A stretch of DNA of 51,166 nucleotides from Lachnospiraceae bacterium (GTDB taxonomy: Bacteria > Bacillota > Clostridia > Lachnospirales > Lachnospiraceae), in NCBI GenBank assembly GCA_017938285.1, contig JAGBBW010000128.1:1-51166 (forward strand). The letters run 5' to 3'. A program made the position numbers and the translations under genes. Positions 1 to 51,166 of this stretch are shown one piece after another; the first letter of the stretch is position 1, and each line of letters starts with the position of its first letter. Below the pieces are notes generated by a model that worked only from the letters and a program-made list of their open reading frames with translations, was not told the origin of the DNA and ran no database searches.

Positions 1-131
1 ATAGCCGTACAATTCCTGGTGCGTGGCAATCACTTTTATCGGCATGTTCGACAAGAACGAACTGTTGTAGGAAGAGCTAGGCGGACATGGATATTTTCTC
101 TCCAAAAACTACCAGAACTGTAAAATAGTGT
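1..131. other. Left edge, no supported gene
   Basis: I see no gene that I can defend here. Plus frame 1 is open from the edge to a TAA at 121-123 (about 40 codons), and plus frame 2 reads like a protein C-terminus ending at the TAG at 68-70 but has a TAG at 2-4. Either could be the decayed end of an upstream gene. No terminator hairpin is visible before the apbE promoter. Confidence 0.3.
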
Positions 132-146
132 GAACAGTAACTGTTC
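132..146. promoter_or_regulatory. Perfect 15-bp palindrome, candidate operator of apbE
   Basis: GAACAGT-A-ACTGTTC has perfect 7-bp arms around one central base and ends 6 bp before the -35 box of the apbE promoter. A second, overlapping inverted repeat (AGTAAC at 136-141 and GTTACT at 148-153) runs into the -35 box. The position suits a dimeric regulator. No regulator gene is next to it, so the binding protein is unknown. Confidence 0.45.
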
Positions 147-152
147 TGTTAC

Positions 153-181
153 TTGACAGGGAGCCCGGAAACCCTTACAAT
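153..181 (+). promoter_or_regulatory. SigA-type promoter of apbE
   Basis: TTGACA (153-158), a 17-bp spacer and TACAAT (176-181) make a near-consensus housekeeping promoter. It lies about 30 bp before the ribosome binding site AAAGGAGG (211-218). It overlaps the ATG that would give a longer apbE reading frame, which supports the downstream TTG as the true start. Confidence 0.7.
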
Positions 182-224
182 CCAAAACAGAACACTGTGC
201 ATCTGCACAAAAAGGAGGTTTCCC

Positions 225-1310
225 TTGAAACATAAAACCAGAATGATTACTGCCATTCTTCTTCTGCTGCTTTTTCTGATTCCAGGCTGCAATTTTCCCG
301 GCACCAGGACTGCCACAGAGGAATCCGCAACACCATCTTACCTGGTTATCCCGCTGACTTCCGGTGCAGTTTCCCCGATTTCCGCCTGCAGCTATGACCT
401 TCTGCATACGGTCTGTACCATCCAGATTTATGATTCCACGGATTATACTATTTTAAACGAATGCTTTGCCCTGATTGACAAATATGAAAAAATTTTCAGC
501 CGGACGCTGGAAGACTCGGAAGTATATACCATTAATCATGGTTCCGGTACTTCTTTTGAAATTTCCAACGAACTGGCAGACCTTTTGCAGACCACCCTCC
601 CATATGGTGCTCTGACAAACGGAGCCCTTGATCTTACGATTGCACCGCTTTCTTCCCTCTGGGACTTTTCTTCGCTGGAGCACAAAACTGCTGCGCCTTC
701 CCCGGAAGAAATTGCTGCCGCAAAAGAACTGGTGGATTATTCCGGTGTCCGGTTAAGCGGAAACACCCTGACCTTCGCAAAGGAAGGCATGCAGCTGGAG
801 CCCGGCGCTGTTGCCAAGGGATATATCGCTGACCGTGTCAAAGACTTCCTGCTTTCCAAAGGCGTGGAAAGTGCCATCATCAACCTGGGGGGCAACGTCC
901 TGTTAGTCGGGGAAAAACCGGATGGTTCTGCCTTCAACGTAGGAATCCAGAAGCCTTTTGAGGACCGTGATGCTGTCGTTGTGGCAATTGCAGAACTGAA
1001 AGACTGTACCATGGTTTCCTCCGGTCTTTATGAGCGGTATTTTTATGATACCGAAGGAACCTTTTACCATCATATTCTGGATGCCAAAACCGGGTATCCC
1101 TGTGACAGCGGTCTGCTGCAGGTAACGATTATCTGTAAAGACTCCGTCACTGCCGATGCTCTCAGCACTTCCTGTTTTGTACTGGGACTGGAAAAGGGAA
1201 TGGAACTTGTCCACTCCCTTCCGGATGTTTATGCTGTTTTTATTACCACAGACGGTACACTTCATTTTTCTGATGGATTTCTGGAATCCATACCCGTCCG
1301 GACGGAGTAG
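225..1310 (+). CDS. apbE: FAD:protein FMN transferase, lipoprotein (ApbE family)
   Basis: This is an ApbE-type flavinyltransferase of about 361 residues, which attaches FMN from FAD to Thr/Ser of target proteins outside the membrane. I place the start at TTG 225 because AAAGGAGG lies 6 bp before it and it directly begins a lipoprotein signal: Lys/Arg, a Leu-rich core and the lipobox IPGC with Cys22. An ATG in the same frame at 153 sits inside the promoter. Family motifs are GAVAKGYIADRV, NLGGNV and the HHILDAKTGYP block. No FMN_bind or Rnf/Nqr target gene is in the window, so its client is unknown. The gene converges on and overlaps the licD-like gene by 49 bp. Confidence 0.9.
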   Translation: MKHKTRMITAILLLLLFLIPGCNFPGTRTATEESATPSYLVIPLTSGAVSPISACSYDLLHTVCTIQIYDSTDYTILNECFALIDKYEKIFSRTLEDSEVYTINHGSGTSFEISNELADLLQTTLPYGALTNGALDLTIAPLSSLWDFSSLEHKTAAPSPEEIAAAKELVDYSGVRLSGNTLTFAKEGMQLEPGAVAKGYIADRVKDFLLSKGVESAIINLGGNVLLVGEKPDGSAFNVGIQKPFEDRDAVVVAIAELKDCTMVSSGLYERYFYDTEGTFYHHILDAKTGYPCDSGLLQVTIICKDSVTADALSTSCFVLGLEKGMELVHSLPDVYAVFITTDGTLHFSDGFLESIPVRTE

Positions 1311-2161
1311 CCGGTTCCATACTTCTGTATTTTTCCCTGGTAATGTGCCTTCCGCTGTTCCTCCGGCGGAAGCTGCATATACTCTCCATACATGTGGGTC
1401 AGATATGGTTCGTAGTTCTTCGGCACCCGGATGCTGGTGTCCTCAAAAGGCAGATACACCGGTTCTTCCTCTATCCCAAAATATTCTGCCGGAACAATTT
1501 CCCTTGTCTTGTAGGCACCGGTAATTGTTCCAATGTGCTTTGCGCAAAGCACATTCTGTTTATGAAACAGCCGGTCCATGCGCCGGTATATCTTTTCCAC
1601 CTTCAGCACTTTGTAAAGCCGGAGCATCCGGCATACTTTCAGCACCTTCTGTTCCCACTTGGGACGGCTGGTGAGAATTCCGGTATGAACATTCGCTGCA
1701 CCGCACAGAAAACGCAGCAGAAGAACCCGGATAAAATAAAACTTCCGCAGCAGTACTGAATCCGGCGTTCCGTCCATCGGAATAATATCTATCAGATAGC
1801 CCGGACGTTCATCCTTACTTTCTGTTACGGTTTCCAGCAGTCCGATAGTTTCATTCCTGATTTTTGCAAAATAACTCTGAAACCCTTTGGAATGCCGGTA
1901 TTCTTCCAGAACAAAAGGCTTTGGGAATTCTTTTGCCAACGACACCAGACGGTCATAATCCGGTCTCGGCATCCCCACATCCATATCATCATCCCAGGGG
2001 ATGAAACCCTGGTGGCGCACAGCACCAAGCAGTGTGCCACCAATGGCAAAGTATTGTAAGTTATGTTCCCGGCAGAACTGCTCCAATGCTTTAAACGCTT
2101 CCAGACCATAGCCGTGAAGTTCTTCCAGGAACGCCGCCTGTTCATTCTCCTGCCTGTCCAT
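1262..2161 (-). CDS. LicD-family phosphotransferase
   Basis: LicD proteins transfer phosphocholine or a similar phospho-group onto teichoic acid or other surface glycans. The hallmark GGTLLGAVRHQGFIPWDDD block is near residue 45, with the Asp-rich metal-binding motif. About 299 residues, no signal peptide, so cytoplasmic face. I choose ATG 2161: a GGAG lies about 6 bp before it and it starts 2 bp after the glycosyltransferase stop. A TTG at 2173 would overlap that gene. Translation is probably coupled to the upstream glycosyltransferase. The 3' end overlaps apbE by 49 bp. The exact group transferred cannot be read from sequence. Confidence 0.85.
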   Translation of the reverse strand: MDRQENEQAAFLEELHGYGLEAFKALEQFCREHNLQYFAIGGTLLGAVRHQGFIPWDDDMDVGMPRPDYDRLVSLAKEFPKPFVLEEYRHSKGFQSYFAKIRNETIGLLETVTESKDERPGYLIDIIPMDGTPDSVLLRKFYFIRVLLLRFLCGAANVHTGILTSRPKWEQKVLKVCRMLRLYKVLKVEKIYRRMDRLFHKQNVLCAKHIGTITGAYKTREIVPAEYFGIEEEPVYLPFEDTSIRVPKNYEPYLTHMYGEYMQLPPEEQRKAHYQGKIQKYGTGYSVRTGMDSRNPSEK

Positions 2162-2163
2162 TC

Positions 2164-3138
2164 CTATCTCCAATACCAGTAATTATTCGTCAGCCGTAAA
2201 ATCCAGTCCTTTTTCAACCAGTGGTTATGTGTTCCAAGAAAATAACCCACAAGCTTATATAGATTTTCCCCGGCAAAATCCAATACCTGCATGTAATATT
2301 TCTGATTAATCAGATAGGAAAGTACTGCCTTTCCATACTCCCAGCCATCTTTCCCCTCTCCTCTGGCAGAAAATACCCTGGAATGCTCCGCATGAGCCAC
2401 ACCTTCATCAAATTTTCTGCGAAGCTGGGCCATCCAGTTGGTATTTTCTGAATAATACACCTTTGCTTCCGCACAGTACGCAAGCTTTCCGCCATCTCTT
2501 AACATCCGGGCAGCAAACAGACTTCCCTCACAGGCAATCATGTTTTCTGTAAATCCCCCCTGCGCCGTAAATACATCCCGGCGGTACATGGTACAGGCAT
2601 TGGACACCCGGAAGGTTCGGGAACCGTAAACCTTAATATCTTCTGCCGTCCGGGTAAATGATCTGGATGGATAATCATATAAATTCGTATATGCTTTCAA
2701 CACACTCGCAGAAATTCCCACTATCTGACGTGCCACAGCCATGCCGGCTCCACTTTCCATACCCCACAGCAGGTGTTCCACCAGCTGGTTGTCTGCCGGA
2801 ACCGCATCCTGCTTCATAAACAGAAGAAACGGACTCTGGGAATGCTCTGCTCCTAAATTTCTCGTTCCTCCCTGATCAAAATCTGCTTCCTTTACTGTAA
2901 TAATTTCCAGTTTTAATGGAAGCTTATGTCCAAACAATTTATGCCTGCCAAAATAGTGATAAATTCTTTTCTGCAGTTCTTCACTGCTATCCTCTTTCCA
3001 TCCGGTCTCCACATTCATCAGATATACCTTTTCCGGAAGTACTGTCTGCTCCGCCAGTTTCTCCAATAACTGAAACAACCTTTTTCCCGGCTTGCAGACC
3101 GGAATAATGACATCGACTTTACTTTTTTGAATTCCCAC
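2164..3138 (-). CDS. Family 2 glycosyltransferase
   Basis: A GT-A fold glycosyltransferase of about 324 residues. It opens with VDVIIPVCKPGKRLFQLLEKL, contains GGTRNLGAEHS in the nucleotide-sugar region and MKQDAVPAD as the DxD-like segment, and ends in a Trp/Tyr-rich tail (about residues 290-324) like that of rhamnosyltransferase-type family members. The start is GTG 3138, with AAGGAGGG 6 bp upstream; an in-frame ATG further up has no such site. It is the first gene of a two-gene unit with the LicD-like enzyme, so the pair probably builds and decorates a surface polymer. The sugar donor is unknown. Confidence 0.8.
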   Translation of the reverse strand: MGIQKSKVDVIIPVCKPGKRLFQLLEKLAEQTVLPEKVYLMNVETGWKEDSSEELQKRIYHYFGRHKLFGHKLPLKLEIITVKEADFDQGGTRNLGAEHSQSPFLLFMKQDAVPADNQLVEHLLWGMESGAGMAVARQIVGISASVLKAYTNLYDYPSRSFTRTAEDIKVYGSRTFRVSNACTMYRRDVFTAQGGFTENMIACEGSLFAARMLRDGGKLAYCAEAKVYYSENTNWMAQLRRKFDEGVAHAEHSRVFSARGEGKDGWEYGKAVLSYLINQKYYMQVLDFAGENLYKLVGYFLGTHNHWLKKDWILRLTNNYWYWR

Positions 3139-3233
3139 TAAAATCCCTCCTTCAGTCATCTTTCTGCTTTTTTGTATCCTGTGTCCCTGTGTCCTGTTCA
3201 CAAAAACTCTTTCCACTTAATAATAACAAGTAA

Positions 3234-3260
3234 GGCGGAAGGAATCAAGTTCCTTCCGCC
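3234..3260 (-). terminator. Terminator after the ArsB/NhaD-type permease
   Basis: An 11-bp perfect stem (GGCGGAAGGAA with TTCCTTCCGCC) and a 5-base loop, with T-rich sequence after it on the minus strand. It separates the permease from the downstream glycosyltransferase/LicD pair. Confidence 0.75.
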
Positions 3261-3289
3261 AAAAATATTCAAAAAATTATTAATGTTTC

Positions 3290-4564
3290 CTACATTCCTC
3301 CGTACAGCAGCCAGATATAAATATAGGCCGGAACAATCGCTGCGAAAGTAAACGGAATACCAATTTTGAAGAAATCACTGTTCTTTACTTCATAACCTTC
3401 CTTACGAAGAATACCAATACCGGTAATATTGGCAGATGCACCGATTGGAGTACAGTTTCCTCCCAGGGTGGCACCGGAAAGCAGACCAAAGTACAGTGGT
3501 GTCGGATCAATGCCAAGATTTGCCGCCAGACCTGCAATCACAGGAATCATGGTTGCCACATATGGGATATTATCAATAAATGCAGAAATAGCAACGGAAG
3601 CCCATACAATTACTGTATACAGTAAAAATACATTACCGCCTCCTGCCTTGGCTAACAGATTAGCTGCTGCATCAATCACTCCCATGTGGGAAATACCGCC
3701 AATCATCAGAAACAGACCAACCAATAAACCAATGGTATTAAAGTCAATTTCCTTTAATGGACCAAGAATGGCGCTCTTGTCCTTTTTCTTCATAAAATTG
3801 TACACAATACCAATCACCATCAGAATACAGCAGATCATGCCGTTTGTTACCTCTGGCTTATTTGGAATAAAGGAAGCGCAGATTAACAGTACAATCGCTC
3901 CTGTCAGAAGAACAGTTGGTACATAATCCGTTACTTTGGTACGTTCTGCTCCCTTAGGAATGGCTCCCTTTTCTTTACGGAAGATAAAAGCAAGAATCAG
4001 CGCTGATAAAACAGCTCCTAATTCTACCGCAAAGAAAATGCTCGGCTTTCCTTTATACCAGAAGAAATCCATAAAGCTCATATCTAGGGCAGAACCAAGC
4101 AGAATTGCCGTCGTATCACCAACTAACGTCGCAGCACCCTGCAGATTGGAAGACACCGCCACACCAATAATAAATGGTACCGGATTGGTCTTTAACTTTT
4201 TACAGATTTCAAGAGCCACCGGAGCAATCATCAGAACTGTTGCCACATTATCCACAAAAGCAGAAATCACACCGGCAAACAACGCCAGCGCAACAGCAGC
4301 ACACTGAACATTCGGAACCTTTTCCATAATCAGATCCGCTAACAGGGACGGCATTTTACTTTCAATAAACAATGCCACAAGCCCCATCGTGCCGGCAATC
4401 ATCAGCAGTACATTAAAGTCCAGTGCCGGAATAATTTCCTTCACCGGAAGCATACCGGTCGCAATAAAAATCACTGCAGAACCGAGAGCAATATAAGGAC
4501 GGTACTTGCTGAAAACCAGCATAAGAACATAAGTCAGTGCAAATAAAGCAAGTGCAGGTATCAT
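3290..4564 (-). CDS. ArsB/NhaD/SLC13-superfamily ion permease
   Basis: An integral membrane transporter of 424 residues with about 11-12 hydrophobic segments. It has the internal duplication of the ArsB/NhaD (ion transporter) superfamily: AFVDNVATVLMIAPVAL near residue 110 is echoed by AFIDNIPYVATMIP near residue 335, followed by GATLGGNCTPIGASAN. The length is usual for the family. It could exchange Na+/H+ or move a carboxylate or oxyanion; sequence alone does not decide. No arsenic genes flank it. The ribosome binding site AAAAGGAGAG precedes ATG 4564. It is a single-gene unit with its own promoter and terminator. Confidence 0.8.
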   Translation of the reverse strand: MIPALALFALTYVLMLVFSKYRPYIALGSAVIFIATGMLPVKEIIPALDFNVLLMIAGTMGLVALFIESKMPSLLADLIMEKVPNVQCAAVALALFAGVISAFVDNVATVLMIAPVALEICKKLKTNPVPFIIGVAVSSNLQGAATLVGDTTAILLGSALDMSFMDFFWYKGKPSIFFAVELGAVLSALILAFIFRKEKGAIPKGAERTKVTDYVPTVLLTGAIVLLICASFIPNKPEVTNGMICCILMVIGIVYNFMKKKDKSAILGPLKEIDFNTIGLLVGLFLMIGGISHMGVIDAAANLLAKAGGGNVFLLYTVIVWASVAISAFIDNIPYVATMIPVIAGLAANLGIDPTPLYFGLLSGATLGGNCTPIGASANITGIGILRKEGYEVKNSDFFKIGIPFTFAAIVPAYIYIWLLYGGM

Positions 4565-4606
4565 ATGTGTTTTCTCTCCTTTTTTCTAAAAATCATGGTA
4601 ACGGGT

Positions 4607-4635
4607 ATTATACTACAGTTCGACAAAAAATACAA
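4607..4635 (-). promoter_or_regulatory. Promoter of the ArsB/NhaD-type permease
   Basis: Minus strand: TTGTAT (4635-4630), 17 bp, TATAAT (4612-4607), about 40 bp before the permease start. Confidence 0.6.
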
Positions 4636-4658
4636 TCATGAAATTACACGGTCTGGTT

Positions 4659-5120
4659 TCAGATTCGTCTTTTGTCCATAAAGTGCAGTTTTCCCTTATC
4701 CTGATTAAATTCTTTTTTCGGTTTTGCTCCTGCATCCATCCGAAACATTGCATTCATCCCTCTTGCCAGTTCTGCTACACATCCGGGACAAAATCTTCCA
4801 TATCTTATATTACAGCCGCACTTTTCACACTGCACATAATACTCACTGTCTTCCGGTATTTCCACTCTTCCATCTTTCAGCATCTGATTAATGGTCTCTG
4901 GCGAAACTCCTGTGGCAGCGGCAATCACCGGAGCAGCTGCCGGCCCATTTTCCTCCAGATACGCTTTCACTTTTCCAAAATCATCCATCACCATATGGTC
5001 ACACACCGTACACTGATAACGTCCACTGTCCAGATACTGTACTTTTCCCCCACACCGTTCACAAATGCTGAATTTTCGTTCTTTCAGCATATCCTCTACA
5101 CTTTTTCCTAAAATAGTCAT
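4659..5120 (-). CDS. Zinc-ribbon/HTH/zinc-ribbon protein, copy 1
   Basis: A 153-residue cytoplasmic protein in three parts: an N-terminal zinc ribbon (CERCGG then CTVCDH, about residues 20-42), a helix-turn-helix-like middle (AAATGVSPETINQMLKDGRVE, about 68-88) and a second ribbon (CEKCG then GRFCPGC, about 100-118). The order resembles the YvyF/TIGR03826 flagellar-operon family, but no flagellar gene is nearby. The start is the internal ATG at 5120: GGAGAAG lies just before it and it aligns with the start of the paralog at 8753-9220. A third, broken copy is at 15873-16115. Function is unknown; nucleic-acid binding is an inference. Confidence 0.7.
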   Translation of the reverse strand: MTILGKSVEDMLKERKFSICERCGGKVQYLDSGRYQCTVCDHMVMDDFGKVKAYLEENGPAAAPVIAAATGVSPETINQMLKDGRVEIPEDSEYYVQCEKCGCNIRYGRFCPGCVAELARGMNAMFRMDAGAKPKKEFNQDKGKLHFMDKRRI

Positions 5121-5149
5121 ACTCTTCTCCATTCCTGGATTTTTTTATC

Positions 5150-5178
5150 ATCATACCATCTCTTTCCATTTTGTTCAA
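5150..5178 (-). promoter_or_regulatory. Promoter of ribbon-HTH-ribbon copy 1
   Basis: Minus strand: TTGAAC (5178-5173), 17 bp, TATGAT (5155-5150), 30 bp upstream of the chosen ATG at 5120. Confidence 0.6.
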
Positions 5179-5228
5179 GTAAGCAATTTCTCCTATGTTA
5201 AAAACAAAGTGGACAGAAACAAAAACAT

Positions 5229-5264
5229 CTTCTGTATAGAATTTTTCAATTTTCTATACAGAAG
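5229..5264 (-). terminator. Terminator of chemoreceptor 1
   Basis: A 13-bp perfect stem (CTTCTGTATAGAA with TTCTATACAGAAG) with a 10-base loop, 15 bp beyond the stop of the chemoreceptor, followed on the minus strand by a T-rich run. Confidence 0.75.
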
Positions 5265-5279
5265 ACAGTTCTTTTCCTT

Positions 5280-6647
5280 TTAAATTGCCCTGAACTTTCC
5301 TATTTCTTTTTTAAGACTTTCAGAAACCCCGACATTTACCTGGGCAAGCGACTGGATTTCTCCTATGTTGCCTGCTACGGCATCAATGGACTCTGCAAGT
5401 TCAATTACTTTGTCATTTTCTCTGTCCGCCGTTACACTGATGTCATTCAGTTCGCCGCTCACCTTGTCAGACAAACCGAGAGATTCTTTTGCACTATTAT
5501 TTAAATTAATCATCATACCTTCAATCTTATCAGCATCCGCCAGATATTCCTTGGAAGTAGCTACAAACTTATCATAATCTTCCATAACATCTTTCGAAAT
5601 GTAATCCAGCAGTTTACTGGAGGAATCTGCCAGTTTATTTACAGAAGTAATAATCACATTACTGATTTCCTGAATTTTTTCCACGGTCTGCTTACTGTTA
5701 TCCGATAAGTTTCTGATTTCATCCGCAACAACAGAGAAACCTCGTCCTGCTTCTCCTGCCCTGGCTGCTTCAATGCTGGCATTCAGCGCAAGAAGATTGG
5801 TCTGGCTGGTAACATTTAAAATATCATTAATTAACGACTGGATATTGTTTACACTCTTGCTTTCTTCCAATGCAGCCACCAGTTCTTCTTTTAAATTGCC
5901 GGTAATATTTTCCGAAGCTCTTTTACTCTTCTGTACCATTTCTTCAATATTCGTTGCTCTCTGCTTCATCTCCACAGCATATTCCCGTCCGGATACACTC
6001 AGTTCCGAAGTTGTTGTATTGTTATTCTGCAGGATATCCATGTTTTCAGAAATCGTGTGAATTTCATCCGTAATCCGCTGGATTTCGTTTCTGATTTCCA
6101 TGGATTTATCCGATACTTCCCCGGAAATCTGAATCGAACCGGAGACCGCTCCGGAAATACGCTCAGAGGAATCATCAATGCTGACAGAATAATCCCGGAT
6201 ATTCTTCATAACCCCTTCCAGCTTGTCCAGCATCAGGTTCACACCGCCAACCAGACTGCCAATTTCATCCCGCAGCTTTGTGGACATACGGATACTTAAA
6301 TCACCCCTGTTATTTTCCATATCCTCCACAATACCATCCAGCTGTACTTTCACCTTCTGCAGCGGACGTACTATTGTAAACAGGGTAATAAAAATCGTAG
6401 TAATTACCATCAGCAGCTGACCCGTGGATATGAGACCATTCGTCGACAGACTGTTATTGATATCCTCTACATCACTCATCAGTGTGTTCCTTACCGCATC
6501 TGACATTTCCTCACTGCCCTGCAGCAGCTCTTCCATGGTCGTCCGGACCCCCTGCAGCTTTTGGGTCACTGTGACGTTTACCAGCAGCGTCAGCACCAGA
6601 ATAAGCAGCAGTGGAACCATAATACGGAATGACATTTTCTTTCTCAT
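5280..6647 (-). CDS. Methyl-accepting chemotaxis protein with a minimal sensor region
   Basis: A 455-residue chemoreceptor. The first membrane segment is at about residues 8-28, a short external stretch of only about 45 residues follows, and the second membrane segment at about 78-95 leads into a HAMP domain. The long cytoplasmic signalling domain carries the hairpin tip ([33 protein letters not shown]). Normal receptors have 100-250 external residues, so this one may sense through the membrane or a partner. AAAGGAGAAGG precedes ATG 6647, and a TATAAT -10-like box is seen at about 6687-6692. No che genes are nearby. Confidence 0.9.
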
Positions 6648-6767
6648 AATTAACCTTCTCCTTTTGTGTGATAATTTTATCTATATTATACAATAATTTT
6701 CGAAAAATTGATAGTATTATTTTTCATTTTTCACAACTCAACGTATGAAACTATCCTATTATAGTTC

Positions 6768-7172
6768 TTACAATCTGCATGGAATACTGTAGTCCGAAAA
6801 CTCCTCCGGATGCTCTTTCATCCTGTCTTTCACTTCTTCCAGATATTTTTTATATGAAATCATTCTGTTAAACTCTTTAAACGGCTCCAGTCCATATACA
6901 CGTGCCATCAGCAGCAGATAAATCTCATAATTTCTGTCCACAATCTCTCCCCGTTCCACAGAATCATAAAATTCAAACATATCATATCCTGTCATTCTTA
7001 AAACTTCCCCATCTGTCCTGACCACGTATATCGTTTTTACTTCATATTCCCCAAACACAACTTCCAGTTCCAGCTCCAGTGCCTGTTCTTCCAGGCGTTC
7101 TATCACATCCCGGTTCCTCTTATCACTGCACTCCAGCCATTCCCGAAATACTGTACTGCTGATATCACACAT
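6768..7172 (-). CDS. Conserved-looking protein of unknown function
   Basis: A 134-residue, mostly helical, charged soluble protein. I recognise no family. A Cys near the N-terminus (MCDISS) is not in a lipobox context. GGAAGGAAT lies directly before ATG 7172. It is 110 bp downstream of a terminator and has its own intergenic region, so it is probably monocistronic. Codon use resembles its neighbours. Confidence 0.55.
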   Translation of the reverse strand: MCDISSTVFREWLECSDKRNRDVIERLEEQALELELEVVFGEYEVKTIYVVRTDGEVLRMTGYDMFEFYDSVERGEIVDRNYEIYLLLMARVYGLEPFKEFNRMISYKKYLEEVKDRMKEHPEEFSDYSIPCRL

Positions 7173-7282
7173 ATTCCTTCCTCGCTTCCCTGTTTTCAGA
7201 CATTTTTCATGTTAATGCACTATTCGACAGGTTTATTCTACCACAGTTTTTTTCCTTGGGAGGAGACAGACTAATTTGCATA

Positions 7283-7319
7283 AAAAAAAGAACCTCCCTT
7301 TCTGAAAAGTTCTTTTTTT
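7283..7319 (-). terminator. Terminator after the Cys-rich unknown gene
   Basis: AAAAAAAGAAC pairs with GTTCTTTTTTT around a 15-base loop. It ends the minus-strand unit 8753-9220 plus 7325-8701. Confidence 0.7.
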
Positions 7320-7324
7320 GTGTC

Positions 7325-8701
7325 TTATTCAGACAGTTCTTCTTCCAATTGCTTTATAAAAAGATGTTTCTTACGGTCGAACAAATACTTTTTTTCCATC
7401 TTTCCCTGCATGCAGGATGTAATAAACCGGTTTATATGTTCCACAAGCACTGTCATATAGTCATTCACAACAGAAAGAATCTGCCCCATTTCTTCTGCCT
7501 TCTGTACTTTACTACGATACAATATCTCATGCTCATGAACCTGACGGTTAAATTCCATGACTATCTTATCCTTCACCTGCTGTAATTCCGCATGCCGCGA
7601 GATATGATGATACAGCCGCTTCCTTTCGTAACCTGTTATCACACAGATAATATCTCCTGCATTTTTACACCTTGCAGTCTTAAGATATTGTTCTTCCTTA
7701 CAAATATAATGATATTCATGAAATCTTTTCCCATCAAACACACGTCCATCATAAACATATCTGCTGCATAACCTGCTCCTGCTGTCTTTTGCCACCGTAT
7801 AACGTCCACAGTTTGCACATCGGAAGAAGTTTACATTTCCTTTTATCATGGCATAACATTCCACAGCCAGTGCATCCTCCAGGGAAGATGGTGTAAACCA
7901 GCCTTCCGGAATTCGTTTCCTGAATTCCTTTTTTTCTATGGTTTCAATATTTTCACAATATCGTTCCAGATGAGTCCTTTTATCATTTTCTGCCGGAATA
8001 AATACTTTTTCACAGAATTTACGGAACCGTTCCTGTAATTCTTTGATATGCTCTATTTCCTGCTGATCGTATTCCCATGATTCCGTGTTTATAAAACGGC
8101 TGCCAGACATTCTGATAAAAAACGGAATATCTGCCGCATCCCCCGGATGGCTTCCATAAACCATTACCGAAGACAGAAACTGTCTTACCGATAAATCATT
8201 CAGATCATGCCCTTCTGTTTTCAACCATCCGGTGATGACTTCCTTTTCCAGCGCAGCATCATAGTTCCATGAAATATCATAACCGCCATGCAGAAATCTA
8301 TCGATATCAAAATTCAGAAAATTGACCAGTTCCGTCCCGACAAGAGCACTGCTCCTGCCCTCTTCCTCCGGTGCTTCCTCCTCTGTCCGGACTCTCCATT
8401 CTGCTCCTGTAATACCAAACTTTTCCGCAGCAAATTTTTCTGATTCCACAACAGGAATCTGCCAATGCCCTGCATCCTCCTGCATTCTTTTTCTTGCTGC
8501 CGTATTCCGCTGGTTGAATTTCAATTCATATACGGTTTCCGGTTCCTCCGGCATCTCCATATCTTCCTCTTCTGCAATGTCTGGGCATTCACAACATCCT
8601 GCCTGCGTCAGTTCGTATACGTTATGTTCTCCATACCAGTCTAACAGTTCCTTCCCTTTATCCCTGCTGTTACTAAACACATATTTTATCCTGTAAATCA
8701 C
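7325..8701 (-). CDS. Unknown 458-residue protein with a Cys-rich putative zinc site (DUF6076-like)
   Basis: I do not recognise a defined function. Residues 1-150 are acidic; residues about 300-360 hold CANCGRYTVAKDSRSRLC followed by YICKEEQYLKTARC, a pattern typical of a zinc-binding knuckle. The layout resembles the DUF6076 family of Clostridia, a recollection I cannot check here. The start is GTG 8701 with AAAGGAGTG before it. It lies 51 bp downstream of ribbon-HTH-ribbon copy 2, probably in one transcript read from the promoter at 9288-9316. A role with that putative nucleic-acid-binding protein is possible but is inference. Confidence 0.6.
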   Translation of the reverse strand: MIYRIKYVFSNSRDKGKELLDWYGEHNVYELTQAGCCECPDIAEEEDMEMPEEPETVYELKFNQRNTAARKRMQEDAGHWQIPVVESEKFAAEKFGITGAEWRVRTEEEAPEEEGRSSALVGTELVNFLNFDIDRFLHGGYDISWNYDAALEKEVITGWLKTEGHDLNDLSVRQFLSSVMVYGSHPGDAADIPFFIRMSGSRFINTESWEYDQQEIEHIKELQERFRKFCEKVFIPAENDKRTHLERYCENIETIEKKEFRKRIPEGWFTPSSLEDALAVECYAMIKGNVNFFRCANCGRYTVAKDSRSRLCSRYVYDGRVFDGKRFHEYHYICKEEQYLKTARCKNAGDIICVITGYERKRLYHHISRHAELQQVKDKIVMEFNRQVHEHEILYRSKVQKAEEMGQILSVVNDYMTVLVEHINRFITSCMQGKMEKKYLFDRKKHLFIKQLEEELSE

Positions 8702-8752
8702 AACCGCACTCCTTTCCCCAGGCAGGCAGTTTTAAATAACCGGAGCAGAATC

Positions 8753-9220
8753 TTATTTTTTCCACCTTCTGTCCACGAACCGGATTCTTCCCGCCATGTC
8801 GGGATTCCATTCATATTTTGGTTTTTCCCCTACTTCATCGGCAAATACTGCTTTTATTTCAACGGCAGTATCCTTTACACAATCCGGACAAAACCTGCCA
8901 TACCGGATAGAACAATGACACCGTTCACATTTCACATAGTACCTGCTTCCTTCCGGTATCTCTAATCTTCCTTTTCTTAAAAATACTTCTATCACCTCTG
9001 TACTGACACCGGTTGCAGAAGAAATTGCCATGGCAGGTGACGGACCATTTTTATCAATATATGCCTTTACCTTTCCAAAATCATCCAGCATAATGTTGCC
9101 GCATTTTCTGCACTGGTATTGTCCGCCGTCCAGATAATACACTCTTTCTCCACACAACTCACAATTTAACGGCTTACTTGCAATCAACGCTTTTTCGATA
9201 CTTTTTTCTATGTCTGTCAT
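8753..9220 (-). CDS. Zinc-ribbon/HTH/zinc-ribbon protein, copy 2
   Basis: A 155-residue paralog of 4659-5120 with the same order: ribbon CELCGE/CRKCGN (about residues 19-40), HTH-like SSATGVSTEVIEVFLRKGRLE (about 65-86), ribbon CERCH/GRFCPDC (about 98-115) and a basic tail ending DRRWKK. The start is ATG 9220: AAGGGGGT lies before it, whereas the longer in-frame extension crosses the promoter. It is divergent from a small HTH gene at 9437, an arrangement repeated at 15873/16318. Function is unknown; the shared divergent layout suggests a regulated pair. Confidence 0.7.
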   Translation of the reverse strand: MTDIEKSIEKALIASKPLNCELCGERVYYLDGGQYQCRKCGNIMLDDFGKVKAYIDKNGPSPAMAISSATGVSTEVIEVFLRKGRLEIPEGSRYYVKCERCHCSIRYGRFCPDCVKDTAVEIKAVFADEVGEKPKYEWNPDMAGRIRFVDRRWKK

Positions 9221-9287
9221 AGGTATACCCCCTTTTGTATAGGTAATATGTTGTACATGCAATATGTTGCATATATAACATACCATA

Positions 9288-9316
9288 ATTATACCGTAAG
9301 AATGGTTTCGAATCAA
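9288..9316 (-). promoter_or_regulatory. Promoter of ribbon-HTH-ribbon copy 2
   Basis: Minus strand: TTGATT (9316-9311), 17 bp, TATAAT (9293-9288). The same boxes with the same spacing occur at 16167-16195 upstream of the pseudogene copy. Downstream, TATGTT...AACATA half-sites (about 9260-9282) could be an operator for the divergent HTH protein. Confidence 0.7.
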
Positions 9317-9436
9317 GCCTTATATGTGTAATAATTTGCCCGTAGTTACATATAACTAATATCCAACAAATTACTCTCATACTAAAATAGAAACTGAAAA
9401 CGGTACATCACACTACTTCAAAAGGAGGGCTGATAC

Positions 9437-9721
9437 ATGATAACTTATGAACCACTCTGGAATACCCTGCGTGAAAAAGGGATTACAAAATACCAGCTTA
9501 TTTATCATTGGGGAATCTCCAGTAATACGTTCCGCCGGATGAGTCATAATGAAGCTATCAGCAGCACAACACTGAATGAATTATGCCTTATTCTGGAATG
9601 CGATGTCCAGGATGTCCTGAACTTTGCTGCCACAGAGGAAGAACTCCGGCAGACAGAAACAAAAAGAACCGAACTCAAGGAAAAATTTCCCCAGAAAAGA
9701 AAGCCCCCGGCTTCCCATTGA
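9437..9721 (+). CDS. Small XRE-like HTH regulator, copy 1
   Basis: A 94-residue protein that is almost all one Cro/C1-type helix-turn-helix domain: GITKYQLIYHWGISSNTFRRMSHNEAISSTTLNELCLILECDVQDVL (about residues 15-62), as in the HTH_26 group, with a short charged tail. AAAGGAGGG lies 8 bp before ATG 9437. It is divergent from the ribbon-HTH-ribbon gene, so it probably represses one or both promoters in the gap. A closely similar second copy is at 16318-16599. Its target site is inferred, not shown. Confidence 0.8.
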   Translation: MITYEPLWNTLREKGITKYQLIYHWGISSNTFRRMSHNEAISSTTLNELCLILECDVQDVLNFAATEEELRQTETKRTELKEKFPQKRKPPASH

Positions 9722-9738
9722 CAGAACACCAGGGGCTT
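9701..9738 (+). terminator. Terminator overlapping the end of HTH copy 1
   Basis: AAGCCCC (9701-9707) pairs with GGGGCTT (9732-9738). The stem begins inside the last codons. The second HTH copy has an equivalent AAGCCCT/AGGGCTT stem, so the hairpin was duplicated with the gene. Confidence 0.5.
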
Positions 9739-9766
9739 ATTGCCGTTTCATGGTTACGTTTCATCC

Positions 9767-11452
9767 TTAATTTTTTCCGCCACGATAAATCTTTATCCAG
9801 ATACATTCGTCCTGCAGAAATCTTGGTGTCATATAACCTGGCTGTTCATACTCTTCCACGTCTATATACTCCCCGTATTCTTCCGGTGGAATATACTCCA
9901 GATAAAATATCTCATATCCTGCCCGGACGAAAACCTGCGGTGCTATATACCAGCCTCCGTACACGCCGCCCGGATAAACATACGCAATACTCCATCCCAT
10001 ACCAAGCGTAACACCAAACATCTCTATTTCTTCCGGTGTTGCATAATCCAACGAATAAATCAGTCCGGCTTCCTCATATTCCGCCTTCATCGTTGCCAGC
10101 ACCTCTTCCGGATTACGAACAAAAACCTCAGGTCTGACTGTGACTAAATCAATATCAGCTACCACCGCTTCCTCCCCATTATATTCAATCCGGTACCAGT
10201 CATTGTAGATATTGCCTGTCACAAGGACTTCTTCCCCCTTCGGAATACTTCCCACTATATCATAATCCGGGCCGGGACCCTTGTACATAGTAGTTTTTCT
10301 TTTCGTGTACATTGTTTCGTTCATTTCAATTACATAATATTCCGGTGCCTCTGTCGGTGTTGGTTCCACCGTTGGAGCAGCCGTTAGAACCGGGGCTGCT
10401 GTTGGGGTATTATTCTGCGCATTACTTTCATTTGCAGTAATATCACTGTTTTCCTCCTCTTCTGTAGATGTTTGTCTGACAGTCAGTTTATTAAACAATA
10501 CAAAAGCCTCGCTGCCATTATAATCAATTCTATACCAGTTATTATTCACCCTGCCTGTCACTTTTACTTCCTGATTTTCCGACAGGCTACCAATCTTTTC
10601 ACAGGCAAAATCCGGTCCACTCAGTACATTTACATCTGACTTTGTATACATCACGATATCCAGCTCTGTTACAGTAACATCCACTACCGTTTCCTCAAAT
10701 ACGCTTTCCAGTTCTTCCGTTCTTACCAGATATTGTTTGCCACCAGCAGCAATTCTGGACCATTCCTCCGATGTCCCAAGAACTATGATTTCAATATCAC
10801 TCTTGATATAACCATAGCAAATCTTATCCGTCCTGTAATAATCAAGCGTTTCCTTTAATATGCCCTCTTTCCTGACTTTCGTCAAATCAGAAAGTTCCAT
10901 CCTGTTTCCATCATAAAAGTTCATTCCAAAGACTTTGTTCCTGATGTCAAACGTATATTTACTTTCTTTATAAACAGGGGTTGGTTCCGGAGTCGGCGTC
11001 GGTTCCAGCGTTGGAGTTGGCTCTGGACTTGGAGTACTGGTTGGAAGCGGCGTAGGCGTGTTTGTCGGAACCGGAGTACTTGTTGCTGTAGGTACAGGGG
11101 TGCTCGTCGGTATTGGCGTAGGCGTTTCTGTTGGCGCAGGGGTGCTTGTCGGCATTGGCGTAGGCGTTTCTGTTGGCGCAGGGGTGCTTGTCGGCATTGG
11201 CGTAGGCGTTTCTGTTGGCGCAGAGGTGCTTGTCGGCATTGGCGTAGGCGTTTCTGTTGGCGCAGGGGTACTCGTTGGTATTGGCGTGTTTGTTGCTACA
11301 GGCACACTTGTCGGTGTTACTGCCTGACTACTATTGGGTACCGGGCTTGATGTATTTGCAGGTATCACCGCCTGTTCTCCTGCTTTATTGCAACCTGCTA
11401 GCAATGCAGCAAACAATAACGTTACTGCTACTACTTTTATCTTCTTTCTCAT
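9767..11452 (-). CDS. Secreted lipoprotein with Thr/Pro-rich stalk and two SH3-like domains
   Basis: 561 residues. A lipoprotein signal ends at the lipobox LLAGC (Cys21), followed by a Thr/Pro stalk (about 30-160) made partly of a 14-residue tandem repeat. Next is a unique segment. Two bacterial SH3-like domains follow: around 255-330 (TKSDVNVLSGPDFACEKIGSL...NNWYRIDYNG) and 380-445 (TKRKTTMYKGPGPDYDIVGSI...NDWYRIEYNG). The C-terminal part is rich in Tyr and Gly. It probably sits on the outer membrane face and contacts the wall. It is paralogous to 12822-14327: same signal, stalk and FVRTEELE motif, and the same GAGAGGATG leader before the start. Ligand unknown. Confidence 0.8.
   Translation of the reverse strand: MRKKIKVVAVTLLFAALLAGCNKAGEQAVIPANTSSPVPNSSQAVTPTSVPVATNTPIPTSTPAPTETPTPMPTSTSAPTETPTPMPTSTPAPTETPTPMPTSTPAPTETPTPIPTSTPVPTATSTPVPTNTPTPLPTSTPSPEPTPTLEPTPTPEPTPVYKESKYTFDIRNKVFGMNFYDGNRMELSDLTKVRKEGILKETLDYYRTDKICYGYIKSDIEIIVLGTSEEWSRIAAGGKQYLVRTEELESVFEETVVDVTVTELDIVMYTKSDVNVLSGPDFACEKIGSLSENQEVKVTGRVNNNWYRIDYNGSEAFVLFNKLTVRQTSTEEEENSDITANESNAQNNTPTAAPVLTAAPTVEPTPTEAPEYYVIEMNETMYTKRKTTMYKGPGPDYDIVGSIPKGEEVLVTGNIYNDWYRIEYNGEEAVVADIDLVTVRPEVFVRNPEEVLATMKAEYEEAGLIYSLDYATPEEIEMFGVTLGMGWSIAYVYPGGVYGGWYIAPQVFVRAGYEIFYLEYIPPEEYGEYIDVEEYEQPGYMTPRFLQDECIWIKIYRGGKN
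11115..11282. repeat. Four 42-bp tandem repeats in the lipoprotein stalk
   Basis: Four head-to-tail units (11115-11156, 11157-11198, 11199-11240, 11241-11282) of exactly 42 bp, nearly identical, coding on the minus strand for a 14-residue TPTPMPTSTPAPTE-type unit. Because 42 is a multiple of 3, copy-number change would lengthen or shorten the stalk without frameshift. Confidence 0.9.
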
Positions 11453-11620
11453 GGTATATCATCCTCTCTGATGTGTTAATCCATCTGCATTATTAAATCT
11501 AAAATATGAAAATCGCATTTTTGTATGTGCAATTTTTTACTCCTATCTTATTTAGTCATTATAACGCAGAAACCTCCTGTTTTCAAGGCTTATTCAGGTA
11601 TAGAGAACTTCTTTGCCAAA

Positions 11621-11666
11621 AAAATGACCCTGAACACAGGGGGACTTCCCTCTTCAAGGTCATTTT
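11621..11666. terminator. Duplicated hairpin, copy 1
   Basis: AAAATGACCCTGAA pairs with TTCAAGGTCATTTT (one G-U). The same hairpin with a different loop lies at 18746-18793, where it ends purL. Here it follows the mini-CRISPR array on the minus strand and precedes the lipoprotein leader. The rest of the gap 11453-11969 holds only the hairpin at 11708, the array and its leader. Confidence 0.6.
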
Positions 11667-11707
11667 CTCTCGTATTCTGATTTTACGGTCTGAGCAAGAA
11701 TCAAATA

Positions 11708-11732
11708 GAATCCCATCATTACAAGGGGATTC
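11708..11732. repeat. GAATCCC hairpin, copy 1
   Basis: GAATCCC/GGGATTC stem with a loop containing CATTACAA, 8 bp from the degenerate end of CRISPR array 1. The same stem-loop occurs at 17046-17070 (opposite orientation) and 18195-18217. It may act as a terminator for crRNA transcripts or be a small dispersed element. Confidence 0.6.
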
Positions 11733-11740
11733 CTCTTTCT

Positions 11741-11840
11741 TGTTCATATCCTCATAGGTACGGTACAACTGAAAAAGTTGTTGAAGTTCCAACTGAAGTT
11801 ATCGTAGAAAAGTTTCAATTCCTCATAGGTACGGTACAAC
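11741..11840 (-). CRISPR. Mini-CRISPR array 1 (two repeats, one spacer)
   Basis: A 29-bp repeat, on the plus strand starting GTTTCAATTCC and ending ACGGTACAAC, occurs intact at 11812-11840 and with four mismatches near its outer end at 11741-11769. The spacer (11770-11811) is 42 bp. In transcript sense (minus strand) the repeat ends in ATTGAAAC, the crRNA handle typical of type I-B, so the leader lies at 11841 upward and the degenerate repeat is the trailer end, as expected. About 65 bp of leader flank matches array 2. No cas gene is in the window. One plus frame of the spacer is open and reads EKVVEVPTEVIVE. Confidence 0.75.
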
Positions 11841-11969
11841 AACACTCTTTAAGCCTTTCTTACCTCTCATTATACCCCTTTTCTCACATTTTTCAATCTT
11901 TTTTTACTCTAAACCATCATTCTACTTTCTACATTACCTTTCCTTTTGCTTATCTCCATAATGAGTTTT

Positions 11970-12209
11970 TCACTGTGCAATACGAATTGTTCCATCAGTA
12001 ATCTTATAAATCAAGCGATTTTTTTCATCAATTCTCCTGCTCCAATAACCAGCCCAGTCTCCAACTAAAGGTTCTGGCTTTCCTATTCCAGTATAACCAT
12101 TTCTATCAATATCTTTAATCAGAGCATTGATTCTCTTCAATGTTTTCTTATCCTGAGACTGCCAATCCACATAATCTTCCCAGGCTGCATCATCCCATAC
12201 TTTTATCAT
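11970..12209 (-). CDS. YoeB/Txe-family toxin, truncated by an in-frame TGA
   Basis: YoeB-type ribosome-dependent mRNA endonuclease. The 79-residue frame keeps WEDYVDWQSQDKKTLKRINALIKDI, KPEPL and YWSRRIDEKNRLIYKI (the usual Glu and Arg catalytic positions), but stops after IRIAQ. Codons after the TGA (11972-11970) continue in frame as KTHYGDKQKER to a TAA at 11936-11934. Family members read IAQC-x-x-HY here, so a Cys codon has become TGA and the catalytic His-Tyr tail is lost. The toxin is probably inactive. It overlaps the antitoxin stop by 4 bp (ATGA), the normal TA coupling. Confidence 0.85.
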   Translation of the reverse strand: MIKVWDDAAWEDYVDWQSQDKKTLKRINALIKDIDRNGYTGIGKPEPLVGDWAGYWSRRIDEKNRLIYKITDGTIRIAQ

Positions 12210-12475
12210 TCATCCACCTCGATCAACTCATGTTCAGCACCAAATCCTTTCTCTAATCTGTTAATGGATTCGCGGAGCATCTGCTGATTTACAGGGTTGT
12301 AAAAATCATCCTTCCTTGCAGTAACCTCAAATGGAATGCCACCTGTTCTTAACACCTGTCTTAAAAACATGTTGATTGCTGTTGTCATATTTAATCCCAT
12401 TTCAGTTAATAATAGTTCTGTCTGTCTTTTTAAATCTTCATCTACTCTAATATTCACATTAATTGTATTTGCCAT
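12206..12475 (-). CDS. RelB/DinJ-family antitoxin
   Basis: An 89-residue antitoxin with an N-terminal ribbon-helix-helix (INVNIRVDEDLKRQTELLLTEMGLNMTTAINMFLRQVL, about residues 4-41), the DinJ-type GGIPFEV core and a C-terminal toxin-wrapping tail (YNPVNQQMLRESINRLEKG). It is first in a two-gene TA operon with the YoeB-type toxin, with GGAGGG before ATG 12475 and a near-consensus promoter upstream. A DinJ-type antitoxin with a YoeB-type toxin is a hybrid pairing relative to E. coli YefM-YoeB. It probably represses its own promoter. Confidence 0.85.
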   Translation of the reverse strand: MANTINVNIRVDEDLKRQTELLLTEMGLNMTTAINMFLRQVLRTGGIPFEVTARKDDFYNPVNQQMLRESINRLEKGFGAEHELIEVDE

Positions 12476-12522
12476 AATACATCCCTCCAGGAAAATGTTA
12501 TACTTACTCTCTTATCATCTTC

Positions 12523-12551
12523 ATTGTACTGCATTTTATGTACACTGTCAA
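12523..12551 (-). promoter_or_regulatory. Promoter of the RelB-YoeB module
   Basis: Minus strand: consensus TTGACA (12551-12546), 17 bp, TACAAT (12528-12523), about 50 bp before the antitoxin start. It lies just outside the group II intron remnant. Confidence 0.75.
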
Positions 12552-12581
12552 TAAAACAATAGCATTTTTTAGGTTCCTTTC

Positions 12582-12700
12582 ATCAAGTAAGAGGAATATC
12601 TCTTGATAGAGAAATTCCGACCTCTCACACCACCGTGCGTACCGTTCGGTACACAACCACATGGAAGTGCAGGTGTTGAGCAGACCACTTTCTATGGTTG
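12582..12700 (-). mobile_element. 3' end remnant of a group II intron
   Basis: On the minus strand this reads like the conserved last ~120 bases of a bacterial group II intron: a domain V-like hairpin (GTGTACC-GAAC-GGTACGCAC), then GGTGGTGTGAGAGGTCGG, then a short stem and a CCTCTTACTTGAT end near 12582. No reverse transcriptase/maturase gene follows, so only the 3' tip remains. The identification rests on remembered intron consensus. The rest of the gap 12476-12821 holds the TA promoter and one hairpin. Confidence 0.5.
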
Positions 12701-12744
12701 CTGGAAACTAAAAATCTACGCCTTAATAAAACATCATAAGCGAA

Positions 12745-12774
12745 GAGGAGAATGCCCACATCAGCACTCTCCTC
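12745..12774. terminator. Terminator-like hairpin after lipoprotein 2
   Basis: GAGGAGAATGC pairs with GCACTCTCCTC (one mismatch), followed by TTTT on the plus strand. It lies 48 bp beyond the stop of the minus-strand lipoprotein, so it may act in both directions. Confidence 0.5.
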
Positions 12775-12821
12775 TTTTCACCTAATATGCAAATCTTACT
12801 CAGAAAAATCACCAATCCGCT

Positions 12822-14327
12822 TTATTCAAAACACTGTATCTTAAACTCTATCGTACCATCCTTCTTGGTTTCTACATATTCAAAAAAGACATAACGCCAA
12901 CCCGCTTTTTTGTAACGACATGCATCATTCAGTAAATCTTCATATATATCATACGGACCGATACTATAACTTCCCGACGGATTCATATATTCAGGCAATT
13001 CATCATACACATCCCAGTAATTTTGGAATCCTATTTCATAGAATGCTTTTTCTATCAATGCTTGCGCTTCCTCTGGTGTACGATTTAATTTTTCACCTTC
13101 TCTTCCCAGAATGAAATCCACCGAATATCCATCCACTCGACTCCACACCGTGCACAAACGGAATTTATCATAAGGCCATATATACAAATTTTTTCTTTCT
13201 TTTTCGTTCTCTATATACTCTTCTACCGCTTTCACTATTTCCTCATAAGTGTAATCATAGTCTATCCAGACACCGACTCCTGCAGAAACACCGACAATCA
13301 TATCCTTAGAAAAGCTATAGCCCGCTTCCTTCAATGCATTTGCAAACAGTTCGGCAATTTCCATTGCTTCTGCATAGGTATGATTATTATCAGGCTTCGT
13401 TCCAGTCCACTGTTCTTCCTCATCATAATCATTAAAATACACTCCTTGCAGCCACTCTGGTTTAGGTGTCGGCGTTGGAGTTGCTGTTGGTCTTGGCGTT
13501 GCTGTCGGCTTTGGTGTTGACGTTGGCCTTGGGGGCGCTGTTGGTTTCGGAGATGGCGTCGGTGTCGCTGTTGGAGCAGTGCTGCTGTTTTCTAACTCCT
13601 CTGTTCGCACAAATACCTTTTTCTTACCTACTACAATCTGAGTCCAGGTCTCCGACTGAAATACAATTTTCGCTTCTACTCCAGGCTTTACATATCCGAT
13701 AGTGTATTTTCTAACATCATAAAAATGTAACTGTGTACTTATGGTTACAGTTACATTTACTTTTTGAAAATCACTCTGGTTAATCTTTTCTCCATCGTAA
13801 TGCTCTGTTCCATAATAATCCTTATGAAGCAAAACATACTCATCATACTCTATATACTTCACTCCATCTGTTGCAGATGTCGTCGGTGCCGGCACCTCTG
13901 TCGGAACTGGAGTATTCGTTGGAATTGGCGTATTTGTTGGCTCCAGTGTCGGTGTCGGAGTACTTGTTTCTGTTGGTTCTGGTGTTGGTATATTTGTAGG
14001 CGTTGGTGTAGGTGTATTTGTTGCTGCTTCAACCCCGGAAGTATCCGCTGGAATTTCTGTTACAACAGGTATTTCTGTCGACACAACAGTAACACTTTCT
14101 GTTTCAGAAGGCGTAATTTCCGCTTCGATAGTAACTATAGGTTCTTCTTCTGGTATTATTGTAGCTTCTGCATTATTTGCAGGCTCAACTGTTGGTTCTG
14201 CTGCATCAACTATAGTTGGTATACATTTGGGTGTACTTGTCGGTATCACTGTCTGTTCATCTACTTTATTGCAACCCGCAAATAATACAACCAAACATAT
14301 TATCGATGTAATAATTCTTTTCTTCAT
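12822..14327 (-). CDS. Secreted Thr/Pro-rich lipoprotein, paralog of 9767-11452
   Basis: 501 residues. Lipobox LFAGC (Cys19), then a long Thr/Pro/Glu stalk (about 25-150), a middle domain (about 155-250, TIGYVKPGVEAKIVF...FVRTEELE) that matches the pre-SH3 part of the other lipoprotein, a second Pro/Thr linker (about 252-290) and a distinct C-terminal domain (about 290-501) with many Tyr/Trp and acidic residues. It lacks the SH3 pair. The 20 bases before the start match the other paralog. It lies 75 bp after the NERD gene and may be cotranscribed with it. Function unknown; exposure on the cell surface is likely. Confidence 0.75.
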   Translation of the reverse strand: MKKRIITSIICLVVLFAGCNKVDEQTVIPTSTPKCIPTIVDAAEPTVEPANNAEATIIPEEEPIVTIEAEITPSETESVTVVSTEIPVVTEIPADTSGVEAATNTPTPTPTNIPTPEPTETSTPTPTLEPTNTPIPTNTPVPTEVPAPTTSATDGVKYIEYDEYVLLHKDYYGTEHYDGEKINQSDFQKVNVTVTISTQLHFYDVRKYTIGYVKPGVEAKIVFQSETWTQIVVGKKKVFVRTEELENSSTAPTATPTPSPKPTAPPRPTSTPKPTATPRPTATPTPTPKPEWLQGVYFNDYDEEEQWTGTKPDNNHTYAEAMEIAELFANALKEAGYSFSKDMIVGVSAGVGVWIDYDYTYEEIVKAVEEYIENEKERKNLYIWPYDKFRLCTVWSRVDGYSVDFILGREGEKLNRTPEEAQALIEKAFYEIGFQNYWDVYDELPEYMNPSGSYSIGPYDIYEDLLNDACRYKKAGWRYVFFEYVETKKDGTIEFKIQCFE

Positions 14328-14402
14328 GGTATGTCATCCTCTCTCATGTAGTCTAAGCTATGAAAATCTGATTTTTTATAAGAGATAATGACCTTTCTCT
14401 TT

Positions 14403-15845
14403 TTAAGGCTCTATTCTCTCTTCATTCTTTTTCATTGTAAAAATCATAAGGGCAGTTCCAGCAATAACAACAAGTAATAGCAAAAATGAACCACCTGCTA
14501 ACACCGACAATAATGCAATCAGTGCTACAATTCCACAAATCCAGGATATGGCAGTATCCGCTATGCAACTAATCCCGATTAAGACTACTCCCCATACACC
14601 CGCAAACATGCTATCTTCAAAGGCATACCACAGACATAAAGCAGCCAATAAACCAATAATCCCCCATGAAATCATAGAACTCTGTTTTCTACTCTTCTTA
14701 TAGATGTCCGCCAGTTCTGCATTCACTTTCATATATGGGATATATTCTTTGATTAGATTTTTCGCATAATTCGCTTTATCTGCATTGATTTTCACAGGAA
14801 AATCATTCGCATCCAACTGATGTTTTTCAAAAGTTTCTGTAATCTTTTTCTGCGTTTCATAACTCAAGACATCCTGAAACTCTGACACAAGTTCATATAT
14901 CTGATTTGCTCTTATAACAATGTTGCTGTTTGGATTTTCCATGCGCACATCCACTACATCATTTGCAATAATCACCACTGGAATAATCGGAACTTCTATA
15001 CCTAAATGTTCCTTTATAAAGCTTCTTGTCGCATTACAGTGTCTTGCATTCTGTTCAAATGCAGAGGGCTTTTCAGACAGCAAATGTCCCGATGAATTAT
15101 ATAATGGCCACACTCCATGCTCCGGAATATACAGTGTCTGTCCCATGCTTCCATAATTTTTTACTTCGCATACAAAAATACCTTTACTTGTGATGATATA
15201 TACATCCGTTTCCGATGTTTTCCCTTTTTCCTCATAGGCAGGGATTACCACATTCTCCAATACAAAAAACTTGTTCCTGTACTGGTTTAATACTCCACTT
15301 ACATAATCTTCTCCTGTTTTTCCCTTCTGTGCGATTCTTACATTCTTTTTCGAATCATCCTCTAAATCCATGAAGGAATTATACAGTACCTGGGCTTCCA
15401 AATTGATATCCACATCAACATTACTTCCATACAGATAAGGTGCTGCATAATATAAATTTGTACTAAGACAATTGGTATCTGCACCCGTTTGTCCACTTTG
15501 GGAAGCCATGATAACCATTTCCCGCTGTGTATGTAATTCCAAGGTTCCATCTAGCCAATTGATATGTACACATTCCGGTATTTCCTTTCGGATAAGCTCT
15601 CCTGTTTCTTTTGCAATTCGATTTACCTCTGCCAAATCCTTATCATATAATTTTACATGCTCTTCATTCGGAGCTTCTACCACTGTCTGTACTTCCGCTG
15701 GATACTTATACTTCTGTTCAATAAATACACGCCAATCCTGTTCCTGCAGGCCGCTTTTCTCCTTGACCTTCTGCATATCCCCCAACATTTTCTTTTCTGA
15801 ATACAATTTTGATACTGCTTTTCCTACTGCATCAACCAGTCTCAT
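14403..15845 (-). CDS. NERD-domain membrane protein
   Basis: 480 residues. The NERD (nuclease-related) domain spans about 175-290: GEDYVSGVLNQYRN, ENVVIPAYE...TSETDVYIITSKGIFVCEVKNYG (the D and ExK of a PD-(D/E)xK-like core). The C-terminal 100 residues form three or four membrane segments (about 385-475), anchoring the domain at the membrane. NERD proteins are linked to DNA processing, but most are unstudied. GGGAGGT precedes ATG 15845. Its start abuts the pseudogene copy of the ribbon-HTH-ribbon family, and the Thr/Pro lipoprotein follows 75 bp downstream. Confidence 0.8.
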   Translation of the reverse strand: MRLVDAVGKAVSKLYSEKKMLGDMQKVKEKSGLQEQDWRVFIEQKYKYPAEVQTVVEAPNEEHVKLYDKDLAEVNRIAKETGELIRKEIPECVHINWLDGTLELHTQREMVIMASQSGQTGADTNCLSTNLYYAAPYLYGSNVDVDINLEAQVLYNSFMDLEDDSKKNVRIAQKGKTGEDYVSGVLNQYRNKFFVLENVVIPAYEEKGKTSETDVYIITSKGIFVCEVKNYGSMGQTLYIPEHGVWPLYNSSGHLLSEKPSAFEQNARHCNATRSFIKEHLGIEVPIIPVVIIANDVVDVRMENPNSNIVIRANQIYELVSEFQDVLSYETQKKITETFEKHQLDANDFPVKINADKANYAKNLIKEYIPYMKVNAELADIYKKSRKQSSMISWGIIGLLAALCLWYAFEDSMFAGVWGVVLIGISCIADTAISWICGIVALIALLSVLAGGSFLLLLVVIAGTALMIFTMKKNEERIEP

Positions 15846-15872
15846 CTTACCATACCTCCCAATTGTAATTGT

Positions 15873-16115
15873 TTACTTCTTCCATCTTCTATTAATAAAT
15901 CAAATTTTACCTGCTCTATCTGGATTCCACTCAAATTTAGGGAAACGCTGATTAAAGCGTTTTCCTCGCCGAAATCATCTAGCATAATATGCTCACAGTT
16001 TCTGCACTGATACTGTCCTCCATCGAGATAATAATCTTTCTCACCGCACAACTCACAGTTCATTGATTTGCTTGCTATTAAAGCTTTTTTCAATACTCTT
16101 TTCTATGCCTGTCAT
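15873..16115 (-). pseudogene. Broken zinc-ribbon/HTH/zinc-ribbon gene, copy 3
   Basis: The original ATG at 16115 (AAGGAGA upstream) reads MTGIEKSIEK, as in copy 2, but an extra A in an A-tract shifts the frame. In the shifted frame the first ribbon (CELCGEKDYYLDGGQYQCRNC) and MLDDFG are intact. The HTH and second ribbon are then missing, and the sequence jumps to the C-terminal tail (FEWNPDRAGKI, a TGA, then FINRRWKK) ending at TAA 15875-15873. So it has one frameshift, one large deletion of about 200 bp and one stop. A short inverted repeat (ACGCT...AGCGT, about 15942-15963) marks the junction. The upstream promoter is still good. Confidence 0.8.
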
Positions 16116-16166
16116 AAGTATTTTTCTCCTTATGTGTGTAATATATTACATATACTTCTCATGGTA

Positions 16167-16195
16167 ATTATACCGCATGAACCCCTTATAATCAA
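16167..16195 (-). promoter_or_regulatory. Conserved promoter before the pseudogene copy
   Basis: Minus strand: TTGATT (16195-16190), 17 bp, TATAAT (16172-16167), identical in boxes and spacing to 9288-9316. This shows that the whole divergent cassette was duplicated. Confidence 0.65.
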
Positions 16196-16317
16196 GGATT
16201 TTATGGGCAATATTTTACACATAGTTAAACATAACTGATATTTAACAAATTGCACACATAATAAAATAGAACTAGGAACATATACACAGTAATCCATTTC
16301 GAAAGGAGGGCTTTTCT

Positions 16318-16599
16318 ATGATAACCTATGAACCACTTTGGAATACTCTGCAACAAAAAGGAATAACAAAATACCAGCTCATTTACCATTGGGGAATATC
16401 CAGTAATACCTTTAGAAGAATGAGCCATAATGAGGCAATCAGCAGTACTACCTTAAATGAATTATGCCTTATTCTAAATTGCGAGGTTCAGGATATTATG
16501 CAATTTGTTACCACAGAAGAAGAACTCCAACAAATAGATGCTAAAAGAATAGAAATTAAAGAAAAATTCCACCATAAAAATAAGCCCTCAACTTCTTAA
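16318..16599 (+). CDS. Small XRE-like HTH regulator, copy 2
   Basis: 93 residues, nearly the same as 9437-9721 through the whole HTH (MITYEPLWNTL to TTEEEL), with changes mainly in the charged tail. GAAAGGAGGG lies 8 bp before ATG 16318. It remains intact although its divergent partner is a pseudogene, so it may still bind operators of both copies. Codons here are more A/T-rich than in copy 1. Confidence 0.8.
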   Translation: MITYEPLWNTLQQKGITKYQLIYHWGISSNTFRRMSHNEAISSTTLNELCLILNCEVQDIMQFVTTEEELQQIDAKRIEIKEKFHHKNKPSTS

Positions 16600-16616
16600 T
16601 TGAATGTCAAGGGCTT
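16582..16616 (+). terminator. Terminator overlapping the end of HTH copy 2
   Basis: AAGCCCT (16582-16588) pairs with AGGGCTT (16610-16616), followed by GTTGCTGTTT. Equivalent to the hairpin at 9701-9738. Confidence 0.5.
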
Positions 16617-16793
16617 GTTGCTGTTTCAGCTAACCTGTTCCTTTTAAGGTAACATGCAGTGAATCCTTTGAAATAATGGCTGTTTATGTACAGCCTTCCC
16701 AAATATCATATTTATTTTGCATTATACAGGCTGCTCCCCTATTGATTGGGGTCTATATATTATAGATAGTTGCTCCTATTTTATAACTAATAA

Positions 16794-17018
16794 TCAAAAA
16801 AATGTTGTTGCTTCTAAAAAGGAAAAAAAGAAGAAATCCACTTTTTCCAATTTTGCTGTATCTAAATCTGCATCTTTAGGCAATATACCAAACAATGAAT
16901 TTGCTATATCCACCAAATCATGCTGTGTACCAAGACCTTGTTCTAACCTGTGAATGGATTCTTTCAGTACCTTTTGATTTACAGGATTATAAAAATCATC
17001 CTTATTTTTCTTTGACAT
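16794..17018 (-). pseudogene. Chimeric antitoxin relic
   Basis: The 74-codon frame starts with KDDFYNPVNQKVLKESIHRLEQGLG, matching the C-terminal tail of the RelB/DinJ antitoxin at 12206-12475, but without its DNA-binding half. It then runs into ANSLFGILPKDADLDTAKLEKV, which looks like the tail of a different small antitoxin, and ends in a Phe-rich stretch encoded by homopolymers. The Shine-Dalgarno site is weak. I read it as a fusion of two decayed antitoxin genes, unlikely to be functional. Confidence 0.55.
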
Positions 17019-17045
17019 TGTGTTTCACTTCCCCTTAAATTAACA

Positions 17046-17070
17046 GAATCCCCTTGTAATGAGGGGATTC
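17046..17070. repeat. GAATCCCC hairpin, copy 2
   Basis: GAATCCCC/GGGGATTC stem with a 9-base loop, 11 bp after the rpn stop, so it can serve as that gene's terminator. The loop orientation is opposite to the copies at 11708 and 18195; together with 18195-18217 it brackets the rpn gene as inverted copies. Confidence 0.6.
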
Positions 17071-17080
17071 TGCATTCATC

Positions 17081-18061
17081 TTATACTGTCTGCTTACCAA
17101 ACATATTTAAGAACTCCTGTGCCATTTGAAGTGAAATCTCAAGTTTCTGCTGTAAACGTTTGAGGATATCTGGTTCAGAAAGCCCAAACTCATAGCCTGT
17201 TTCCACAATTTCTACAGCTCTGCCTTTAAGTTCGCCCATTGCTTCACTTTCTTTTGCAATTTTCTCAAACAGCGTACACATACCACCATCTCCTTTTTCA
17301 AACGCATTGTAATCGAGTTTACAATTTGCTGCACCTGCTACTGTCATAACAACAGACTTATTAACATCATGCTCTCTGGCATAGTCTATTGCCATATCTT
17401 TTGTTTCACTCATTGGTCTACTGTTATCCAAAAGAATTTCCATCAAGTTAAAGAAATCCTGATTATTGATATTGTGAAGCTTTAAATCATTTTCCCTGGC
17501 TTCTACCAACAGCATCTTATAATCATTGACAAACTGTTTCATTTCCTCTGGAATATTTAACATTTCATGAAGGGATTCTGCTCCATCCCAAGGCTTTTCG
17601 CCATAATAAACCACTACTGTAATTACTGGTACAAACTTATCAGTTTTCTTCATTTTGGAAAGAAATTCATCCTCTTCCAAGCCTTCAGAACTCTGATATT
17701 TCTTTGCATTGCTGTCATACTGCTTTTTGTAAGAACCATAGTCATATCCCATAATACGCATCGGCATGGCATAATGAATATGCTCCTGGGATTCCAGTCC
17801 AAGAAGTACAAACTGTACTCCATGTACCGTAGACTTCTTCTGAATCTTTATGTTATCTCTGGAAGCTTTGATACTTTCTGCATAATCCTTATGCTCCAAT
17901 ATTGTGGATTCCTCTGTATCCACATCCTCCAGTTCCTCTGGCAGAATTACCTGTCTTCCATCAAAAAGCACTGCATTGAACAAGTCTGCAAACTGCTCAT
18001 TGTCACTCCAGTAAAGCTTCAATACAGTATCTGGTTTCAAGTCCTGTTTCTTCTTAGCCAT
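17081..18061 (-). CDS. Rpn-family PD-(D/E)XK nuclease/putative transposase
   Basis: 326 residues, similar in layout to the Rpn (recombination-promoting nuclease) proteins common in Lachnospiraceae. The N-terminal part has the family-like FADLFNAVLFDGRQVILPEEL (about residues 24-44), then a nuclease core: ILEHKDYAESIKA (about 55), VQFVLLGLESQEHIHYAMPMRIMGYDYG (about 83-111, with the E-x-Q catalytic strand) and VPVITVVVYYGEKPWDG (about 145-161). The C-terminal part is helical and ends with LKRLQQKLEIS. GAGAGGG lies before ATG 18061. It lies between two inverted hairpin copies and next to mini-CRISPR array 2. Rpn proteins cut DNA and are linked to RecA-independent recombination; activity here is inferred. 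Confidence 0.75.
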   Translation of the reverse strand: MAKKKQDLKPDTVLKLYWSDNEQFADLFNAVLFDGRQVILPEELEDVDTEESTILEHKDYAESIKASRDNIKIQKKSTVHGVQFVLLGLESQEHIHYAMPMRIMGYDYGSYKKQYDSNAKKYQSSEGLEEDEFLSKMKKTDKFVPVITVVVYYGEKPWDGAESLHEMLNIPEEMKQFVNDYKMLLVEARENDLKLHNINNQDFFNLMEILLDNSRPMSETKDMAIDYAREHDVNKSVVMTVAGAANCKLDYNAFEKGDGGMCTLFEKIAKESEAMGELKGRAVEIVETGYEFGLSEPDILKRLQQKLEISLQMAQEFLNMFGKQTV

Positions 18062-18194
18062 ACTGTATCATACCCTCTCTTTCAGTTACAGTATACTATG
18101 AAATGCTCTTTTTTTCAAGACTTATTGCCAATTTTGCAGAACTTTTGTTCTGGTTCATTTCTGTTTATACAGTAATGTTAGCCTTAACAAACGA

Positions 18195-18217
18195 AATCCC
18201 CTCATTACAAGGGGATT
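18195..18217. repeat. GAATCCCC hairpin, copy 3
   Basis: AATCCCC/GGGGATT with loop TCATTACAA, 9 bp beyond the trailer end of CRISPR array 2, the same relation as at array 1. Confidence 0.6.
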
Positions 18218-18226
18218 CCACTTTCT

Positions 18227-18392
18227 TCTTAAATTCCTTATAGGTACGGTACAACTCTCTGGTTGTTTTATGATAATTTCAACAGGCATTCTGTTTCAAT
18301 TCCTCATAGGTACGGTACAACTTTGCTGTAGCATGCTTTTGCGCAAAGGAGGTAGAAGAAGAAGTTTCAATTCCTCATAGGTACGGTACAAC
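18227..18392 (-). CRISPR. Mini-CRISPR array 2 (three repeats, two spacers)
   Basis: The same 29-bp repeat as array 1, intact at 18293-18321 and 18364-18392 and degenerate (four mismatches) at 18227-18255. Spacers are 37 bp (18256-18292) and 42 bp (18322-18363). The transcript sense is minus, with the leader from 18393 upward; the first ~65 bp of leader are nearly identical to that of array 1 (AACACTCTTTAAGCC...). No cas gene is in the window, so crRNAs would need Cas proteins from elsewhere in the genome. The gap 18062-18905 otherwise holds the inverted-repeat element and the purL terminator. Confidence 0.85.
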
Positions 18393-18459
18393 AACACTCT
18401 TTAAGCCTTTCTTCCCTCTTATTATACTCCTTTTCCCCCATTTTTCAATCATTTTTTCA

Positions 18460-18684
18460 AAAAAGTCGGTCTACCTCAAAGTCTGAAATTCCCGCAAACC
18501 CACATATTTCCTGCGTTTCTTCCCCTGGTGATTTTTTCCTCCGAGGTAGACCGACTTTTTGCCTGTTTTTTCTCCATTTTGACCGTTTTTCCGCCGGTTT
18601 TCGGGCTGTCTAAAGTCTGAAAAACCTTTGTTTATGCCTGTTCCGGGGTAGACCGACTTTTTACCGGTTTTTTCTCCATTTCTG
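18460..18684. repeat. Inverted/direct repeat element with GTAGACCGAC motif
   Basis: AAAAAGTCGGTCTACCTC (18460-18477) is perfectly inverted at 18543-18560 across a 65-base loop. The right arm plus about 20 bp (ending TTTTTTCTCC) recurs as a direct repeat at 18645-18684. A shorter motif, AAAGTCTGAAA, also occurs twice (18478 and 18612). No ORF is inside. It abuts the CRISPR leader. It may be a decayed non-coding mobile element or nested terminators. Confidence 0.7.
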
Positions 18685-18745
18685 CCACTTTCCAGTACCG
18701 CAACCGATACAGCCCAATTTACCTGTTCCGTTTGAAAACTCCGTA

Positions 18746-18793
18746 AAAAATGACCCTGAAACAGGAGTGTCCTCCCACTTCAAGGTCATTTTT
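18746..18793 (-). terminator. purL terminator (duplicated hairpin, copy 2)
   Basis: AAAAATGACCCTGAA pairs with TTCAAGGTCATTTTT, about 110 bp beyond the purL stop. Related in sequence to 11621-11666. Confidence 0.65.
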
Positions 18794-18905
18794 CTCTCTT
18801 ATTCTACTTTTCAGCTCTTCCTAAATCATCCGGGAAGGTAACTCCTTCTGCCGCTGGAGGATAAAGAATAGTGTCTGTTATTTTATTCCAATTCTTTCCA
18901 TTTTC

Positions 18906-21900
18906 TTACTTAAAGTAACTTACACCGCTAAGGAAGATCTTCTGGTCCTGGTCTCCATAAATATTCATAGCCACACCATCACCACGACGCTCAGAGTGAG
19001 CCATCTTACCAAGTACACGGCCATCCGGGCTGGTAATACCTTCGATTGCCCAGTAGGAAGCGTTTGGATTGAAGTCTTCATCCATGGTTGGGTTGCCGTC
19101 CAGGTCAACGTACTGGGTTGCAATCTGGCCGTTAGCTGCTAACTTCTCTAACCATTCCTTACTTGCTACGAAACGTCCTTCACCGTGGGAAGCAGGGATT
19201 GCGTAAACGCCGCCCAGTTCTGCCTTCATAAGCCATGGGGACTTGTTGGTAACCACCTTGGTGTAAACGGACTTGGAAATGTGGCGTCCGATGTTGTTTC
19301 TTGTCAGTGTTGGAGAATCATCCTTCTGTGGAGTGATTTCACCGTAAGGAACAAGACCCAGCTTGATAATTGCCTGGAAACCGTTACAGATACCAAGGGC
19401 AAGACCGTCTCTTTCCTTTAACAGGGTGTTGACAGCGTCGGTAATTCTTGCATTCTGGAATGCAGTTGCAATGAACTTACCGGAACCGTCCGGTTCGTCA
19501 CCGGCGGAGAAGCCGCCTGGGAACATGAGAATCTGTGCTTCCCTGATTGCCTTTTCAAAAGCAAGGACGGACTCTCTGATGTCTGCTTCATTTCTATTTC
19601 TGAATACGACGGTATTTACATTGGCACCTGCTGCTTCGAAGGCACGGAGGGTATCATATTCACAGTTGGTACCTGGGAATACCGGAATAAATACGGTAGG
19701 CTTAGCCACCTTATTCTTTGCGGTATAAACCGTCTTTGCGTCAAACAGTACCTTTGGAGCTTCGGTTTCCTTTACCTTGGAGCGGGTTGGGAATACTCTC
19801 TCCAGTGTATCGGTCCATGCTGCAATGGCATCATCCATGGAAATCTTAGCGTCACCATAAACAAATGCTGCTTCTTCGGTAACTTCACCGATAACCTCGT
19901 AAGCAACCTCTAATAAATCTAATTTCATGAAATCGCTTTCGGAAACTTCTGCCAGGATTTCACCGTAAGCCGGAGCAAATAACGCTTCTTTGGATACACA
20001 TTTGTCACAAATCTTTGCACCAAGCTTGTTACCAAATGCCATCTTGCTGACTGCTTCTGCAATACCCTTGGCACCCAGAGCGTACATGGAAGCCATGGCT
20101 CCGGTTCTTGCCAGTGTGGTAATCTTGGTCATCTGTGCCATGAAATCATCGTAATCCGGCAGGCTGTACTGGTCTTTCTTCATGTTAAACTTTACAAGCT
20201 TGTTGCCGGCCTTCTTAAGTTCACCTGTGACAACATCACTGGTCTTTGCAATATCCACAGCGAAGGAAACCAGTGTCGGAGGTACATCGATATCCTGGAA
20301 GGTACCGGACATACTGTCCTTACCGCCGATGGATGGAAGTCCCAACTTCATCTGTGCCTCGTAAGCACCAAGAAGTGCTGCCAAAGGCTCACCCCAGCGC
20401 TTAGGGTCATTACCTAAACGACGGAAGTACTCCTGGAAGGTGAAACGGATCTTTGTATGGTCACCACCTGCTGCCACAATCTTGGCAACGGAGGAAATTA
20501 CTGCGTATGCTGCACCGTGGTATGGGCTCCAGCTGGACAGATATGGGTCGAAGCCATAGCTCATCATGGTAACGGTGTCGCACTTGCCACGAAGCACCGG
20601 AAGCTTTGCAATCATGGTCTGCACCGGTGTCAGCTGGTACTTACCGCCGTAAGGCATGGTAACGGTGGACGCACCGATGGAAGAGTCGAACATTTCCACC
20701 AGACCCTTCTTGGAACAGCTGTTTAAGTCTGCCAGCATAGCCAGCCATTCCTTTTCGATACCTTCCTTGCCAGCCAGAACGCCTTCGTTCTTCGCCAGCT
20801 TCTTATTGGTACGGGCTGCTGCATAGCCAGCACCCTTGTTAAAGTAGTTATCCTCCGCCTTAGGCATGGTAACCACTGCGGTTGTTTCCTGATGGGCACC
20901 GTTGGTATCCAGGAACTTTCTTGCGATATTAACGATTTCCTTGCCTCTCCAGGAAAGAACCAGTCTCTTTTCTTCTGTTACTTCTGCAACAGCCACTGCC
21001 TCTAAGTTTTCTTCTGCTGCAAATGCAAGCATAGCATCTACATCCTTGGCAGCAACTACAAGTGCCATACGCTCCTGGGATTCGGAAATGGCAAGCTCGG
21101 TACCGTCAAGACCTGCGTACTTCTTTGGCACCTTGTCAAGGTCAACACGGAGACCGTCAGCCAGCTCACCGATGGCAACGGAAACACCGCCGGCACCGAA
21201 GTCGTTACACTTCTTGATTAACTTCGTTACTTCTTCCCTGCGGAATAATCTCTGCAGCTTACGCTCGGTTGGGGCATTACCCTTCTGGACTTCTGCGCCA
21301 CAGGTTGCAATGGATTCAGTGGTATGTGCCTTGGAGGAACCGGTTGCACCGCCACAGCCGTCACAACCGGTACGTCCACCCATTAAGATGATGATATCGC
21401 CCGGATCGGAATTTTCACGGATTACGTTTCGTCTTGGAGCGGCACCCATAACAGCACCGATTTCCAGTCTCTTTGCCACATAGTTTGGATGGTAGATTTC
21501 ATCAACCAGACCAGTAGCCAGACCAATCTGGTTACCATAGGAGCTGTAACCATTGGCGGCACCAGTAACAATCTTTCTCTGAGGAAGCTTACCGGAAAGT
21601 GTGTCCTTAATTGCTACGGTAGGGTCAGCAGCACCGGTCACACGCATTGCCTGGTATACATAACCACGACCGCTCAGTGGGTCACGGATAGCACCGCCAA
21701 GACAGGTAGCCGCACCACCGAATGGCTCGATTTCGGTTGGATGGTTGTGGGTCTCGTTCTTGAAGAATACCAGCCACTCTTCGGTCTGGCCATCGATTTC
21801 CACAGGAACGATAATGGAGCAGGCATTGATTTCATCAGATACTTCCATATCCTCTAACTTGCCGTCTGCTCTTAACTGCTTCATGGCAAATACAGCAAGG

Positions 21901-22730
21901 TCCATTAAGCAGACAAACTTATCATCACGACCGGCATACATTACTTCGCGGCTCTTTAAATAGTTCTGGTAGGAAGCCTCGATTGGTGCTCTGTAATCGC
22001 CGTCTTCGAAGGAAACATCGGTTAATTCGGTGGAGAAGGTGGTGTGACGGCAGTGGTCAGACCAGTAAGTATCCAGCACACGGATTTCGGTTACGGATGG
22101 ATCTCTCTTCTCTTCGTTCTTAAAATAATTCTGGATATGTAAGAAATCCTTGAAAGTCATGGCAAGACCCAGGGAATCATACAGTGCCTTCAGTTCATTT
22201 TCCGGCATATCCTTAAAACCATTATAAATAATAACGTCAGCAGGATCTTCAAATACCGTTGCCAGTGTTTCCGGCTTCGCCTCGGAAGCTGCACGGGAAT
22301 CTACCGGATTAATGCAGTAGCCCTTAATCTGCTCTACTTCTTCGTCCGATACGGAACCGCTTAACACGTAAGTGGTTGCACTGCGGATGACAGGCTCCTC
22401 GCTCTCGTTTAAGAGCTTTACACACTGCTCTGCGGAGTCTGCTCTCTGGTCAAACTGGCCTGGAAGATATTCTACGGAGAATACCTTGTCTCCTGCGTTC
22501 ATTTCGAAGTTTTCTTCGTATACATAATCTACCGGAGGCTCAGAAAACACGGTAACTAATGCTTTCTTATAAGTTTCCTCACTTACATTTTCCACATCGT
22601 AACGCACAAGAACACGCACACCAGATACGGTCTGGATGTTTAAGTATTCTTTGATTTCATTCATGAGTTCTTCAGCTCTGACTGCATAAGCCGGCTTCTT
22701 TTCGGCATAAACTCTTCTTACATTAGCCAT
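18906..22730 (-). CDS. purL: Phosphoribosylformylglycinamidine synthase, single chain
   Basis: Fourth step of purine synthesis: FGAR + ATP + Gln to FGAM. 1274 residues in one chain, the size of the clostridial long form, with an N-terminal PurS-like region, two PurM-like halves (DTYWSDHCRHTTF and HNHPTEIEPFGGAATCLGGAIRDPLSGRG in the first, GGKDSMSG in the second) and a C-terminal class I glutaminase (about 1012-1274). The glutaminase has FPGGFSAGDEPDGSGK, nucleophile Cys1115 in LGICNGFQ, and His1182 in SHGEG. GGAGGT lies before ATG 22730. No other pur gene is adjacent. A MITE-like insertion sits in its leader about 30 bp upstream. Confidence 0.97.
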   Translation of the reverse strand: MANVRRVYAEKKPAYAVRAEELMNEIKEYLNIQTVSGVRVLVRYDVENVSEETYKKALVTVFSEPPVDYVYEENFEMNAGDKVFSVEYLPGQFDQRADSAEQCVKLLNESEEPVIRSATTYVLSGSVSDEEVEQIKGYCINPVDSRAASEAKPETLATVFEDPADVIIYNGFKDMPENELKALYDSLGLAMTFKDFLHIQNYFKNEEKRDPSVTEIRVLDTYWSDHCRHTTFSTELTDVSFEDGDYRAPIEASYQNYLKSREVMYAGRDDKFVCLMDLAVFAMKQLRADGKLEDMEVSDEINACSIIVPVEIDGQTEEWLVFFKNETHNHPTEIEPFGGAATCLGGAIRDPLSGRGYVYQAMRVTGAADPTVAIKDTLSGKLPQRKIVTGAANGYSSYGNQIGLATGLVDEIYHPNYVAKRLEIGAVMGAAPRRNVIRENSDPGDIIILMGGRTGCDGCGGATGSSKAHTTESIATCGAEVQKGNAPTERKLQRLFRREEVTKLIKKCNDFGAGGVSVAIGELADGLRVDLDKVPKKYAGLDGTELAISESQERMALVVAAKDVDAMLAFAAEENLEAVAVAEVTEEKRLVLSWRGKEIVNIARKFLDTNGAHQETTAVVTMPKAEDNYFNKGAGYAAARTNKKLAKNEGVLAGKEGIEKEWLAMLADLNSCSKKGLVEMFDSSIGASTVTMPYGGKYQLTPVQTMIAKLPVLRGKCDTVTMMSYGFDPYLSSWSPYHGAAYAVISSVAKIVAAGGDHTKIRFTFQEYFRRLGNDPKRWGEPLAALLGAYEAQMKLGLPSIGGKDSMSGTFQDIDVPPTLVSFAVDIAKTSDVVTGELKKAGNKLVKFNMKKDQYSLPDYDDFMAQMTKITTLARTGAMASMYALGAKGIAEAVSKMAFGNKLGAKICDKCVSKEALFAPAYGEILAEVSESDFMKLDLLEVAYEVIGEVTEEAAFVYGDAKISMDDAIAAWTDTLERVFPTRSKVKETEAPKVLFDAKTVYTAKNKVAKPTVFIPVFPGTNCEYDTLRAFEAAGANVNTVVFRNRNEADIRESVLAFEKAIREAQILMFPGGFSAGDEPDGSGKFIATAFQNARITDAVNTLLKERDGLALGICNGFQAIIKLGLVPYGEITPQKDDSPTLTRNNIGRHISKSVYTKVVTNKSPWLMKAELGGVYAIPASHGEGRFVASKEWLEKLAANGQIATQYVDLDGNPTMDEDFNPNASYWAIEGITSPDGRVLGKMAHSERRGDGVAMNIYGDQDQKIFLSGVSYFK

Positions 22731-22761
22731 CGGACTTTACCTCCAAGTTCATTCGTTATTT

Positions 22762-22912
22762 TTTACAGGGTAACTATTCAGTACCTTCATAATTACGATT
22801 CGCAAATCCATGAAAATCAGCTTCGCTGATGGGATTTGCTCACCCCCTGAATCACTGTCATACGACCTCATCAGCAAGTGATTCGGTCTGTGCTGAATAG
22901 TTACTTTACAGG
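22762..22912. mobile_element. MITE-like element with 8-bp target duplication
   Basis: A 135-bp element (22770-22904) begins GTAACTATTCAG and ends CTGAATAGTTAC, perfect 12-bp terminal inverted repeats (15 with one mismatch). It is flanked on both sides by the 8-bp direct repeat TTTACAGG (22762-22769 and 22905-22912), the mark of a transposition event. Inside are two further hairpins (GCAAATCC...GGATTTGC and GAATCACT...AGTGATTC) and no ORF. It lies between the purL start and its likely upstream promoter, so the transcript leader would fold into a cloverleaf. The rest of 22731-23020 shows no gene. Confidence 0.8.
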
Positions 22913-23020
22913 TTACAAAAAAGGACCTTCTATTATCCTTGTCTTTTATTTTAACACAGAGTCTGTTATTATGAAAATTAATAAATTTTAATACTTTTAT
23001 AAATCAGGCTAATTACCCTC

Positions 23021-23944
23021 CTAAACATACTCAAAATACTCCAGCAGTTTCTTATAACTATCCTGGGAAGCTCTGCACGTTTCTACTAAATATCCTTTTT
23101 CCGTTGTATATTCCTTTAGCCCTCTACGATAATACTCTTTGGAAACATCCTCAATTATAAACGGCGGTATATTATTTTTTAAGCATTCCTTAAACATAAT
23201 CAGTCTGCCTACACGCCCATTGCCATCCTGGAATGGATGTATTTTCTCAAATCTGTAATGAAACTCAATAATATCTTCAAATGTGATATTACTGTTTTCC
23301 CTGTATATTTTTAGTAACTGCTTTATTTCCGCCGCAACGTTGGAAGGATGGGCAGTCTCCACCATATCCCCAATCATATTGGGACGTTTCTTGTAATCAC
23401 CAACCGCAAACCATTCTTTCTGGCTGTCTGTTGTTCCACTTTTTAACAGCAGATGAATCTGTTTCATGATTTCTTCTGACAATTCCTTCTCTGCCACGGA
23501 CAAAATGTAATCAAAACATCGGAAATGATTTACTGTTTCAATAATATCATCGACTTTCTCATATCCTTCCGTCACTCCAATGGTCTGGGTTTCATAAATA
23601 CTTCTCGTCTGTTCTTCCGTCAGTTTACTGCCCTCCATGTGGTTGGAATTGTATGCCAGTCTGACCTGTGTCTGATGATATAATCCACCTTTTAACTTCA
23701 TGTCTTTTTCTTCCCTGAGTCTGAACAGTATGGAAGTTTCCTCTATTTCTTTTTCATAGGACAAAACAGCACCCGGCTGGCAGTCAAAAAACTTACATAA
23801 ACTCTGAATGGTTGACATGGCAACCTCTTCATTTTTTGCCAGCTTTGCCATAGTCGCAGAAGATATTCCCAGCTCTTTTTTTAATTTTTCTTTCGTGATT
23901 TCCCTCTCTTCCATCATCAAAAACAATTTTTTATAGGAAATCAT
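23021..23944 (-). CDS. Fic-domain protein with N-terminal XRE-type HTH
   Basis: 307 residues. Residues 1-66 form a Cro/C1-like helix-turn-helix similar to the small regulators at 9437 and 16318. SNHMEG at about 100-105 fits the inhibitory helix motif (S/T)xxxE(G/N), placing it with Fic proteins carrying their own inhibitor N-terminal to the fold. The Fic motif HPFQDGNGRVGR (about 236-247) is complete, so AMP (or other NMP) transfer to a target hydroxyl is expected. The unusual part is the fused DNA-binding domain, which suggests autoregulation. Single gene; target unknown. Confidence 0.88.
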   Translation of the reverse strand: MISYKKLFLMMEEREITKEKLKKELGISSATMAKLAKNEEVAMSTIQSLCKFFDCQPGAVLSYEKEIEETSILFRLREEKDMKLKGGLYHQTQVRLAYNSNHMEGSKLTEEQTRSIYETQTIGVTEGYEKVDDIIETVNHFRCFDYILSVAEKELSEEIMKQIHLLLKSGTTDSQKEWFAVGDYKKRPNMIGDMVETAHPSNVAAEIKQLLKIYRENSNITFEDIIEFHYRFEKIHPFQDGNGRVGRLIMFKECLKNNIPPFIIEDVSKEYYRRGLKEYTTEKGYLVETCRASQDSYKKLLEYFEYV

Positions 23945-24087
23945 ATCCTTTCAGCTCCTTCCTGTACCTATATCATATCATGCGCATTTATTTTTGTAAA
24001 TATATCATCTTTAGATGTCTAAATACTGAAAATGAGTATTATAAATTTTAATACTTTTATTATTTGCACTAATGTGATAACATAGAA

Positions 24088-24159
24088 GCAGAACAAAGTT
24101 CTGCAAATAGAGACCGACACCGGAAAAACAAGTTTTTCCGGGGGCTGACTCTGTTTGTG
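24088..24159 (+). promoter_or_regulatory. Structured leader before the LysR gene
   Basis: GCAGAAC-aaa-GTTCTGC (24088-24104), followed by a long imperfect hairpin centred on CGGAAAAA-caag-TTTTTCCG (24121-24140). Its arms extend to CAAATAGAG on the left and CTCTGTTTG on the right with a few mismatches. It could be an attenuator or a small RNA. I could not match it to a known riboswitch class. Confidence 0.45.
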
Positions 24160-24234
24160 GAACATGGATTTTGTTCCTGTTGTGCTCATTTTATGAACCA
24201 CTTTCCCAACCCCATAAGAAAAGGAGGGATTTCC

Positions 24235-25128
24235 CTGGACGTCAATTATGAACTTTACAAAGTTTTTTACCATGTAGCACGTTCCTTAAGCTTCTCTGAT
24301 GCTGCCCAGGAACTTTTCATCTCCCAGTCCGCTGTCAGCCAGTCCATCAAGGTACTGGAACGCCGTCTGGGACAGACCCTGTTTACCCGCAGCACCAAAA
24401 AGGTCAGTCTGACCAAAGAGGGTGAAATTTTATTTAAACACATTGAACCTGCCATCAACCTGATTGTTAAAGGAGAAGGTCAGCTTCTTTCCGCCAAGGA
24501 ATCCGGTGGTGTCCAGCTGCGCATCGCTGCCAACGACACAATCTGCCGTTATTTTCTGGTGCCTTTTTTCAACCAGTTCCATAAGCAGTATCCGGATGTG
24601 CACATCAAGGTAATGAATGCCTCTTCCCAGAACTGTGCCGGCTTTCTGGACGGTAACCGGGCAGATATCATTATTACCAATTCACCGAATCCAGCACTGA
24701 ACAATACCATGCATATCCTTCCGATTAAAGAATTTCAGGATATTTTCATTGCGGACAAGACTGCCTATCCATTTGAGGAACAGGAACTGACGCTGCGGGA
24801 GTTATCCTCCCAGCCGATTTTAATGCTGGAAAAAACTTCTACCACCAGTGTGTTTCTGCATGAACAGTTTTTAAGCCATTCCATCGACCTGGCTCCAGCC
24901 ATTGAATTAAACAGTAATGACCTGCTGATTGATCTGGCTTCCATCGGACTTGGCATTGCCTTTGTACCGGATTACTGTATGACAAAGCATGCACCGGACA
25001 ATCTGTATATATTGAAAATCAAAGACAAAATTCCTCCGCGAAAGCTGGTGGCGGCCTATGATTCCAGCCTGCCGCTGGCAGAACCGGCAAAGTTCTTTTT
25101 GGAATTACTGCAAAAACCGGAATATTAA
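24235..25128 (+). CDS. LysR-family transcriptional regulator
   Basis: About 297 residues: N-terminal winged HTH (YKVFYHVARSLSFSDAAQELFISQSAVSQSIKVLERRLG, about 6-44) and a two-lobed effector-binding domain (about 90-290). The strong site AAGGAGGG (24221-24228) lies 6 bp before an in-frame CTG at 24235, giving an N-terminus LDVNYELYKVF typical of the family. The nearest ATGs (24157, 24193) have no Shine-Dalgarno site, so initiation at CTG is likely but unproven. It is upstream of a HAD hydrolase (40 bp) and luxS, on the same strand; it may control them or a gene elsewhere. Effector unknown. Confidence 0.85.
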   Translation: MDVNYELYKVFYHVARSLSFSDAAQELFISQSAVSQSIKVLERRLGQTLFTRSTKKVSLTKEGEILFKHIEPAINLIVKGEGQLLSAKESGGVQLRIAANDTICRYFLVPFFNQFHKQYPDVHIKVMNASSQNCAGFLDGNRADIIITNSPNPALNNTMHILPIKEFQDIFIADKTAYPFEEQELTLRELSSQPILMLEKTSTTSVFLHEQFLSHSIDLAPAIELNSNDLLIDLASIGLGIAFVPDYCMTKHAPDNLYILKIKDKIPPRKLVAAYDSSLPLAEPAKFFLELLQKPEY

Positions 25129-25168
25129 AATTCACTATAACAAAGAAGCATTAAGAAAGGATTTTACC

Positions 25169-25789
25169 ATGATTGACAGTATTATTTTTGACCTGGACGG
25201 CACCATGTGGGATACCACGGAAGACGCTGCCCGAATCTGGACGGAAGTAGTAAAACGATACCCGGATGTCACTGACGAAATTACCGGACCGAAACTAAAA
25301 TCCCTGTATGGCCTGCCGCTGGTCGATATCGCAGTAAAACTGTTCACCAGTGTTCCTGCAGAGCGTGGCATTGAAATTATGAGAGTCTGTGTTGTGGAAC
25401 AGTGTCCGTATCTTACGGAACATGGCGGTATTCTCCTTGGCAACATCGAAGACACGTTAAAGAAACTGGCTGAAAAATACAAGCTGTTTATTGTCAGCAA
25501 CTGTGAAGACGGCTACATCCAGTCTTATCTGGAAGGACATGATTTCGGTAAATATTTCACAGACTTTGCCTGTCCGGGAACTACCGGCCTTTTAAAAGCT
25601 GATAATATCAGGCAGATGGTGGAACGCCACCATTTACAGTCTCCGGTGTATGTCGGGGATACTTACGGTGACCAGACCGCTGCCGAAGAAGCCGGTGTGC
25701 CATTTGCCTTTGCCGCATACGGTTTTGGAGAAGCAACCCGGTACGATTACAGACTTTCTTCTTTTGAAGAGCTGACAGACCTGTTCTGA
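25169..25789 (+). CDS. HAD-superfamily hydrolase (phosphatase-like)
   Basis: A 206-residue HAD hydrolase: motif I DLDGT with the nucleophile Asp8, helical cap domain at about 16-85, motif II SNCEDG (about 110), then GDTYGDQTAAEEAG (about 170-183) as motif IV. The layout resembles phosphoglycolate phosphatase/Gph-type enzymes, but the substrate cannot be read. ATG 25169 has AAGAAAGG before it. It sits between lysR and luxS with gaps of about 40 and 36 bp, so one transcript is likely. Confidence 0.85.
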   Translation: MIDSIIFDLDGTMWDTTEDAARIWTEVVKRYPDVTDEITGPKLKSLYGLPLVDIAVKLFTSVPAERGIEIMRVCVVEQCPYLTEHGGILLGNIEDTLKKLAEKYKLFIVSNCEDGYIQSYLEGHDFGKYFTDFACPGTTGLLKADNIRQMVERHHLQSPVYVGDTYGDQTAAEEAGVPFAFAAYGFGEATRYDYRLSSFEELTDLF

Positions 25790-25825
25790 ACCAATACCCC
25801 AAAAAAATCACACCAGGAGGATATT

Positions 25826-26305
25826 ATGAAACCAATTGCAAGCTTTACCATCAACCACCTTACGCTCCTGCCGGGCATTTATGTTTCCCGCAAGGACAAC
25901 GTTGGTGAAGAAACCATTACTACTTTTGATATCCGCATGACCCGTCCAAATTTTGAACCAGTCATGAACACTGCAGAACTTCATACCATCGAACATCTGG
26001 CTGCTACTTTTCTGCGCAACCACACAGAATTCGGTTCCAAAGTAGTGTACTTCGGACCTATGGGCTGCCGCACCGGCTGCTACCTGCTGCTGGCAGGCGA
26101 CTATGAATCCAGGGATATTGTACCGTTAATGAAAGAACTGTTCACCTTCATCCGTGACTACAAAGACGAAGTCCCTGGAGCTTCTGCCATTGCCTGCGGC
26201 AATTATCTCGATATGAACCTGCCAATGGCAAATTATCTGGCAGAGAAATTCCTTCGGGAAGTACTGGACAACCTTTCGGACGAACGACTGATTTATCCGG
26301 AATAA
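25826..26305 (+). CDS. luxS: S-ribosylhomocysteine lyase
   Basis: Splits S-ribosylhomocysteine into homocysteine and DPD, the precursor of autoinducer-2; part of the methyl cycle. 159 residues, full length. The metal site is HTIEH (His53, His57) and Cys124 in AIACGNYLD; the catalytic Cys81 lies in GPMGCRTG. AGGAGGATATT precedes ATG 25826. No pfs/mtnN gene is adjacent. It ends at a bidirectional terminator shared with chemoreceptor 2. Confidence 0.97.
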   Translation: MKPIASFTINHLTLLPGIYVSRKDNVGEETITTFDIRMTRPNFEPVMNTAELHTIEHLAATFLRNHTEFGSKVVYFGPMGCRTGCYLLLAGDYESRDIVPLMKELFTFIRDYKDEVPGASAIACGNYLDMNLPMANYLAEKFLREVLDNLSDERLIYPE

Positions 26306-26324
26306 CTTCTTTCCTGCCAGACAG

Positions 26325-26382
26325 AAAAAAACTGCTTCCAAGTCTGTGAGTTTCCTCAAAACAACCTTGGAAGCAGTTTTTA
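26325..26382. terminator. Bidirectional terminator, luxS/chemoreceptor 2
   Basis: AAAAAACTGCTTCCAAG pairs with CTTGGAAGCAGTTTTT, with T-runs on both strands, between converging genes. Confidence 0.85.
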
Positions 26383-26422
26383 TTTTTTATTTCTTTCCCT
26401 GTCCGGGAATATTGCTATTGTA

Positions 26423-28132
26423 TTACAACTTGAAGAACTTCATCTCCTCTTCCAGTACTCCGGAAATTTTCTGCAGCTGCTCTGCAGAATCAGCCAGTGT
26501 TCCAATCGTGGAGCTTAATTCCGCCATGGACGCTGTGGTTTCTTCCGAAGATGCGGCATTTTCTTCGGAAATTGCAGACAGGTTGGATATAATATCTACA
26601 ATAGTCACTCTTGCTGTATCGCAGATTTCTGTCTGACCCTTAATGCCGTTTGTTTCTGTTCTGGACTGTTCGATACCGGTTGCCACATTGGCGAACTGGT
26701 TCTTTGTTTCCTCTAATTTTGCTCTCTGCTCATTTACAATTGCCTGTACTTCCTGCATTACCTTTACTGTCTGTTCGGAATCCTTAAGCAAATCATTGAT
26801 AATGGAGGTAATATGGGATGCCGAACTGCCGGACTGCTCTGCCAGGCTGCGGATCTGGTCAGCAACCACCGCAAATCCACGTCCCTGGTCGCCTGCTCTG
26901 GCTGCCTCGATGGAAGCATTCAGAGATAACAGATTGGTCTGGGATGCAATATCTGTAATCAGTTCTACTGCTTCACTAATCTTGTTTGCAGATTCATTTG
27001 TTGCATAAATCTGTCTGGAAATACGGTCCACCGCATCCATGGTACGGTCATTGGAACCGGAAAGATCATGTACAATCTGCAGGGAATCATCACCGGATCT
27101 CTTCATATTGCCGGAAGTCTCATCCAGTACGGCAACGCTTTCCACAATATGTTCGATTACAGTGCCCATCTCATTGATTCTGCCAGAAGCAACTTCAATT
27201 TCTTCTGCCTGGGAAGAAGCTCCCTTTGCTATGTCATTTACCGCATTGGATATTTCTTCTGTAGACATATTAATTTCAGCTGCCATGGTATTTACTTCGT
27301 TACCAGCCTTAAACAAGTCATCCGAAGCTGTACGTATTCTGGATACAACCGCAGTCAGCCGCTCCTTTAACTCAGCCACACCACGTACCATGTCACCAAG
27401 CTCGTCTCCACGTTTCCTGCTCTTTTCATCAATTTCCACAGAAAGATTTCCTTCTGACAGACCTGTAACAGCTCTTTCTGCCGCCTTCAGTCCTTTGGCA
27501 AGACTGAATACCGAAATACTTACAAATACAACACAGACAACAAGCACCACTACAAAAGCCGTAATCATGGCAGCTGCTTTGCTGCTGATAAACGCTTCCA
27601 CCTCTGTCTGTGGTGCACCGCAGAACAGCATACCAATTACTTCACTGCCGTTCTTTAACGGCAGGTAGGCTGCATAATACTGTTCTCCATTAATCGGTAC
27701 ATTGTTTGCTTCATATAATTCTCCGCGACCAACAACTGCCTCGTATACAGCCTCTGTGGCAGCCGTTCCCACAATGCGGTTTCCGGAAGCATTTAGAATA
27801 GTAGTAGCACGGCGGGTATCGCCATAGAAAAACGTCACCTCAACATTGCTGCTGGCCATGAACGAATCCAGCAGTGCCGTCTGTTCCGTAATATTCAAAT
27901 CACCTTTCATCAGATTATCCCCATCCAGATAATACTCTCCTCCGTCCAGGGCATCATATGCTACAGACACACTCTGCGCCATAAAACCAAGATCCTCCAG
28001 CTTTGTAGTACCCATTCCGTTTGTTAAAGAATTAACACCCACAAGCGTAACTACAGCTCCTGTCAGCAGTACCGGAATTACCGCCAGCATAATAAGCTTT
28101 ACTACAAGTGACAATCCTTTCTTTTTCTTCAT
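26423..28132 (-). CDS. Methyl-accepting chemotaxis protein with Cache-type sensor
   Basis: About 569 residues. Membrane segment 1 at about 10-32, an external single-Cache-like sensor (about 35-180, with [24 protein letters not shown] and [26 protein letters not shown]), membrane segment 2 at about 188-210, HAMP, then the signalling domain with tip [39 protein letters not shown] 28132 is preferred because GGAGGTGGACATC precedes it; the earlier in-frame ATG overlaps that site. Cache sensors of this kind often bind small organic acids or amino acids; ligand unknown here. Confidence 0.93.
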
Positions 28133-28224
28133 GATGTCCACCTCCGACATTTTTTTACATCACTGTTATCTGACCTTCTTTCAGGTGCGCCGGTCTTTAC
28201 TGAACAGTTAATGTTTATACAATT

Positions 28225-28253
28225 ATAATACCATTTTATAAATTGTACGTCAA
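28225..28253 (-). promoter_or_regulatory. Promoter of chemoreceptor 2
   Basis: Minus strand: TTGACG (28253-28248), 17 bp, TATTAT (28230-28225), about 90 bp before the start. This looks like a SigA promoter rather than a motility sigma-28 one. In the rest of the gap 28151-28449 I see no gene. Confidence 0.6.
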
Positions 28254-28449
28254 TAGATTCTTTCGAAAATTGTTTATAAAATTGTTATTTTTCCAATAAA
28301 CTTAACAGATAGTTGCTATATTTTGTGAACATATCCGTAAAAAATCGGACTATTTCTTTCCTGACATATCTTTCCTCCTGCCACATATAATTCCAGTAAC
28401 GGAGGTTTCCACATTTCCATCAACCGTCCGGAAGAAAGGAGGACAACAA

Positions 28450-29136
28450 ATGACATCGGTACCAGACAGCACTCCGGATTCTTTTCCGTTTCCTTTCCGC
28501 AGCCACACGGCACATCTGCTGGCTGCGGCACTCCCTTTTCTCCAGCCGTCCTGCCGTCATCCCATTGAGCTGTTGACAAAATTTTTGGAATTTTCGGAAA
28601 CATTGAAATTATTCCAGGAATTCCACCTGCAAAACGGTTCCCCCTTTTCTGCTCTTTTCCATGATGCCGCCCAGGCGGGACAGGAAAACGGTCTGTTCGG
28701 CATGATTAATTTTTTCATTACAGACCTTGAGGGACTGCTTGGCTGCCTGTCCCGGATCTGTACCGGAGATGAGCGGGAAATCATCAGTATGTTCCTGAAT
28801 GTTATCCGGGCCAAAAATTTCTACGACACTTATGGAGATTTGCTGAACATGGGCGGACTGTTTTCCCAGAACACGGATTCCTCTGACTCTTCCTTTGGAA
28901 GCGGACTGTCCGGTCTGTTTTCCCAGTTTTTCCAGGGCGAAACAGTTCCCGGTTCTGACAGCGGACCAGCCTCTTTTTCCGGCAATCCGGTCACGCCGGA
29001 AACACAGCCCTCTTCTGAAACTGCCACCAGCAGCAACACCACAGCATTCCCTCCTGGCGGCGGTCTGACCTCTATGTTAAACGAAGATCAGAAAGAAACC
29101 CTGGAGTTGTTAAAAAGCCTGTTTGCTTCTGATTAG
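28450..29136 (+). CDS. Protein of unknown function
   Basis: 228 residues, not recognised. Residues 1-120 are hydrophobic-helical but without a clear membrane segment (LLTKFLEFSETLKLFQEFHLQ). Residues 125-210 are low-complexity Ser/Pro/Gly/Thr, and a short helix ends the protein (EDQKETLELLKSLFASD). AAAGGAGGACAACAA precedes ATG 28450. The next gene (29222) encodes a small helical protein with a similar ending, suggesting the two act together. Base composition is like the neighbours. Confidence 0.6.
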   Translation: MTSVPDSTPDSFPFPFRSHTAHLLAAALPFLQPSCRHPIELLTKFLEFSETLKLFQEFHLQNGSPFSALFHDAAQAGQENGLFGMINFFITDLEGLLGCLSRICTGDEREIISMFLNVIRAKNFYDTYGDLLNMGGLFSQNTDSSDSSFGSGLSGLFSQFFQGETVPGSDSGPASFSGNPVTPETQPSSETATSSNTTAFPPGGGLTSMLNEDQKETLELLKSLFASD

Positions 29137-29221
29137 AAATTCCAGACAGATTCACAGAATAACTTCCGCCTGCGGAGCGTATTGTATTTAATCATAATAA
29201 TAAAAAAACGGAGGTTTGATT

Positions 29222-29482
29222 ATGTCAGACACTATTTTAAACGACCCATTATTCCAGAACCTTTCCCCGATGAAAAAGGCAGTAATTGCCGAACTGCTGG
29301 AACAGACCAGCAATACTTCCCTTGACAAAGCCCTTCCTCTCCTGCTGAAAGCCAACGCCACACTGAACAAAAGTGGCGAAAGCTTCACTCCTGCGGAACG
29401 GAACATGCTGATTACGGAACTGACAAAACGGCTGACACCGGAGGAGCGCAAAAAAGTGGCTGCCCTTTTAAAACTGCTGTAA
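29222..29482 (+). CDS. Small helical protein of unknown function
   Basis: 86 residues, predicted all-helical, no Cys, no signal. It ends TPEERKKVAALLKLL, echoing the DQKETLELLKSLF end of the upstream 228-residue protein. ATG 29222 has GGAGG 7 bp before it; a TTG two codons earlier is less likely. About 85 bp after the 228-residue gene, same strand, so probably one unit. Confidence 0.6.
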   Translation: MSDTILNDPLFQNLSPMKKAVIAELLEQTSNTSLDKALPLLLKANATLNKSGESFTPAERNMLITELTKRLTPEERKKVAALLKLL

Positions 29483-29568
29483 CATACATCTGATTTTTGC
29501 GGTTGCCGCTGAATAGCCTTCATGATATGCTATAACAAACAAGCGGTACAACATACAAGGAGGATTCC

Positions 29569-31044
29569 ATGGATAAAAAAGCTTACTTAAAAACCATTGA
29601 TGACGTCATTGCAAAGGGACCTTACTCCGCAGACTGGAGTTCCCTCACCGATATGGAAATTCCGGGCTGGTTTTCCAAAGCCAAATTCGGTATTTTCATT
29701 CACTGGGGTTTGTTCAGTATTCCGGCCTTTGCCAATGAATGGTATTCCAGAAATATGTACATCCAGGGCACACGGGAATTTGAACACCACGTTGCCACTT
29801 ACGGTCCACACAAAGAATTTGGGTATAAGGACTTCATTCCAATGTTCACGGCAGATAACTTTGACCCGGCAGAATGGGCTGACCTGTTCCAGGAGGCCGG
29901 TGCCAGATATGTCGTTCCTGTCGCAGAACACCATGACGGGTTCCAGATGTATAACAGTGAACTTTCTGAGTTTAATGCAGTAAAAATGGGACCAAAACGG
30001 GATGTCCTCGGCGAATTAAAAACAGAATTTGAAAAAAGAAACATGACCTTTGCCACATCGACCCACCGTGCAGAACATTTATGGTTTATGGGCAACGGCA
30101 AAGATTTTGACAGTGATATCAAAGAACCACTGCAGTGCGGTGACTTTTACTGGCCATCCCTGCAGGAACAGCCGGACCAGTCCGATATCTTTGCCACTCC
30201 GTATCCGTTTGAGGAATTTCTGGAGGACTGGCTGCTGCGCACCTGTGAGCTGATTGACAACTACCGCCCGCGCATTCTTTACTTTGACTGGTGGATTCAG
30301 CATGAAGGTTACAAAGACACCTTAAAGAAAATTACCGCCTACTACTACAACCGCGGTGTGGAATGGGGCACTCCGGTTGCCATCTGCTACAAACACGATG
30401 CCATGCCGTTCGGCAGCGCCATTGTGGATGTAGAGCGTGGCAAATTTGCCGATACCAAGCCTTACCACTGGCAGACGGACACCGCCATTGCCCACAATTC
30501 CTGGTGCTACACAACGGAACTGGATTACAAAACCTCATACGAAATCGTCTGCTACCTCATTGATGTAGTCAGCAAAAACGGCAACCTGCTTTTAAATGTA
30601 GGTCCAAAGGGAGACGGTTCCATTCCGGAAGAAGATACGAAAATCTTAAAAGAAATCGGTGCCTGGTTAAAAATAAATGGAGAAGCCATTTACAACAGTA
30701 AGCCATGGCGTGCCTGTGCAGAAGGTCCGACCAAAGAAAACGAAGGCAAATTTTCCGATGAACATAACAAAAAATATACCAGCAGAGACTTCCGCTTCAC
30801 CGCAGGCCACGGTTCCATCTATGCTGCCTGCATGAATTATCCGGAAGATGGTGAACTTTGTATTACTTCCCTTGCTTCCGGCGGCCATGAAAATTCCACG
30901 GCCTTCCAGGGAATCATTGCAGATGTGGAAATTTTGGGATACCACGGCAAGGCTGCCTATGAACAGACCAGCGAAGGTCTCAAAGTACATGGGCCAAAGA
31001 AATTTACAGACTTCCCGGTAGTGGTAAAAGTGAAAACTAATTAA
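29569..31044 (+). CDS. Alpha-L-fucosidase, GH29, cytoplasmic
   Basis: 491 residues of the GH29 family, which release L-fucose by a retaining mechanism. Seen: FGIFIHWGLFSIPAFANEWYS (about residues 40-60), AEHHDGF (119-125), and LYFDWW with the likely nucleophile Asp240, followed by NGNLLLNVGPKGDGSI (about 340). There is no signal peptide, so it acts on imported fucosides. Monocistronic between its own AAGGAGG and a strong terminator. No fucose pathway genes are adjacent. Confidence 0.92.
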   Translation: MDKKAYLKTIDDVIAKGPYSADWSSLTDMEIPGWFSKAKFGIFIHWGLFSIPAFANEWYSRNMYIQGTREFEHHVATYGPHKEFGYKDFIPMFTADNFDPAEWADLFQEAGARYVVPVAEHHDGFQMYNSELSEFNAVKMGPKRDVLGELKTEFEKRNMTFATSTHRAEHLWFMGNGKDFDSDIKEPLQCGDFYWPSLQEQPDQSDIFATPYPFEEFLEDWLLRTCELIDNYRPRILYFDWWIQHEGYKDTLKKITAYYYNRGVEWGTPVAICYKHDAMPFGSAIVDVERGKFADTKPYHWQTDTAIAHNSWCYTTELDYKTSYEIVCYLIDVVSKNGNLLLNVGPKGDGSIPEEDTKILKEIGAWLKINGEAIYNSKPWRACAEGPTKENEGKFSDEHNKKYTSRDFRFTAGHGSIYAACMNYPEDGELCITSLASGGHENSTAFQGIIADVEILGYHGKAAYEQTSEGLKVHGPKKFTDFPVVVKVKTN

Positions 31045-31064
31045 CTCTCCTATAAAATCATACG

Positions 31065-31103
31065 AAAAGAGACTGCTGTACCTTCTTTGCAGCAGTCTCT
31101 TTT
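31065..31103. terminator. Bidirectional terminator, fucosidase/XrtG operon
   Basis: A 14-bp perfect stem AAAAGAGACTGCTG/CAGCAGTCTCTTTT with an 11-base loop and T-runs on both strands. It closes the exosortase operon from the right and the fucosidase gene from the left. Confidence 0.85.
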
Positions 31104-31121
31104 TCTTGTCCTGTTTTGTTC

Positions 31122-32012
31122 TTATTTCTTCTCAAACTTTATGGAATCAAACTGACGCAGCGTTTCAAAAAAGTCTTTTCGTGCTCCACTCCAGTGATGC
31201 CATTTTACCAGTTTTAAGAAAGAACCAATTCCTACAAGCACAACGAAGACAAACTTTACCTGTTTTACCAGTTCTTCTATTTTTCCAAAGGAAAAACGGA
31301 TTCTGCGTTCCTGTTTTTCTTCCGGTCCGTCCTCTTCTTCCTCTTCGTCTTCATATTCGTCTTCATATTCGTCATAGAAACCATACTTATCCCGGAGGCT
31401 GTATTCCTCATCCTCATTGTCTTCTATGTAGTTGTAGTCTTCTTCCTCATACTCCGGTTCTTCGTACGCAGCCTCTTCGTATTCCGGTTCGTCAAACTCC
31501 GGCTCGTCATATTCCGGCGTTTTCCCTGCTTCTTCAGCAGATTCCTCCTCCGGTTCTTCTTCCGTATCCTTATTTTTCTGGACAATCTGGTCGATAAAAT
31601 TTTCTTCATCATTTACATACTTGTTCATGTCCAGATATTTTCCTTCTACTTCGTCGTAGGAATTTACAATATACGACCTGGAAGGAGTCTCACTGATTTC
31701 AATGGACAACAGTACCATGCCATAATCACGGATTTCCTCTTCAATCATACGCTTAAAGTGGACCACCATGTTTTCCAGCGTTGGATTCACCTTGTTGAAT
31801 GGTTCCAGCGTATTGATGAACTGATCCTGGTATTTTTCAAAAATCTTGCTGATAACGGCCTCTACCCGGTCAAACTGTACGAAATTTTCTTTCGTGTTCA
31901 GCACCTCTATCATGATTTCCCAGGTGTGCGGGTGCATCTGGCCCAGCACGTTGTTAATAAAAATTGCATGGTTTGCATTTAAATAAAACTTATACTTGTA
32001 CTGGTTTACCAA
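31122..32012 (-). CDS. 6-pyruvoyl-tetrahydropterin synthase-related protein with acidic linker and membrane tail
   Basis: 296 residues. Residues 1-130 resemble the PTPS/QueD fold: three metal-binding His (NANHAIF and MHPHTW), then VQFDRVEAVISKIF and a Glu-rich helix. The catalytic Cys usual in PTPS/QueD is not seen. Residues about 150-235 are extremely acidic (runs of Glu/Asp with Tyr), and residues about 252-275 form one hydrophobic segment (VKFVFVVLVGIGSFLKLV). The start is TTG 32012, with GGAGGGAAGG before it, overlapping the glycosyltransferase end by 23 bp. Last gene of the XrtG operon; it belongs with the exosortase-G associated PTPS-related proteins. Substrate unknown. Confidence 0.8.
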   Translation of the reverse strand: MVNQYKYKFYLNANHAIFINNVLGQMHPHTWEIMIEVLNTKENFVQFDRVEAVISKIFEKYQDQFINTLEPFNKVNPTLENMVVHFKRMIEEEIRDYGMVLLSIEISETPSRSYIVNSYDEVEGKYLDMNKYVNDEENFIDQIVQKNKDTEEEPEEESAEEAGKTPEYDEPEFDEPEYEEAAYEEPEYEEEDYNYIEDNEDEEYSLRDKYGFYDEYEDEYEDEEEEEDGPEEKQERRIRFSFGKIEELVKQVKFVFVVLVGIGSFLKLVKWHHWSGARKDFFETLRQFDSIKFEKK

Positions 32013-34251
32013 ATTCCTTCCCTCCTATTCCTGTGATTTCCCGGACAATGTCCTCTTCCTGTTCCAGGTCCTTCACAATAATCATGTAATATTTTGCTTC
32101 ATCTCTGCCAAAATAGGCATTATAGCGTTCTGAAAGTTTTGCCAGTTCTTCCTCCTGCTCTGCGTCCAGCTGAAACGTTACCATCCGGTAGGTAATGCCA
32201 TTCTTCTCCAGACGTTCTTTCAGCTTCAAAACAAAGGAGAAGGGATAAATTCCTTCCACCCGCTTTCGTGTAATACGTTCCAGTTCTTCCCTTTCTGACT
32301 CTGCTGCCAGTTTGTTTTTGTATTCATCAAATTCACTTTCCAGCTGACGCAGCTCATCTCCATGTTTTTTATCCACATTGATGGCACGAAGGGAAATACA
32401 CACCACCACCAGATATAATACCGTAAATTCCATCAGAACAAACATATTGTACTGGGTTGTGTTTAAATCGTCATCAATATACGAAGTCAGCATCCCCATT
32501 GCTACAATATATTCCCTGCCATCCAGTTCCACTGCCCTGGAAGACATTACCCGTTTTCCATCCGGATCTCCGGTATAAATCTGTTCCTGGTCCAGCAGCA
32601 CCTGCGCCAGGGAAGCGTCTGCCACCTCCTCCTGTGTATCCTGGTATACTGTAAAAATTCCATTCGTTTTATCATACAGATAAAACGCCTGTCCGCCGGA
32701 AGTCTTTGCCAGACTGATGGCGTGTGCCATTGTGTTTACATCTTTATTCGTTGTATTCACAATGGAATTCAGAAGGTTCTCCTGCATCTTGGCATAATGG
32801 GAATAATTGTTTTCTGTATTCCGCTTCAGAAAATACAAGGCACAGGTTATGTTTACTATCAGAAATCCAAACAGAATCAGTAACCGTACCCACCGTCTGT
32901 TCATCTTCTCCCTCTCCTTTTTTTCTTTCTTCAGGGTAAAATCATCTTTAATTGCTTCTTTTATCAGCCGGAACTCTTCCTTGTACGTCAGGGTTTTCCA
33001 GCTGCTGCCCCTGGTAATGGAGTTTACAATTCCCGCCATACGGATAAAGAATGTTATCATGTTATAGCCGGGAAGGGCAAACAAATAAAAGAACTTCTTT
33101 ATGTAGTACTTCCGCAGGTCCTCATAGTCCCACAGAAAACAGATACAGGCAATCCAGTTGAGGAATGCCACCAGCACATACATCATGTAAATCCAGAACA
33201 TTGCCGTAGCAATCATTTTCATGCTGTACTTATAAAATCCCAGTGCCACCAGTGCAAAACACCAGATAAGTCTCGGGAATGCCACGGTATGGTCCACGCA
33301 CAGAAGCCGGATATTGGCGTCGGAAAAAAATCTCCGGTATTTCAGATTGTGCGTTCCGTGGAACATGTGGAATACTTCCAGTTCCCCAATCTGCCAGCGC
33401 TGCCGCTGGGTATACAGCTTTTCCATGCTTTCAATCGGGTCTACCATAAATATGGCAGATTCGCAGAGTGCCACTGCCTGATTCAGCAGTTTTTTTACCT
33501 GCATTGTCAGATGGGCATCTTCACAGATGGTATTGGTATTGTATAACTGCGTTTTCAGAATCGTGGATTTACGAAACGCAGAAAACGCTCCTGACAACGT
33601 AAAAATAGTGTTATATTCGGAATTATAATTACGTCCAACTAAAAACGCCTGTCCATATTCGAGAAATTCAATCCTCTGTAAAAAGCGCAGGGCTTTCTTT
33701 TTTGTCTGCTCGACTAACGGAGGCTCCGTCAGAATAATACCGGTCATACAGTGAATGTCCTTATTGTTTTCAAACTTCCGGACCATATTGTACAGAGCAT
33801 GCTCTTCCAGCTTGCCATCACTGTCAATATTTATAATATACTTGCCTTCGGAATTAAACAGGGCAAGATTTAACGCTTTTGACTTTCCCTGACCGGCATT
33901 CAGCCACTGCATTTTTAATGTCTTATACTTTTCCTGGCATTTTACATAAATTTCAAAACTGTTATCCGGACTTTTATTATTGACCAGAATAACATCAATC
34001 AGTTCATTCGGGTAGGTGCTTTTATCGATGGAATCGATACAGCCTTCCAGCGTTCCTGCCGAATTATATACCGGTATCAGCAGGGAAATCTGGGGAAGAA
34101 AATCCAGCTCTCTCTCCGGATATATCCTGCATCGGATGGTCTTTTTTATGAGGATAATAAAATTGCCTATCGCCGGAATGATTTCCACAATAAACGGAAT
34201 AATCAGCCAGCTCATCCAGGCATACAGTTCATCTGCCAGCCAACTAAACAT
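31990..34251 (-). CDS. Exosortase G-associated processive glycosyltransferase fused to a membrane sensor-like module
   Basis: About 753 residues. The N-terminal half is a membrane GT2 of the cellulose/chitin-synthase type: LLIPVYNSAGTL, DSD (near 143-145), CEDAHL (base, near 245) and QRQRW (near 283-286), with membrane segments near 12-35 and 310-400. This matches the exosortase G-associated glycosyltransferase. Then, from about residue 450 (ATG 32904), a second module begins: a membrane segment, an external domain of about 115 residues (TSGGQAFYLYDKTNGIFTVYQDT), a membrane segment, a coiled coil and a C-terminal cytoplasmic domain loosely like a degenerate GGDEF. Start ATG 34251 overlaps xrtG by 8 bp. 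Product sugar unknown. Confidence 0.85.
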   Translation of the reverse strand: MFSWLADELYAWMSWLIIPFIVEIIPAIGNFIILIKKTIRCRIYPERELDFLPQISLLIPVYNSAGTLEGCIDSIDKSTYPNELIDVILVNNKSPDNSFEIYVKCQEKYKTLKMQWLNAGQGKSKALNLALFNSEGKYIINIDSDGKLEEHALYNMVRKFENNKDIHCMTGIILTEPPLVEQTKKKALRFLQRIEFLEYGQAFLVGRNYNSEYNTIFTLSGAFSAFRKSTILKTQLYNTNTICEDAHLTMQVKKLLNQAVALCESAIFMVDPIESMEKLYTQRQRWQIGELEVFHMFHGTHNLKYRRFFSDANIRLLCVDHTVAFPRLIWCFALVALGFYKYSMKMIATAMFWIYMMYVLVAFLNWIACICFLWDYEDLRKYYIKKFFYLFALPGYNMITFFIRMAGIVNSITRGSSWKTLTYKEEFRLIKEAIKDDFTLKKEKKEREKMNRRWVRLLILFGFLIVNITCALYFLKRNTENNYSHYAKMQENLLNSIVNTTNKDVNTMAHAISLAKTSGGQAFYLYDKTNGIFTVYQDTQEEVADASLAQVLLDQEQIYTGDPDGKRVMSSRAVELDGREYIVAMGMLTSYIDDDLNTTQYNMFVLMEFTVLYLVVVCISLRAINVDKKHGDELRQLESEFDEYKNKLAAESEREELERITRKRVEGIYPFSFVLKLKERLEKNGITYRMVTFQLDAEQEEELAKLSERYNAYFGRDEAKYYMIIVKDLEQEEDIVREITGIGGKEFGKPVQV

Positions 34252-34831
34252 AATCAAACTTACCCACTTTTTGTTTTAAAATCTGTGTTCTCGTAAACGT
34301 GTAAAAATACAGTGCCATAATCAGCACAAGAAACAGAAGTCTTGCAATAATGGCATGGGTCAGGTAATAATACTCCATCCCCGTGTAATACGTCACAATA
34401 CCGATAAATGACAGTCTCAGCACATTGGCTCCCAAAATGTACAGAGTTCCCAGAACCTGGTGGATAATCTTCTCATACAACTGGTACGCCGGAAAAAACA
34501 TAATCATGCTGATATATGTAATAATCTCCAGAATGCCGGAGCACTCAAAATCAATATAAACATTTACAATATCTTTGCCCTGAATTGCCAGAATTCCATA
34601 ACTGGAATATACATCAAAGCATCCGGTCAGTCTGCCAATAAAACCGGATATACTGGTCACCAGATAGGAAAACGGCACCAGCAGCGTATTAAACGCATAA
34701 AACAGCAGAAAAAAGAACATCCCGGCTGCTCCCACCAGAAAGCGGAAAAAATCCAGCTTTGTCTTTTTCAGTACATGCAGCGCATACAGCCAGAGAATCA
34801 GCAAAATTACACCTATGATATATTTTACCAT
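34244..34831 (-). CDS. xrtG: Exosortase family protein XrtG
   Basis: A membrane cysteine transpeptidase-like enzyme of the exosortase/archaeosortase superfamily, Gram-positive type G. About 195 residues with six or so membrane segments. In numbering from the ATG at 34843 the triad is Cys101 (DFECSG), Arg143 (NVLRLS) and His163 (LTHAII). I use ATG 34831, just after GGGGAG; the ATG at 34843 is the alternative. It is expected to cleave the C-terminal tail of the protein at 35339-36127 and attach it to a membrane or glycan carrier; the acceptor is unknown. It overlaps the glycosyltransferase start, so the two are coupled. Confidence 0.9.
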   Translation of the reverse strand: MVKYIIGVILLILWLYALHVLKKTKLDFFRFLVGAAGMFFFLLFYAFNTLLVPFSYLVTSISGFIGRLTGCFDVYSSYGILAIQGKDIVNVYIDFECSGILEIITYISMIMFFPAYQLYEKIIHQVLGTLYILGANVLRLSFIGIVTYYTGMEYYYLTHAIIARLLFLVLIMALYFYTFTRTQILKQKVGKFDYV

Positions 34832-34858
34832 ACTACTCCCCATTCCGAGAACGTCACA

Positions 34859-35260
34859 CTATCTTCTCTTATCCAGCTTCACAATGTTTCCACAGTTACC
34901 AACTACCACATCCGAACATACTACAAATTTTTTCAGAATATTATCGCTGATTTCCAGTTTTACCAGCTCATATTCCTTAGAGCTGATAATTTCAGAAAGT
35001 CGTTCAAAAAAGACCATTCCCATGTTTTCTATGACCGGATTCTTCGCATGAAATTCCTCATGGTCATTAATCAGGGTATTTGTAAACGTTTCCAGATACT
35101 CCTGTATTTTATTTTCTATCACGGCATATTCCACAAATACATCCTGTTTTTTAGAGTGAATAAACAATACAATAAAAAAGGTATGGGCATGTGGCTTTCC
35201 ACCGGCTGTATCATGCATGGCATTCATCTTGAATGTATACTTGTAATATCTCCGTTCCAC
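34859..35260 (-). CDS. Small 6-pyruvoyl-tetrahydropterin synthase-related protein
   Basis: 133 residues, a stand-alone version of the PTPS-like domain in 31122-32012: metal-ligand His in MNAMHDTAGGKPHAHTF, then VFVEYAVIENKIQEYLETF and a conserved Glu-rich helix. Again I see no catalytic Cys at the PTPS position, so a pterin-making role is doubtful. The start is GTG 35260 with GGGAGGAAGG before it. It lies 28 bp upstream of xrtG and probably acts with it. What it binds or makes is unknown. Confidence 0.8.
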   Translation of the reverse strand: MERRYYKYTFKMNAMHDTAGGKPHAHTFFIVLFIHSKKQDVFVEYAVIENKIQEYLETFTNTLINDHEEFHAKNPVIENMGMVFFERLSEIISSKEYELVKLEISDNILKKFVVCSDVVVGNCGNIVKLDKRR

Positions 35261-35288
35261 GACCTTCCTCCCTTTTTATATGACGAAA

Positions 35289-35321
35289 AGGCTGTTGCAA
35301 AACATACGCTGACAACAGCCT
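35289..35321 (-). terminator. Weak terminator/attenuator after the exosortase substrate gene
   Basis: AGGCTGTTG pairs with CAACAGCCT around a 15-base loop, followed on the minus strand by TTTT. It could let the substrate gene be expressed more than the enzyme genes downstream. Confidence 0.55.
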
Positions 35322-35338
35322 GATATACCGACTCTCTG

Positions 35339-36127
35339 CTACTTATTCTTTTTTCGTTTTCCCAGCTTTCCGGTCTTTGATGCAAAATACATACCGACCA
35401 TTCCCAGACCTGCTGCTGCGGAAATTACCGCTCCGGTAGGTGCACCTTCCGCATTAATGCGGCGGTACATCAGATTCGGTGTAAAAAAAGTAACTCTGGA
35501 TGCATTTTCCGCCTCTGCCCTTGGATTCTGCATATTGAAGGACTCGTATGGAATGAACAGTTCCAGTTCCCGGTTTACACGGTCCTCCGGCACATACAAC
35601 GCCGCCTCACCGGCAACAACATTATTAAAACTATGCTGGGAATCCCCATGTTTTACAATGGCAGAATAGTGCCCCGGTGCGTATCTGTGAATAATTTCAT
35701 CCAGCTGTCTTCCGCTTTCATCCGCAATCTGGAACTTTGTTGTCGCACGGTCAAACGTAAACTGGTAATCATACCCATTAAAACCATTCCAGTAATCCCT
35801 GGAAAATACAATATGTAAATAAACTCCGGCTTCATCGCGGTATAACTGGATATAATGGCGTACATCCGTGCTGTATTCACCTACCGGTGTTTTATAACAC
35901 TGACCGTTTACCCAGACACCCCAGTACCAGCAGTTGGCAGAATTGTCCCAGTTATATTCATAAGAACCCGGCAGTCCGTCCCAGTCATCCATATAACCGT
36001 CAATTGATATGCTTTTTCCTGCGGCACGTGCTTCCACCGGTGCAGTCCCCCCAAGTACAAGCAGCACTGCCAGAAAAGAAATCACTGCCTTTTTCCAAAC
36101 GGACCCTGTTCTATGTTTCAATTCCAT
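35339..36127 (-). CDS. Secreted protein with C-terminal exosortase (Firmicu-CTERM-type) sorting signal
   Basis: About 262 residues. N-terminal signal peptide (VWKKAVISFLAVLLVLGG...VEARAAG), a beta-rich exported domain with an IDGYMDDWDGLP start seen in extracellular sugar-binding-like domains, and a C-terminal tail of GAPTG, a short hydrophobic segment (AVISAAAGLGMVGMYFA) and a basic cluster (KLGKRKKNK). This is the tripartite signal expected for XrtG. ATG 36127 follows AAAGGGGAAG; an upstream in-frame extension lacks a site. It is the only candidate substrate in the locus, encoded upstream of two PTPS-like genes, xrtG and the glycosyltransferase. Confidence 0.85.
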   Translation of the reverse strand: MELKHRTGSVWKKAVISFLAVLLVLGGTAPVEARAAGKSISIDGYMDDWDGLPGSYEYNWDNSANCWYWGVWVNGQCYKTPVGEYSTDVRHYIQLYRDEAGVYLHIVFSRDYWNGFNGYDYQFTFDRATTKFQIADESGRQLDEIIHRYAPGHYSAIVKHGDSQHSFNNVVAGEAALYVPEDRVNRELELFIPYESFNMQNPRAEAENASRVTFFTPNLMYRRINAEGAPTGAVISAAAGLGMVGMYFASKTGKLGKRKKNK

Positions 36128-36227
36128 CACATGCTTCCCCTTTCTTCCCAAAAAAACCAAAATAGTTCTCAAAACTATACTATAGGCTATTATATGCCAG
36201 CTTTCTGAAAAAAGCAATCAAAATATT

Positions 36228-37793
36228 TTATTCTTCCTGTAAATCCATCTTTTTCCGGTATTCTGCCGGACTCTCTCCCACATATTTCTTGAATTTTTTA
36301 TGGAAGTAGTCCACATTCTTATAGCCTACCAGTTCCGCAATTTCATACACCTTATGCTTATTTTCCACCAGAAGCTCAATGGCATGCTTAATACGTACCT
36401 GGTCCACATAGGAATTGAAGCTTTCTCCTACCGTCTTGTTGAAAATTTTTCCAAGATAAGAGCTGTTGTAGCCAAACAGTGCCGCAATACCTTCCAGCTT
36501 GATGTTGGTATGGTAATTATGCTCAATATAATACAGAATGTCATCCAGAACACTGTCCCTGGAAGAATTTCCGATGGAATTCATAACCTCCTCGAACTGT
36601 TCTGCAAAATAGTCCGTGATTTCATATAAGTAATGCTGTTCATTGATAAAAGCAATACAGTCCTGGTTGGAATCAAACGGAAGCGTCACTGCATTATAGC
36701 GGTGGTTCATCATTTCCTTCACCTGCAGATATAAATCAGTTACAAATAAACGCACGGAAGAAATATCGGTATCTACATGATACAGATAGTTTTCCAGTTC
36801 CTGTAACGTTTCATTTACTTTGCGGCGGTTAAAGGTCTGCAGAAAATCCGTCAGTTTTGTGCAGTATCCTTCCACCTGGGAAATATCCAGGACACCCAGT
36901 TCCTGTTCCAGGGACGGAAGTTCTGCATATCCAAGAACATGCTGGCCTTTTTCACAGAAGAAACGCCGTCCCAGCAGAAGCACTGCCTGTTCATAGGAAG
37001 TTTTCAGCTCCCGGATATCCGCCACTGCCTTTCCATAGGCAAGAAACAGGGTATCTAACGGACTGCCCTTCTGCGGCGCAGACTCATAATGTTTTAAAAA
37101 GCGCTGGAACTTTTCAATCGCAAAATTTCCTTTTAACAGCAGAACATTTTTTCCTTTCACCACAAAATGTTCAAAAGAATTGGTTCCGCTGTCCGCCACC
37201 ATAAACATATCCGCAAACTGGTACGGCAGCTCCAGCTCCCCAATCTGGAAGTTCTCATATAATACCACCTGGTAAACCTCTGCATCCAGCTTTAATTCCT
37301 TTAAATTCAGAAGTCCGTAATCCACTTCATCCTTCAGAATATCCTGAAAAATTTCTTTTTTGGATTTGCGGCGGAAAAACTCATTGTCCGATTTTTTCTG
37401 CCGCTCTGCCTGAATGGTATCATATACTTCCATTACCACTTTTTCCAGTTCTTCTTCATCCATCGGTTTCGTCAGATAATACTGCACACCAAATTTCATG
37501 GCTGCCTGGGCATATTTAAAATCCGAATAACCGCTTAAAATCACAAAGGTTCCGGTAAATCCCTGCGCCTTGGCCTGTTCGATTACTTCCAGACCATACA
37601 GTTTCGGCATACGCATATCAATCAGCACCAGGGACGGTTTCAGTTCCAGAATGTCCCGCAGGGCATCTTCACCATTCCCGGCCTCGCCGCATATAGTAAA
37701 ACCCATTTCTTTCCAGTCAACAATATATTTCAAACCTTCCCTGATGTTTGCTTCATCGTCTGCAATATAGACGGTCTCCATGATTTCTTTCAT
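36228..37793 (-). CDS. YesN-type response regulator (REC plus AraC HTH)
   Basis: 521 residues: receiver domain 1-125 with DDE acidic pocket, phospho-acceptor Asp in VLIDMRMP and Lys in YYLTKPMDEEEL; a long middle region (about 140-400); and an AraC-type double HTH at the end (IKLEGIAALFGYNSSYLGKIF and KVYEIAELVGYKNVDYFHKKF). Such regulators pair with YesM-type sensor kinases and switch on LplABC-type sugar uptake genes. No kinase gene is in the window. AGAGGAG precedes ATG 37793. It lies downstream of a solute-binding lipoprotein and 101 bp before the exosortase locus, which it could also affect. Confidence 0.92.
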   Translation of the reverse strand: MKEIMETVYIADDEANIREGLKYIVDWKEMGFTICGEAGNGEDALRDILELKPSLVLIDMRMPKLYGLEVIEQAKAQGFTGTFVILSGYSDFKYAQAAMKFGVQYYLTKPMDEEELEKVVMEVYDTIQAERQKKSDNEFFRRKSKKEIFQDILKDEVDYGLLNLKELKLDAEVYQVVLYENFQIGELELPYQFADMFMVADSGTNSFEHFVVKGKNVLLLKGNFAIEKFQRFLKHYESAPQKGSPLDTLFLAYGKAVADIRELKTSYEQAVLLLGRRFFCEKGQHVLGYAELPSLEQELGVLDISQVEGYCTKLTDFLQTFNRRKVNETLQELENYLYHVDTDISSVRLFVTDLYLQVKEMMNHRYNAVTLPFDSNQDCIAFINEQHYLYEITDYFAEQFEEVMNSIGNSSRDSVLDDILYYIEHNYHTNIKLEGIAALFGYNSSYLGKIFNKTVGESFNSYVDQVRIKHAIELLVENKHKVYEIAELVGYKNVDYFHKKFKKYVGESPAEYRKKMDLQEE

Positions 37794-37942
37794 AACATTC
37801 TCCTCTTCCTACCCTGCCCTGCAGAGAGGCTTTTTCCATCGGCCGCTTTGTTTCTTCTTTTATGCTTTAAGCTAATCCGCAGTTATTTTGATTGCCATAA
37901 ATTATACAGAAAAAACGAAGAAATTGCAAGGAATTTTGCGTT

Positions 37943-39673
37943 TCATTTCCGCACTTTTTCCTCCAGCTCCCAGCGTTTTTCTGCTTCCTTTTCACACCAT
38001 GCCACACAGTCTGCATAACCGCAGGCGTCTGCTTCTGCCTGCATCTCGGAAACGATTTTTTCAAACGCTTCCTCTGACTCTGCATAAATGGCATCCCAGG
38101 ACCCTTCCACGATACGGGCAGCCACCGTTTCCCATGCCTGCTTAAGTTGTCCCTCTGGGGTTGCTTCTTCATACGGTACTGCCGGAATTACGGTATGGTT
38201 TCTGCCATTTACATACTCCTGCGCTGTCTGTGCCCCGGTATACTCCCTCCAGTCCTGCTCCATCGCGCAGGAAGCCGCAGGAATATTACTTTTCCAGCGT
38301 TCCTGGTTATAGGTTTCCCCATTGGAATCCGGATTTTCCGCATTGATGTTCCAGGTCACGTTATTTATCTGTGGAAAACCATCGCCGTAACAAAATCCTT
38401 CGTACTCTCCTGTCAGTAACGTCTCCCTGTTCCAGTAACAGGTCTTTCCAAACTCCGTAAAATAGGTGTTTCCTTCTGCATCATAGTCCCAGATCAGTCC
38501 CTGCGGACCATATTCGCACACCATTCTGCCCTCCGGTGTACAGAACCAGTTCAAAAGTTCCATGCAGAGTTCCGGATACGGTGTATCTGCACTGATTGCC
38601 CAGATTCTTCTGCCTCCGTATACACTCATGCCATCAGCCGCCGGGGAAGCTTCCTCCGGAATCAGACTGGCCATATACATGTTGCCCTCCAAATGCGGGT
38701 TGGTATTATATGCCATGCTTCCGGCATACCCAAACAGGGAAAACAGTACTTCCCCATTCTCTAATTTCTTTAACGCTTCTTCATAGGTCTGGGTTTTGGA
38801 ATCCGGGTCTAACAGTCCTTTCCGGTATAATGTGTTGAAAAAGCGAAGCAGTTCCAGATACGGTCCGTCTGTTTCCAGTGCCCCATGGAACCCACCGGTT
38901 TCCGTATCGTAAAACCCAAAAGGAAACTCATCATAGCCATAATACGCTGACACCATGGAACGCACATAAAATACCATGGTGTCATCCCACTCCCGCCAGA
39001 AAGAAAGGGCATATACTTCTTTTCCTACCGTTTCCGCCCGGGCAAGCAGCTGCATTTTCTCTAAAACCGCAGCGAACTCCTCCAGATTTTTCACCTCCGG
39101 ATATCCCAGTTTTTTATACCAGTCCCAACGGATATCCCAATAATAAAGAATCGTTTCTATTTCCTCCCAGTCATCCGCCGCACCATGCCCGAACCCATAC
39201 ACGCCACCCGCTTCCGGCGTCAGACTCCGGTTATACTCCAGTGCTTTATGCAAATGCTCTGCCAGATATGCTCCGTGTTTTTTCATCAGATCATTTTCTT
39301 CCCAGTCCAGCAGCCAGCCCTGTGCCACTGCATTCCGGTAAACCTCTCCATCGCTGCCAAATACCAGAATGTCACCCTTTGTTCCCTTTTCCTTCCATTC
39401 ATCCTCCGGCAGGTCAGGAACAATATGCAGTACCACATTAAATTTGTCCAGCAGCACTTTGGCAAACCACCCCTGCTGTTCCCCCTGAAAACCGGACACC
39501 TGGCTGTAAACGGTAAGTTCCACCGGTTCCTCTTTCGTAACCGTTTCCACTGACTGCTCTATGGATGTGGGTGTTACCGTTACTGTGGGAACTTCCGGTG
39601 CAGGTTCCGGCTGACGGCAGGCACCTACGGTCAGACATAACAATAAAAACATCAGGAACATTATTTTTTTCAT
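37943..39673 (-). CDS. Sugar ABC transporter solute-binding lipoprotein (LplA-like), copy 2
   Basis: 576 residues. Lipoprotein signal ending in LTVGAC (Cys19), then an extracellular solute-binding protein of family 1. It is paralogous along its whole length to 44185-45987 (shared ELTVYSQ, GWFAKVLLDKFNV, PQGLIWDYDAEGNTYFTEFGK and a common C-terminal end). The start ATG 39673 follows GGGAGGAG; 11 more in-frame codons upstream have no site. A strong terminator separates it from the GH5 gene, and the regulator gene follows about 150 bp downstream, so it may form a separate unit with it. A second binding protein may widen the sugar range. Confidence 0.9.
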   Translation of the reverse strand: MKKIMFLMFLLLCLTVGACRQPEPAPEVPTVTVTPTSIEQSVETVTKEEPVELTVYSQVSGFQGEQQGWFAKVLLDKFNVVLHIVPDLPEDEWKEKGTKGDILVFGSDGEVYRNAVAQGWLLDWEENDLMKKHGAYLAEHLHKALEYNRSLTPEAGGVYGFGHGAADDWEEIETILYYWDIRWDWYKKLGYPEVKNLEEFAAVLEKMQLLARAETVGKEVYALSFWREWDDTMVFYVRSMVSAYYGYDEFPFGFYDTETGGFHGALETDGPYLELLRFFNTLYRKGLLDPDSKTQTYEEALKKLENGEVLFSLFGYAGSMAYNTNPHLEGNMYMASLIPEEASPAADGMSVYGGRRIWAISADTPYPELCMELLNWFCTPEGRMVCEYGPQGLIWDYDAEGNTYFTEFGKTCYWNRETLLTGEYEGFCYGDGFPQINNVTWNINAENPDSNGETYNQERWKSNIPAASCAMEQDWREYTGAQTAQEYVNGRNHTVIPAVPYEEATPEGQLKQAWETVAARIVEGSWDAIYAESEEAFEKIVSEMQAEADACGYADCVAWCEKEAEKRWELEEKVRK

Positions 39674-39705
39674 GAAACAGCTCCTCCCTGGATACCACCA
39701 TGTCA

Positions 39706-39755
39706 AAACTCCTGTATCCGGACATCATTACCCCACCGTCCGGATACAGGAGTTT
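39706..39755 (-). terminator. Terminator after the GH5 gene
   Basis: An 18-bp perfect stem (AAACTCCTGTATCCGGAC and its complement) with a 14-base loop, between GH5 and the second binding protein. Confidence 0.8.
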
Positions 39756-39797
39756 CCATTCGTTCAGATTCTGTTTCTTTGGGAAACAGTCTGCATA

Positions 39798-42503
39798 TTA
39801 CTGTGCACCTATCTGCTCCGGATAAACCGAGGTAATCTTAATCTTTGCCTTACCTTTCTGCTCACCCATGGCAGTAATGGTTGCTTTACCTTCCTTAATG
39901 CAGGTTACCTTCACCTTCACAGCGCCCTCTTCCGGCAGTACACCGGTACAGTCTACGACTGCCACGGAAGTATCATCCGACATAAACGCAATCTTCTCTG
40001 TCGTATCTCCCGGCTCTACGGTAATGGTAAATTCTCTTGTTTCACCCACTTCCATAACCGCCTCGGTTTCCGTTGCTTTGATGGAAGTAATTTCTACCGT
40101 TTCACCAGCTTCGGTGGATTCGAATACGAGATTCGAAATCGTAAAGGTTACTTCAATTCTCTTTGGTTCTGCAATTCCTGCGATATTCAGCGTAAAGTCA
40201 CTGTTTGCACTTACTTCTGCCACAGCGGAACCATCCCAGGCATTCATTGGGTCACCGGTATCCAGTACGCCCGCCTTTAAGGCTGTCTTTGGCGCAGTCT
40301 GGGTTACCGTCAGCTCGGTGCCGTCTACCACAACCTTGTCATACATAATGTCACAGGTTGCCACTTCTGTCCTGGTCTTTACTGCAGTTGTTACGAGATA
40401 GTCCTTGATGTACAGGGAACCAATACCTGCCAGACTGGTTACTCCTGCTGCCTTTGCGGCATCAGACAGGTCAGTTTCTGCATCAATCACAACGGTATAC
40501 TGGCCGTCACCGGTAATGGTTACCGTCTGGCCAACATCATTACCAAAATAATTATGAACACTGTCGGAAAAATATGCATTCAGTGCCACCTGGATTTCAC
40601 CCGTGGAAGCCACCGCAGAAACCTTAATCTTCACACTGCGGTTCACGCCGGTGGAGGACTGGATAATTACATACGCAATACCTGCGGAATGGGCTGTTAC
40701 TTCACCAAACTCATTTACGGTGCAGATATCCTCATTCGTTGATGTATAGGTCAGGAAAGCATCTGCATTTTCCGGTTCCATCGCTGCCTGCAGATTTGCG
40801 TGGGAACCGTTTGGAATGGTTACGGTTGTCTGAGGAACCACGATTTTGGTACATGGATTTTCTGAATGCTGCGCATTTACAAATACCTGGACCTCTGCCT
40901 TTGCATCGCTCTTTAAGGAATATGCCGTAATCGTGGCAACACCCATACCCTTGCCGTGAACCATACCGTTATACACAGTTGCCACGGATGGGTCGGAAGT
41001 TTTCCACACAATTACATCATGGCAGTCTGCCGGACTTTTGGAAGCCTCCAGGGATGTGTATTCACCAATGCACATATGTACCGCATCCACTCCAACGGTA
41101 ATTTCCGCTGCGGAATCCTGCACCGGATTCTTTACAATGTCTGCGAGGTTCTTATAATCCAGGAAATATCCACGCATAATACCGTAGGTCAGTTCCGGAT
41201 ACATTAAATCATATGTTTCACGGTTAATAATCGTAAAACAGAAATCCATATTTCCTTCGGCATGGTCAAACGCTCCTGCATCCCAGAGCACCGGCACAAT
41301 GCCAATCTTCTTACACATATAGTTCATGGTTTCCAGATAATACGCACGTTCTGTCGTATTATTTTTATCAATGGCACCATACTCACCTAAAATTACCGGA
41401 TAACCTGCTTCCACAAATCTGGACAGTTTATCAAAATTCTTTTCCAGTGCTTCTGCCTCATCCAGACTCCATATGGTATTTGTCTTATTTTCCGCCAGAC
41501 CAAACAGCCATGGATAGTCATGTACCGCAAGGAACAGATGACCTGCCGCATCCTCCGGCATTTCAAATCCATACGCTTCATTCGTTGTATTTACCACATT
41601 GGTATATCTGCCCGGTACGGATAACCAGCGGCTGGCATTGTTGCCGCCTGTCGCACGTACGGTATCGACAAAAATCTGGTTCAGTTCCATGATTACCTGC
41701 ATATCCTTTTTAATGCCGGCATCGGAATTGTCCGGACCAACCACTTCATTCATGGACTCAAAAATCAGATGCTCATCATAATCCTGAAAACGCTCTGCGA
41801 TATGCTTCCAGACAGCAGCAAACTTCTCCTTCACCGGAGTTAAGTCTTCCGCACCGACACGAAGCCAGCCTGTCTGTTCTGCACCATCGTGGTGGACGTT
41901 AATAATACAGTACATATCCTGGGAAACGCAGTAATCCACAATTTCCTGCACACGGGACATCCACTGTTCATTGATGGCATAGCCATTGGCATCGTCAATC
42001 ATATTTCCCCAGGTAACCGGAACACGGACGGTATTAAAACCGGCATCATGCACTGCGGTCATTAACCCTTCCGTTGTTACATACGGCTGCCATAAGGTTT
42101 CCAGCGGTGTAAATCCGGTGTGACCATCCATCGTATTGCCCAGATTCCAGCCGGTACCCATTTCCGCTACCATTTCTTCTGCGGTTAAGTTACGGAATGG
42201 TTCCATTCCCACGGCTGCCGGTGCCTCAGTCGGAACCGGAGTCGCGGTTGGCTCGGGCGTTGGTGCCTCGGTTGGTTCCGGGGTTGCCGTTGGTGCTGTT
42301 GTTGCGATCGGTTCCGGGGTTGCCGTCGGCGCTGTCGTTGCGGTCGGCTCCGGTGTCTGTGTCGGCACAAACGTCACCTTGGCTGTTCCTCCAGCCGGTG
42401 TGACTTCCGGGTCTGTTGTCGTATTCGAACCGCAGCCAGCCGCCGAAAGCAGCATTGCAGCACTGAGCAGTACTGCCAGGCCTTTCTTTTTCCAAAGTCT
42501 CAT
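39798..42503 (-). CDS. Surface GH5 glycosidase lipoprotein with Ig-like and CBM-like modules
   Basis: About 901 residues, start ATG 42503 (AGAGG upstream). Lipobox LSAAGC (Cys24), Thr/Pro linker (45-98), GH5 TIM-barrel at about 105-445 with MGTGWNLGNTMD, NTVRVPVTW, HHDG, acid/base Glu253 in SMNEV and nucleophile Glu374 in LGEYG. Then Ig-like Big_2 modules (about 465-545 and 550-630), a CBM-like module (about 635-800) similar to part of the repeat protein at 48931-50955, and a last Big_2-like module. It acts on a beta-glucan or beta-mannan type chain at the surface; which one is not readable. In line with the esterase and transporter genes. Confidence 0.9.
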   Translation of the reverse strand: MRLWKKKGLAVLLSAAMLLSAAGCGSNTTTDPEVTPAGGTAKVTFVPTQTPEPTATTAPTATPEPIATTAPTATPEPTEAPTPEPTATPVPTEAPAAVGMEPFRNLTAEEMVAEMGTGWNLGNTMDGHTGFTPLETLWQPYVTTEGLMTAVHDAGFNTVRVPVTWGNMIDDANGYAINEQWMSRVQEIVDYCVSQDMYCIINVHHDGAEQTGWLRVGAEDLTPVKEKFAAVWKHIAERFQDYDEHLIFESMNEVVGPDNSDAGIKKDMQVIMELNQIFVDTVRATGGNNASRWLSVPGRYTNVVNTTNEAYGFEMPEDAAGHLFLAVHDYPWLFGLAENKTNTIWSLDEAEALEKNFDKLSRFVEAGYPVILGEYGAIDKNNTTERAYYLETMNYMCKKIGIVPVLWDAGAFDHAEGNMDFCFTIINRETYDLMYPELTYGIMRGYFLDYKNLADIVKNPVQDSAAEITVGVDAVHMCIGEYTSLEASKSPADCHDVIVWKTSDPSVATVYNGMVHGKGMGVATITAYSLKSDAKAEVQVFVNAQHSENPCTKIVVPQTTVTIPNGSHANLQAAMEPENADAFLTYTSTNEDICTVNEFGEVTAHSAGIAYVIIQSSTGVNRSVKIKVSAVASTGEIQVALNAYFSDSVHNYFGNDVGQTVTITGDGQYTVVIDAETDLSDAAKAAGVTSLAGIGSLYIKDYLVTTAVKTRTEVATCDIMYDKVVVDGTELTVTQTAPKTALKAGVLDTGDPMNAWDGSAVAEVSANSDFTLNIAGIAEPKRIEVTFTISNLVFESTEAGETVEITSIKATETEAVMEVGETREFTITVEPGDTTEKIAFMSDDTSVAVVDCTGVLPEEGAVKVKVTCIKEGKATITAMGEQKGKAKIKITSVYPEQIGAQ

Positions 42504-42541
42504 TCTGATATCCTCTTTTCCTTTCATGTTAATATGTTTTT

Positions 42542-43396
42542 TTACTGGAAGAACTTCTGCTCCACTCCGAGCTGCAAATGCCCAAAGGTTTCCAGAATCC
42601 AGGTATGTACCAGTTCCACCCAGCTCTGGCAGATTGGCACGATTTCACACCAGTATTCCGTACCGGATACTTCCGTTGCCACACCAATACCATGACCACC
42701 CTGGGAATACAGATGAAGCTCCGCAGAAATCCCTTTGTCTTTCAGCGCTTTCGCAAACAGCATGGAATTTTCCACCGGAACCAGTCCGTCCGTCATGGTA
42801 TGCCACAGAAAAGTCGGCGGATTGTCCTCTGTCACCTGCTTTTCCAGTGACATTTCCTCCACCAGCTCGTCATAGCGGTCTGCCAGAAGATTTTTAAAAG
42901 AATCCCGGTGGGCATATTCCCCGGACGTAATCACCGGATAATTTAACATCAGACCATTCGGACGAAGTACTTCCTTTTCACAGCCAAGCGCTTTCCTCAG
43001 CCAGTCCTTTGTCCAGAAACAACTGTAAGACGCCACCAGATGCCCTCCTGCCGAGGAACCCATCAGAAAAATCCGCTCTGTATCAATGTGCCACTCTTCT
43101 GCCCGTTCCCGGAGCATCTGCACCGTACGGCCCAGTTCCAGAAGTGCTGTCGGAAAATGTGCTTCCGGTGCCACGGAATAGCGGAGCACCACCGCATGGT
43201 ATCCTTTGGCAGTAAACTGTAGTGCCAGCGGTTCCCCCTCCCGGTCAGAGTTATACACATATGCTCCACCCGGACATACAATCACGACCGGACGCTTTTT
43301 CACACCAAATTCCGGTGTATCTTCCAGAAGATAGGTAGTCAGTACGGCATCTTTTGTGGATCCCTCTTCCTTCATTTGAAATTTTTCATATATCAT
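42542..43396 (-). CDS. Alpha/beta-hydrolase, carbohydrate esterase-like
   Basis: 284 residues, alpha/beta-hydrolase fold: oxyanion block VIVCPGGAY, nucleophile elbow MGSSAGGH with the catalytic Ser, Asp in WHTMTDGLVPVEN and His in QGGHGIG. The layout matches bacterial acetyl-xylan/feruloyl esterase-like enzymes in polysaccharide loci. No signal peptide, so it would act on imported oligosaccharides. It lies between yesL-like and GH5 genes with gaps of 17 and 38 bp, so cotranscribed. True substrate not known. Confidence 0.85.
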   Translation of the reverse strand: MIYEKFQMKEEGSTKDAVLTTYLLEDTPEFGVKKRPVVIVCPGGAYVYNSDREGEPLALQFTAKGYHAVVLRYSVAPEAHFPTALLELGRTVQMLRERAEEWHIDTERIFLMGSSAGGHLVASYSCFWTKDWLRKALGCEKEVLRPNGLMLNYPVITSGEYAHRDSFKNLLADRYDELVEEMSLEKQVTEDNPPTFLWHTMTDGLVPVENSMLFAKALKDKGISAELHLYSQGGHGIGVATEVSGTEYWCEIVPICQSWVELVHTWILETFGHLQLGVEQKFFQ

Positions 43397-43413
43397 GGTT
43401 TCAGCCTTTCTTT

Positions 43414-44028
43414 TTACTCATTGTTTTTTTCAATATCCCGGAATACATACATGGCAGGTCCGCTGATGGTTAAAAACATCACTGCCGGACCAACCAGAAG
43501 TCCAAGGAAAATGGTTGTGGTATTAAACAGAAATAATACCAGTTCCACCGCAAGGACAACTGCTATCAGAATCGTCTTTCCGAAATATTTCACACAGATT
43601 TCCATGGAATTTTTCAGTGTCTGTAAAAACGTATTTTCGTACCGTGCCATCAGGGCATAGGCATAAATAAAATACCCAAAACACATCACACTGCCCACAA
43701 TTCCAAGAATCAGAAAGTAAATCGGATTACCCTCCACTGCATGAAACAACTGAAAGTCCAGATACAGGGCATATACAAAAAACAAATTGAGTAATCCGGT
43801 CGGAATACCCTGCTTTAAATTTGCCTTAAAGGCCGTCCAGAACTGCTTTGCAATGTACCCTTCCCGTTCATCCACCATTTTAAGTGTGATGCTGAAAGCT
43901 GCTGCCGTGGAAGCTCCAATCGTCACAATGGGGAGCGAGAACAAAAGCCATAAAAAATTTAATTTTAACATGTCCAGCAGCCGGCTGAAAAACTGATATA
44001 ACGGTCCTTCGATACTAAAAAATTTCAT
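43414..44028 (-). CDS. YesL/DUF624 membrane protein
   Basis: 204 residues with about five membrane segments and the YesL/DUF624 start (GPLYQFFSRLLDMLKLNFLWLLFSLPIVTIGASTAA). Such proteins are found with YesMN/LplABC-type loci and may help transporter or sensor function; their role is not known. GGAGAACG precedes ATG 44028. Same strand as, and between, the binding-protein and esterase genes. Confidence 0.85.
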   Translation of the reverse strand: MKFFSIEGPLYQFFSRLLDMLKLNFLWLLFSLPIVTIGASTAAAFSITLKMVDEREGYIAKQFWTAFKANLKQGIPTGLLNLFFVYALYLDFQLFHAVEGNPIYFLILGIVGSVMCFGYFIYAYALMARYENTFLQTLKNSMEICVKYFGKTILIAVVLAVELVLFLFNTTTIFLGLLVGPAVMFLTISGPAMYVFRDIEKNNE

Positions 44029-44066
44029 ACTCTGTCGTTCTCCATTCTTTTTATTTCCCCATACCC

Positions 44067-44132
44067 GGAAAGGAGCTGTTGCAGAATATCCGCTTTTCTG
44101 CTACAAAAAGCCTTCTTCAACAGCCCCTTTCC
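44067..44132 (-). promoter_or_regulatory. Intercistronic hairpin after binding protein 1
   Basis: GGAAAGGAGCTGTTG pairs with CAACAGCCCCTTTCC (one mismatch), loop about 36 bases containing an inner GCAGAA/TTCTGC. No T-run follows on the minus strand, so mRNA processing or stability is more likely than full termination. Confidence 0.5.
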
Positions 44133-44184
44133 CTTATTGCTTATGATAACTGCTTTTACCCTGCGCAGTTATGTTCTTACTTTT

Positions 44185-45987
44185 TTACTTTCTTACTTCC
44201 TCTTCTAACTCATGACGTCTTGCTGCTTCAGACAGACACCATTCGATACAATCTTCATAACCGTATGCCTTGGCATCGTTAAGCATCTTGTTCAGGTGCA
44301 TGTTGTACTCACCGTCAGACTTAGCATAAATACAGTTCCAGGAACCATTTACGATACAGGCGGTAACCTGATTCCATACTACTTCCAGTTCATCACTTCT
44401 TACGGAATCACTGTAAGTTGTTGCCGGAGCAACCTTAAAGTTCTTTGTCTTTAAATATTCCATTGGAGTAACCGCACCGGTAAAATCTCTCCAGTCCTGT
44501 TCCATGTCACAGGAAGCCTGGGACACATTGCTCTTCCATGTCTGCTGGTTGTAAGTTTCACCATTGGAATCCGGATTTTCTGCATTCTGGGACCAGGTAA
44601 TGTTGTTAATCTGCTGACGTCCATCACCATAGTTGAAGCCTGCGTATTCCCCTTCCATCATGGTTTCGGAATCAGTAACACACTTCTTACCAAACTCGGT
44701 GAAATAAGTATAGCCTTCTGCGTCATAATCCCAGATTAAGCCCTGTGGACCATACTCAGATACCATCTTTCCTTCCGGAGTACACATCCAGTTGATAATC
44801 TCCATACAAAGTTCCGGATACTGGCTGTTTGCACCAATTGCCCATACTCTGTTGCCACCGAATACGCTCATACCATAAGTAATTGGAGACGCTTCTTCCG
44901 GAAGCAGGGTTGTCATATACTTGTTTTCTGCCAAATGTGCTTCTGTATTGTAGGCAAGATTACCAGCGTAGTTAAAGATAGAGAAGAACACTCCGCCGCT
45001 CTGTACCTTGGAAATCATTTCATCGTAGGTCTGTGTCATGGAGTTTGGATCCAGTAAATCTTCACGGTATAATGTATTGAAGAACTTTAACATTTCCAGG
45101 TATGGTCCGTTTTCATCCAGTGCACCATAGAATGTACCTGTATCAGAATCGTACAGACCCAGATGTAATTCATCATAACCGTAATAAGCAGTTGCCATGG
45201 ACTTTACATACATTACCATGTTGCCATCCCAGTCAGGCCAGATAGACACCGGATAAGTTTCCTTCCCATTGTCATCGGTTGGACAGAGTTCCTTCATATC
45301 CTTCAGTAAGGTAACTAAATCGTCCAGATTTTTTACTACCGGATAACCTAACTGCTTATATAAATCCCAGCGGATATCCCAGGTATAAAAGAATTCTTCA
45401 AAGCTATCACTGCTTGGAGCAACACCATGACCAAAACCGTAAATCTTGTTCTTTTCCGGTGTTAAGCCTCTGTTCGCTTCCAGAGCCTGTGCCATATTTT
45501 CCTTGATGTATGGACCATACTCATCCAGAAGACCGTCTTCTTCCCAGTCAAACAGCATATCTGCTTCTACTGCTCTCTTGTAATCAGAACCGGTGCTGCC
45601 GAATACAACGATATCACCCAGGTTACCGGACTCCATACGGGTATCAAATACACCATCCGTATCCGGAATAATCATTAACTTAACATTGAACTTATCTAAC
45701 AGAACTTTTGCAAACCAGCCCACCTGTTCACCGGAGAAGTTTGCCAGCTGGCTGTATACCGTCAGCTCAATCGGTTCTTCACCCTTCTTGTTTGTACTGG
45801 TGCTGCCGGAACCACTGCTGTTGCTGCTTCCAGTATCTGTGGAAGCTGTACTATTCGTACCTGTACTGGTACTGGTACTGGTATTGCTGTCTGTTCCCTT
45901 GTCTTCCTTGCCGCCGCAGGCTGCCATGGAAAATACCATGCTTCCTGCGAGAACGAAAGAAAGAGCTTTTTTCCAAAATTTTCTCAT
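44185..45987 (-). CDS. Sugar ABC transporter solute-binding lipoprotein (LplA-like), copy 1
   Basis: 600 residues. Lipobox MAACG (Cys24), Ser/Thr-rich linker (about 30-70), then a family 1 solute-binding domain. It lies next to lplC and lplB-like permease genes, so it is the main binding protein of this importer. AGGAGG precedes ATG 45987. Hairpins flank it on both sides, typical of operons where the binding protein is made in excess. The sugar is not known; linkage to GH5 and an esterase suggests an oligosaccharide from a decorated beta-glycan. Confidence 0.93.
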   Translation of the reverse strand: MRKFWKKALSFVLAGSMVFSMAACGGKEDKGTDSNTSTSTSTGTNSTASTDTGSSNSSGSGSTSTNKKGEEPIELTVYSQLANFSGEQVGWFAKVLLDKFNVKLMIIPDTDGVFDTRMESGNLGDIVVFGSTGSDYKRAVEADMLFDWEEDGLLDEYGPYIKENMAQALEANRGLTPEKNKIYGFGHGVAPSSDSFEEFFYTWDIRWDLYKQLGYPVVKNLDDLVTLLKDMKELCPTDDNGKETYPVSIWPDWDGNMVMYVKSMATAYYGYDELHLGLYDSDTGTFYGALDENGPYLEMLKFFNTLYREDLLDPNSMTQTYDEMISKVQSGGVFFSIFNYAGNLAYNTEAHLAENKYMTTLLPEEASPITYGMSVFGGNRVWAIGANSQYPELCMEIINWMCTPEGKMVSEYGPQGLIWDYDAEGYTYFTEFGKKCVTDSETMMEGEYAGFNYGDGRQQINNITWSQNAENPDSNGETYNQQTWKSNVSQASCDMEQDWRDFTGAVTPMEYLKTKNFKVAPATTYSDSVRSDELEVVWNQVTACIVNGSWNCIYAKSDGEYNMHLNKMLNDAKAYGYEDCIEWCLSEAARRHELEEEVRK

Positions 45988-46018
45988 ATGAAATCCTCCT
46001 ATTTCTCTTCTTTTATTG

Positions 46019-46042
46019 ACAGGGAGGGAAACCCCTCCCTGT
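46019..46042 (-). promoter_or_regulatory. Intercistronic hairpin before binding protein 1
   Basis: A 10-bp perfect GC-rich stem (ACAGGGAGGG with CCCTCCCTGT), loop of 4, without a T-run on the minus strand. Likely an mRNA-stability or attenuation element between the permease and binding-protein genes. Confidence 0.6.
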
Positions 46043-46086
46043 ATTTTAACAGGCTTCCTCCATCGCCTGCAAAAACCATTAGTTTC

Positions 46087-47058
46087 TTAACCCTTAACCG
46101 CACCTAACATAATACCCTTTTCAAAGTAACGCTGCATGAATGGATATACCATCAGAATCGGGATAACGGTTACCATGGAGATGGTGTACTTGATAACCTT
46201 GGAGTTCATGACACCTTCCATCACCGCACCAGCCGTACTGCTGCTGACACCACCGGTCATCAGGGAACCAAGGCTGGTGGTCTGGTTTAAGTAAATATAC
46301 AGTCTGTGCTGTAATGTCTGTAATTCCGGTGTACCACTCATGTACAGAATGGAATCCATGAAAGAGTTCCAGTGACCTACTGCACCAAAAATAGCAATGG
46401 TTGCCAGGATAGGCTTGCTGAGCGGCCAGATAATTTCACGGAAAATCTTCATATGGCTGGCACCATCAATGAAGGCACTCTCTTCCAGTTCTGCCGGAAT
46501 CGATTCAATATAGGTCTTTACCAGAATAATGTTATATGGCTGAACGATAGCCGGTAAAATATATACCAGATAGTTTTCCGTTAAGCCGAGCATTAAAAAG
46601 TTTAAGTAAGTAGGTACCAGACCTGCATTGAAATACATGGTAATTACAAGGAAACGGTACCAGATCTTTCTGTGCCATAATTCCTGCTTTGTCATCAGAT
46701 AACCTGCCAGTGCCGAAATGACAACCATCAGGGACGTACCGATCAGGGTTCTGGAAACAGACACAAGGAAAGCATCTGCAATTTCTCCGGCTCCTAATAA
46801 GGACAGATAGTTCTGAAAATGGATTCCCTTTGGAATAAAGTTAATTGCGCCGACACGTACCAGGGCATTATCTGAAATCGTATTGATAAACAGATAATAA
46901 AATGGGAAGATACAGCTTATCGTAAATATTCCAAAGAATGCGTAGTTGATAATATTGAAAATGATATCACCAACCGTAAATTTTGTTTTCTTTTTGTGTT
47001 TCTTATAATACTGCTTTTCTGCTTTTAAATCCAGCTTTTCCTGTTTTGTTTTCGCCAT
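46087..47058 (-). CDS. Sugar ABC transporter permease (LplC/YtcP-like)
   Basis: 323 residues, six membrane segments, EAA loop at about 220-240 (ELEESAFIDGASHMKIFREIIWPLSKPILATI) that docks the ATPase, and the family ending FEKGIMLGAVKG. It follows the other permease by 15 bp. No ATPase gene is in the window; such systems commonly share a multi-sugar ATPase (MsmX type) encoded elsewhere. Confidence 0.93.
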   Translation of the reverse strand: MAKTKQEKLDLKAEKQYYKKHKKKTKFTVGDIIFNIINYAFFGIFTISCIFPFYYLFINTISDNALVRVGAINFIPKGIHFQNYLSLLGAGEIADAFLVSVSRTLIGTSLMVVISALAGYLMTKQELWHRKIWYRFLVITMYFNAGLVPTYLNFLMLGLTENYLVYILPAIVQPYNIILVKTYIESIPAELEESAFIDGASHMKIFREIIWPLSKPILATIAIFGAVGHWNSFMDSILYMSGTPELQTLQHRLYIYLNQTTSLGSLMTGGVSSSTAGAVMEGVMNSKVIKYTISMVTVIPILMVYPFMQRYFEKGIMLGAVKG

Positions 47059-47073
47059 AGCTTCTCACCCCCA

Positions 47074-48525
47074 CTACATAATACTCTCGCCACGGACAAG
47101 TTTGGAAACACCGTTTGCCAGGAACAACAGAGTAACACTGACAACCGTCTTAACCATACCTACTACTGTGGACAGAGGAACCAAGCCTTTACCAATACCA
47201 ATCTTATATACATATAAGTCAAGAACTTCAATGGCACCGGTATTCTTTGCATTTTCAAATACGAGATACTGATCCATACCATTACTTAAAATATTGGCAA
47301 CGGACATGAGCAGCAGTACACAGAAGGTAGGAATCAGACCAGGCACCGTAATATGCCACATCTTCTGGAAACGTCCTGCACCGTCTACGGTAGCTGCTTC
47401 ATACAGCTGCTGGTCAATACCGGAAATACCGGAGATGTAAATGATGGCACTCCATCCGGTGCCCTTCCACATACCCCATAACAGCATCTTAAACCAGGTA
47501 CCGGAATCACTTAACAGATAGTTTGTTTCATGAATGTCACCGGTAATTTCTGTCAGCATACTGTTGATGAAACCATCGGTGGAAAAAATAGCCAACGCAA
47601 TCGCATATACTAAAACCCAGCTGATAAAGTTTGGAATTGTTGTAAATGTCTGTACCAGACGACGGAACCAGCCCGTTTTAATTTCCGTAAGGAAAATCGC
47701 AAATGCCATTGGAATCCAGCTTGTTGCGATACCAAGACCACTCATTACCAGGGTATTCTTTAATACTCTCATAATATCGCCCCTGGTCGCTTCATTCTGG
47801 AACAGGTAGGTAAACCATTTGAATCCTACAAAGTTATCCATGCTGAGCGTCTGTCCTGCACTGTAATCAAAGAATGCATATCTCCATCCCCAGAGAGGCA
47901 GATAAGAGAATACAAATACAAATGCAATAATTGGAAGGAACATTAAGAATAACTTATATGGTGTGGCAATCTCACACTTCTCTCCCTTTGCCGGTCTTGG
48001 CTGGAAGAGAATAATCACAATATTTGCCACCAGAAGCACTGCTGCCAGCACCGCATATATGTACATGCCATTTGGCATAATGTTGTATACCTTTTCTGGT
48101 CTGCTGGAACCGCCAAAGCTCTCATACGCCATATACAGTCCAACCATACCGCCGCACATAACTGCTGCACCGCCTAAACCAAACCAGTTACCAATGCGCT
48201 TCATTTTCAGATTACCAAGGGAAGCACAGCCTGCCACTGCCTGCAGGGCAATACCGATACAGACTATTGCTGCCGCTACCATTAAGGTAACAAAGCTGCT
48301 CTTATCTACCCAGCCCTTATCCATCGGTCTCATGGCAAGTGTGGTCAGGGAGTCATACGAAATTGCCGTTGTAAACAACGACAGATTCTTATTAATCAGA
48401 TTACACACATAGCCAGGATTTGCTGCCGGGAAGAACATCATAACCAGTCCCAGAATCGTACCTAATCTCGTAACGTAATAAACCTTATCGGTCCAGCCAT
48501 TACTTTGTACTTTTACTTTTTTCAT
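47074..48525 (-). CDS. Sugar ABC transporter permease (LplB-like) with extra N-terminal membrane domain
   Basis: About 483 residues, against about 300 for ordinary LplB. Residues about 195-483 are the normal permease (FSYLPLWGWRYAFFDY start, EAA loop YEAATVDGAGRFQKMWHITVPGLIP). Residues 1-180 form an added unit of about four membrane segments with no similarity that I recognise. ATG 48525 has GGAGGTTGCT directly before it; an earlier in-frame ATG at 48549 does not. First gene of the uptake operon, below a promoter with a poor -35 box. Confidence 0.88.
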   Translation of the reverse strand: MKKVKVQSNGWTDKVYYVTRLGTILGLVMMFFPAANPGYVCNLINKNLSLFTTAISYDSLTTLAMRPMDKGWVDKSSFVTLMVAAAIVCIGIALQAVAGCASLGNLKMKRIGNWFGLGGAAVMCGGMVGLYMAYESFGGSSRPEKVYNIMPNGMYIYAVLAAVLLVANIVIILFQPRPAKGEKCEIATPYKLFLMFLPIIAFVFVFSYLPLWGWRYAFFDYSAGQTLSMDNFVGFKWFTYLFQNEATRGDIMRVLKNTLVMSGLGIATSWIPMAFAIFLTEIKTGWFRRLVQTFTTIPNFISWVLVYAIALAIFSTDGFINSMLTEITGDIHETNYLLSDSGTWFKMLLWGMWKGTGWSAIIYISGISGIDQQLYEAATVDGAGRFQKMWHITVPGLIPTFCVLLLMSVANILSNGMDQYLVFENAKNTGAIEVLDLYVYKIGIGKGLVPLSTVVGMVKTVVSVTLLFLANGVSKLVRGESIM

Positions 48526-48613
48526 AGCAACCTCCATCCTTTTCCTCATACTGTGTTTTCCTGTTCTATAGCTTACAGGAATTCGTAGAGATAATCTTTG
48601 TTTTTATGTCTGT

Positions 48614-48642
48614 ATTATACTATTTCAAGGGTTTGTTGAATA
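48614..48642 (-). promoter_or_regulatory. Candidate promoter of the sugar uptake operon
   Basis: Minus strand: consensus TATAAT (48619-48614), but only TATTCA at the -35 position (48642-48637), 17 bp apart. A weak -35 next to a good -10 fits activation by an AraC-type regulator such as the one at 36228-37793. GTATT repeats upstream are possible half-sites. Confidence 0.5.
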
Positions 48643-48734
48643 CCGCAAATACTTGATACAAAATACAGTACTTTTTTGTTCCTTATGTACAAAAAAGAGG
48701 GTAAAACATCCGTAATTCTTAGGGTTTTTCATGT

Positions 48735-48809
48735 AAAAAAGAAGTTATGGAGGCTTCCAGACTGTTCAGCGACTATTCACTGTCTGGAAACCTCCATAAC
48801 TTCTTTTTT
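48735..48809. terminator. Very long bidirectional terminator-like hairpin
   Basis: AAAAAAGAAGTTATGGAGG plus TTCCAGAC pairs with GTCTGGAA plus CCTCCATAACTTCTTTTTT: a stem of about 27 bp with one mismatch and a 19-base loop. It insulates the surface-protein gene from the uptake operon. Confidence 0.75.
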
Positions 48810-48863
48810 GCTATAGCCTGTGACAAAAAATTTCAGGATATTTACTTATCTCTGACAAAAACA

Positions 48864-48892
48864 TCCCCTGGCAGTTTTTTACCGCCAGGGGA
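48864..48892 (-). terminator. Terminator of the surface repeat-protein gene
   Basis: TCCCCTGGC pairs with GCCAGGGGA, loop 11, followed on the minus strand by TGTTTTTG; 39 bp beyond the stop codon. Confidence 0.75.
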
Positions 48893-48930
48893 CTTCTCTT
48901 ATTTCTTCTTAGAAAAAATTATTATACTTC

Positions 48931-50955
48931 TTATTTTTTCTTCTTCATTACTACAAAACCTGCACCAGCGGCTGCAATCACTACAACTACGATTACAACA
49001 ATCACAATTGGAGACATGCCGCCTTCTGCGTCAGCATCCGTATCAACTGCAGGAGCTTCCGTTGGAGCTGCTGTAGGAGCCTTGGTTGCTTCCGGTGCTT
49101 CGGTTGGAGCTGCTGTAGGAGCTGCTGTTGGAGCTTCGGTTACTTCCGGTGCCGGAGCCTCAGTTGGTTCCGGAGTAACTTCCGGTGCAGCATCTGCTGC
49201 CTTGTCATAGTTAAATCCGGTTACATCAAAGGTGATTGTGATATCCTTTGCAGGAATCATACCAGCCATGTTATAAGTGTTTGTTAATTCCTTGTTCCAG
49301 ATATTGATAAAGAGAACCTTATACCAGTCTTTGGAATCAGGGTCAGTAAAGCCTTCGCTGAATTCCATGACATTCTTGCCATCAAAATCAACCTTGATGT
49401 TGGAAAGGGTAATTTCTCCGGAGTTAGGAATATCTGTAGATACGAATAACAGGTTCAGGGCAGAAGCTGCTGCTGCACCATCCGCACTTGTAAAATCAAA
49501 ATCCTTTAAGGATACAGTATATGTACCATTACCTGCAAGTACGGTATCTGTGATGACACCATCCTTCTTTACCAGACCTAATGTAGCATCTGCAATGCTG
49601 ATCTGGCCGAATGCATCCGGATTTTCTGCGGAATCCTTACCATATGTTGCATCATCCCATGCATTACGGAATGCCCAGGTATCTGCTGTCTGCACACCAA
49701 TGTATGCATTGTAAGTACCATCAAGATCCGCCTTTGGACCTTCTACTACTTCTTCAATTACACCATAAACCTTGTTGATGGTAATGGTATATTCCACATT
49801 GGTATGACCTGCTAATAATTCACCTGGAATGAAGTGTTCACCCCATTCATTATAACCACCCTTTAAGCGGAGTGTTCTTGTTACAGGATGATCTTCTGTT
49901 CCTTCGTACCAGGAATCCACATCCTTTAATGTTAAGTCAATCTTATCTGTAACATCTGTACCATCAATGGTAACCTTGTCAATGGTATAATCCACCAGAT
50001 ACTTATCCACACCGTCTTCTGCTTCTGGAAGAACCAGTGTAGGTGCCAGCCACCAGGTATGGTGAACCGGAGCGGTATATGTATGGCTGATTGTTACTGT
50101 ATCGCCAGCCTTTGCTGTTACGGCATTACCTGCCACATCACCCTTATCAGTGGAACCATTTGCATACGTTAAATCCCAGGCATCTGCTGTACTTTCTGCA
50201 GTACCGGCAAGGAACATGGTAAATTCACCATCATAAATAATTTCATTGGAAACGGTAGGAGCTACCGGAGCAATGCTGTTTAATGTAACTGTAATTTCAA
50301 GTTCTGTCCAGCCGGTAGGAACTTCTGCCAGATACTTGTCTGCCCATTCATTGTAACCACCCGCAAGACGAATAGATTCCTCTGCGCTAAATGTACCTGT
50401 ACCTTCATACCACCAGGAACCTCTGTCCGGATTCAGGCTGAAATCAACTTCCTGAATAAATTCTTCGCCATCAAACTTCATGGAGTCGATGGTAACATCC
50501 ATTTCACCAACACCACTTACAAGCATAACTGGAGCAAACCAGTAAGTCTTTGTAACTTCATTTGGCATTACAATCTTAATCGTTTCTGTCTCGCCAGCAG
50601 AAATCATTGCCTTTGTAGCAACAATTTCACCAGCATAATCTGCTGTATTTTCAAATACCAGATCCCATGTGCCAGCTGCATTTTCCGCACCAATACCGAT
50701 AAACATTTCGATTTCTTCCGGTAATTCTACTGCGTTTACTGTACCGCCTGCTGCTTCAGATTCGGATTCGATTTTGTTTAATGTATAAGTAAAGGACAGC
50801 TCGGTATAGCCCTTCGGACCTTCTGCCATGAACTTGTCGCCCCACTCATTGTATCCACCTGCAAGACGAATTGCCTGTGTATCTGTGTAATCACCAGTAC
50901 CTTCGTACCACCATGGACCGTCCGCACGGGCATTCATATTTACCTGGTCAATCAC
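48931..50955 (-). CDS. Cell-surface repeat protein, C-terminal part
   Basis: 674 codons downstream of an in-frame TAA; the frame continues that of 50959-51166, so this is the C-terminal part of a larger protein. If made alone it would begin at GTG 50955, without a good ribosome site or signal. Three repeats of about 166 residues start with W(W)YEGT (15, 181, 349) and share RLAGGYNEW. A divergent module (about 405-585: NAYIGV, GNGTYTVSL, LSNIKVDFDG) resembles part of the GH5 protein. A Pro/Thr/Glu stalk (590-645), one membrane segment (649-670) and KKKK end it. Probably a surface carbohydrate-binding protein. Confidence 0.75.
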   Translation of the reverse strand: MIDQVNMNARADGPWWYEGTGDYTDTQAIRLAGGYNEWGDKFMAEGPKGYTELSFTYTLNKIESESEAAGGTVNAVELPEEIEMFIGIGAENAAGTWDLVFENTADYAGEIVATKAMISAGETETIKIVMPNEVTKTYWFAPVMLVSGVGEMDVTIDSMKFDGEEFIQEVDFSLNPDRGSWWYEGTGTFSAEESIRLAGGYNEWADKYLAEVPTGWTELEITVTLNSIAPVAPTVSNEIIYDGEFTMFLAGTAESTADAWDLTYANGSTDKGDVAGNAVTAKAGDTVTISHTYTAPVHHTWWLAPTLVLPEAEDGVDKYLVDYTIDKVTIDGTDVTDKIDLTLKDVDSWYEGTEDHPVTRTLRLKGGYNEWGEHFIPGELLAGHTNVEYTITINKVYGVIEEVVEGPKADLDGTYNAYIGVQTADTWAFRNAWDDATYGKDSAENPDAFGQISIADATLGLVKKDGVITDTVLAGNGTYTVSLKDFDFTSADGAAAASALNLLFVSTDIPNSGEITLSNIKVDFDGKNVMEFSEGFTDPDSKDWYKVLFINIWNKELTNTYNMAGMIPAKDITITFDVTGFNYDKAADAAPEVTPEPTEAPAPEVTEAPTAAPTAAPTEAPEATKAPTAAPTEAPAVDTDADAEGGMSPIVIVVIVVVVIAAAGAGFVVMKKKK

Positions 50956-50958
50956 TTC

Positions 50959-51166
50959 TTAGCCATCAATCGTGATGGAGTTCATCGTAAAATCAACATT
51001 TCCAACACCTTCCGCTACAATAACCGGTGCTACAAACCATGTGGTAACTACTTCTTCCGGCATTACCACGCTGACTGTTACAGTTTCACCTTCCGAAACC
51101 ATAGCTGTTGTTCCGGTAACATTCTTTGTATCAGAGCCTGTTCCATTGTAATACTGCATATCCCAG
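50959..51166 (-). CDS. Cell-surface repeat protein, upstream fragment (partial)
   Basis: Continues beyond the right edge. About 68 codons of another repeat unit (TVSVVMPEEVVTTWFVAPVIVAEGVGNVDFTMNSITIDG), homologous to residues 128-163 of the downstream part. It stops at TAA 50961-50959, exactly where the sister unit has Glu (DGEEF against DG-stop-EV), so a single GAA-to-TAA change would explain it. The true start lies outside the window. Confidence 0.7.
   Translation of the reverse strand, partial: WDMQYYNGTGSDTKNVTGTTAMVSEGETVTVSVVMPEEVVTTWFVAPVIVAEGVGNVDFTMNSITIDG

Follow-up and report, generated by a model that had tools for sequence, protein, structure and literature searches.

The 51,166-nucleotide stretch analysed here (the window; contig JAGBBW010000128.1 of a Lachnospiraceae bacterium, assembly GCA_017938285.1) carries what is, judged by its sequence, a type G exosortase (XrtG) cassette that has diverged, lacks the GT-C protein and is dedicated to one substrate. 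It is a known XrtG system with unusual features, namely the absence of a GT-C protein, a long XrtG branch, a membrane helix on the second PTPS-like protein (PTPS-B) and a glycosyltransferase (GT2) frame joined to a sensor frame. Its probable task is to cut a single exported protein and attach the product to the cell surface, next to enzymes of sugar-polymer synthesis.

The XrtG gene set of this gut bacterium consists of five open reading frames on the minus strand (Table 1), and the positions, single strand and overlaps or short gaps given in the earlier note are borne out by the coordinates. The substrate gene is separated by 78 nt from the first PTPS gene, and the latter by 27 nt from the XrtG gene; the XrtG and glycosyltransferase frames overlap, as do those of the glycosyltransferase and the second PTPS protein. 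All five proteins score above the curated NCBIfam cut-offs, with four models (TIGR03110, TIGR03111, TIGR03112 and TIGR04145) matched in one operon, supporting its filing as an XrtG locus; the earlier note had made this depend on an exosortase match for 34244-34831, and TIGR03110 matches that frame well above its cut-off. The gene order substrate-PTPS-XrtG-GT2-PTPS is common to the window and loci L039, L043, L060, L084, L088, L091 and L095. The consensus scan, limited to loops of up to 8, did not report the hairpin between the substrate and PTPS-A genes.

Table 1. Coordinates of the XrtG locus features in the window, with the evidence for each.
Feature	Coordinates	Strand	Evidence
Hairpin of terminator type at the operon's end, common to it and the converging fucosidase gene	31065..31103	-	fold of 31055-31121: -20.4 kcal/mol, z -4.26
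PTPS-B P0005 (296 aa), a PTPS-like domain followed by an acidic linker and, at about 31215-31271, a C-terminal membrane helix	31122..32012	-	TIGR03112 139.9 bits, cut-off 69.35
P0004 sensor module (aa 450-753), with a domain flanked by two membrane helices and a cytoplasmic domain that looks like a decayed GGDEF	31993..32904	-	own HMM, E 6.5e-42
Seven consecutive A, followed at once by purine-rich sequence and an internal ATG	32918..32924	-	sequence; possible cause of the joined frame
Processive-type GT2 (glycosyltransferase) module, aa 1-440 of P0004	32932..34251	-	TIGR03111 590.6 bits, cut-off 363.95
XrtG P0003, 195 aa, C97/R139/H159	34244..34831	-	TIGR03110 175.7 bits, cut-off 102.75
PTPS-A P0002, 133 aa, stand-alone PTPS-like domain	34859..35260	-	TIGR03112 86.8 bits, cut-off 69.35
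Possible attenuator: a hairpin with UUUU after it, in the gap between the substrate and PTPS-A genes	35289..35321	-	RNA fold of 35275-35338: -16.5 kcal/mol, z -2.51
Sorting tail of P0001, aa 228-262: GAPTG, hydrophobic stretch, basic end	35342..35446	-	T231 and G228 conservation
Substrate P0001 (262 aa), comprising a signal peptide, a single IDG..DW domain and the sorting tail at its C-terminus	35339..36127	-	TIGR04145 Firmicu_CTERM 61.4 bits, cut-off 50

The locus was compared with a set of 84 counted XrtG loci, 50 of them 'full', with 8 kb on both sides. L042 and L101 were dropped from the counts as copies of L010 and L008, the XrtG tree was made without L102 and L103, and the comparison of deviating sites was made without the XrtG and GT2 rows of L098 and L103. 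Partners were counted in full loci when lying within 8 kb and on the strand of XrtG; GT2, PTPS and substrate were found in all 50, the GT-C protein in 49 and the sensor in 42, and these within-set counts lean towards finding components, since the same loci served to build and iterate the component HMMs. GT2, PTPS and GT-C matches of L098 fall in one 177-aa frame, which we take for a deletion or an assembly fault; this locus was retained among the 50.

The window is the one full locus lacking a match to the large GT-C-type membrane protein PF10131, which contradicts its earlier description as complete. The available part of one source places PF10131 in the GT-C clan (PMC7801869). The match is absent at the locus and throughout the assembly, which is 86.7% complete, and present in all 13 other genomes with XrtG above cut-off; among 145 relatives, PF10131 exceeded 200 bits in five, all XrtG-positive (Fisher p 1.2e-8). 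By the present count it is a near universal partner, and it stands outside the curated XrtG definition. The window's own genome held no YfhO-type GT-C replacement, and a GT-C profile for distant homologues matched only its two PTPS domains there. TIGR03766, which we take to be an XrtG-associated partner, was rejected as the missing one, as it was found in 0/6 and 0/12 XrtG genomes and is hence atypical of the group too.

P0001 is the sole place in the assembly matching TIGR04145 above cut-off, and the signal peptide and GAPTG/hydrophobic/basic tail noticed earlier are present. We aligned 33 substrates (32 locus substrates with a long model match and that of the window), in which T231 is invariant and G228 is kept in at least 90%; the closest to the window substrate is that of L039 (45%). 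The full tail architecture was detected in 60 of 83 substrates vs 4 of 562 other proteins of XrtG loci, and a bare G..T in 67/83 vs 122/562. One to three IDG..DW repeats, by a loose pattern, occur in 77 of 83 substrates. We assume this pattern to be CBM9-like; a carbohydrate-binding fold of the substrate found no Pfam or PDB support and was set aside. P0001 has no Pfam match, the LPXTG anchor model included, and weak Gram_pos_anchor matches occur in 8 of the 33 aligned substrates (best E 0.0094).

The Cys, Arg and His expected in XrtG proved to be C97, R139 and H159, invariant in 84/84 aligned XrtG of the kept loci. The substrate domain was found fused to XrtG in four distant genomes (G221, G159, G357 and G278), all with the catalytic Cys replaced by Asn and with Arg and His kept, while G452, with a separate substrate, keeps the XrtG Cys. 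In G260 and G275 the substrate domain, tail included, forms the C-terminal end of the GT-C protein, and the XrtG Cys is kept.

The earlier note described P0004 as a membrane GT2; the glycosyltransferase stands, and the 755-aa frame holds two modules, the second being a membrane sensor that had gone unnoticed (HMM coverage of residues 451-744) and that is a separate gene in relatives. The GT2 carries what we take to be the processive synthase signature D, DxD, D, Q..RW, and D96, D143, D145, D245 and QRQRW 282-286 are invariant in 80/80. P0004 is below the PgaC/IcaA equivalog cut-off (122.7 vs 422.3). In 7/80 the GT2 is fused to a further, phosphoglycerol-transferase-like domain, with PF00884 in all four scanned; that of L028 is best like phosphoglycerol transferase I (169.8 bits), followed by membrane-oligosaccharide glycerophosphotransferase (149 bits), both far below cut-off. 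The idea that the GT2 makes a glycan gains support from the invariant motifs and these fusions. The cytoplasmic domain of the sensor appears to resemble GGDEF-bearing relatives (hhalign probability 96.9, E 1.3e-10, for hand-chosen groups), and PF00990 matches with E up to 0.1 occur in 8/58 sensor members, the window not among them. Control by c-di-GMP was set aside: none of 66 sensors retains GG[DE]EF, the motif of diguanylate cyclases.

The joined GT2-sensor frame occurs in the window only (1/84 loci), and none of the 28 other matching genomes, among 397 sampled in the family, has a match past query residue 468 of P0004. The run of seven A sits at the joint together with an internal start, and the stop of the following frame overlaps that start, which makes a slip in sequencing or assembly possible; the joined frame is possibly a one-base artefact and may not be a genuine novelty. 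An 819-aa frame in G630 was read through one TAG.

Both PTPS-related proteins described earlier match TIGR03112; the acidic linker (D/E in 52 of 110 residues) and membrane helix (aa 248-266) of PTPS-B had been missed. By hydropathy, it is the sole stand-alone PTPS of 108 with a helix after the domain; PTPS is fused to the GT-C protein in 15/84 loci and to the sensor in 8/84. The metal-ligand His residues are kept at 128, 128 and 127 of 131 domains, all three in both window copies, and the Glu in 118/131. A catalytic Cys at or near its place was found in 0/131, and the places of the Asp-His pair hold Asp in 2/131 and His in 4/131. QueD scores of the window proteins (25.6 and 29.6 bits) are below the cut-off of 89.25. 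PTPS chemistry is therefore unlikely, because the Cys is absent and hardly any domain keeps the Asp-His pair. The earlier note had these proteins modifying or sensing the acceptor; binding or scaffolding is more likely.

In the literature found, no acceptor, cleavage or glycan of an XrtG system has been demonstrated. We tentatively prefer, at somewhat less than an even chance, a system that would attach its single substrate, a surface protein, next to membrane machinery for glycan synthesis, with the glycan of the adjacent glycosyltransferase as acceptor. After export, the C-terminal helix would hold the substrate in place; XrtG would cut near G-x-x-T/S-G via C97 and hand the new C-terminus to a membrane-bound glycan, or its lipid end, from the adjacent glycosyltransferase. 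With a glycan as acceptor, the substrate domain would thus be placed beside the glycan machine. In most examined relatives the GT-C enzyme would further work the glycan outside the membrane, and in some a phosphoglycerol transferase would probably modify it too. The membrane sensor with its apparently decayed GGDEF domain would gate the synthase, and the PTPS-like domains, rather than making pterins, would be binding modules tethered to the membrane on its cytoplasmic side. Against this explanation we note the L103 substrate-XrtG fusion, which retains both Cys and motif, the window copy without GT-C, the unsupported carbohydrate-binding fold of the substrate and the lack of an intact GGDEF motif in all 66 sensors.

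The substrate fusions make the glycan-acceptor reading, and one of trimming alone, less likely, and lipid anchoring likelier, as well as the extended ligase reading given below. Permanent fusion of the substrate domain to a Cys-less XrtG suggests that a membrane tether can replace processing, arguing rather against a far-off glycan acceptor; tethering by such a fusion seems enough, and glycan transfer may not be the point. By lipid anchoring, XrtG would join the substrate to a membrane lipid, and the glycosyltransferases would make a separate polysaccharide held by the anchored protein, a doubtful reading that nevertheless has substantial weight. The Cys-less fusions of four genomes fit a pure membrane tether, the IDG..DW repeats are consistent with it, and XrtG belongs to the archaeosortase superfamily (TIGR04178 52.8 bits, cut-off 23). 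Archaeosortase A, the best studied relative found, shares with XrtG this superfamily and a tripartite C-terminal tail (PGF-CTERM); according to the available part of the source it acts with covalent lipid attachment, maturation and lipid attachment depending on PssA and probably PssD (PMC7157517). Its partners are these lipid genes, whereas those of the window XrtG are glycosyltransferases, and the constant neighbour in the XrtG loci is GT2 (50/50) instead of lipid genes. A CDP-alcohol phosphotransferase motif was found in no ORF of the 84 loci, by regex alone and with often short flanks, a lipid gene elsewhere being possible.

A more extended form of the glycan-acceptor reading is unlikely as a whole: XrtG would tie the carrier domain to its own glycan machine as a protein-to-glycan ligase onto the synthase product, fusion would have replaced this tie at least twice (to XrtG with Cys to Asn, and to GT-C), and the window would be stripped down, with GT-C gone and a PTPS-like module self-anchored instead. 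We consider it quite unlikely that the window holds a mere remnant, or a system no longer working, after loss of the GT-C step. Among the 50 full loci the GT-C protein is missing here alone, the joined frame has no counterpart in the other loci of the 84, and the XrtG branch is long (1.32 vs a median of 0.097), with placement unsure and no starred group of the tree containing the window. At nearly invariant sites the window is the top deviator of 82 XrtG (2/27) and the second of 79 GT2 (4/104). Against this, every frame is open, the catalytic residues are retained and the deviations are few, PTPS-A differing at 1/3 sites, as do three others, while PTPS-B is outside the top eight deviators; decay was set aside as weakly supported by these deviations. 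That XrtG merely trims and releases the substrate, with no acceptor, is very unlikely: the simplest job for a Cys-Arg-His set is plain cleavage, and proteolysis was proposed by analogy to sortase (PMC1569441, in the part available), but trimming leaves unexplained both the glycosyltransferase linkage in 50/50 loci and the permanent fusions to membrane proteins.

The window resembles the NCBIfam XrtG cassette in its four models and differs by lacking PF10131 and by its PTPS-B helix, GT2 frame running into the sensor and long XrtG branch. The Lactiplantibacillus plantarum XrtG system (CTERM, Xrt, GTF1, GTF2), with raised transcripts, has substrate, XrtG and glycosyltransferase in common with it; in the available part of the report two glycosyltransferases and no PTPS-like gene are named (PMC12854382). 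The tail layout, with G-x-x-T-G resembling LPXTG, is similar to that of sortase substrates, but the enzyme family is different and the window substrate has no Pfam match. PelD-type regulators, as far as the available part of PMC7112168 describes them, are membrane-associated degenerate GGDEF proteins in polysaccharide operons, as the window sensor appears to be; the latter, without GG[DE]EF or a demonstrated c-di-GMP site, shows similarity to the GGDEF domain alone.

The steady partners of XrtG (processive synthase, GT-C, phosphoglycerol-transferase-like fusions and sensor), together with the natural fusions, make the acceptor directly testable. The loss of the Cys where substrate and XrtG form a single protein asks what the Cys step adds beyond a permanent membrane tether, and the window copy without the GT-C step offers a further natural comparison.

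All five open reading frames described in the earlier note are present on the minus strand, in the order substrate, PTPS-A, XrtG, glycosyltransferase (GT2) and PTPS-B. The profile check placed each protein above its curated NCBIfam cut-off, the proposed exosortase frame included, so the window locus belongs to a known system and is not a chance arrangement; judged from its sequence, it is an unusual member of the XrtG (type G exosortase) system. Downstream of the substrate gene lies a hairpin of ten outer pairs followed by UUUU (z -2.51), and the operon ends in another of 14 pairs (z -4.26); together they would favour substrate over enzyme output. The plant-sugar type cluster next to the operon encodes an AraC-type response regulator, a solute-binding protein, a GH5 cellulase with Big_2 domains and, recognised by eye only, a further binding protein plus two permeases.

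Features of the window and of the compared XrtG loci (L-numbers) and genomes (G-numbers)
Feature	Position	Strand	Evidence or remark
Substrate	35339-36127	-	TIGR04145 61.4 bits, cut-off 50
PTPS-A	34859-35260	-	TIGR03112 86.8 bits, cut-off 69.35
XrtG	34244-34831	-	TIGR03110 175.7 bits, cut-off 102.75
Glycosyltransferase plus extension	31990-34251	-	TIGR03111 590.6 bits, cut-off 363.95
PTPS-B	31122-32012	-	TIGR03112 139.9 bits, cut-off 69.35
GH29 alpha-L-fucosidase	29569-31044	+	convergent with the XrtG operon
Plant-sugar type cluster	36228-48549		immediately upstream of the XrtG operon, same strand
674-aa protein	48931-50955	-	PT-rich stretch; C-terminal hydrophobic stretch, then KKKK; no Pfam or TIGR04145 match
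Substrate-XrtG fusion stretches	L128, L129, L131, L132		genomes G221, G159, G357, G278; longer stretches L144, L148
PTPS, GT-C and substrate domain with sorting-type tail	L143:9786-13676; L146:2013-5915	-	one frame of ~1300 aa each, beside a Cys-bearing XrtG
Substrate-XrtG frame retaining Cys	L103:9287-10576		single open frame of 429 aa

XrtG is sparse: it was detected in 6 of 145 relatives and, in a sample of 398 genomes from the phylum, in 13, with 9 above the cut-off. A genome-contig scan confirmed 269 relatives, and the best 80 loci were retained; with five loci from relatives and the window, minus two duplicates, these make up 84 annotated loci, on which the annotation HMMs were themselves built and iterated. 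One XrtG (L036) lies on a contig named Coriobacteriaceae (Actinomycetota) and falls among Lachnospiraceae XrtG in the tree, through either transfer or a binning error. Partners were counted within 8 kb and on the strand of XrtG in the 50 full loci, those whose sequence reaches 8 kb or more to either side of it (L098 enters through one joined 177-aa frame): GT2, PTPS and substrate were each found in 50, the GT-C membrane protein in 49, the sensor, a membrane protein with a probably GGDEF-derived domain, in 42, and a YfhO-type protein in 2.

The GT-C protein matches Pfam PTPS_related PF10131 (705.6 bits in locus L007), a family of the GT-C clan (PMC7801869). The window is the sole full locus without it, and PF10131 exceeds its cut-off in 13 of 14 genomes with XrtG above cut-off, the exception being the window's own assembly. 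Four genomes of the phylum carry an XrtG that stays under the cut-off; of these, G241 and G354 have PF10131, and it was found in neither G155 nor G252, whose XrtG match reaches 23.6 bits only. It occurs in 11 of the 145 relatives at E <=0.001, in 9 above the curated cut-off (4 of them without XrtG; p 1.5e-6) and in 5 above 200 bits, every one XrtG-positive (Fisher p 1.2e-8). No PF10131 gene lies on the window's 51-kb contig; completeness of the assembly is 86.7%, which leaves room for one in the missing part.

Nearly all PTPS-like domains keep the metal ligands. Across 131 domains, with catalytic places assigned by alignment to the solved PTPS 2oba, the three metal-ligand His are present in 128, 128 and 127, and the pterin-site residue is Glu in 118 and Asp in 11; of the two window copies, PTPS-B has the Glu and PTPS-A the Asp. 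The catalytic Cys was found in none of the 131, at its place or within three columns, and at the places of the Asp-His pair only 2 domains have the Asp and 4 the His. Fusions join PTPS to the GT-C protein in 15 loci and to the sensor in 8. PTPS-B of the window carries an acidic linker, with 52 D/E among 110 residues, and a membrane helix; none of the other 108 stand-alone PTPS counted with it shows a helix behind the domain. The domain is thus often membrane-tied, and the window copy has its own tie, which may be linked to the missing GT-C partner.

In the alignment of GT2 proteins, D96, D143, D145, D245 and Q282-R-Q-R-W286 are invariant (80/80), a set which we take to be the signature of processive GT2 synthases. 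The second-best NCBIfam match of the window GT2 is PgaC/IcaA (122.7 bits, far under cut-off). A further domain is fused to GT2 in 7 of 80 loci and was PF00884 in all four fusions scanned; in L028 it is nearest to phosphoglycerol transferase I (169.8 bits) and then to membrane-oligosaccharide glycerophosphotransferase (149 bits), both under cut-off. Pfam scans of single proteins detected a YfhO protein in L009; L007 has a second GT2 as well as a GtrA-type protein. The motifs, fusions and neighbours point to a glycan probably completed outside the membrane.

Residues 451-744 of the 755-aa window GT2 frame match the sensor family (HMM, E 6.5e-42), encoded by a separate gene in relatives. The joined frame was found in no other of the 84 loci, and in 28 further family genomes no match extends past query residue 468. 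At the joint lie a run of seven A, purine-rich sequence and an ATG overlapped by the neighbouring frame's stop; a 4-base overlap is seen in five of 62 GT2/sensor pairs of relatives spaced -150 to 400 nt. Either a true fusion or a one-base slip may explain the joined frame. Clear GGDEF domains occur in L050, L055 and L094, the first two with HD domains as well. PF00990 matches 8 of 58 sensor members at E <=0.1, the window not among them, and the GG[DE]EF motif is absent from all 66 sensors. In the C-terminal part, the window-type group (48) matched seven hand-picked GGDEF-like sensors by profile-profile comparison (probability 96.9, E 1.3e-10), part of the match lying in a coiled stretch. PDB matches were weak, with designed proteins first (E 0.016), then GGDEF proteins (E 0.034-1.7). 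A degenerate GGDEF receptor controls a Gram-positive polysaccharide (PMC7112168).

T231 is invariant across 33 aligned substrate tails. G..T falls within the last 55 residues of 67/83 substrates versus 122/562 other proteins, S or A replacing the T in several other substrates, and the full tail architecture was found in 60/83 versus 4/562. No fold could be assigned to the substrate by Pfam or PDB comparison. The window substrate gives the sole TIGR04145 match above cut-off anywhere in the assembly, which makes the system look dedicated.

Four distant genomes (G221, G159, G357, G278) each have one frame of ~400 aa that holds an IDG..DW domain and then XrtG, in which Asn takes the place of the catalytic Cys and the Arg and His are kept. 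G452 encodes a separate substrate domain protein with a tail, and its XrtG retains Cys. In G260 and G275 a PTPS-GT-C protein ends C-terminally in the substrate domain, complete with a helix and a basic tail of its own, and the XrtG just downstream again retains Cys. By blastp, the domain is homologous across its XrtG-fused, GT-C-fused and separate forms (E 1e-22 to 1e-46); against the window substrate only 15-22 residues aligned (E 0.02-0.7). TIGR04145 scores stay below the cut-off of 50 (15.9 in L143 and L144, 19.4 in L145), with no match at all in L146 and L148. The fusions suggest that XrtG requires its Cys for cutting the substrate and loses it once the two form one protein, a reading based on four genomes from at least two genera (G159 and G278 are closely related). 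The counter-example is L103, which retains Cys and a GTPTG motif, with both NCBIfam models (substrate, XrtG) above cut-off. A permanent membrane tether can potentially replace processing in the substrate-XrtG fusions. These natural fusions strengthen the main rival explanation, a lipid-only acceptor; for archaeosortase A, lipid attachment was shown (PMC7157517).

Exosortase was proposed by analogy with sortase (PMC1569441), and XrtG transcripts were raised in L. plantarum (PMC12854382). Our literature search detected no paper on XrtG function or on a connection of XrtG with PF10131, a GGDEF-derived sensor or Cys-less fusions; the archaeosortase/exosortase work of Haft and colleagues may already cover some of the cassette. 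Five things seem to be new: the GT-C partner found almost everywhere, the fusions of phosphoglycerol type, the sensor, the substrate-XrtG fusions that lack Cys, and the features that set the window copy apart. Taken together, the best reading is dedicated sorting to a membrane glycan machine: the system would place the substrate beside this machine, and the acceptor would be the glycan or its lipid.
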